Shown here piece by piece: positions 1 through 29,692 of a DNA stretch of 29,692 bases (position 1 is its first letter; every line of letters begins with the position of its first letter). The notes beneath the pieces are model-generated. The model was given only the letters and a program-made list of their open reading frames with translations, made no database searches and was not told the DNA's origin. This DNA comes from a virus. Location of the stretch: positions 1 to 29,692 of the IMG/VR virus record IMGVR_UViG_3300042567_000625; one strand, given 5' to 3'. Position numbers and translations under genes: made by a program.

Positions 1-2
1 AT

Positions 3-452
3 ACTATAAGCTCTGGTTACGGCACCGATACTATTGCCATAGATTCATCTTTATGGTCTGTTGGATCTACTACGATATCTAACGGTGGGTATACTATAGG
101 AACTGGTAGCACTATAGGAACTGGTAGCACTACTGTTCCGTACACATACACTACCACTGGTACATCTGGACAGTTTTTAACATCCGGGTCTAACGGTACA
201 AGTTGGAACACTGGTACCACTGTACACATTGACGCCGATGGCCTGACCATGAAGAAAGGAGCCGACATTAAAATTGGTGGCAAGAGTCTAACAGAAGCTA
301 TTGAAAAAATTGAAGAACGATTGGGCATACTTCATCCCAATCCCGAACTAGAATCGCGTTGGGACAAGTTGAAAGATTTGCGTAGACAATACGTGGAAAT
401 GGAAAAAGATATTCTCGAAAAAGAGAAAATCATGAAGATTTTAAAGGGATAA
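3..452 (+). CDS. Phage structural protein, C-terminal part (5' truncated by window edge)
   Basis: The reading frame is open from base 3 to the stop at 450-452, so this is the end of a longer gene and not a 67-residue protein starting at the internal ATG at 249. The first 80 or so visible residues are rich in Gly, Ser and Thr with short repeats, as in beta-rich fibre or baseplate proteins. They are followed by a segment (HIDADGLTMKKGADIKIGG) and a charged helical C-terminus of about 55 residues (LTEAIEKIEERLGIL to the end) that should form a coiled coil. This layout is common in structural proteins of aquatic T4-like phages. The stop lies 2 bp before thyX. The exact virion role cannot be told from the part visible. 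Confidence 0.65.
   Translation, partial: TISSGYGTDTIAIDSSLWSVGSTTISNGGYTIGTGSTIGTGSTTVPYTYTTTGTSGQFLTSGSNGTSWNTGTTVHIDADGLTMKKGADIKIGGKSLTEAIEKIEERLGILHPNPELESRWDKLKDLRRQYVEMEKDILEKEKIMKILKG
93..128 (+). repeat. 18-bp perfect tandem repeat, two copies
   Basis: ACTATAGGAACTGGTAGC occurs twice head to tail (93-110 and 111-128). It is in frame in the truncated structural gene and encodes the doubled hexapeptide TIGTGS, so copy-number change would lengthen or shorten the protein without a frameshift. Confidence 0.9.
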
Positions 453-454
453 AA

Positions 455-1138
455 ATGAATGTTCGATTACTCAGCTATAGTCAGCCCACACAGGAATTTG
501 CAGAGCTTGGCCTCACAGATGCGCAAGAACTCATTGCGTATTGCGCCCGTGTCAGCAATCCCTCCAATCAACTCAACACAGACACATCAGAAAAACTTAT
601 CAGATACTTGGTCAAACACCAACACTGGAGCCCACTCGAAATGGTCTCCGCCTGTATCGAAATCACAACCACAAGAGATATTGCACGACAAATCTTGCGA
701 CACAGAAGTTTTAGTTTCCAAGAATTCAGTCAGCGATATGCTGACCCTACTAAAGACCTGTCGTTCGTATGTAGAGAAGCACGGTTGCAAGACCCAAAGA
801 ACAGACAGAACAGTGTTCCGCTGGACGGCACCCTCGGTCATGCATTATTACAAGATGAGTGGAGAAATAGACAACTCGAAATTATTAGACTCACAAAAGA
901 AACATACGAGTGGGCTGTTACTAAAGGCATAGCAAAAGAACAAGCTCGTGCTGTGTTACCAGAAGGCTTAACAGAAAGTCGTTTATACATGAATGGCACC
1001 TTGCGATCATGGATTCATTTCATTGAGCTACGAAGTGCTAACGGCACACAAAAAGAGCATCAAGAAGTGGCTGTGGCCTGTGCAAAGGTAATTGCGGAAA
1101 TATTTCCAATGGCTAACGATTTAACAGTTACCAAATAA
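455..1138 (+). CDS. thyX: Flavin-dependent thymidylate synthase ThyX
   Basis: ThyX makes dTMP from dUMP using methylene-tetrahydrofolate, with FAD and NADPH as electron source; phages carry it to supply dTTP for genome replication. The 227-residue protein has the family signature at residues 82-95 (RHRSFSFQEFSQRY, matching RHRxxSxxxxSxRY), plus the preceding HQHWSPLEM stretch and a later SRLYMNGTLRSWIHFIELR segment typical of the substrate-binding part. Length fits the usual 220-250 residues. The ATG at 455 follows an AAGGGAT ribosome site, and the gene starts 2 bp after the preceding stop. It needs reduced flavin, like the halogenase downstream. Confidence is high because the signature is complete. 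Confidence 0.96.
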   Translation: MNVRLLSYSQPTQEFAELGLTDAQELIAYCARVSNPSNQLNTDTSEKLIRYLVKHQHWSPLEMVSACIEITTTRDIARQILRHRSFSFQEFSQRYADPTKDLSFVCREARLQDPKNRQNSVPLDGTLGHALLQDEWRNRQLEIIRLTKETYEWAVTKGIAKEQARAVLPEGLTESRLYMNGTLRSWIHFIELRSANGTQKEHQEVAVACAKVIAEIFPMANDLTVTK

Positions 1139-1152
1139 CTTTTACAATCATT

Positions 1153-2235
1153 GTGCCTGACTTCAATTTCATCGATCAAACTAATTCCCATCATTCATTT
1201 CAGGTGGCATGGGAATCCACATTAAAATGCAATTTAGATTGCAGCTATTGTGGCGACGGGCATGATAACAGTCAGGATCATCCTAGCCTTGAAGACAGTC
1301 TTCGTACTGTTGATTTTATCGTAGAATATTTAAATTTATATATGTGTTCACGACCAGAACACATTAGATTTGCTACGTTGAATATACAAGGCGGAGAAAG
1401 TATTTTCCATCCTCATATTTTAGAAATACTTCAATATATAAAAAATAAAAAATCTTTATATGATAATTGGAATCTCAATATTGGGTTGATCACTAATGGC
1501 ATAACCAGTCCGGATCGTTGGAAAAAAATTGCAGATGTAGTTGATTATTTTACTATGAGTTTTCATTCCGAAAGTCTTGTAAAGCAGCAGAATATGTTTA
1601 GGCAAAATGTAAAATATTTAAAAGACAACAATAAAAATTTTCAAGTGTCTGTTCTCATGCATCCTAAAAAATGGCAGGTGTGTTTAGATCAAATTGAATG
1701 GTGTAAAATCAACGATGTGAAATATATCACACGCCAATTAGATCACGGATGGACCAATTTTAAATTCAATTACACTCCCGAACAATCTGAATTCTTAACC
1801 GGGACTAAACATGTGTCAATGACTACCAAGGTGATATCTTTTTTTAAAAACGGTATCGATTTGTCGTCTAAAGGACGAGCATGTTGTGGTGGTGAAATTC
1901 TTTGTACTGATGTAGATAGCAGTACCACATACATTAAAAATAATAGATTTAAAGGTTGGACCTGCTCGGTCAATCGATTCTTTCTGTACATAAGACAAAC
2001 AACCGGAGAAATTTATACCAATAAAGACTGTAGAATGAATTTGGACAGCGAAGTTGGAGTGTTAGGATATCTAAAAAACAGTGAAGAATTATTAAAAGAT
2101 CTCAAACAAAAACTAGAGACTAATACATTACCCGATATTGTCTGTGCTAAGTCCAGTTGCTGGTGTGGATTGTGTGCCCCTAAAGCTGCGGACGCAGATG
2201 GTTATAAAAAACTCATGCAAAAATACAGCATATAA
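1153..2235 (+). CDS. Radical SAM protein with a C-terminal Cys-rich (twitch/SPASM-like) region
   Basis: Residues 26-33 contain the radical SAM motif CxxxCxxC (C26, C30, C33), whose cysteines bind the 4Fe-4S cluster that cleaves S-adenosylmethionine. The C-terminus has C331, C336, C338 and C341 in a tight cluster, and more cysteines lie mid-protein (a CCGG pair), consistent with an auxiliary-cluster domain as in twitch or SPASM proteins. Length is 360 residues. The start is GTG at 1153 with no strong ribosome site; no upstream ATG fits. The gene lies 8 bp before the halogenase, so the two are probably co-expressed. Substrate is unknown; peptide or small-molecule modification is possible. It is not recognisably QueE, which is shorter and has no such C-terminal cluster. 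Confidence 0.88.
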   Translation: MPDFNFIDQTNSHHSFQVAWESTLKCNLDCSYCGDGHDNSQDHPSLEDSLRTVDFIVEYLNLYMCSRPEHIRFATLNIQGGESIFHPHILEILQYIKNKKSLYDNWNLNIGLITNGITSPDRWKKIADVVDYFTMSFHSESLVKQQNMFRQNVKYLKDNNKNFQVSVLMHPKKWQVCLDQIEWCKINDVKYITRQLDHGWTNFKFNYTPEQSEFLTGTKHVSMTTKVISFFKNGIDLSSKGRACCGGEILCTDVDSSTTYIKNNRFKGWTCSVNRFFLYIRQTTGEIYTNKDCRMNLDSEVGVLGYLKNSEELLKDLKQKLETNTLPDIVCAKSSCWCGLCAPKAADADGYKKLMQKYSI

Positions 2236-2238
2236 ATA
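2231..2238 (+). promoter_or_regulatory. TATAAATA box, T4-late-promoter-like
   Basis: An exact match to the T4 late promoter octamer TATAAATA. It overlaps the stop codon of the radical SAM gene and ends 5 nt before the halogenase ATG at 2244. If it worked as in T4, transcription would begin at about the start codon. It may also be a chance product of an ATA-TAA codon pair. Confidence 0.35.
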
Positions 2239-2243
2239 TTTGC

Positions 2244-3749
2244 ATGAAAAAAATTTATATAATCGGTGGTGGAACAGCTGGATGGTTCACCGCATTGCTT
2301 GCTAAAAAATTCTATCCACATTACGATATAACACTTATAGAAAGTGGCGAAATTGGTATTTTGGGTGCTGGAGAAGGATCTGTACCGTTCTTAACAAATA
2401 TCCTCGATATGTTAGACATCCCGATCACAGAGTTAATTAAAGAATGCAAGGCCACATTCAAATTAGGAATTAATTTTGCTAATTGGAATAACGACGGGAA
2501 AAGTTATTTCCATAGTTTCATATACAAAGACGAAGTACAAAATCCTATTCCTGTGCATCAAAACTTGATTGACAAGTTACTGTCATTGCAACAGTCAATA
2601 GCTAACAGTGATTCACAAGATTTATCAGTATACGAAAAAATGTCTAAGGAAAATCGTGTGCCATTTACTTGGTCCGATAAAGATTCCTCCCTCGACGCAC
2701 TCCCTTTAAATCATCACGGCCAGTTTTCTTTGCACTTTGATGCAAGACTGCTGGCAACTTATCTATCAAAGTTTGCGGCCAACAAGGGCATACATCATAT
2801 AGATGCGAAGGTTAAAGAATTTCGAGGTGATAGAATTATCAGTCACATAGTTCTAGACGACGACATCGAATTAGCATGTGACTTTGTGTTTGACTGTTCG
2901 GGATTTGCTCGACTTGTAATCGGCAAACATCACAAAGTTAAGTGGAACAGTTATGCAGACAGCTGCGGACTCGATAGAGCCATGCCGTTTTTTATCGAAC
3001 ACGACAACAACATTTCACCGGTAACCGATGCATTCTGTATGAAGAACGGGTGGATATGGCGGATTCCTGTAAACGGTAGATACGGGTGCGGATATGTTTA
3101 CAATTCAAAATTCTGTTCAGATCAAGAAGCTCTCGAAGAAGCAGAGGAATTTTTTGGTCAAAAACTTACCGTGCCTAAAATTTTTAAGTTCGAAGCAGGC
3201 ACCTATGAAAAGGCCAAGATAGGAAATTCTATGGCAGTCGGGCTGAGTGCGGGATTTTTAGAACCGTTAGAAGCCACAAACATCTGGGTCAGTGCTTTGA
3301 ATGTTATTGATTTTTTAAATTGCGACGGATTCAACACAACCGATATTAAGTTTGAAGAAGACCTCAACAAGCGATGCCTTGATCGAAACACCAACATATT
3401 AGAATTCGTGTATCTCCATTACATGACCAAACGTCAGGACACTGAGTTTTGGCGAGACTTTCAAAAGAATTATCCGCCTCCAGAACGATTAGCAATAATT
3501 TTAGAGCAACTGCATCAAGGCAAATCTCCCGAAATAGATTTTAGTATGTTCACTGATAGAAGTTGGATGCAGGTGTTGCATGGGTTGAGACTGGTAGACT
3601 TATCTAAGTATTATGATATCATGAAAGAGTATTATGTTCCTCACATATTATCCTCACCTGAGCATGTCCAGACAAATGAGTTTGTTTCCCATAAAGAAAT
3701 TTTAGATTATTTTAATAATTTTGTAGTACCAAAAACATCCACAACATGA
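2244..3749 (+). CDS. Flavin-dependent halogenase (tryptophan halogenase family)
   Basis: Family members use FADH2, O2 and chloride or bromide to make hypohalous acid, which a catalytic lysine delivers to an aromatic substrate such as tryptophan. The 501-residue protein starts with the FAD-binding GGGTAGW loop (residues 8-14), has GAGEGSVPF (41-49), and the KATFKLGINFANW segment in which K73 aligns with the catalytic lysine (K79 of PrnA). The diagnostic WxWxIP motif is intact at 270-275, and FLEPLEAT (338-345) matches the conserved Glu-containing C-terminal segment. Length matches the family (about 500-540). No flavin reductase is visible, so a host enzyme would have to supply FADH2. The substrate is unknown: free tryptophan, a peptide or another aromatic compound. 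Confidence 0.92.
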   Translation: MKKIYIIGGGTAGWFTALLAKKFYPHYDITLIESGEIGILGAGEGSVPFLTNILDMLDIPITELIKECKATFKLGINFANWNNDGKSYFHSFIYKDEVQNPIPVHQNLIDKLLSLQQSIANSDSQDLSVYEKMSKENRVPFTWSDKDSSLDALPLNHHGQFSLHFDARLLATYLSKFAANKGIHHIDAKVKEFRGDRIISHIVLDDDIELACDFVFDCSGFARLVIGKHHKVKWNSYADSCGLDRAMPFFIEHDNNISPVTDAFCMKNGWIWRIPVNGRYGCGYVYNSKFCSDQEALEEAEEFFGQKLTVPKIFKFEAGTYEKAKIGNSMAVGLSAGFLEPLEATNIWVSALNVIDFLNCDGFNTTDIKFEEDLNKRCLDRNTNILEFVYLHYMTKRQDTEFWRDFQKNYPPPERLAIILEQLHQGKSPEIDFSMFTDRSWMQVLHGLRLVDLSKYYDIMKEYYVPHILSSPEHVQTNEFVSHKEILDYFNNFVVPKTSTT

Positions 3750-4129
3750 ATGACGAAATAAAAGACTTCTGTCGCAACTACGAAGTTAATGTGCTTAACG
3801 ACCAAAAACGTAGAGCACGTTATCACCCTCCACGTTTCTTTACAGACCCATCCCGAGCTGATATTATTCGCAATGACATCGTGGAGTTCGAAACTGAACA
3901 GGTCATTACCTTAGAAATTCCAGAAGGTCGACTACGCACACTTGTAGAAATGGAACGTCGTTTCTTTAAATGGCAACGGCATAGTCAAGGAGAAATTGAC
4001 ATGTTCGAGACCTTGATGAACAAAGAACGGGAAGAAGCACACTACAGGCATACCAACGCTGCTGTGCAAAAGGCCTACGAGCAATATTCGATCATGCTGA
4101 ACCTTGCAGGGTATCAAAGAAAAATATGA
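3746..4129 (+). CDS. Conserved aquatic-phage protein, function unknown
   Basis: A 127-residue soluble protein that starts inside the halogenase stop codon (ATGA overlap) and overlaps kdsB by 4 bp, so it is translationally coupled on both sides. It is highly charged, with a region around RLRTLVEMERRFFKW and a helical C-terminal half ending in VQKAYEQYSIMLNLAGY. I recognise the overall pattern from T4-like cyanophage and other marine phage genomes, but no function is established. No membrane segment or catalytic motif is visible. Confidence 0.82.
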   Translation: MNDEIKDFCRNYEVNVLNDQKRRARYHPPRFFTDPSRADIIRNDIVEFETEQVITLEIPEGRLRTLVEMERRFFKWQRHSQGEIDMFETLMNKEREEAHYRHTNAAVQKAYEQYSIMLNLAGYQRKI

Positions 4130-4785
4130 AAACTGCTGTTGTCATCCCAGCAAGACTAGATAGTTCACGGTTTCCAAACAAGATGCTGTGCGATGTTGGA
4201 GGTCAGACTCTAATACGCAGAGTATACGAACAATGTTTGAAAACAGGATTTGATGTCTATGTGGCCACAGACAGCAAAGAAATCGCCGATCAGGTAGACA
4301 ATGCGATCTTTGCCTACGACTGTGAAAATGGAACTGCTCGTATTGCAGAAGCATATAAACAGATGCCGCACTATGATTGCATCATCAATGTTCAGGGTGA
4401 TATGGTTATTGTTCCTGTAGAAGATGTTCTCAAACTACCGGCATTGTTAGACATGCACGATGTTGCTACACTTAAACACCCAATGCAGCCGGACCAGCAA
4501 CACGATCCAAACACTGTTAAGGTAATTTCCAGCAACGGAGAAGCACATTGGTTCTGTCGTGCGCCGCTGAAGTATGGAGATTGGCATTATGGAATCTATG
4601 CCTATCGAACCCCTGCATTGAAATGCTATAGAAGTTTAACTGTTTATCCAGAAGAGGCAATTGAAAGCCTTGAACAACTGCGTTGGATACAAAATGGATA
4701 CACCATAGGCATCACCGATGCTGGAGTGGCTGCTGAAATTAATACACCTGAAGATTTGGAATCGTTCAAAAAACAAACATATTGA
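4126..4785 (+). CDS. kdsB: 3-deoxy-manno-octulosonate cytidylyltransferase (CMP-KDO synthetase)
   Basis: KdsB activates KDO with CTP to give CMP-KDO, the donor for the inner core of LPS. The 219-residue protein has the nucleotide-binding loop IPARLDSSRFPNKML (7-21), the ENGTARIAEA motif (67-76), INVQGD with the metal-binding Asp (D92), NTVKVISS (129-136), a CRAP segment and HYGIYAYR (154-161), then an EQLRW stretch and a final INTPEDL motif. These are the family hallmarks in the correct order. Bacterial KdsB is usually 240-255 residues, so this is a compact version. The stop codon lies inside the -35 box of the next promoter. A phage kdsA lies about 7 kb downstream, so together they cover two KDO steps; the intermediate phosphatase is not in the window. 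Confidence 0.93.
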   Translation: MKTAVVIPARLDSSRFPNKMLCDVGGQTLIRRVYEQCLKTGFDVYVATDSKEIADQVDNAIFAYDCENGTARIAEAYKQMPHYDCIINVQGDMVIVPVEDVLKLPALLDMHDVATLKHPMQPDQQHDPNTVKVISSNGEAHWFCRAPLKYGDWHYGIYAYRTPALKCYRSLTVYPEEAIESLEQLRWIQNGYTIGITDAGVAAEINTPEDLESFKKQTY

Positions 4786-4810
4786 CAGGTTTTCTAAAAG
4801 ATAGTATAAT
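4782..4810 (+). promoter_or_regulatory. Perfect consensus sigma-70 promoter
   Basis: TTGACA (4782-4787), a 17-bp spacer and TATAAT (4805-4810) match the bacterial consensus at all 12 positions. The TGA stop of kdsB is embedded in the -35 box. Transcription would begin near 4817, leaving a leader of about 29 nt with an AAGGA ribosome site (4835-4839) before the ATG at 4846. A promoter this strong is expected for early phage transcription by host RNA polymerase. Confidence 0.93.
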
Positions 4811-4845
4811 TAACTTGTTCAGCAGAATAATCTTAAGGAATAAAA

Positions 4846-5679
4846 ATGCGTAGTCATTATTGGACATGTTCAAAATTTGCAGATTGGCTTCGTGGTTCGC
4901 CAAAACTCAAGTGTGGCACCAGTGAAGAATGGGATGCTTGGTATGCCAGTTCAGCCAAAGCGCATCCTGTCCGTTATTGGATCGCTGAAGAAGGTCTCGA
5001 CCATGTCCAAAAATTTGTCTACTACATACCAGATAAACTAAATGACGTTCGCTATTATATTAATAATCGCTGGGTTACTTGCAGTCATGCCCTTACTGCC
5101 CATCCCAGAGATATTAAACCGGGCACTTGGCGTGATGTGGGCAATCGCTTTCTTCCTTGTCTCTTTAACGAGCTTGTGGATTTTGTTGAAATAGAACAAG
5201 CATGGCATCACTGTATTTGGAGTGATGATGCTAAGACTAAATTTGAAACTCCATGGTGGCGCAAGGGTTGGCTGCGTTGGAGAACTTGGCGTTGTCCAGA
5301 AGCCGGTATGGAATATCTAAAATGGGCATCGACTCTAACTAACGAAGAATTCCTTGAAGAAGGAGAAAAGCACAAAGCTGAACCTACATATCAGGCCAAA
5401 GCTGCAAAAGAAATCATCGAGCTGTATACTTGGTGGACCACCACTTATCGCAACCGGCCAGATCCTATGGACGCCAGTGGCTGGTCAGCTCATTGTGAAG
5501 CCATGCGTGTGAAGTATCCAGGCAGTTTCTTTTCCAGCCTAAACTCAAAAGATCCCGAAGACCGCAAAGCCAGCAACAAGGCTCATAAGCTGCTTAGTAA
5601 GATTGAAAAAGCCTACGAAAAGGAAGACGAAGAAATGATGATTCGCCTTATCAAGATTCGCGAAAGCCTGTGGACATAA
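4846..5679 (+). CDS. Conserved phage protein of unknown function, Trp-rich
   Basis: A 277-residue protein directly downstream of the consensus promoter, with an AAGGA ribosome site 6 nt before its ATG. It is strikingly rich in tryptophan (for example WWRKGWLRWRTW near residue 140-151) and in charged residues, with a helical acidic C-terminus (KIEKAYEKEDEEMM). No signal peptide or membrane segment is seen. I recognise no catalytic motif. It heads a probable operon of four further small genes (5681-6978) and should be expressed early given its promoter. Confidence 0.82.
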   Translation: MRSHYWTCSKFADWLRGSPKLKCGTSEEWDAWYASSAKAHPVRYWIAEEGLDHVQKFVYYIPDKLNDVRYYINNRWVTCSHALTAHPRDIKPGTWRDVGNRFLPCLFNELVDFVEIEQAWHHCIWSDDAKTKFETPWWRKGWLRWRTWRCPEAGMEYLKWASTLTNEEFLEEGEKHKAEPTYQAKAAKEIIELYTWWTTTYRNRPDPMDASGWSAHCEAMRVKYPGSFFSSLNSKDPEDRKASNKAHKLLSKIEKAYEKEDEEMMIRLIKIRESLWT

Positions 5680-5680
5680 T

Positions 5681-5902
5681 ATGAGCATACCAGATAACAA
5701 TTCTCACAGTATTGAAGATCTCTATGCTAAGTATCTGCAGTTCACCGGAATCATGTTAGAAGAATATAAAGATATTGAGATAGCGGGTATTATGATCACA
5801 CAAGCTCTCAGCATGTATAAAACTGTGTTAGCAGAAGAAGATTATCAACGAATGGTAAAAAGCATATATGAAAGAAGAAACGATGTCAAAACCTTCAACT
5901 GA
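5681..5902 (+). CDS. Small conserved phage protein, function unknown
   Basis: A 73-residue, acidic and probably helical protein beginning 1 bp after the preceding stop codon. Central segments such as IEDLYAKYLQFTGIMLEEYKD and the EEDYQRMVKSI stretch resemble a small protein family seen in marine T4-like phages. It overlaps the next gene by about 20 bp. No motif points to a function. Confidence 0.75.
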   Translation: MSIPDNNSHSIEDLYAKYLQFTGIMLEEYKDIEIAGIMITQALSMYKTVLAEEDYQRMVKSIYERRNDVKTFN

Positions 5903-6233
5903 ACTTACACCTCAGACTCCTGCACAAGGAATCCTCAAACGTAATAGTTGGGGAGATGCTATTACCTATCAGGTTGTTTGTGAATGTCAAGATGCTGATC
6001 ACGATCACAATGTTTGGGTCGAAGCAGATGATACTGGTGTCACTGTTACAACGTATACGACCCAAAAGTCTCAATGGTGGAGTCTAAATCGTTGGCAGAC
6101 TATTTGGATCTTGTTAACCAAAGGTTATGTTAAGTACGAAGCTAACATTATTATGAGTGAGCAACAGGCTCTTAATTATGCAGAAACTCTAAAGAAAGCA
6201 ATTAAAGATGTCAGAAATTTCAAGCAGTCCTGA
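5883..6233 (+). CDS. Small conserved phage protein, function unknown
   Basis: A 116-residue protein if started at the ATG at 5883 (MSKPS); an in-frame ATG at 5868 would add five residues. The later start is preferred because a purine-rich AAAGAAGAAA stretch precedes it. The protein has a TPAQGILKRNSWGDAITYQV segment, a His/Asp-rich piece (DADHDHN) that could bind metal, and a Trp-rich segment (WWSLNRWQTIWILLTKGY). A helical end follows (QQALNYAETLKKAIKDV). It overlaps genes on both sides. Similar proteins occur in aquatic phages, without known function. Confidence 0.75.
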   Translation: MSKPSTELTPQTPAQGILKRNSWGDAITYQVVCECQDADHDHNVWVEADDTGVTVTTYTTQKSQWWSLNRWQTIWILLTKGYVKYEANIIMSEQQALNYAETLKKAIKDVRNFKQS

Positions 6234-6765
6234 ACGTCACACTTTCCAAAAAGAAGGTGCTATCAAGCGGGCAGAAGAAAAGGGCGAAGAACCTAATCAA
6301 GCCTATATTGACATGTGGGATCAGATTAAGATCGACGATGCCAACAAGATCAACGATCCCGCTTGGCAACAGAACAACATGGAATACGACCTACGCAGTA
6401 ACGAGTGGATTTTAGAAAAAGTTCGTGCCAGCGAAACCTATGCCCAAAATTTGTATGCGGCAATGTGTAATAACGATTTTATTAAATTGGAAGTTGTACC
6501 TATCCTTAGACAAGATCCGGACAAAGATTATTGGGCAGCTTCTTGGAGATATGCAGGCGGCATCGTAGCAGACATGCGACAAGAAGGTGACTACATCGAT
6601 TGGTACTGTAGCGGTATTGGTAATGACGAGTCAGGCTACGGGCTGGATCACCGTCCTGCAAATGGGTATGTACCAGAAGGTTGCATCACCGACGAGATCC
6701 GGAATGATCTCCAACGTCTTGGCTGGGCCATAGTGCCTGGTGGAGATTGGGAAAAATTTACTTAA
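6208..6765 (+). CDS. Conserved phage protein, function unknown
   Basis: A 185-residue soluble protein overlapping the previous gene by 26 bp. Recognisable landmarks are SSPERHTFQKEG near the N-terminus, QAYIDMWDQIK, a central AQNLYAAMCNNDF stretch, and the block WRYAGGIVADMRQEGDYIDW followed by YCSGIG. This block is very well conserved among related phage proteins that I recall, which suggests a structured functional core, but no enzyme family is evident. It belongs to the operon transcribed from the promoter at 4782. Confidence 0.8.
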   Translation: MSEISSSPERHTFQKEGAIKRAEEKGEEPNQAYIDMWDQIKIDDANKINDPAWQQNNMEYDLRSNEWILEKVRASETYAQNLYAAMCNNDFIKLEVVPILRQDPDKDYWAASWRYAGGIVADMRQEGDYIDWYCSGIGNDESGYGLDHRPANGYVPEGCITDEIRNDLQRLGWAIVPGGDWEKFT

Positions 6766-6783
6766 GGAGATTGTGTTAGTATC

Positions 6784-6978
6784 ATGAACTTTGAACTATA
6801 CGAAGTTTGGGCGGTGGATGAAGCCGGTCACGAAGAATTGGTAGAAACCACCAGCAGTAGAAAAGAAGCGTTGGAGATAGCAGAAGCTAATCTCGGATTG
6901 GGTGTTATGGAAGCTGTGGTTTATCAAGAAGATGAAAACGGTGACCTACATGAAATCAAACGATTTAATCATGGTTGA
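6784..6978 (+). CDS. Small acidic phage protein, function unknown
   Basis: A 64-residue acidic protein (MNFELYEVWAVDEAGHEEL at the start). An AAGGAG ribosome site at 6764-6769 overlaps the end of the preceding gene and lies 14 nt upstream, a rather long spacing. Its TGA stop is embedded in the -35 box of the next promoter. It looks like a small alpha/beta protein; no motif indicates a role. Confidence 0.7.
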   Translation: MNFELYEVWAVDEAGHEELVETTSSRKEALEIAEANLGLGVMEAVVYQEDENGDLHEIKRFNHG

Positions 6979-7003
6979 CAACCTCGCCGTTTGGTGCTAT
7001 AAT
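6975..7003 (+). promoter_or_regulatory. Perfect consensus sigma-70 promoter
   Basis: TTGACA (6975-6980), 17-bp spacer, TATAAT (6998-7003): again a 12 of 12 consensus match. The stop codon of the upstream gene sits inside the -35 box, the same arrangement as at 4782. Predicted start near 7010; an AGGAG ribosome site at 7023-7027 precedes the ATG at 7035. Confidence 0.93.
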
Positions 7004-7034
7004 ATATGTATTGTTTAACAACAGGAGTGACTAA

Positions 7035-8210
7035 ATGGTAACCAAACTAAAAAAAGCATCTATTGCGATCCGCCAAAACAAAGGGCGTGATCTAAGTCCA
7101 AAATGGGACGATCACGAGACCATGACTGCTGATGAATTTAGTCGACACTTCCGGATGGCCATGAGTTATTATCGTTTGGAAACCAGCGGCAAAGAACTCA
7201 AACCCAAAGTTATTAATTGGATGAGCAGCCAGAACTATCCAAAAGATGTTATTAAAGCGTTTAAAGATACCAAAGACAATCGCTGTGGCACAACCGTAGG
7301 TGCTATTGCTGCTAATCTGTTGCGTGGTATGCCGGCAATTCGTGCAGACTTCAACGAAGGTCGCAACACCGCAGAATGGTTGAGTAAATCTATTGCTAAA
7401 ATTATCGAAGAAGGCAAACATGATGAGACTGAGTCCGAAGAAGGCGCAGTAGAAATCAAGCCAGCAGTTTACACTCCGTCTATTCAAGAGAGACTTCGTG
7501 AAGTTGCATTGGGCATGACTGAAGAGATCGAAGATGCCATTGAGTCATTCCAAACAGATCCAGATGCATTTGATCCAAAAGCATTTAAACTGTTAAATCT
7601 TCTGCGTGGTCGTCAAGCCAAAGCTGCTCACGCTCGTATTATTAAAGACTTGTACACCCGTAACTATGAAGAATTGGTAGAAGCAGCCACTACCAAAGAC
7701 GAACAGTTAAAAGAAGGGTATTCTCATTTGAGCAAGGCCAACTTGAAAAAGATCACGCTGTTCTACAGCGAAATCCTTTCAGCCTGCGATATGCTGGCTC
7801 AAGAAGCCAAGGTCAATAAAAAGCCTCGTGCCAAGAAGCCTACTGATAAAGCCAAGGTTGTGGCCAAGATGAAGTATCTCAAACAGGACGAGACACTTAA
7901 ATTAGTTTCTATTAATCCGCAGGACATCATCGGTGCTAAAGAACTGTGGATCTACAATGTTAAGACACGTAAATTGGGCAAGTATGTGGCTGCGGAATTC
8001 AACGATCTCGGAGTTAAAGGCACCACAATTACTGGATCTGATCCAATGAAAAGTGTTCAGAAAACCCTGCGCAAGCCAGAAGAGCAGCTTAAAGAGTTCA
8101 AAGCAGCTGGCAAAGTGCAGTTACGCAAGTTCTTAGACGATATCAAAGCTGTGGATATCAAACTCAACGGCAGGATCAACGAGGATACTGTGCTACTCAA
8201 AGTACAATAA
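7035..8210 (+). CDS. Conserved T4-like phage protein, function unknown
   Basis: A 391-residue protein forming its own transcription unit, bounded by a consensus sigma-70 promoter and an intrinsic terminator. The N-terminal third is basic and helical (KLKKASIAIRQNKGRDLSP). The middle is acidic and helical (about 150-260). A Lys-rich linker (KKPRAKKPTDKAK, about residues 262-274) joins a C-terminal domain with the blocks SINPQDIIGAKELWIYN, VKGTTITGSDP, TLRKPEEQ and LNGRINEDTVLLKV. I recognise this C-terminal block from cyanophage-type myoviruses, where it has no assigned function. The basic linker could contact nucleic acid, which is inference only. Strong independent transcription suggests it is needed in quantity. 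Confidence 0.82.
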   Translation: MVTKLKKASIAIRQNKGRDLSPKWDDHETMTADEFSRHFRMAMSYYRLETSGKELKPKVINWMSSQNYPKDVIKAFKDTKDNRCGTTVGAIAANLLRGMPAIRADFNEGRNTAEWLSKSIAKIIEEGKHDETESEEGAVEIKPAVYTPSIQERLREVALGMTEEIEDAIESFQTDPDAFDPKAFKLLNLLRGRQAKAAHARIIKDLYTRNYEELVEAATTKDEQLKEGYSHLSKANLKKITLFYSEILSACDMLAQEAKVNKKPRAKKPTDKAKVVAKMKYLKQDETLKLVSINPQDIIGAKELWIYNVKTRKLGKYVAAEFNDLGVKGTTITGSDPMKSVQKTLRKPEEQLKEFKAAGKVQLRKFLDDIKAVDIKLNGRINEDTVLLKVQ

Positions 8211-8227
8211 CAAAGTAAATTCTCAGT

Positions 8228-8253
8228 AAAAAGCGGGCTTCGGTCCGCTTTTT
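8228..8253 (+). terminator. Rho-independent terminator with UUCG tetraloop
   Basis: A hairpin with an 11-bp stem (8228-8238 paired with 8243-8253, including one G-U pair) is closed by a C(UUCG)G tetraloop. The 5' arm begins with an A-tract and the 3' arm ends in five Us. It lies 18 bp after the stop of the 7035-8210 gene and should end that unit before the late structural genes. Confidence 0.92.
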
Positions 8254-8261
8254 CGTTGGCG

Positions 8262-8269
8262 GATAAATA
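8262..8269 (+). promoter_or_regulatory. GATAAATA, T4-late-promoter-like box
   Basis: One mismatch to TATAAATA. It lies between the intrinsic terminator (ends 8253) and the ATG at 8277, so it is the only obvious way to start transcription of the fibre genes without readthrough. The 7-nt gap to the start codon would give an almost leaderless mRNA. Confidence 0.5.
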
Positions 8270-8276
8270 CATTACT

Positions 8277-9371
8277 ATGAGCAATGTCAATAATTTATTA
8301 GCCGCACTAGGCGATGAGATCAACGCAATCGCACAAACCGCTGCCCCAGATGTCAAAGAAATCGCAAGGAAAATGCCGTTTCGATCCCTTTCAGGAGATC
8401 ACATTTCCGGAGGCAAAATACAAAACTTTGCCAGCACTGGTATCACAGATACCGCTGTAAAAACTCAGCTTACTGTAAGCAACGACGGTGTAACTGTTAA
8501 GAATCTATTTGTAGAAAACATAGATAATCTCACAGTCGCAGGCACGTTAAAAACCAAGATTCTAGAAGTCGATGAGATACGTGCTGACATCAAGTTTGAA
8601 AAAGATGTGCCTATCACGTTTTCAGGAGATACCTTAGATGGCAAAGGACTGCTGTGGGCTGGACAAGGTAACACCAAACAGCTGATATTCAATTCAAACC
8701 CTGACAGATTTTTTATATCAGAACACATTGATCTAGCACGTGGTAAATCGATTTCTGTCAACAACATTAAAATAATAGATGAGTTAGAGTTAGGTCCTAC
8801 TATAACTAAAAGTAATCTTAGAGAAGTTGGACGTCTAAAGGGTTTGATAGTAGACGGTGGGTTTAATGTTGGCCAGTACATGGTGTTTGATGCTAACACC
8901 AGTCGATTAGGATTAGGCACAGAAAACCCCAATGCCGCTCTGAGCATTGTAGACGATGGTGTAGAATTAGTGTTAGGCGCCAAGGATACTGTAAAAGCAT
9001 TTATTGGCACATATGCCAGCAATAATTTAGAATTAGGCACAGACAATACTGCAAGAATAATTATTTCATCTAGCGGCAACATAACACTAGGCAATCCGAC
9101 AATTGCACCAGTTCAGGTCAGTGTGCATGGGAAACTGTCAGTGCGAGTATCAACTCCAGATCCAGAAGTTGATCTTCATGTCAACGGTGCGGTGAGATTC
9201 AACAACAGACTGCAAAAATATGACAGTACGTATCCCACATCTGGATCGTACAACGAAGGCGACATCATATGGAACATACAACCAAGAATGAACTCCTACG
9301 TGGGTTGGGTTTGTATTCAAACCGGAGCACCCGGTCTGTGGTCTCCGTTTGGTAAAATTGGAAATTCATAA
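8277..9371 (+). CDS. Tail-fibre-like structural protein (paralogue 1 of 2)
   Basis: A 364-residue protein from the ATG at 8277; an in-frame TTG at 8256 lies against the terminator and is unlikely. Residues about 1-30 are helical and the rest is beta-rich with fibre-like segments: a GKGLLWAGQGNTKQ motif, NPDRFFIS, GLIVDGGFNVGQYMVFD, RLGLGTENPNAALSI and LHVNGAVRFNN. The end is a GWVCIQTGAPGLWSPFG motif often seen at the C-terminus of phage fibre proteins. The last two thirds match the next gene closely, so they arose by duplication. It is probably part of the virion tail or fibre; the exact position is unknown. Confidence 0.8.
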   Translation: MSNVNNLLAALGDEINAIAQTAAPDVKEIARKMPFRSLSGDHISGGKIQNFASTGITDTAVKTQLTVSNDGVTVKNLFVENIDNLTVAGTLKTKILEVDEIRADIKFEKDVPITFSGDTLDGKGLLWAGQGNTKQLIFNSNPDRFFISEHIDLARGKSISVNNIKIIDELELGPTITKSNLREVGRLKGLIVDGGFNVGQYMVFDANTSRLGLGTENPNAALSIVDDGVELVLGAKDTVKAFIGTYASNNLELGTDNTARIIISSSGNITLGNPTIAPVQVSVHGKLSVRVSTPDPEVDLHVNGAVRFNNRLQKYDSTYPTSGSYNEGDIIWNIQPRMNSYVGWVCIQTGAPGLWSPFGKIGNS

Positions 9372-9372
9372 T

Positions 9373-10215
9373 ATGGCAAGTCAAGAAAAATTAAATGCCC
9401 TAACAACCTTGTTGCAAGAAGTACTTCAGGAAGGTCAAGACATCAACTCTGCTGAATTTCCTTACATAGTTATCAAAGGTGATATCAATGGCAAAGGCAT
9501 ACTGTGGAGTGGGCAAGGACATAATAAACAATTTTTGTTTAACACCGACCCTGATAGATTTTTTGTTTCCGAAAGTATCGATTTAGCAAAAAATAAAAAC
9601 CTATCTATCAATAACATCAAAATACTAGACGAAAAAGAACTAGGAGCTACCGTAACAAAAAGCAGTCTCCGAGAAGTTGGACATCTCAAAGGATTGATAG
9701 TAGACGGTGGGTTTAGTGTAAATCAGTATTTGATCTATGACTCCAACACTGATCGCCTAGGGTTAGGCACAGATCAACCCAAAGCCGCTGTTAACATTAT
9801 AGATCAAAATGTAGACATTGTTATAGGTGCATCATCGCCAAACACTGCTATGATTGGCACTTACAATTACACAGATTTAGACATCGGCACTGACCACACT
9901 GCACGGATTTCTATCAAGGCCGGTGGCAACGTAGTTATAGGAAACCCTGCGACAGGGGATACTAAAGTTGCTATCATAGGTTCTCTAGCTATCAATGTCA
10001 GCAGTGCTGATCCACGCAGCAGTCTGCATGTTAACGGAGCATTAAAGTTCAATGACAAACTGCACCTTGGAGGCAACGAACCGCCTGTCAGTGGCGGGTT
10101 CAACGAAGGTGATGTAGTATGGAACAATTATCCGACCCCTGGAAAATTTGTGGGTTGGGTATGTACCAAATCAGGCAGTCCTGGCATATGGAACGGATTC
10201 GGCAGAATTGAATAA
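9373..10215 (+). CDS. Tail-fibre-like structural protein (paralogue 2 of 2)
   Basis: A 280-residue protein from the ATG at 9373, 1 bp after the preceding stop; an in-frame TTG at 9349 within the previous gene is rejected. From GKGILWSGQGHNKQ onward it parallels the upstream protein almost segment by segment (NTDPDRFFVSE, SSLREVGHLKGLIVDGGF, RLGLGTDQPKAAVNI, SSLHVNGALKFND, GWVCTKSGSPGIWNGFG). It has only about 35 residues before this core where the upstream copy has about 120. The shorter N-terminus suggests that the two copies attach differently or form a hetero-oligomer. Its stop overlaps the next start (TAATG). Confidence 0.8.
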   Translation: MASQEKLNALTTLLQEVLQEGQDINSAEFPYIVIKGDINGKGILWSGQGHNKQFLFNTDPDRFFVSESIDLAKNKNLSINNIKILDEKELGATVTKSSLREVGHLKGLIVDGGFSVNQYLIYDSNTDRLGLGTDQPKAAVNIIDQNVDIVIGASSPNTAMIGTYNYTDLDIGTDHTARISIKAGGNVVIGNPATGDTKVAIIGSLAINVSSADPRSSLHVNGALKFNDKLHLGGNEPPVSGGFNEGDVVWNNYPTPGKFVGWVCTKSGSPGIWNGFGRIE

Positions 10216-10808
10216 TGCCACAAGCATTGGTAATCGGCAATGGCGAAAGTAGACGTCATGTTGATGTTAGTACATACACTCAACATATACTCATAGGCTG
10301 CAATGCCATACACAGAGATCTCAATGTCGATCATTTGATTTGTTGTGATCGTAGAATGGCAGAAGAAGCTGTAAATAATCCCAATACCAAAGACACAGAA
10401 ATCTATGTACGTGATCATTGGCATCACTACTTTAGAAAAATAAGAAAAAACAAAAACATCAATCTGTTACCCGAGGTACCAACTACAGGCGAAGCAAAAG
10501 TCAACCAAGCTGAACATTGGGGCAGTGGTGGATACGCTGTGTTATTGGCGGCTGCATTAGGTCATCAAGAAGTCACTATGATTGGTTTTGATCTGTATCC
10601 AATTGATCATGCGGTGAACAACATCTACAAAGGCACTGTGAATTATGCCAGAGCTGGATCGCAGGCAGTGGATCCCAGCTATTGGGTTTATCAGATTGCA
10701 TCAGTATTCACACATTATCCCGATACCACGTTTGTGATCTATAATAGACAGGGGTGGACAATGCCATCGGAATGGAGAAAAAATAATGTGGAATTCATTG
10801 CATTATAA
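10215..10808 (+). CDS. GNGxS-motif protein, possibly MptE/DUF115-like or glycosyltransferase-like
   Basis: A 197-residue protein starting with ALVIGNGESR, a glycine-rich loop after a first beta strand, followed by IGCNAIHRDLNVDHLICCD, which resembles the start of MptE-like/DUF115 and GT42-type (sialyltransferase-like) proteins. A second block, HWGSGGYAVLLAAALGHQEVTMIGFDLY, fits the same Rossmann-like fold. The start overlaps the fibre gene stop by 1 bp (TAATG), so it is coupled to the fibre genes. This suggests a role linked to virion or surface glycans, but that is inference. Fold assignment is moderate, function weak. Confidence 0.6.
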   Translation: MPQALVIGNGESRRHVDVSTYTQHILIGCNAIHRDLNVDHLICCDRRMAEEAVNNPNTKDTEIYVRDHWHHYFRKIRKNKNINLLPEVPTTGEAKVNQAEHWGSGGYAVLLAAALGHQEVTMIGFDLYPIDHAVNNIYKGTVNYARAGSQAVDPSYWVYQIASVFTHYPDTTFVIYNRQGWTMPSEWRKNNVEFIAL

Positions 10809-10826
10809 ATAGAAATGTAATATAAT
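10798..10826 (+). promoter_or_regulatory. Sigma-70-like promoter upstream of the queD region
   Basis: TTGCAT (10798-10803; 4 of 6 consensus bases), a 17-bp spacer and a perfect TATAAT (10821-10826). It overlaps the end of the GNGxS gene. Transcription would start near 10833, just past a 17-bp palindrome that covers the -10 box. Confidence 0.6.
10804..10811 (+). promoter_or_regulatory. TATAAATA box, T4-late-promoter-like
   Basis: Exact TATAAATA octamer overlapping the stop codon of the GNGxS gene and lying within the spacer of the sigma-70-like promoter. It could give late expression of the same downstream genes. Confidence 0.4.
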
Positions 10827-10832
10827 ATTACA
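10816..10832. promoter_or_regulatory. 17-bp perfect palindrome over the -10 box, possible operator
   Basis: TGTAATATAATATTACA consists of two perfectly complementary 8-bp arms around a central A. It encloses the TATAAT of the promoter at 10798-10826, where a bound repressor would block polymerase. The arms are AT-rich and there is no U-tract, so it is not a typical terminator. Operator function is inference. Confidence 0.5.
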
Positions 10833-10854
10833 ATACACACACAAAGAGGACTCT

Positions 10855-10983
10855 ATGGCATCATCCCTCTCTAAACACTCTGCAGTCATCAAACTTGCTA
10901 CCTATATAAAGGAGACTAGAGATGGCAAAATATCTTTCAACAAAAACTTACGGCAACGACCGCGGACTTTCATGCTGTTTTAG
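10855..10983 (+). CDS. Possible 42-residue leader ORF upstream of and overlapping queD
   Basis: An ATG at 10855 follows an AAGAGGA ribosome site and opens a frame of 42 codons ending in TAG at 10981-10983. It overlaps the first 62 bp of the queD-like gene in another frame. The queD ribosome site (AAGGAGA, near 10909-10915) therefore lies inside this small ORF, so its translation could couple to or control queD. The AGAGG of its own ribosome site (10845-10849) can pair with CCTCT at 10866-10870. The peptide (MASSLSKHSAVIKLATYIKE at its start) matches no family I know. It could be a leader peptide, a small protein or chance. Confidence 0.4.
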   Translation: MASSLSKHSAVIKLATYIKETRDGKISFNKNLRQRPRTFMLF

Positions 10984-11446
10984 ACAGTGGAGAAGTACAC
11001 ATAGTCACTGCTCATTACTACACGGATACTCAATCGGTATCAAATTAATTTTCGAATCAGAAACCTTAGACGACCGCAATTGGGTCATGGATTTCGGCGG
11101 CCTCAAAGCGTTTAAAGAGTGGTCAGAGTGGCAGTTTGATCATACTACTGTAATGGGCAGTGATGATCCTCATCTAGAAAAGTTCAAAGAACTGGCTAAG
11201 TTAGGCAAGCAAGCAGAAGGCGGTGTACTGGATCTACGTATTGTAGAAGCAGTAGGTTGCGAAAAGTTTGCTGAGTTGGCTTATCGAACTATGAACGAAA
11301 TCCTAGAAGCATACAAAGAAGGTCGAGGTTGGACACATCCAGACGGTCGTGTGTTTGAAGCACGTTATCCTGTTGGTCAAGGTGTCAACCTTCGCAGTGC
11401 TGAAGTATTTGAACACGCTGGCAACTCGGCAATTTATGAGGCCTAA
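10922..11446 (+). CDS. queD: 6-carboxytetrahydropterin synthase-like protein (QueD/PTPS family, divergent)
   Basis: QueD converts dihydroneopterin triphosphate to 6-carboxytetrahydropterin on the way to 7-deazaguanines (queuosine in tRNA, or modified phage DNA). The 174-residue protein has HSHCSLLHGYS (27-37), with the catalytic Cys (C30) four residues before His34 as in E. coli QueD (C27, H31). It also has WVMDFGGLK, the catalytic FDHTT, VGCEKFAELAY and a final EVFEHAGNSA with the substrate-binding Glu. The usual HGH zinc pair is HGY here, a trait shared with a bacterial subfamily I recall, so zinc binding and exact reaction are uncertain. It is longer than E. coli QueD (about 120) through a middle insertion. 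A good AAGGAGA site precedes the ATG. No queC, queE or folE is in the window. Confidence 0.82.
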   Translation: MAKYLSTKTYGNDRGLSCCFRQWRSTHSHCSLLHGYSIGIKLIFESETLDDRNWVMDFGGLKAFKEWSEWQFDHTTVMGSDDPHLEKFKELAKLGKQAEGGVLDLRIVEAVGCEKFAELAYRTMNEILEAYKEGRGWTHPDGRVFEARYPVGQGVNLRSAEVFEHAGNSAIYEA

Positions 11447-11604
11447 TGAAAAGGCTTTGGCGTTTATGGGCTAAAGCACTAGGTGAAAAATCAGGTGCTA
11501 CTGATCGAGAAGCTGATTCAGTAGCACTTGTTCGTACAGTTATCATACTGACCTATATTATCACAAACCTGTTTATTATCGCTGGTGTCATTAGACATTG
11601 GTAA
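11446..11604 (+). CDS. Small single-pass membrane protein, conserved in T4-like phages
   Basis: A 52-residue ORF starting inside the queD stop codon (TAATG overlap). The first 30 residues are soluble and charged ([20 protein letters not shown], then [10 protein letters not shown]), followed by one hydrophobic segment of about 17 residues ([19 protein letters not shown]) and a short RHW tail. The basic N-terminus suggests that it stays in the cytoplasm. I recall near-identical layouts (KRLW...KALGE...READ...NLFIIA..IRHW) as a common small ORF in aquatic T4-like phages. Function is unknown. The stop is 8 bp before the kdsA ATG. Confidence 0.8.
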
Positions 11605-11612
11605 ATAATAAT

Positions 11613-12440
11613 ATGCGTACATTTAATATCAACCAACTTACTATCAGTAATAACTTACCGTTTGTTCTTATTGCTGGTCCGTGTCAAATAGAAAGTCAGG
11701 CCCATGCAGAAGACACCTGTGCCAGACTTATTGCTATCACAGCATTGCTGGGCATTCCTCTAATCTACAAAAGTAGTTTTGACAAAGCTAATCGTTCTAG
11801 TATTAGCACTAAACGAGGTGTTGGCATTGAAGAAGGATTACAGATTCTCAATACCATCAAGCACACTTTTGGAGTGCCTGTTTTAACAGATATTCACGAA
11901 AGTTATCAAGCACGAGAATGTGCTGATGCAGGTATTGATATATTACAAATACCTGCGTTCTTATGTAGACAAACTGATCTATTGTTAGCAGCTGGAGAAA
12001 CTGGCTGTGCAATCAATGTCAAGAAGGGTCAATTTCTTGCACCTCACGATATGAAAAATGTTGCGGCAAAGATTGCCTCAACGGGCAATGAACGAATTAT
12101 GTTATGTGAAAGAGGATACACTCATGGATACAATAATCTTGTGGTTGACATGCGCAGTCTACCTATTATGGCAAGCACTGGCTATCCAGTGGTCTTTGAT
12201 GCCACACATTCTGTTCAACAGCCTGGGGGAATGGGAGAAAGATCTGGAGGAGATAGGACCATGGTCCCGTACTTGGCGAGAGCTGCTGTAGCTACAGGAT
12301 GTGTGTCTACACTGTTTATGGAATGTCACGAAGATCCAGATAACGCACCCAGCGATGGACCCAACATGATCAAGCTAGACGACCTCAGCGATATTTTAAA
12401 AGACCTGGTAGCCATAGATGAAATTGTCAAAAGAAGATAG
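11613..12440 (+). CDS. kdsA: 3-deoxy-8-phosphooctulonate synthase (KDO-8-P synthase), metal-dependent type
   Basis: KdsA condenses phosphoenolpyruvate with arabinose-5-phosphate to KDO-8-phosphate, the first committed step to KDO. The 275-residue protein carries the full set of family motifs in order: IAGPCQIES (20-28), [80 protein letters not shown] and SDGPN. C24 in IAGPC matches the metal-binding Cys of the class II enzymes (Asn in E. coli), and the other expected ligands His, Glu and Asp lie in THSVQ, FMECH and SDGPN. The ATG at 11613 is chosen over a TTG at 11598, which would overlap the membrane protein gene. It overlaps the next gene by 23 bp. Confidence 0.96.
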
Positions 12441-13242
12441 AGCTGGTTGGTCTAAAGAACAAAGACGGTTTTATAAAGCAAATGGGTATCCCATGCCGTC
12501 TGCAGTAATCGGTGAATCACCACCCGCCGATCATGATCCTAACACAAAAATTACAGTTCTCTGCGTGAGATTCGGCAACAAGTACGGTCGTGAATACGTA
12601 GAACGCCTGCGTAACATGGTTGCAAGGCATCTCACAGTTCCTTATGAATTTGCCTGCCTCACTGACGATCAACACGACATCCCCGGAGTACGTAAAATAT
12701 ATCAACCCAATGCCAACTATGCTAGAGGATGGTGGCACAAGGTTCACATGTTTGATTCTGCCTTACCTCTCAGAGGAAGAATACTCTATCTCGATCTCGA
12801 TGTGGTCATTCATGCCAATATGAACAAGCTCACAGGATATCATCCCAACAGCTTTATAGGTATTCACGATTTCAACAGAAAATTTTTCCCCAGTTGGAAC
12901 TATCTCAACAGCTCAGTGTTAGCATGGACTCACGGAACTCAAAGCCATATCTTTAATCAGTTCAAACTCAACCCATCAGAAGCTCAACGGCTGCAAGGAG
13001 ATCAAGATTGGATTTGGAAAATAGCTAAAGATAGAATGACGTTTTGGCCTAGAGATTGGATTATGAGTTACAAATGGGAGATTCGAAGCAGAGACGAGCT
13101 CACAGTGGCTCAAGGTAGAAGGCAGTTCAAAACGGTAAGACACGATGTTCGACCACCTCCAGAATGCAGTATTGCGGTATTTCATGGTGAACCAAATCCG
13201 CAGGATGTTCAGGATAAATTTGTAGTTGACAACTGGCGGTGA
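12418..13242 (+). CDS. Phage glycosyltransferase, GT-A type with DxD motif
   Basis: A 274-residue protein starting inside the 3' end of kdsA. Residues from about 45 look like a GT-A nucleotide-sugar fold: ITVLCVRFG, a CLTDD turn, WWHKVHMF, then [10 protein letters not shown] with the metal-binding DxD at D126 and D128. Later motifs are NSSVLAW, GDQDWI (194-199) and FHGEPNP (about 255-261), where His256 would complete the metal site as in GT8-like enzymes. Similar proteins are common in aquatic phages. Direct overlap with kdsA suggests that it works on a KDO-containing glycan or another surface sugar, but donor and acceptor cannot be read from sequence. Confidence 0.82.
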
Positions 13243-13254
13243 TGATGTTATACT
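13226..13254 (+). promoter_or_regulatory. Near-consensus sigma-70 promoter
   Basis: TTGACA (13226-13231), a 17-bp spacer and TATACT (13249-13254; one mismatch). The upstream stop codon (13240-13242) is in the spacer. The predicted start is at about 13261, which is exactly the A of the next ATG, so the first gene would be read from a leaderless mRNA. Confidence 0.85.
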
Positions 13255-13260
13255 TGTAGT

Positions 13261-13491
13261 ATGACATTTACTACACACCAAAGTCAAATTCGCACAATCA
13301 AACAAGACGATCCCCGTTTTCGTATCGTTGACAAGTTTGTCACTACTCCTAGAGCAGGGTTTGAGATAAGTGAAAAATGCCCGGCTGAATATCAAAAGAT
13401 TTTGTATGAGTGTTGGGGCAATGGGTGGATTCAGCCTGTGGCCTATATGACAGAACGTGAACTTCTTATTTCAGGATTATCAAATGGTTAA
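13261..13491 (+). CDS. Small conserved phage protein, function unknown
   Basis: A 76-residue protein with a recognisable block THQSQIRTIKQDDPRFRIVD followed by APRAG-like TTPRAGFEIS and CPAEYQKIL, ending with GWIQPVAYMTERELL. Similar small proteins occur widely in T4-like aquatic phages without known function. The ATG lies only 7 bp past the -10 box of a strong promoter and has no room for a ribosome site if transcription starts at the usual distance. No good downstream start exists before residue 63. It overlaps uvdE by 8 bp. Confidence 0.7.
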   Translation: MTFTTHQSQIRTIKQDDPRFRIVDKFVTTPRAGFEISEKCPAEYQKILYECWGNGWIQPVAYMTERELLISGLSNG

Positions 13492-14548
13492 ACGCATAGG
13501 CTTTGCCTGCAAATGGATCAATGATCCTTCCGAAGTCGACGGCATGAAAATCAACGCTCGAGACCGTGAACTCAACACAGGTTCAACTACTGTGGCTTGG
13601 TTGAAGCGGCAGACTGCTGACGTAGCAGAGCAGAGATTATGGGATCTCATGGTAAGAAACATCGAATCAGTTCGCAAACTTGTAGAAAGAGTAGGTACAT
13701 TAGATGATGAACTTCGCATGGTCCGTATTGGCAGTGATGTGCTGCCTGTTTATACTGAGCGTAATTACAGCTGGTTTTGGCGTCAAAGCCATGTGGTTGC
13801 ATATGCCCAACAGCATTTTGCTGAGGTGGGGCGTATTGCTCGAGATCGTGGTGTTCGTCTCAGTTTCCATCCTGGCCAGTTTACTGTATTGGCATCTGAT
13901 AATCCCGATATTGTTGATCGTAGCATAGAGGAGTTTGAATATCATGTGGACATGGCTCGCTGGATGGGATTTGGTAAAACATTTCAAGACTTTAAAATCA
14001 ATGTACATATCGCCGGTCGACAAGGCCCCGACGGTATCCGTCGTGCTTTGGCACGGATGACTCCCGAAGCTAGAAACTGTCTTACTATTGAAAACGACGA
14101 AATGACCTGGGGCATAGAGCACAGCATTGAATTAGTCAAAGACTGTGCGCTGGTCATGGACATACACCATCATTGGATTAAAACTGGAGAATATATTGAA
14201 GCAACTGACGACCGTGTTAAAAGGATTATTGATAGTTGGCGTGGCGTTCGCCCTGTGTTACATTATAGTGTATCACGGGAAGACTGTCTTATTGACCATC
14301 CCGGACACATCCGCCCCGATCTTCCGTCCCTCTTAGAGCAGGGCTACAAAAAAGCCAAGCTGAGAGCACACAGTGAATTCTATTGGAACACAGCCGTAAA
14401 TGAGTGGGCACTGAGCTTTAGAGACCAATTCGACATCATGTGCGAAAGCAAGGCCAAGAACTTGGCCTCATTTGCTCTACACGATCAAGACAAAACTGTT
14501 AAACAGTTTTTGGCTTGCGAGGAGCCTTCGGCGCTGGTGCTTTCTTAG
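13484..14548 (+). CDS. uvdE: UV damage endonuclease UvdE/UvsE
   Basis: UvdE nicks DNA immediately 5' of UV photoproducts (cyclobutane dimers and 6-4 products) and starts an alternative excision repair. The 354-residue protein (from ATG 13484, preceded by a CAGGA site; an upstream GTG at 13457 is rejected) is a TIM-barrel metal enzyme. Visible metal-site motifs are LSFHPGQF (126-133, His129), NVHIAG (His175), ENDE (203-206) and DIHHHW (226-231), then HYSVSRED. Bacterial UvsE is about 280-330 residues, so this one carries an extra C-terminal stretch. It overlaps the convergent minus-strand gene by 50 bp. For a phage in sunlit water it protects genomes after infection. Confidence 0.93.
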   Translation: MVKRIGFACKWINDPSEVDGMKINARDRELNTGSTTVAWLKRQTADVAEQRLWDLMVRNIESVRKLVERVGTLDDELRMVRIGSDVLPVYTERNYSWFWRQSHVVAYAQQHFAEVGRIARDRGVRLSFHPGQFTVLASDNPDIVDRSIEEFEYHVDMARWMGFGKTFQDFKINVHIAGRQGPDGIRRALARMTPEARNCLTIENDEMTWGIEHSIELVKDCALVMDIHHHWIKTGEYIEATDDRVKRIIDSWRGVRPVLHYSVSREDCLIDHPGHIRPDLPSLLEQGYKKAKLRAHSEFYWNTAVNEWALSFRDQFDIMCESKAKNLASFALHDQDKTVKQFLACEEPSALVLS

Positions 14549-14735
14549 CAGGCGCTTTCTTAGCAGGCGCTTTCTTAGCCTTAGCTACCGCTACTGCTTT
14601 GTTTTCAGCAGTAACTTCGGCAGTGTCTTTGACTACCACTGGCGGTGCTTCAACTACCGGAGTTTCTACCTTGTAGGGAACTTCGACAGGTTCGGCTGGT
14701 TTAACTCCAAACATTTTTTTCAATAATCCTAGCAT
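14499..14735 (-). CDS. Lys/Ala/Pro-rich small basic protein (histone H1-like tail)
   Basis: A 78-residue minus-strand gene with a perfect AAGGAG ribosome site 9 nt before its ATG and a TATAAATA box further upstream, so it is real although its 3' end overlaps uvdE. The N-terminus is a short amphipathic stretch (MLGLLKKMFGVKPAEP), the middle is Val/Glu/Pro-rich, and the last 28 residues are KKAPA repeats (KKAPAKKAPAKKAPAPKAP). Such basic tails resemble histone H1-like or DNA-compacting proteins. Binding DNA, or being packaged, is a reasonable inference but unproven. It is one of only two minus-strand genes here. Confidence 0.82.
   Translation of the reverse strand: MLGLLKKMFGVKPAEPVEVPYKVETPVVEAPPVVVKDTAEVTAENKAVAVAKAKKAPAKKAPAKKAPAPKAPRKPKTV
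14536..14580 (-). repeat. 15-bp tandem repeat, three copies, encoding KKAPA units
   Basis: Three adjacent copies of GGYGCTTTCTTAGCM on the plus strand (14536-14550, 14551-14565, 14566-14580), differing at two positions in total. They encode Ala-Lys-Lys-Ala-Pro units in the minus-strand basic protein. In-frame unit length allows expansion or contraction. Confidence 0.9.
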
Positions 14736-14744
14736 ATTAAAAAT

Positions 14745-14750
14745 CTCCTT
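14745..14750 (-). promoter_or_regulatory. Strong ribosome binding site for the minus-strand basic protein
   Basis: AAGGAG on the minus strand, 9 nt from the ATG at 14735. It supports this small overlapping gene as genuine. Confidence 0.85.
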
Positions 14751-14756
14751 GTAGGT

Positions 14757-14764
14757 TATTTATA
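14757..14764 (-). promoter_or_regulatory. TATAAATA late-promoter box, minus strand
   Basis: Exact octamer on the minus strand (TATTTATA on the plus strand), 21 nt before the ATG at 14735. With T4 spacing, transcription would start at about 14751, directly before the AAGGAG site, which is the compact leader layout of T4 late genes. Confidence 0.65.
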
Positions 14765-14765
14765 C

Positions 14766-14773
14766 GGTAAATA
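14766..14773 (+). promoter_or_regulatory. GGTAAATA late-promoter-like box, plus strand
   Basis: Lies 2 bp from the minus-strand TATAAATA box and forms with it an inverted repeat TATTTA-N5-TAAATA (14757-14773). It ends 5 nt before the dismutase ATG at 14779. As the preceding gene is on the other strand, this 43-bp gap should contain the dismutase promoter unless uvdE transcription reads through. Confidence 0.5.
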
Positions 14774-14778
14774 CAAGC

Positions 14779-15336
14779 ATGGCATACAAATTCATACAAA
14801 AATTCATAGTTGAGGGTCGTAAAGACAAACTAATCCAACTGACCTTGCCCTATGCCGATGACGAGCTTGCGCCAGTAAAAAGCAAAGCAACTATAGATTA
14901 TCACTACGGTACACTGTACAAAGCCTATGTTGATCGATATAATAAAGGCGAGGGCGATGCGGACTTCAACGAAGCGGGTGCTTTTTTACACAATATATAT
15001 TTTGCTCAATTAAAACAGCCCGAGGGATCTAATAGGCCCTATGATGCTATTTTACAATTTATAGAAAAACATTTCAAAACTTTCGATTCATTTAAAAGCG
15101 AGTTTGAAAAGAAAGCCATGAAGATACAGGGCAGCGGATGGGTGTATCTGGCCAGAGACGGAGAAATCAAAACCATTGTTAATCACGAAGTTAGGAACGA
15201 TATTGTACTATTGATAGATTGGTGGGAACACGCTTGGGCGTTGGACTATCAGGCAGATAAAAAAAGCTATCTATCCAACGCATGGAAGATAATCGATTGG
15301 AGGATAATAAATGGCGTACTCGGACAAAGTAATTGA
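14779..15336 (+). CDS. Iron/manganese-family superoxide dismutase
   Basis: The enzyme converts superoxide to O2 and H2O2. The 185-residue protein shows the family landmarks: LPYADDEL near residue 23, YHYGTLYKAYV (41-51) with ligand H42, FLHNIYF with ligand H71, GSGWVYL (118-124), and the signature DWWEHAWALDYQ (147-158) with ligands D147 and H151, then a WKIIDW end. All four metal ligands are present. The N-terminal Gln of Fe-type enzymes is missing, and the C-terminal tuning position appears to be His (NHE, H136) in place of the Gln of Mn-type enzymes, a variation known in some SOD subgroups. Second-shell HH of YHYGKHH is LY here. It overlaps iscU by 26 bp, making one cassette with iscU and iscA. 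Cytoplasmic; no signal peptide. Confidence 0.88.
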   Translation: MAYKFIQKFIVEGRKDKLIQLTLPYADDELAPVKSKATIDYHYGTLYKAYVDRYNKGEGDADFNEAGAFLHNIYFAQLKQPEGSNRPYDAILQFIEKHFKTFDSFKSEFEKKAMKIQGSGWVYLARDGEIKTIVNHEVRNDIVLLIDWWEHAWALDYQADKKSYLSNAWKIIDWRIINGVLGQSN

Positions 15337-15697
15337 CCATTACGAAAATCCACGCAATGTAGGGTCGTTTGCTAAAGATGACCCAACAGTAGGCACAGGT
15401 ATGGTAGGTGCTCCAGCGTGTGGTGATGTAATGAAACTACAGATAAAGGTAGACGATGATACAGGTATTATTACAGATGCAAAATTTAAAACGTATGGCT
15501 GCGGATCGGCTATCGCGAGCTCGAGCCTCGTTACAGAGTGGCTCAAAGGAAAAACCCTCGACGAAGCAGGAACAATCAAAAACTCCAAAATCGCCGAAGA
15601 GTTAGCCCTACCCCCAGTTAAGATACATTGTTCAATTCTAGCAGAAGATGCTATCACCGCAGCCGTAAATGATTATCGTAACCGACACAGCAGCTAA
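15311..15697 (+). CDS. iscU: Iron-sulfur cluster scaffold protein IscU
   Basis: IscU is the scaffold on which [2Fe-2S] clusters are built from sulfur delivered by a cysteine desulfurase (IscS). The 128-residue protein has all cluster ligands: C37 in GAPACGD with D39, C64 in YGCGSAIASSS, and C107 in KIHCSI with H106. The LPPVK motif (100-104), which the HscA chaperone recognises, is intact, implying use of the host ISC machinery. N-terminal DKVIDHYENPRNVGSF is typical. Full length compared with E. coli IscU (128). It overlaps both neighbours (26 bp with the dismutase, 29 bp with iscA), so expression is tightly coupled. No iscS or hscA is in the window. Confidence 0.96.
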   Translation: MAYSDKVIDHYENPRNVGSFAKDDPTVGTGMVGAPACGDVMKLQIKVDDDTGIITDAKFKTYGCGSAIASSSLVTEWLKGKTLDEAGTIKNSKIAEELALPPVKIHCSILAEDAITAAVNDYRNRHSS

Positions 15698-15995
15698 GAA
15701 AGTTAAGCAAAATTTAGAGCGCCGCGGTAAAGGTGTGGGCATTCGATTGGGTGTAAAAACTACAGGATGCAGCGGATTAGCCTATACTATAGAATACGTT
15801 GACGAGTACACCACCGAAGAGGGAGTTACTAATTTTGCTCAAAAAGACTTTGTGGTATTAGTAGATGCCAAAAGTTTGGCATATCTTAATGGCTTAACAA
15901 TGGATTGGGTTCGCAATGGACTCAACGAAGGATTCGATTTCGTCAATCCGAATGAACGCGATCGCTGTGGCTGTGGTGAATCATTTAGAATTTAG
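15669..15995 (+). CDS. iscA: A-type iron-sulfur carrier IscA (HesB family)
   Basis: A-type carriers accept clusters from IscU and pass them to apo-proteins. The 108-residue protein has the three invariant cysteines: C34 in TTGCSGLAY and C100 plus C102 in the final CGCGESF. Flanking GIRLGVK and SLAYLNGLTMDW also fit the family, and length equals the usual 105-110. HesB-like genes are known from T4-like cyanophages; having iscU directly upstream with a 29-bp overlap is less usual. The 3' end overlaps a convergent minus-strand gene by 11 bp. Confidence 0.95.
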   Translation: MIIVTDTAAKKVKQNLERRGKGVGIRLGVKTTGCSGLAYTIEYVDEYTTEEGVTNFAQKDFVVLVDAKSLAYLNGLTMDWVRNGLNEGFDFVNPNERDRCGCGESFRI

Positions 15996-16272
15996 ACACA
16001 GGTAAGTCCACACTGGCAGGCATATTCCATATCTGCTTCTGCTCTACTCCTGTTCTTTGAGCAAACCTTTTGGCATCACAATCCCCGCAACAATGAAAAA
16101 AATTGTTGCTGAGTCGTTTCTTATCCATGTGTTTGAGATCTCTTTCAAACACCGAATCACAAGCATCACATCTCAGCACTGCTATAGTCTTTTTTCTCTT
16201 ATATAAATGTTCAACCCCGCATTTACTGAGTCTAGAGTATTGATTTTGTTGAGTTTTGATTGTGAGAAACAT
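15985..16272 (-). CDS. Cys-rich, zinc-ribbon-like small phage protein
   Basis: A 95-residue minus-strand protein, basic in its first half. C35-x2-C38 (RCDACDS) and C61-C62-x2-C65 (HCCGDC) are spaced about 23 residues apart, as in a zinc ribbon, with a Lys/Arg-rich segment between. The C-terminal part reads KRFAQRTGVEQKQIWNMP. Such small Cys4 proteins in phages are often DNA-associated, sometimes related to homing endonuclease finger domains, but no nuclease motif is present. It ends in an 11-bp overlap with iscA and starts in the gap before the giant fibre gene. It may be an independently acquired (moron-like) gene. Confidence 0.65.
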   Translation of the reverse strand: MFLTIKTQQNQYSRLSKCGVEHLYKRKKTIAVLRCDACDSVFERDLKHMDKKRLSNNFFHCCGDCDAKRFAQRTGVEQKQIWNMPASVDLPVSKF

Positions 16273-16276
16273 CTAG

Positions 16277-16284
16277 TATTTACA
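16277..16284 (-). promoter_or_regulatory. TGTAAATA late-promoter-like box, minus strand
   Basis: Reads TGTAAATA on the minus strand and ends 4 nt before the ATG at 16272. The gene must be transcribed from this 72-bp gap shared with the divergent giant gene. The spacing is too short for a leader if used as in T4. Confidence 0.35.
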
Positions 16285-16304
16285 TCCGGCTTATAAAACT
16301 TTGG

Positions 16305-16312
16305 GCTAAATA
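16305..16312 (+). promoter_or_regulatory. GCTAAATA late-promoter-like box before the giant fibre gene
   Basis: Core TAAATA as at the other candidate late promoters. The predicted start near 16318 gives a leader of about 27 nt with a TAGGA ribosome site (16332-16336) before the ATG at 16345. The upstream gene is divergent, so a promoter is expected here. Confidence 0.5.
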
Positions 16313-16344
16313 TTAGAGCATTTGCTCAATCTAGGATTCCAACC

Positions 16345-19300
16345 ATGGCAAGAAAGACTATTGATATTGGTGTTGTCGGTAATGACGGCACCGGAGACAG
16401 TATAAGAGATTCATTCCGTAAAGTCAATGACAACTTTAGAGAACTTTACAGCTCACTAGGGCTCGGCGAAAGATTAAAATTCACCGGGCTTGAAGACGCC
16501 CCAGCTACCTATGTAGGGCAAAATGATCCAGCTACTGGAAATACCCCAGTAGTCACTGTGAACAACACTGAGTCAGGGCTGGCATTTAAAAAACTTATCG
16601 CTGGTTCTGGTATCAGTATTGATTTTACCACTAACCCCAACGAAATATCTATCAACGCAGACTTTGCTGAAATTGTAGCAGACACTACTCCCCAATTAGG
16701 TGGTGACTTATCAATGCGTTCCGGGGGAAATCAATATCGTATATTTGATGCTGGAACTGCAATTACTCCGCTGGAACCTATATTTTCAACAGAATTAGTC
16801 AACAAAAACTATGCCGATTCTAAAATTTCCAGAGCGGGGGTTAATGCTATTGATCCTACCACAGGAACAGTAGACGTTAGTTTCGGACGCATGAGCGGAC
16901 CGTTGATCTTATCAAGAAGTCCAGAACCAGATGATGACGAGTTGTACGGAGGCTTGATTGCAGCCACAAAACAATACGTAGACAGTTCAGCGTTCGGCAG
17001 CAGTGTGAATCTTTATGTAGCACTAAGTGGTGAGGATGATCGTCCTGGTGTGTCACCAGCTCTACAAGGTAGAGCGTTGGCCTATGCCTATCGCACACTT
17101 GAAGCGGCGCTGAAACGTGCTGAAGAATTAGTGTTAGATTCACGACCAATTATCGGTCCTTATGAAAAGACCCTAACGTTTAATAATGGTGTATCAGAAT
17201 GCTCACTGACTTCTGTGGATACCTCTCCTATATCAGGTACAGGATTTGCAGGAACTGTGCGGATGAGCGTAGACACCGCAACGTTGGTCAGTGTTGGCAC
17301 AAACTATTATGCTGGAGATATATTACAAATTGCAGGCGGTACAGTAGCATCGGGCGGTAGTGCTTGTTTTATTGAAGTATTATCAACACTAACTACTCCT
17401 GGAGCTATTGTAACATTTAGAATTATATCAACTGGGGTGTATTCTGCACTGCCCGGTGCAACCGCTGTGTCGACCACAATCAGCACCAGTGCTGCACCAG
17501 TAGGTATTGGTGCGATCGGTGCTGGTGCTACATTCAATCTTACCTACAAGGTCGGTTCAGTTTCTATATCTAACGGAGGCACAGGATACAGTTTGGTGTC
17601 TGTGAGAATAACCGGTGGTGGTGGCACAGGAGCATTTGGCACAGCCGTGGTTACCGCAGGTGTTATCACCAGTGTGACTATCACCGATAAAGGAGCGGGC
17701 TTCGTCAGCTTACCTACCTTTATAGTTGATCTTCCTAGATTCTTGATATCCACTGCTGGACTGCGTACAGACTTTACTGGTGATGTTACAACATCAACTC
17801 CGGAAGCTATTAGGGGACGAGACATCAGAGAAGGTCTGTTTCTGCGCGGTAAGACCAGCGGAGCATTGGCACAGATTCTTAACCATTCTGGTGCATTAGA
17901 TAGCAACGGAAATGAGATATTCGATGTGGATATCATCTACGGTACTTTTCAAATCGGTGAAAGCATAACCTACGGTGACATCGCAAGAAATATACAGATT
18001 AGTATATTAGTAGAAAGCGGCGAATACTATGAAAACTATCCATTAAGAGTTCCGCCTAACGTCAGCGTGGTAGGAGATGAATTCCGCCGAGTGATATTTA
18101 GACCTCGACCAGGAACCTCAGCCAGTCCATGGGCTTTCCAAAAGTTCCGCAGAGATAGAACTATCGGTAATCAGGATACCATACGTCAGGTCTACAATGA
18201 CACAACTGGCGAATGGGGTCCGCAGAATTTGATACCTGATCAGTTAACTCTTGCACAGGTAGAGTACGGATATCATTATCTGCAAGATATCACAGAACCA
18301 GTTTATCCCAAGATACAAAACAAAGGAGCATACGAATCTGCTGCTGATTTAATAAGATTGAATAGAACGTTTCTTCAAGAAGAAATTGTTGCAAGAATAG
18401 ATTTCAACAAAATCAATAGCGTATCCCCGTTCAGTCCAACTTTCACATACAACAGGAATTTTTATAAACGCAGTATTGGACAATTAGTTGATGATTTAAC
18501 TTTCGATCTCGACCGTGGCGGATATAATAGAACCATTTCTAATGCGCTGAAATATTATCAAAACGATGTTGGAACACTTGTGATAACCACACAGCTGTCA
18601 CAGTATCTGGCCGTGATAGATCTGTTCAATACCCTAGTACAGGCCATTATAGATAACACTGCAATCACAGGGTTGAAACAAACTCTGTTTTTCCAAACAA
18701 TCGATCCTGCGTTTCAATCAGAGGTAGGTTCAGATGCTGTTATAGTGCTGTTGATTGATGCATTTAAAGATGTTATAGACGGATCTGGTTCAGTAAACTA
18801 TCCTTTAGAAAACGAAGAAATGGATGTGTTCTTGGCCAACGACACTGTGCGTTGGCAGGCTATATCAGCTATAGGACACGGCGGGTTCATGGGAGTATTG
18901 GATCCTACAGGTCAGATATTGTCCAGATCTCCTTACTTCCAAGAATGTGCTTCGTTCAGCCGCAGCCAAGATCGTCAGGTGTTTGCAGGTGGTATGTTCA
19001 CTGACGGCTTTTCGGGCAACCTTGAATTCAACATAGATGCAGTGATCTCACCGACAAGATTAGAAGTTAGTGATCTTGACAGATTTCCACAACTGCCAGC
19101 ATCGTTTATTGTTTTTGACAGTGTATATAGAATTAACTATGTCAGAGACTTTGTCTACGATAAAGACGGCAGTACAGCTACATTTATCTTAGACGAAACA
19201 ACACCATGGCCATTTACAGTATTCACATTCAACTCTTCTGCTTGCAGCAGAGACACTGGGTTAATCCTTGACGGATTAGGTCGAGATATTGTATTGAATA

Positions 19301-22300
19301 CCAACTACTGGACACGACAGAACGGAATAACATATAGGCTCAGCCAAAGCGGAGTGGTACTACAGGACCAAAGAGCTATTACCATAGAAGCTATCGAGTT
19401 TGTGCATGACACAGTTAATGATCTAATCACTGCGTATCCTGACATTCAAGATACTGTGGATCTCAGTAACATATCGATAGCAGATGTTCTTTCACGTGGA
19501 TTATCCGCTGTCCCGACACTCAGCTTCACTTTACCTGCCAGTGTATCTGTTGATGTAACCAGCGCATACAATTTGCTATTGAACAATAGAGACTACGCAG
19601 TGGCTGAGATACTGGGTTGGATTGCTAATGAAATATCAACTCCTACTGCGCCATTTACATCTCTTGATATTTTTATAGCAGGCGAAATTGAATTCCAGGC
19701 TCGACAAGCTGTAGAAGCTGTGATACATGATGTTATCTACGGTGGTAATGTGGCCACACGTACAAGAGCACTGAAATTCTATAACAATCTCACAGGAGCA
19801 GTGATCACTGACTCCGGTCTTTCACAGGCTAAAACTGCTGCATGGCACACCTATCTAAATTATCTATTAGGTCAGGTTGTACAAAATTTAAATCCTGCTA
19901 CCAGTTATTCTGGAGTGAGCCGATCTACTGGTACTGCTGCGACAGCTACAGAAGCTGCCACAATCAATACCCTGATGACTGCTATGAGTTCAATCATCGG
20001 TGCAGCTGATTTTACAGCAGCACAGGCAGTGGTTGCTATTACAGAACCCAGTTTCGTGGGATATACTGCTAACAACATTGCTGTAAGAAATATTATTCAA
20101 ACCAATCGAGCTACTTTGCAGACTTCAACAGTGGCATTTGTGGAGTTCAATGGTAATAGATACGAACTGTTGATGCCTGGTAATAGAAGTATGTTGTGTA
20201 ACGACTTCACACAGATCAACGATCTAGGCTACGGAATAGTTGTGGCCAACGGTGGTCTTACAGAAGCCGTTTCGATGTTTACCTACTACTGTCATATTGC
20301 CTACTACTCAGTAACTGGCGGACAAATTCGTTCAGTAGCAGGTTCTAACGCACATGGAAACTTTGCTCTGGTGGCAGAAGGTGCAGACCCACTAGAGGTT
20401 CCAACGCCGTCTACTATATATGAAGAATTCAGTCAACGTATAGACTGTTATTTCCCCAGCGGTTCATTTGCCAACGTAGCCGGCGGCCTGTTGATATTTG
20501 TAACCAATTATGAATATACTCCATTAGGTGGTTCAGAGCTAGAAGTATTGCATCCTACAACTAACAGCATATATCGATATCCTGTAACTTCGGTAACTAC
20601 AACTGATCTACCTCCAGGAGTTGCACGATTAAATCTCTCTACAGGTACAGGATCTGCCACAGAAGGACTGTTTGCCGTAGTTGCTGATGGTACAAAAATG
20701 ACACTGAGACTGTCGAGTGTTATACTGCTTACCGGTGGATTAGAAAATGTTGCAGTAAGACCTTCCACTGGTCTTAAATTACGTGAGACTTTGGATACCG
20801 TATATCGTGTATTAGAATTCAACTCTTATGTTGACTCAAACGGGCCTTACGAAGTATTATTCAACACAGCTACTCCGACACGGTACAAAGTGTTAGTGAC
20901 TATTACAACCATTGCGTCCAATGTGTGTACCACCAGCGGTAATCACAAACTGAGAATAGGTGACAGGATCATTCCTACCAGCACTGCCAATAACTTTGTC
21001 AGTGGCACTACTTATTATGTAAGAACACAGCCTACTTATAATACATTCACGGTATCTACCAGTCCCAGCGGAAGCACATTTACATTAGCCGACGGCAGTG
21101 GATTGACCATCAAGGCTGCAAAATCACACAAGCTGTTAGAAGGCTACACTGTGAATTTCAGTGTATCAGATGGCGGCGCACTGCCCGCACCGATTTTAGC
21201 AGGGCAAATATACTATGTGTTGCCTAACAATCTCACTGAAACTGATTTCAGCGTCAGTACACAATTGAACGGTACGGCACTAAGCATAACCACAGCAGGT
21301 AGTGGGACTCATCGATACAACCTTGCGGGACTGACTCTTACACAGACTAGAGAAAACTACAACTACATAGACATAACAGTGATCCAACCTGGAGAATTTG
21401 TAACATCAACTCCGACTGGCACTACCTGTACTATCAGTATAGCAGACCCCGCTGAGGTTACTCTGAACAGCCATGGATTTGTAGCCGGCGATGTGATTAA
21501 ATTTACAACCACTGGTGCTCTGCCTACAGGCATAAGCATGTTGAACAGATACTTTGTGTTGTCTGCTGGTCTAGGTGTAAACAGTTTTAGAATCTCAGCT
21601 CAACTGGGTGGTGATGCTGTAGAGACCACTGGCACACAGAGTGGTGTGCAAAAAGTTGGTAAGGTCACTGGAAGTGCAGGTGATACTATATTTGCTGTGG
21701 TAGCTATTTCTCAGACAGAAATATCAAGAACACAAGGCAGCAAATTTGTGTATCTGGGTGAAGAATACATCATAAACACGTATCAACCAGAAGCAGTAAC
21801 CAACGGTCCGTTTGGTAGAGTTATTCTTAATAGACCGTTGGTTAACGGTATAAACAATCTAGACAGCGCATACACTATTAAATCAGCTGTTCCTATACGC
21901 AGCAGTGGTAGTCTTGGTACACTGACCATACGTATTTCACTGACTCGGGTTACAGGACACGATCTACTGGAAATTGGTACAGGATCGTATGCCGATACTA
22001 ACTATCCCAAAGAAATATATGGGGCCAGTGTTAACCCTTTGAATCCGGCAAACGAAGTACAAGAACGTGACGTGGGACGCTGTTTTTATGTGACCACTGA
22101 CCAATTTGGTAATTTCTCAGTAGGCCCATACTTCCGAGTTGACCAAGGTACGGGTCAGGTAACATTCTCTAGTTCCATTGCACTGAGCAATCTCGATGGT
22201 ATTGGATTTAAACGAGGTGTTCCTGTCAGTGAATTCTCTACAGATAGTGGTTTCATTGATAATGCTATCGACACGGTGCCAACTGAAAATGCTACTCGTA

Positions 22301-23886
22301 TCTATCTAGAACGTCGATTAGGATTAACTCATGACGGTGCTGTTGTTGGTGTAGGTCAATTAATACCTACTATCACTGGCGGCTACATGGCCCTTGATGG
22401 GCAGTTGGGCATGAAAGCATCAATGAATCTTAACAACAATAAGATCACTAATGTTACAGACGCAACTGATCCGCAGGATGCTCTCAATCTTAGAAGTTTT
22501 ACTTTAAGTAATTTCCAAAACTGGGCCGGTGGCAATGTGCAGGGCGGTCAGTTCATGGTGTTCACAGGTGTTGGCAATACTGTGATCAACGCCAGCGTAA
22601 CTGGTGATTTAACTTTTGATCTACGCACAGGCACAGACTCTACACTGAACAATGTAGACGTGCAGTTGAATGCGGGCGTGGTTAACAATGCAGAAGTGAA
22701 TGCTGCCGCGGCTATTGAGCAGAGCAAGTTGAACATGACTATCGCTGCTACTCAGTCAGCGGCACCGACAGGAACAGCTGCCGTGATACAGGCAGCTAAT
22801 GGACTCAGCAGTTTCAACAGTGCAGATTTCGTAGTTACCAACGGATACGTGACACTCAAGGCCAACTCGGTACAGTTAGCTGATCTTGAGCAGATGGCCC
22901 CTGACACACTGATAGGTAACAGTGGCATAAGCACAGCTAATGCCGCCGCAGTGGCATTTACCACTGTGGTCGACGAAGGCTTGGCTATCAAGAAATCGCA
23001 GTACAGCAGTGCAGGATTCTTACGTAGAACTGGTGCAGCGACAGCGTCGGATGCCAATTATGTCATGGTGGCGGGATCTTCTGGATCAAGTTCAAGTACT
23101 GGTAATGGCGAAGTCATCGTTAGAGACGGCAGTGGAGATTTTGGCGGAAGAACCATAGACGTTCAAAACATCAAGATAGACGCTAACTTGGCCATAGATA
23201 CTGTTAGTACCACAGCCACAGACGGATACATTAGATATTACGGTTTTGATTCAGCTGGTGGTATATTAATACAAACTGCTTCGGCTACTCCAGCTAATAG
23301 AAAAACCGCATACTGGAATAACTTCCATGAATTCAAAACGCAGAACGGTGTATCTGATGCACCTATAACCTGCTCTACAGTAACAGCGACTTCTATACAG
23401 GTTCAGACATTGACCACCGGTGGTAATACCACAGCTGGTACTATAACTGGTCGCTGGACCTTAAGCGGTACATCACCAAACGAATCAAGACTACAGGCCA
23501 CATACTCCGCTGACCTTGCAGAATACTACGAAGGTGACAAAGAGTACGAAGTGGGGACTGTATTGGTGTTTGGCGGCGACAAAGAAGTCACTGTTACTAA
23601 CACACAGAGCGACAACCGTGTGGCTGGTGTTGTTTCTAATACTGCTGCGTTTGCCATGTACGAAGGGTGTCCAGGACTTAAGAACCTAGTAGCCCTACAA
23701 GGTCGTGTGCCATGCCGGGTAGTAGGAAAAATACGTAAAGGAGAAATGCTTGTGACTTCAAAGATTCCAGGCGTTGCTGTAGCAGGCGGAAACGATATCA
23801 AGGTTGGAACTGTGGTAGGTAAAGCACTGGTAGACTATGACAGTGATCACATTGGCACAATTGAAATAGCTGTGGGGAGAACATAA
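16345..23886 (+). CDS. Giant tail-fibre/virion structural protein, 2513 residues
   Basis: One uninterrupted frame of 7.5 kb. Residues 1-38 are a module shared with other proteins here (IDIGVVGNDGTGDSIRDSF, then KVNDNF). About 100-180 is a collar-like part (TTPQLGGDLSMRSGG), and from about 220 there is a SVNLYVALSGEDDRPG block. About 600-1100 holds helical segments (ESAADLIRLNRTFLQEEIV, RSIGQLVDDLTFDLDRGGYN, DTGLILDGLGRDIVLNTNYW) recognisable from very large structural proteins of cyanophage-type myoviruses. The middle to C-terminal part is beta-rich Thr/Ser/Gly repeat-like fibre. The last 128 residues (from YSADLAEYYEGDKEYEVGTV, about 2386) resemble C-terminal chaperone/autocleavage domains of phage fibres. 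Stop and next start overlap (TAATG). It is probably a long tail fibre or baseplate-attached adhesin. Confidence 0.85.
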   Translation: MARKTIDIGVVGNDGTGDSIRDSFRKVNDNFRELYSSLGLGERLKFTGLEDAPATYVGQNDPATGNTPVVTVNNTESGLAFKKLIAGSGISIDFTTNPNEISINADFAEIVADTTPQLGGDLSMRSGGNQYRIFDAGTAITPLEPIFSTELVNKNYADSKISRAGVNAIDPTTGTVDVSFGRMSGPLILSRSPEPDDDELYGGLIAATKQYVDSSAFGSSVNLYVALSGEDDRPGVSPALQGRALAYAYRTLEAALKRAEELVLDSRPIIGPYEKTLTFNNGVSECSLTSVDTSPISGTGFAGTVRMSVDTATLVSVGTNYYAGDILQIAGGTVASGGSACFIEVLSTLTTPGAIVTFRIISTGVYSALPGATAVSTTISTSAAPVGIGAIGAGATFNLTYKVGSVSISNGGTGYSLVSVRITGGGGTGAFGTAVVTAGVITSVTITDKGAGFVSLPTFIVDLPRFLISTAGLRTDFTGDVTTSTPEAIRGRDIREGLFLRGKTSGALAQILNHSGALDSNGNEIFDVDIIYGTFQIGESITYGDIARNIQISILVESGEYYENYPLRVPPNVSVVGDEFRRVIFRPRPGTSASPWAFQKFRRDRTIGNQDTIRQVYNDTTGEWGPQNLIPDQLTLAQVEYGYHYLQDITEPVYPKIQNKGAYESAADLIRLNRTFLQEEIVARIDFNKINSVSPFSPTFTYNRNFYKRSIGQLVDDLTFDLDRGGYNRTISNALKYYQNDVGTLVITTQLSQYLAVIDLFNTLVQAIIDNTAITGLKQTLFFQTIDPAFQSEVGSDAVIVLLIDAFKDVIDGSGSVNYPLENEEMDVFLANDTVRWQAISAIGHGGFMGVLDPTGQILSRSPYFQECASFSRSQDRQVFAGGMFTDGFSGNLEFNIDAVISPTRLEVSDLDRFPQLPASFIVFDSVYRINYVRDFVYDKDGSTATFILDETTPWPFTVFTFNSSACSRDTGLILDGLGRDIVLNTNYWTRQNGITYRLSQSGVVLQDQRAITIEAIEFVHDTVNDLITAYPDIQDTVDLSNISIADVLSRGLSAVPTLSFTLPASVSVDVTSAYNLLLNNRDYAVAEILGWIANEISTPTAPFTSLDIFIAGEIEFQARQAVEAVIHDVIYGGNVATRTRALKFYNNLTGAVITDSGLSQAKTAAWHTYLNYLLGQVVQNLNPATSYSGVSRSTGTAATATEAATINTLMTAMSSIIGAADFTAAQAVVAITEPSFVGYTANNIAVRNIIQTNRATLQTSTVAFVEFNGNRYELLMPGNRSMLCNDFTQINDLGYGIVVANGGLTEAVSMFTYYCHIAYYSVTGGQIRSVAGSNAHGNFALVAEGADPLEVPTPSTIYEEFSQRIDCYFPSGSFANVAGGLLIFVTNYEYTPLGGSELEVLHPTTNSIYRYPVTSVTTTDLPPGVARLNLSTGTGSATEGLFAVVADGTKMTLRLSSVILLTGGLENVAVRPSTGLKLRETLDTVYRVLEFNSYVDSNGPYEVLFNTATPTRYKVLVTITTIASNVCTTSGNHKLRIGDRIIPTSTANNFVSGTTYYVRTQPTYNTFTVSTSPSGSTFTLADGSGLTIKAAKSHKLLEGYTVNFSVSDGGALPAPILAGQIYYVLPNNLTETDFSVSTQLNGTALSITTAGSGTHRYNLAGLTLTQTRENYNYIDITVIQPGEFVTSTPTGTTCTISIADPAEVTLNSHGFVAGDVIKFTTTGALPTGISMLNRYFVLSAGLGVNSFRISAQLGGDAVETTGTQSGVQKVGKVTGSAGDTIFAVVAISQTEISRTQGSKFVYLGEEYIINTYQPEAVTNGPFGRVILNRPLVNGINNLDSAYTIKSAVPIRSSGSLGTLTIRISLTRVTGHDLLEIGTGSYADTNYPKEIYGASVNPLNPANEVQERDVGRCFYVTTDQFGNFSVGPYFRVDQGTGQVTFSSSIALSNLDGIGFKRGVPVSEFSTDSGFIDNAIDTVPTENATRIYLERRLGLTHDGAVVGVGQLIPTITGGYMALDGQLGMKASMNLNNNKITNVTDATDPQDALNLRSFTLSNFQNWAGGNVQGGQFMVFTGVGNTVINASVTGDLTFDLRTGTDSTLNNVDVQLNAGVVNNAEVNAAAAIEQSKLNMTIAATQSAAPTGTAAVIQAANGLSSFNSADFVVTNGYVTLKANSVQLADLEQMAPDTLIGNSGISTANAAAVAFTTVVDEGLAIKKSQYSSAGFLRRTGAATASDANYVMVAGSSGSSSSTGNGEVIVRDGSGDFGGRTIDVQNIKIDANLAIDTVSTTATDGYIRYYGFDSAGGILIQTASATPANRKTAYWNNFHEFKTQNGVSDAPITCSTVTATSIQVQTLTTGGNTTAGTITGRWTLSGTSPNESRLQATYSADLAEYYEGDKEYEVGTVLVFGGDKEVTVTNTQSDNRVAGVVSNTAAFAMYEGCPGLKNLVALQGRVPCRVVGKIRKGEMLVTSKIPGVAVAGGNDIKVGTVVGKALVDYDSDHIGTIEIAVGRT

Positions 23887-25604
23887 TGCCTTTTAATACA
23901 AATATAATTCCAGGTCGTGCTCCTATATTGTGGAGTGAAGTTAATGACGCTTTTGTAAAAGTAAATGAAAATTTTGACATACTTGTAGCAACCATCGGGA
24001 GCGGCAGTGGGCTAACTCCTATAGATTTTACTTCGCTGGACACCGACCTTACTCCCACTACAGATAATTTACGCAGTCTCGGTGACACTACACACAGATG
24101 GCAATCAGTGTTTACTTCAGAACACACAACATCTAACCCGTTAAACGGAGTATGGACGGGCGATGCACAAATCAAAGGTGTGGGGTATACTGTTAATCTA
24201 CCAGAAAATTCCACTGTTGGTGGAGATCCGCTCACTGGCATTGGTACCAGTTTAATCATAGATCCCGACAAAACATTCTTTAAAGAAATACAGGTTAATA
24301 ATGATCTGTCTGTGGTAGCAACAACATTCGGCGACACAGTGAATTTCTTACCAGGCGCAGGTGTTGGGCTTTCTGTGAGTTCAGGGGCTGACTCGATTAC
24401 ATTCTCAAACACGGGCATACTAAGTGTATCAGCCGGTACTGGTATTACAACTGCTACAGTTAGTGGAGTGGCCACAGTAACTAATGCAGGAGTTCGCAGT
24501 CTACAGAGTACCACTGCACTGCCTTCAGGCAGAACCACAGGTGCAGGTATTAACATTACTGGGTCAACTGGCGACAATCTCCGAATCACCAACGCAGGCG
24601 TGATTAGTATTTCATCTGGTGTGGGTATCACCGTATCCGCTGATGCTGCCACAGGCGACGTAACTATCACAAACTCAGCTCCTGCTGTTAATGCATTTAC
24701 ACAAATTCAAGTTGACGGTGATACCATAAACAGATTACAAGCTGACGCTGTCAGTGACGTACTTAATATCAACGGCGGACAGGGCATTACATTATCTAAA
24801 ACTGTCGGAACAGACACACTGACCATTGCAGTTAATCCAGTGTTTGATTTGAAAGGTTCAGTGTTTGGTGACGATTCAACTAAAATTATTGACGCTGTAG
24901 AAAACAAAGTCTATGGCGGAATATTTGCAACAACATTAAGAACAGAAGAAACTAAAATTGCTCTTGGTGCAAGTGCTGGCAGTATTACTCAAGGCAATAA
25001 TGCCACCGCAGTTGGATGGCTGGCGGGTTACAACAATCAAGGCACAGCCGCTGTGGCATTTGGACGAGAGTCTGGAGAAATTAATCAAGGACAATATGCT
25101 GTTGCTGTTGGGCCAGGAGCTGGTTATACCGGGCAAGGTGCGGATGCTATAGCCATTGGTTATAATGCTGGTGCAACTTCACAAGGCGCATCTGCAGTGG
25201 CAATTGGTTCTATTGCTGGCCAAACCAGCCAGTCTGCAAATAGCATTGTTATTAATGCCAGCGGGGTTGCACTCAACGGCGCAGCAGCTGGTTTCTATGT
25301 AAATCCAATACGTTCAACTGCCAACGGTAGACCGTTGATGTATGATACATCAACTAAGGAATTGTTCTCTAGTAACGTACTAGAATTTATCGGCAGCACT
25401 ATTAGCACCAGCGACTCCAGCGGATTGACGGTGGATGTACAAACAACATTCAACACCGATGTTACTATAGAAAACGATTTAGATGTAACTCAACGATTGC
25501 GTGTGCAAGGTAGCAGAGTTATTAATATAACAGAATTACAAACCATTGTGGCGGCAAGTGCAGATTTTGCTGCATTTAAAACAGCAATAGCAGCATTGGC
25601 ATAA
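23886..25604 (+). CDS. Fibre/adhesin protein with YadA-like head repeats
   Basis: A 572-residue protein starting inside the stop of the giant gene. The N-terminus (WSEVNDAFVKVNENFDIL) is a divergent copy of the docking module of the neighbouring fibre genes. Residues about 40-360 are beta-rich and low in Cys, with repeated SAGTGIT and GAGINITG segments. Residues 367-462 are six 16-residue repeats of the form xxQGxxAVAIGxxAGx, as in the left-handed beta-roll heads of trimeric autotransporters. Then come GFYVNPIRSTANGRPLMYD, a block common in aquatic phage fibres, and a helical end. It is likely a trimeric distal fibre that contacts the host surface. It has no autotransporter membrane anchor and no signal peptide, as expected for a virion protein. 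Confidence 0.82.
   Translation: MPFNTNIIPGRAPILWSEVNDAFVKVNENFDILVATIGSGSGLTPIDFTSLDTDLTPTTDNLRSLGDTTHRWQSVFTSEHTTSNPLNGVWTGDAQIKGVGYTVNLPENSTVGGDPLTGIGTSLIIDPDKTFFKEIQVNNDLSVVATTFGDTVNFLPGAGVGLSVSSGADSITFSNTGILSVSAGTGITTATVSGVATVTNAGVRSLQSTTALPSGRTTGAGINITGSTGDNLRITNAGVISISSGVGITVSADAATGDVTITNSAPAVNAFTQIQVDGDTINRLQADAVSDVLNINGGQGITLSKTVGTDTLTIAVNPVFDLKGSVFGDDSTKIIDAVENKVYGGIFATTLRTEETKIALGASAGSITQGNNATAVGWLAGYNNQGTAAVAFGRESGEINQGQYAVAVGPGAGYTGQGADAIAIGYNAGATSQGASAVAIGSIAGQTSQSANSIVINASGVALNGAAAGFYVNPIRSTANGRPLMYDTSTKELFSSNVLEFIGSTISTSDSSGLTVDVQTTFNTDVTIENDLDVTQRLRVQGSRVINITELQTIVAASADFAAFKTAIAALA
24984..25271 (+). repeat. Six 16-residue YadA-like repeats (48-bp period)
   Basis: Codons from 24984 encode consecutive 16-residue units such as INQGQYAVAVGPGAGY, TGQGADAIAIGYNAGA and TSQGASAVAIGSIAGQ. 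The protein repeat is regular but the DNA copies have diverged; the last unit is degenerate. Confidence 0.85.
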
Positions 25605-25616
25605 TTGGAGCGATAA

Positions 25617-28600
25617 ATGGCAAAACAGAATATCAACGTAGGTACCGCAGCTAACGACAAGAAAGGCGATAGCCTACGAGCTGCGTTCCAAAAAGTCAAT
25701 GCTAACTTTACAGAACTCTACGAAGCGGTAGGGCTTGCACCAGCAGCTGATCAAGATACCACACTGACATTTTTAGGCAGCACGATCAGCACAGACGACA
25801 GTTCAAGTATTGTTATTGATCGTGCAACCACCATAACCAGCAACCTGTCAGTGGGTGGGAACATTGTACCACAGACTGCCAATGGTGGCGATCTAGGCTC
25901 AAGCACACTGCCTTGGCGCAGTCTTTATGTCAGCGGATCAACCATCTATCTTGGCAATGCTGCATTAAGCGTTGACGCTAACGGTGAACTTTTAATAAAC
26001 AATAATCGCATACTCCAGGACAACGGAAATTATATCAGTTTAAATTTAAATGTAAATGATGTACAGGTCAGCGATCTTCAAGTTGGGGATACCTTACAAT
26101 GGGCAGGCGGCTTTTGGGTTAATGGTCCTAATGGTGGCGGTGGTGGTTCAACCTTGGTCAACGGTGCCAACACAGTTAGGCTTGAATCAACTGGTGCATT
26201 AACATTACCAAACGGTTCTACTATAGGTGACGGTGAAGCTGGCTCTGGTGTCCCAATAACCACAGCCCGTGGCACAATATTGTTGGGCAACCTAGCAGAG
26301 TGTGCAGGCGGGGAAAGTCATTTCCACATAATGAAAGGCGGCCAGCAGGCCATTGATTTGTTCTTGGGCGATGACAGCAACTATGTGAAACTTCCAGACA
26401 CTGGTGGGGTTGAAATAGCCACACAAAATTTCAATCAATATTCTTGGATCTTTGGCACAGATGGTAATTTAACTATCCCAGGTGATATCCGCAGTGAAGG
26501 CAACATCAACATTGACATCAACCTGTCAGACTCAACTCTGCGTAGATGGAGTTTTGGTGAAGATGGAGATTTAACATTGGCCGGCAATATTGAATCCGCG
26601 GATGTGTTGGATATCACAGCCCAAAGTCAAATACGGTTAGTATCAAGAGACGACAATGTACAGATCAGAACCAACGCTACTTCGGAAGATACCTACATTT
26701 GGCAGTTTGGCTCAGATGGGGAGTTAACATTGCCTGGTGGTCGTACCCGTATTGGCACATTGCTGGGATCAGATGCTATTATAGCCAACGAGGACACAAC
26801 ATTTGCTGTTGTAACACAAGGAACAAATGGCGCAGGCGTACTGATATGGATAGAAGATTCAGAAAATTTTGGTACCAGTAATCTAGCGGCTGTATATATC
26901 AATCCAGAAGGTTCGAGAACTGTTAGGATAGCGACAGGTGCCAATGGCCCTGGCGGAGGACCCAAGTTCTGGACATTTAACGATGCTGGTGCGTTAACAT
27001 TCCCCCAAGGCACCACCTTTGCCACCACTGACGGAACAGGTGCATTTATCATAGACGGTGCTGCTGACAAAGATGTTCAAATATATACCTACAGTGGTGA
27101 TAATGCTCGCGGATGGACCTTTGGCACAGATGGTAGTTTACAAATCCCTGGTGATATCAAGAGCAACGGCAATATCAACATTGACATCAACCTTGCAGAC
27201 TCAACTCTGCGTAGATGGCAGTTTGGTGAAGATGGCAGTTTAAGATTACCTATTGGTGTGAGCATTGATGACAATGTTGACCCTCTGTATCCCAAGATCA
27301 TTGCAGACAGTGGCAAGCTATTCAGCATTCAGGGGCAAGGTAGCACTGGTTCTGCGGCATTGGCTTGGAGTGTGAATCCTAACGCTGATACCAAGTATGC
27401 GGCCGTAGGTGTTAGCCAAGGTGGTGGAGACAATCTTGCCAAGGTGGTCATGACGGCAGGAAATACAACTGCTACACTAAAAGTTTGGAAATTAGACGAA
27501 ACTGGAGTATTCACATTACCCACAGGCGGTACCATTACAGACAGCGGCAATTACATAAAACTTACACCGCCAACCGGCAGTGCCAATCAATCATTATTGA
27601 TTTACCCAACTGCGGGCGATGGCAATCACATACACTTGACAGCAGGTGGCGGCTCAACTGAACTGTATCTAGGCAATGACATTCACTATGTCAAGTTGGT
27701 CAACGGTGGTAATGTAGAAGTAAGAGCCAATAACGGCGTAAACGATGCGGCTTGGACATTTGGCACAGATGGTAAACTGTCATTACCCAACAACGGTAAG
27801 ATTGCCAGTGGTGTTAGCACAGCACAGGTTGGTTCCACAACAACTATTGCACTCAATGACCAGGGCACTGATCAGGCTTCCGATGTTACCTATTTGGGAA
27901 TAGCCTGGACTGGCAACGAATCTGTGTTTACCACATATGCGGCAGGCAGCACAATCACTTTCGCCAATGGTGATGTAAGAACTATTAACGATATTCAGAA
28001 AAATGAAGTGTATGGTTCCCCAGGAGAATTTGTCATTGACATATACTGGTCAGCATCAAGAGCAAATCTCACAGCATTTCCAATCACGCTAAAGACCAGC
28101 AACTATGCGGCAGCTTATACAGCACCAGAATGGCAGTTTGGTACCAATGGTGATCTAGAGATTCCTGGTAATATCAAGAGCGAAGGCAACATTAACATCG
28201 ACATCAACCTTGCAGATTCAACACTGCGTAGATGGCAGTTTGGGGAGGATGGTGATCTTGAAACTCCGGGTGGTATACAGGTCGCAGGTATTCTCAAGAT
28301 AGACGACGGTGTACACGAAAAGTTTCAAACCAAAGCAGATGCCACAGGTATTGTAACACACGATTGTTCTCTAGGACATATATTCTATCACACCAGCCCA
28401 GATGCCCTTTTTACGGTAAACTTTACCAATTTAAATTTATCTAGTGGCTATGCTACCGCATTGACTTTGATAATAGTACAAGGCGGTACAGGCTTTATTC
28501 CCAACTCTGTTGGAATAGGTGGAGTAATACAAACCTTAAACTGGCAGGGCAATGTCACACCAACACCCAGCACCAACAGAACTGATGTGGTTACTTTTAG

Positions 28601-28658
28601 CATTATCTGCACAGCTACTGATACTTACACAGTGCTGGGACAACTGACAGGATTCTAA
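25617..28658 (+). CDS. Large tail-fibre protein with WxFGxDGxL repeats
   Basis: A 1013-residue protein preceded by a GGAGCG ribosome site. Residues 1-38 are the shared docking module (INVGTAANDKKGDSLRAAF, then KVNANF). The body contains many units built around WxFGxDGxLxxPG (at least seven, including variants), and three copies of a 47-residue unit beginning near residues 277, 500 and 839 that are nearly identical in protein and close in DNA. Between them lie beta-rich segments with SGNYIKLTPP and GGSTELYLGND. The end (from about 900, FQTKADATGIVTHDCSLGHIFYH) resembles a globular tip. Repeats of this kind form beta-helical or spiral fibre shafts. A small DUF1566-like gene follows 1 bp later and may be its tip partner. 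Confidence 0.84.
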   Translation: MAKQNINVGTAANDKKGDSLRAAFQKVNANFTELYEAVGLAPAADQDTTLTFLGSTISTDDSSSIVIDRATTITSNLSVGGNIVPQTANGGDLGSSTLPWRSLYVSGSTIYLGNAALSVDANGELLINNNRILQDNGNYISLNLNVNDVQVSDLQVGDTLQWAGGFWVNGPNGGGGGSTLVNGANTVRLESTGALTLPNGSTIGDGEAGSGVPITTARGTILLGNLAECAGGESHFHIMKGGQQAIDLFLGDDSNYVKLPDTGGVEIATQNFNQYSWIFGTDGNLTIPGDIRSEGNINIDINLSDSTLRRWSFGEDGDLTLAGNIESADVLDITAQSQIRLVSRDDNVQIRTNATSEDTYIWQFGSDGELTLPGGRTRIGTLLGSDAIIANEDTTFAVVTQGTNGAGVLIWIEDSENFGTSNLAAVYINPEGSRTVRIATGANGPGGGPKFWTFNDAGALTFPQGTTFATTDGTGAFIIDGAADKDVQIYTYSGDNARGWTFGTDGSLQIPGDIKSNGNINIDINLADSTLRRWQFGEDGSLRLPIGVSIDDNVDPLYPKIIADSGKLFSIQGQGSTGSAALAWSVNPNADTKYAAVGVSQGGGDNLAKVVMTAGNTTATLKVWKLDETGVFTLPTGGTITDSGNYIKLTPPTGSANQSLLIYPTAGDGNHIHLTAGGGSTELYLGNDIHYVKLVNGGNVEVRANNGVNDAAWTFGTDGKLSLPNNGKIASGVSTAQVGSTTTIALNDQGTDQASDVTYLGIAWTGNESVFTTYAAGSTITFANGDVRTINDIQKNEVYGSPGEFVIDIYWSASRANLTAFPITLKTSNYAAAYTAPEWQFGTNGDLEIPGNIKSEGNINIDINLADSTLRRWQFGEDGDLETPGGIQVAGILKIDDGVHEKFQTKADATGIVTHDCSLGHIFYHTSPDALFTVNFTNLNLSSGYATALTLIIVQGGTGFIPNSVGIGGVIQTLNWQGNVTPTPSTNRTDVVTFSIICTATDTYTVLGQLTGF
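26445..26585 (+). repeat. 141-bp fibre repeat, copy 1
   Basis: Encodes a 47-residue unit starting WIFGTDGNLTIPG with the core NINIDINLSDSTLRRW. Related copies lie at 27114-27254 and 28131-28271 in the same gene; long stretches of the DNA are identical. Confidence 0.88.
27114..27254 (+). repeat. 141-bp fibre repeat, copy 2
   Basis: Encodes WTFGTDGSLQIPG followed by NINIDINLADSTLRRW. Shares long identical DNA runs with copy 1 (about the ACATTGACATCAACC and CTCTGCGTAGATGG segments). Confidence 0.88.
28131..28271 (+). repeat. 141-bp fibre repeat, copy 3
   Basis: Encodes WQFGTNGDLEIPG followed by NINIDINLADSTLRRW. The core protein is identical to copy 2, with several silent DNA changes. Confidence 0.88.
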
Positions 28659-28659
28659 C

Positions 28660-29052
28660 ATGCTAGGTTCATTCACAGGCTCATTTAAGTTTGGTCGCCG
28701 TCGATATCTCCCACTGCTGCCAGCAGGTTATGTTACTCTAGCTGGATTGACATGGGCGCCCATGACCACCGGTGGAACTTATGATCAAGCTCAAACCCAC
28801 GCCGCAAACTTCACAGGTCTAGGTTTTTCAGCAGGCACATGGCGAACGGCCACAGTTGCGGAAATTCAAAGTCTTGCATCAGTACTCAGTTATGCTGATG
28901 CTCAAAGTGTTTATGGGTGGGTATTTTCAAGTCATGCTTACAATATTTGGACTTCAGAGTCTGGGCGTGTTGTTAATTTTTTTACAGGGGCCAATGTCGG
29001 AACTGCAAATAGTAATCAATTCAATTTTTTAGTTTGCAAAACCCCTGCATAA
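28660..29052 (+). CDS. Small DUF1566/Lcl-like protein, putative fibre tip or receptor-binding protein
   Basis: A 130-residue protein 1 bp after the large fibre gene, with an AGGA ribosome site. A short basic start (MLGSFTGSFKFGRRR) leads to a domain with GTWRTATVAEIQSL, a stretch YGWVFSSHAYNIWTS and ending VVNFFTGANVGTANSNQF then FLVCK. This order (WRLPTxxEL, then a W-S/T-S segment, VVNFxxG and a Cys near the end) resembles DUF1566/Lcl C-terminal domains, which share the C-type-lectin-like or formylglycine-enzyme-like fold used by several adhesins. Its position after a fibre gene suggests receptor binding or a fibre tip. The fold assignment is from motif likeness only. Confidence 0.65.
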   Translation: MLGSFTGSFKFGRRRYLPLLPAGYVTLAGLTWAPMTTGGTYDQAQTHAANFTGLGFSAGTWRTATVAEIQSLASVLSYADAQSVYGWVFSSHAYNIWTSESGRVVNFFTGANVGTANSNQFNFLVCKTPA

Positions 29053-29068
29053 TTGAATACTAATAAAC

Positions 29069-29076
29069 GGTAAATA
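29069..29076 (+). promoter_or_regulatory. GGTAAATA late-promoter-like box
   Basis: Same core as at 14766-14773 (ACGGTAAATA in both). The predicted start near 29082 gives a short leader containing an AAAGAGAG purine-rich site before the ATG at 29095. Confidence 0.45.
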
Positions 29077-29094
29077 TACTAAAGAGAGCGTGTT

Positions 29095-29670
29095 ATGACA
29101 ATTCAAACAATTAATATCGGCAATGTGGTAAATGATGGCCTAGGCGATGATCTACGCACCGCGTTCCAAAAGGTCAATGCTAATTTTACAGATTTAAGTG
29201 CTCAGCTAACTATCACTGCCACCAACGTTGGTGCAACTGGTGTGGGCGTTTTCAAAGAAAAAGTAGGTGCTGATCTAAAATTTAAAAAATTAGTGTCTGG
29301 CACAAAGATGCTGTTGAATGAAAACACCGACACTATCACTGTTAACAACACTGCTCCAGATGCTTTTATCAGAATAGACACAGATGCCGGAGTCATGCTG
29401 GCCAGTACATATCAACAGATCACCATGGCAGGAATAGCTGCTCCTGGATCAACAACCAGCAGAAAAGACATTGAAGTCACGGCTTTTGGATCTACTATAA
29501 GTTTTAAAACCATTGTTCCGGTTACAGACATACTAACTTCCTATGATTTCGGAACTATCACTGGATCATACACCAATGCCATGCAGGTAGCTCTACAATC
29601 TGCAAACATAGACTTTGGCACTGTTCTACTGCCTGGACGAATAGATATAGACTGTGGCACAATTGTTTAA
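29095..29670 (+). CDS. Small fibre-like structural protein with shared N-terminal module
   Basis: A 191-residue protein. The N-terminus (INIGNVVNDGLGDDLRTAF, then KVNANFTDL) is the clearest copy of the docking module found in the 16345 and 25617 genes. It is followed by a collar-like stretch (KFKKLVSGTKMLLNENTDTI, similar to the FKKLIAGSGISI part of the giant protein) and a beta-rich C-terminal domain of about 90 residues. It is short for a fibre, so it may be an adaptor, a capping protein or a fibre whose distal part lies in the next gene. Confidence 0.75.
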   Translation: MTIQTINIGNVVNDGLGDDLRTAFQKVNANFTDLSAQLTITATNVGATGVGVFKEKVGADLKFKKLVSGTKMLLNENTDTITVNNTAPDAFIRIDTDAGVMLASTYQQITMAGIAAPGSTTSRKDIEVTAFGSTISFKTIVPVTDILTSYDFGTITGSYTNAMQVALQSANIDFGTVLLPGRIDIDCGTIV

Positions 29671-29681
29671 GGATTGATCGC

Positions 29682-29692
29682 ATGATAACGTG
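29682..29692 (+). CDS. Start of a further gene, cut by the window edge
   Basis: An ATG at 29682 follows an AAGGA site (29669-29673) that overlaps the preceding stop. Only three codons are visible (Met-Ile-Thr), so nothing can be said about the product. Confidence 0.35.

Follow-up and report, generated by a model that had tools for sequence, protein, structure and literature searches.

The window, by which we mean the whole virus record of 29,692 bases analysed here, carries on its forward strand a 1013-aa ORF with three internal repeats. The label of fibre gene in the original prediction is supported by residues 1-129 of this ORF, which hit phrog_677 (baseplate wedge tail fiber protein connector) with E 8.7e-14. 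A match of the same N-terminus to PF07880 (T4_gp9_10_N) was weak (20.7 bits, under the curated cut-off of 25), and no solved structure matching the 1013-aa protein was found. A structure prediction for 292 residues from window positions 26400-27275, run without an alignment, reached a pLDDT of 36 and was set aside. Part of the N-terminal segment recurs in the window as a 51-nt direct repeat (16392-16442, 25664-25714 and 29142-29192; identity 73-84%); in DNA, too, the docking motif is repeated among three fibre genes, and it may be a second joint at which whole fibres are swapped. The features of the fibre gene are as follows, with other records given by L numbers.

25617..28658, + strand: fibre gene, 1013 aa, with three repeats (ORF, translation, phrog_677 match)
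25617..25733, + strand: N-terminal docking segment NDKKGDSLRAAFQKVNANFTELY, common to neighbouring fibre genes (51-nt direct repeat, weak T4_gp9_10_N match)
26445..26585, + strand: repeat copy A, the joint where L126 switches fibre
26484..26567, + strand: conserved core of copy A, repeat codons 14-41 (per-codon profile, synonymous codon match)
26586..27113, + strand: cassette A-B, also in the L005 type (89% identical over 529 nt)
26700..26741, + strand: single W-x-F-G-x-D-G-x-L motif within cassette A-B
27114..27254, + strand: repeat copy B, whose upstream cassette has six downstream partners in 15 records
27153..27236, + strand: conserved core of copy B (per-codon profile)
27255..28130, + strand: cassette B-C, missing from the L170 type
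27753..27794, + strand: single W-x-F-G motif within cassette B-C
28131..28271, + strand: repeat copy C
28170..28253, + strand: conserved core of copy C (per-codon profile)
28272..28658, + strand: C-terminal cassette past copy C, common to the L170 type (3 contigs) and partly to L191

The repeats begin at 26445, 27114 and 28131, as had been predicted, and each is in frame with ORF 25617-28658; their predicted spacings of 669 (A-B), 1017 (B-C) and 1686 nt (A-C) were confirmed as 223, 339 and 562 codons. The degree of identity had been overstated: copies described as near-identical agree at 113/141 (A-B, 80%), 101/141 (A-C, 72%) and 106/141 positions (B-C, 75%), the supposedly long identical runs reach at most 23 (A-B), 12 (A-C) and 20 nt (B-C), and each pair differs at 10-11 of the 47 residues. 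At the nucleotide level the three repeats are homologous rather than near-identical. Each copy is a composite, in which two W-x-F-G-x-[DN]-G-x-L motifs lie 102 nt from each other on either side of a core NIDINLxDSTLRR. A degenerate pattern for this core matched the window three times and none of 100 dinucleotide shuffles, so the repeats are not a product of chance. The start of cassette A-B is also present in three other contigs.

Further features were noted around the fibre gene. A small ORF directly downstream (28660-29052) gave a sub-threshold match to Lcl_C (E 9.4e-5), a fold type that serves as the variable domain in retroelement systems. The fibre-like ORF upstream (23886-25604) had no Pfam or PHROG match; its translation contains a run of residues that we take to resemble YadA head repeats. 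Two adjacent structural ORFs, both matching the virion structural protein phrog_6002, share a 300-nt direct repeat (8638-8937 and 9488-9787, 71%), and short perfect tandem repeats with units in multiples of three lie at 93-132 (18 nt) and 14539-14579 (15 nt). The region beside the fibre cluster (455-15697) encodes thymidylate synthase, radical SAM, tryptophan halogenase, QueD-like, NifU-like and glycosyltransferase genes, together with a weak DAHP-synthase match.

The element was collected from viral contigs by a protein search (best 80 of 158 confirmed stretches) combined with a degenerate pattern scan, which returned at least 183 ORF entries with the motif, corresponding to at least 90 non-redundant fibre genes and at least 119 copies. 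Among the matches listed, 42 ORFs were complete, and 29 of these held one copy, nine held two, three held three and one held six, so that repeat number varies from 1 to 6 among relatives, whereas an invariant number would have spoken against the original prediction. For 104 of the 119 listed copies both 120-nt flanks were available. The first W motif was present in 64 of these 104 copies and the second in all 104; with the first optional and the second constant, the conserved element spans approximately codons 14-46 rather than the full 141 nt. The repeat was also observed in two adjacent ORFs of one phage (L062; IMGVR_UViG_3300042485_001890; four matches in the record), which makes exchange between paralogous fibres possible too.

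A family for this element was not found in Pfam or PHROG at E 0.01 or better with 62 members (best E 0.017 and 0.066), and the 36-residue core retrieved nothing, even with E allowed up to 1, from 50,697 phage records. In a genome collection it hit a single stretch, in an archaeon, which was taken as chance. Across 62 sequences the unit has 14 invariant columns and is predicted to form small beta hairpins (pLDDT 87). A fold search with the 53-residue unit against PDB and BFVD gave nothing at E 0.001; the top BFVD matches were proteins of uncultured tailed phages (E 0.004 and 0.03), and there was a weak structural match to gp37 of an Aeromonas phage (E 0.37).

Conservation of the core extends to the DNA. 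Over core codons 14-41, identical residues share the same codon at a rate of 0.65, compared to 0.39 expected from the genes' own usage (computed on the 44 of 104 listed copies with unrelated flanks). A raised codon match was seen in single W motifs too, so the core is not unique in this. Cores within one gene were more alike than with shuffled gene labels (0.823 vs 0.778; 0 of 1000 shuffles); single W motifs were not (0.633 vs 0.642, reached by 412 of 500 shuffles). The likeness of cores within genes fits intragenic gene conversion or duplication, and some homogenisation is likely because the 87-nt core is more alike within genes. An origin of the three window copies by duplication inside their own gene only was rejected: over the 141 nt, same-gene pairs have a mean of 0.684 compared to 0.679 for all pairs, and the flanking cassettes are combined differently in other phages.

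We then compared what lies on either side of the copies. The 104 listed copies give 5,356 pairs, and in an ungapped comparison, in which pairs are not independent and an indel beside the repeat is scored as a break, 160 pairs had a flank at least 80% identical, with 142 of them one-sided and unrelated on the other flank. In 94 pairs only the upstream flank was shared (at least 80%, with less than 50% identity downstream), and in 48 the reverse was true; both flanks reached 80% in 13 pairs, and one reached 80% with the other intermediate in five. According to the per-codon profile, identity in pairs that share the upstream side drops to background at around codons 19-24 of the repeat and identity in pairs that share the downstream side begins at around codons 36-44; between them lies the core common to all copies. 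The cassette before A was found in 13 records with five downstream types (one record ends at the repeat), and one of the 15 records with the cassette before B ends just past the repeat. In L207, the pre-B cassette runs on beyond the first W motif, where unrelated sequence without the NIDINL core follows, an arrangement indicating that a single W motif can act as a joint.

The same one-sided pattern was seen between two strains. The alignment of L126 (IMGVR_UViG_3300002835_008495) with the window starts at 18283 and contains two differences in the 8,162 nt upstream of repeat A, 24 in the 141 nt of repeat A and 156 in the following 216 nt, the level of unrelated DNA, at which point the L126 contig stops. 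Read from this alignment, which covers 8.5 kb of the L126 genome, the pair represents a fibre switch at repeat A between almost identical phages. A donor search for the downstream cassette of L126 found none.

The original prediction had proposed that recombination between copies deletes in-frame blocks. Such events were sought as triples: two copies of one gene, the second further along than the first, and a single copy in another gene that has the upstream flank of the first and the downstream flank of the second. At a flank threshold of 0.7, eight triples were found over 21 listed multi-copy genes. One of them concerns the window. L170 joins the DNA preceding B to the DNA following C through one repeat, and since nt 1096-1621 and 2521-3039 of the window gene are adjacent in L170 (86.5% and 83.6% identity), the difference there is exactly the 339-codon block B-C. 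By this comparison block B-C is precisely absent from a relative, an observation that loss and gain would explain alike. An arrangement of the deletion type, which may reflect loss or gain, is seen for block B-C and not for A-B or A-C, as no window-like gene lacking the A-B or the A-C block was found among the relatives in the triple test.

Simple intragenic deletion between copies in one genome could on this basis be regarded as the main source of fibre length variation. The exact absence of B-C in L170, the same pattern in L026 compared to L054 and in L178 compared to L062, the eight triples and the range of copy number all speak for it. However, the triples stem from only five multi-copy genes (the window gene, L062, L174, L054 and L080), and L054 by itself accounts for four; the blocks A-B and A-C yielded no such case, and the pairs differ elsewhere. 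L170 is 84-87% identical to the window gene, differs from it at other places too and is also without most of nt 319-1095. The repeat of L026 is a hybrid, its 5' part following copy 1 of L054 (64 sites for, 2 against) and its 3' part copy 2 (40 sites for, 1 against), but beyond two blocks of 93% identity the two contigs are 70-80% identical or unalignable, which a recent deletion explains less well than exchange between phages. We therefore consider intragenic deletion unlikely as the main source. Of the predicted recombination between repeats, the role as a joint stands, given the L126 switch and the endpoint enrichment described below, and simple intragenic deletion as the main mode does not; in the arrangements compared, the commonest visible outcome is replacement by the cassette of another phage.

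An alternative explanation is that the repeats are merely a beta connector under purifying selection, with shuffling random and the repeats conspicuous as the sole alignable part. The hairpin prediction and the invariant columns agree with this, as does the finding that mosaic breaks occur everywhere. Endpoints of shared DNA (at least 95% identity over at least 100 nt) were located in 72 genes, all motif-bearing by selection, and 282 of the 375 unique endpoints fell outside the repeats, showing that the genes are mosaic throughout. A shared upstream flank was likewise followed by a break at 62% of other positions, compared to 87% at repeats, and for a shared downstream flank the values were 55% and 78%. 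The remaining 93 fell in repeats, compared to a mean of 35.2 after 1000 circular shifts (sd 5.8, max 54), a 2.6-fold enrichment. Because these endpoints require at least 95% DNA identity and the repeats are approximately 68% identical between copies, alignability of the repeats would hardly produce the excess. The codon match of the core, albeit raised in single W motifs as well, and the hybrid repeat of L026 likewise argue against a purely structural role, which we regard as quite unlikely. Single W motifs were enriched for endpoints at least as strongly per base (50 vs 12.1; sd 3.4, max 23). Enrichment at the repeats, taken together with the mosaicism and the W-motif enrichment elsewhere, indicates that the repeat is a favoured joint but not the only one; the W motif may be the joint of more general use.

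Every record is a metagenome contig, and short-read assemblers might have fused unrelated phages at a common repeat; L126 ends 216 nt past the repeat and L205 at the repeat, like assembly branch points. Exact shared runs within the window are, however, no longer than 23 nt, and the L126 repeat departs from that of the window at nt 4-5, 21 and 45-53, ahead of the longest shared run. Moreover, nine of the 15 arrangements (L005, L170, L178, L062, L028, L171, L010, L187 and L032) recur at 99.5% identity or more in contigs with different numbers in their names, which we take to be sample numbers, L170 in contigs of three samples; the other six, including L054, L026, L126/L009 and the window, are single-contig arrangements. 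Assembly chimeras are a very improbable source of the pattern. Least probable of all is a site-specific system (invertible or shufflon-like segments, or a diversity-generating retroelement), as could be imagined from the several cassettes that share one repeat and the small Lcl_C-like ORF just downstream, since the window contains no inverted repeat pair of 40 nt or more, no second copy of that ORF and no template/variable repeat pair with it, the 25 window proteins scanned (from a genome fragment) include no recombinase or reverse transcriptase family, and the joints are spread across the whole repeat rather than sitting at one nucleotide.

We consider it probable that the connector repeats act as joints for the exchange of fibre blocks among uncultured phages, mostly between phages and also through removal or addition of blocks. 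Against this reading stand the mosaicism outside the repeats, the enrichment at single W motifs and the hybrids, several of whose crossovers need more than one event: the L170 repeat has eight contradicting sites on its 5' side, and the L178 repeat has several sites found in neither parent. The repeat would be a short all-beta segment used over and over to connect otherwise unrelated modules of long fibre proteins, and its carriers a group of uncultured T4-like phages with a gp9/10-type N-terminus. T4-like phages are noted for active recombination. Conservation of the connector in protein, and in DNA to a degree that codon usage does not account for, would offer co-infecting phages a common in-frame homologous segment, co-infection being the presumed setting. 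Homologous, partly homeologous, recombination in or beside the connector would then leave a fibre that has its upstream part from one parent fibre and its downstream cassettes from a second. Should the same event take place within one gene that has two copies, or as an unequal exchange between two genes, a whole cassette would be removed or added. That the enzymatic route is homologous recombination between diverged repeats is suggested by joints that are scattered and copies that are hybrid. Cassette exchange would presumably alter receptor binding, and the resulting evolvability is probably incidental to the connector's structural role rather than a selected purpose.

A stronger version sees the core as a plug for exchange across the whole community, maintained in DNA as well as in protein, so that any cassette of the group fits any other in frame. 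The core would be homogenised by intragenic gene conversion and possibly favoured for keeping the fibre pool recombinable. The core codon match, the within-gene homogenisation and the spread over at least 90 genes are consistent with this reading, which is weakened by the raised codon match in single W motifs; we hold it to be doubtful. Exchange at a connector, as preferred here, provides a concrete sequence-level joint for fibre modules in uncultured aquatic phages, and the natural pair of the window and L126 makes a fibre switch visible. It becomes testable whether a conserved connector simply follows from fibre structure or is kept as a recombination joint, and the core pattern can serve as a marker to track fibre swaps in metagenome time series.

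The nearest precedent is the distal tail-fibre locus of T-even phages, at which Tetart et al. in 1998 reportedly described recombination between conserved motifs. The present case resembles that locus in that related phages would exchange adhesin modules with conserved motifs of a fibre locus as the region of homology; as there, the motif lies at the boundary between shared and unrelated sequence, and near-identical genomes carry differing fibre modules. In contrast to the T-even locus, the element here appears to have another sequence, without a Pfam or PHROG family at the E value given above, and sits between long cassettes along the gene, across many fibre genes of uncultured phages. An account of this repeat was not found in the literature searched, mostly outside subscription journals. 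The C-terminal modules of gp37 and gp38 are reported to be often shuffled (PMC3797505). Cryoconite phages have near-identical cores with alternative host-recognition modules attributed to recombination, but in the available text whole genes or islands vary, whereas here the joint is a defined repeat in one gene (PMC7468147). Recent domain exchange is reported to be common in tail fibres, and the available portion of that work does not include a reusable multi-copy connector as joint, 'linker' occurring 0 times in it (PMC10684548). Experimental evolution of cyanophage S-TIM4 yielded polymorphisms in a YadA-domain fibre that were ascribed to recombination between the gene's own identical stretches; as far as the available sections go, the exchange seen in the laboratory was short, local and within a single gene, compared to cassette replacement here (PMC6224464). 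Pelagimyophages, T4-like and aquatic, possess a hypervariable tail-fibre island, a host-recognition cluster whose variation is given as gene content, with 'recombination' occurring 0 times in the text available (PMC7029224). The modular fibre exchange described here is a real and well-marked case of a known kind, and it comes with a widespread connector outside the family libraries searched and an unusually clean strain pair.
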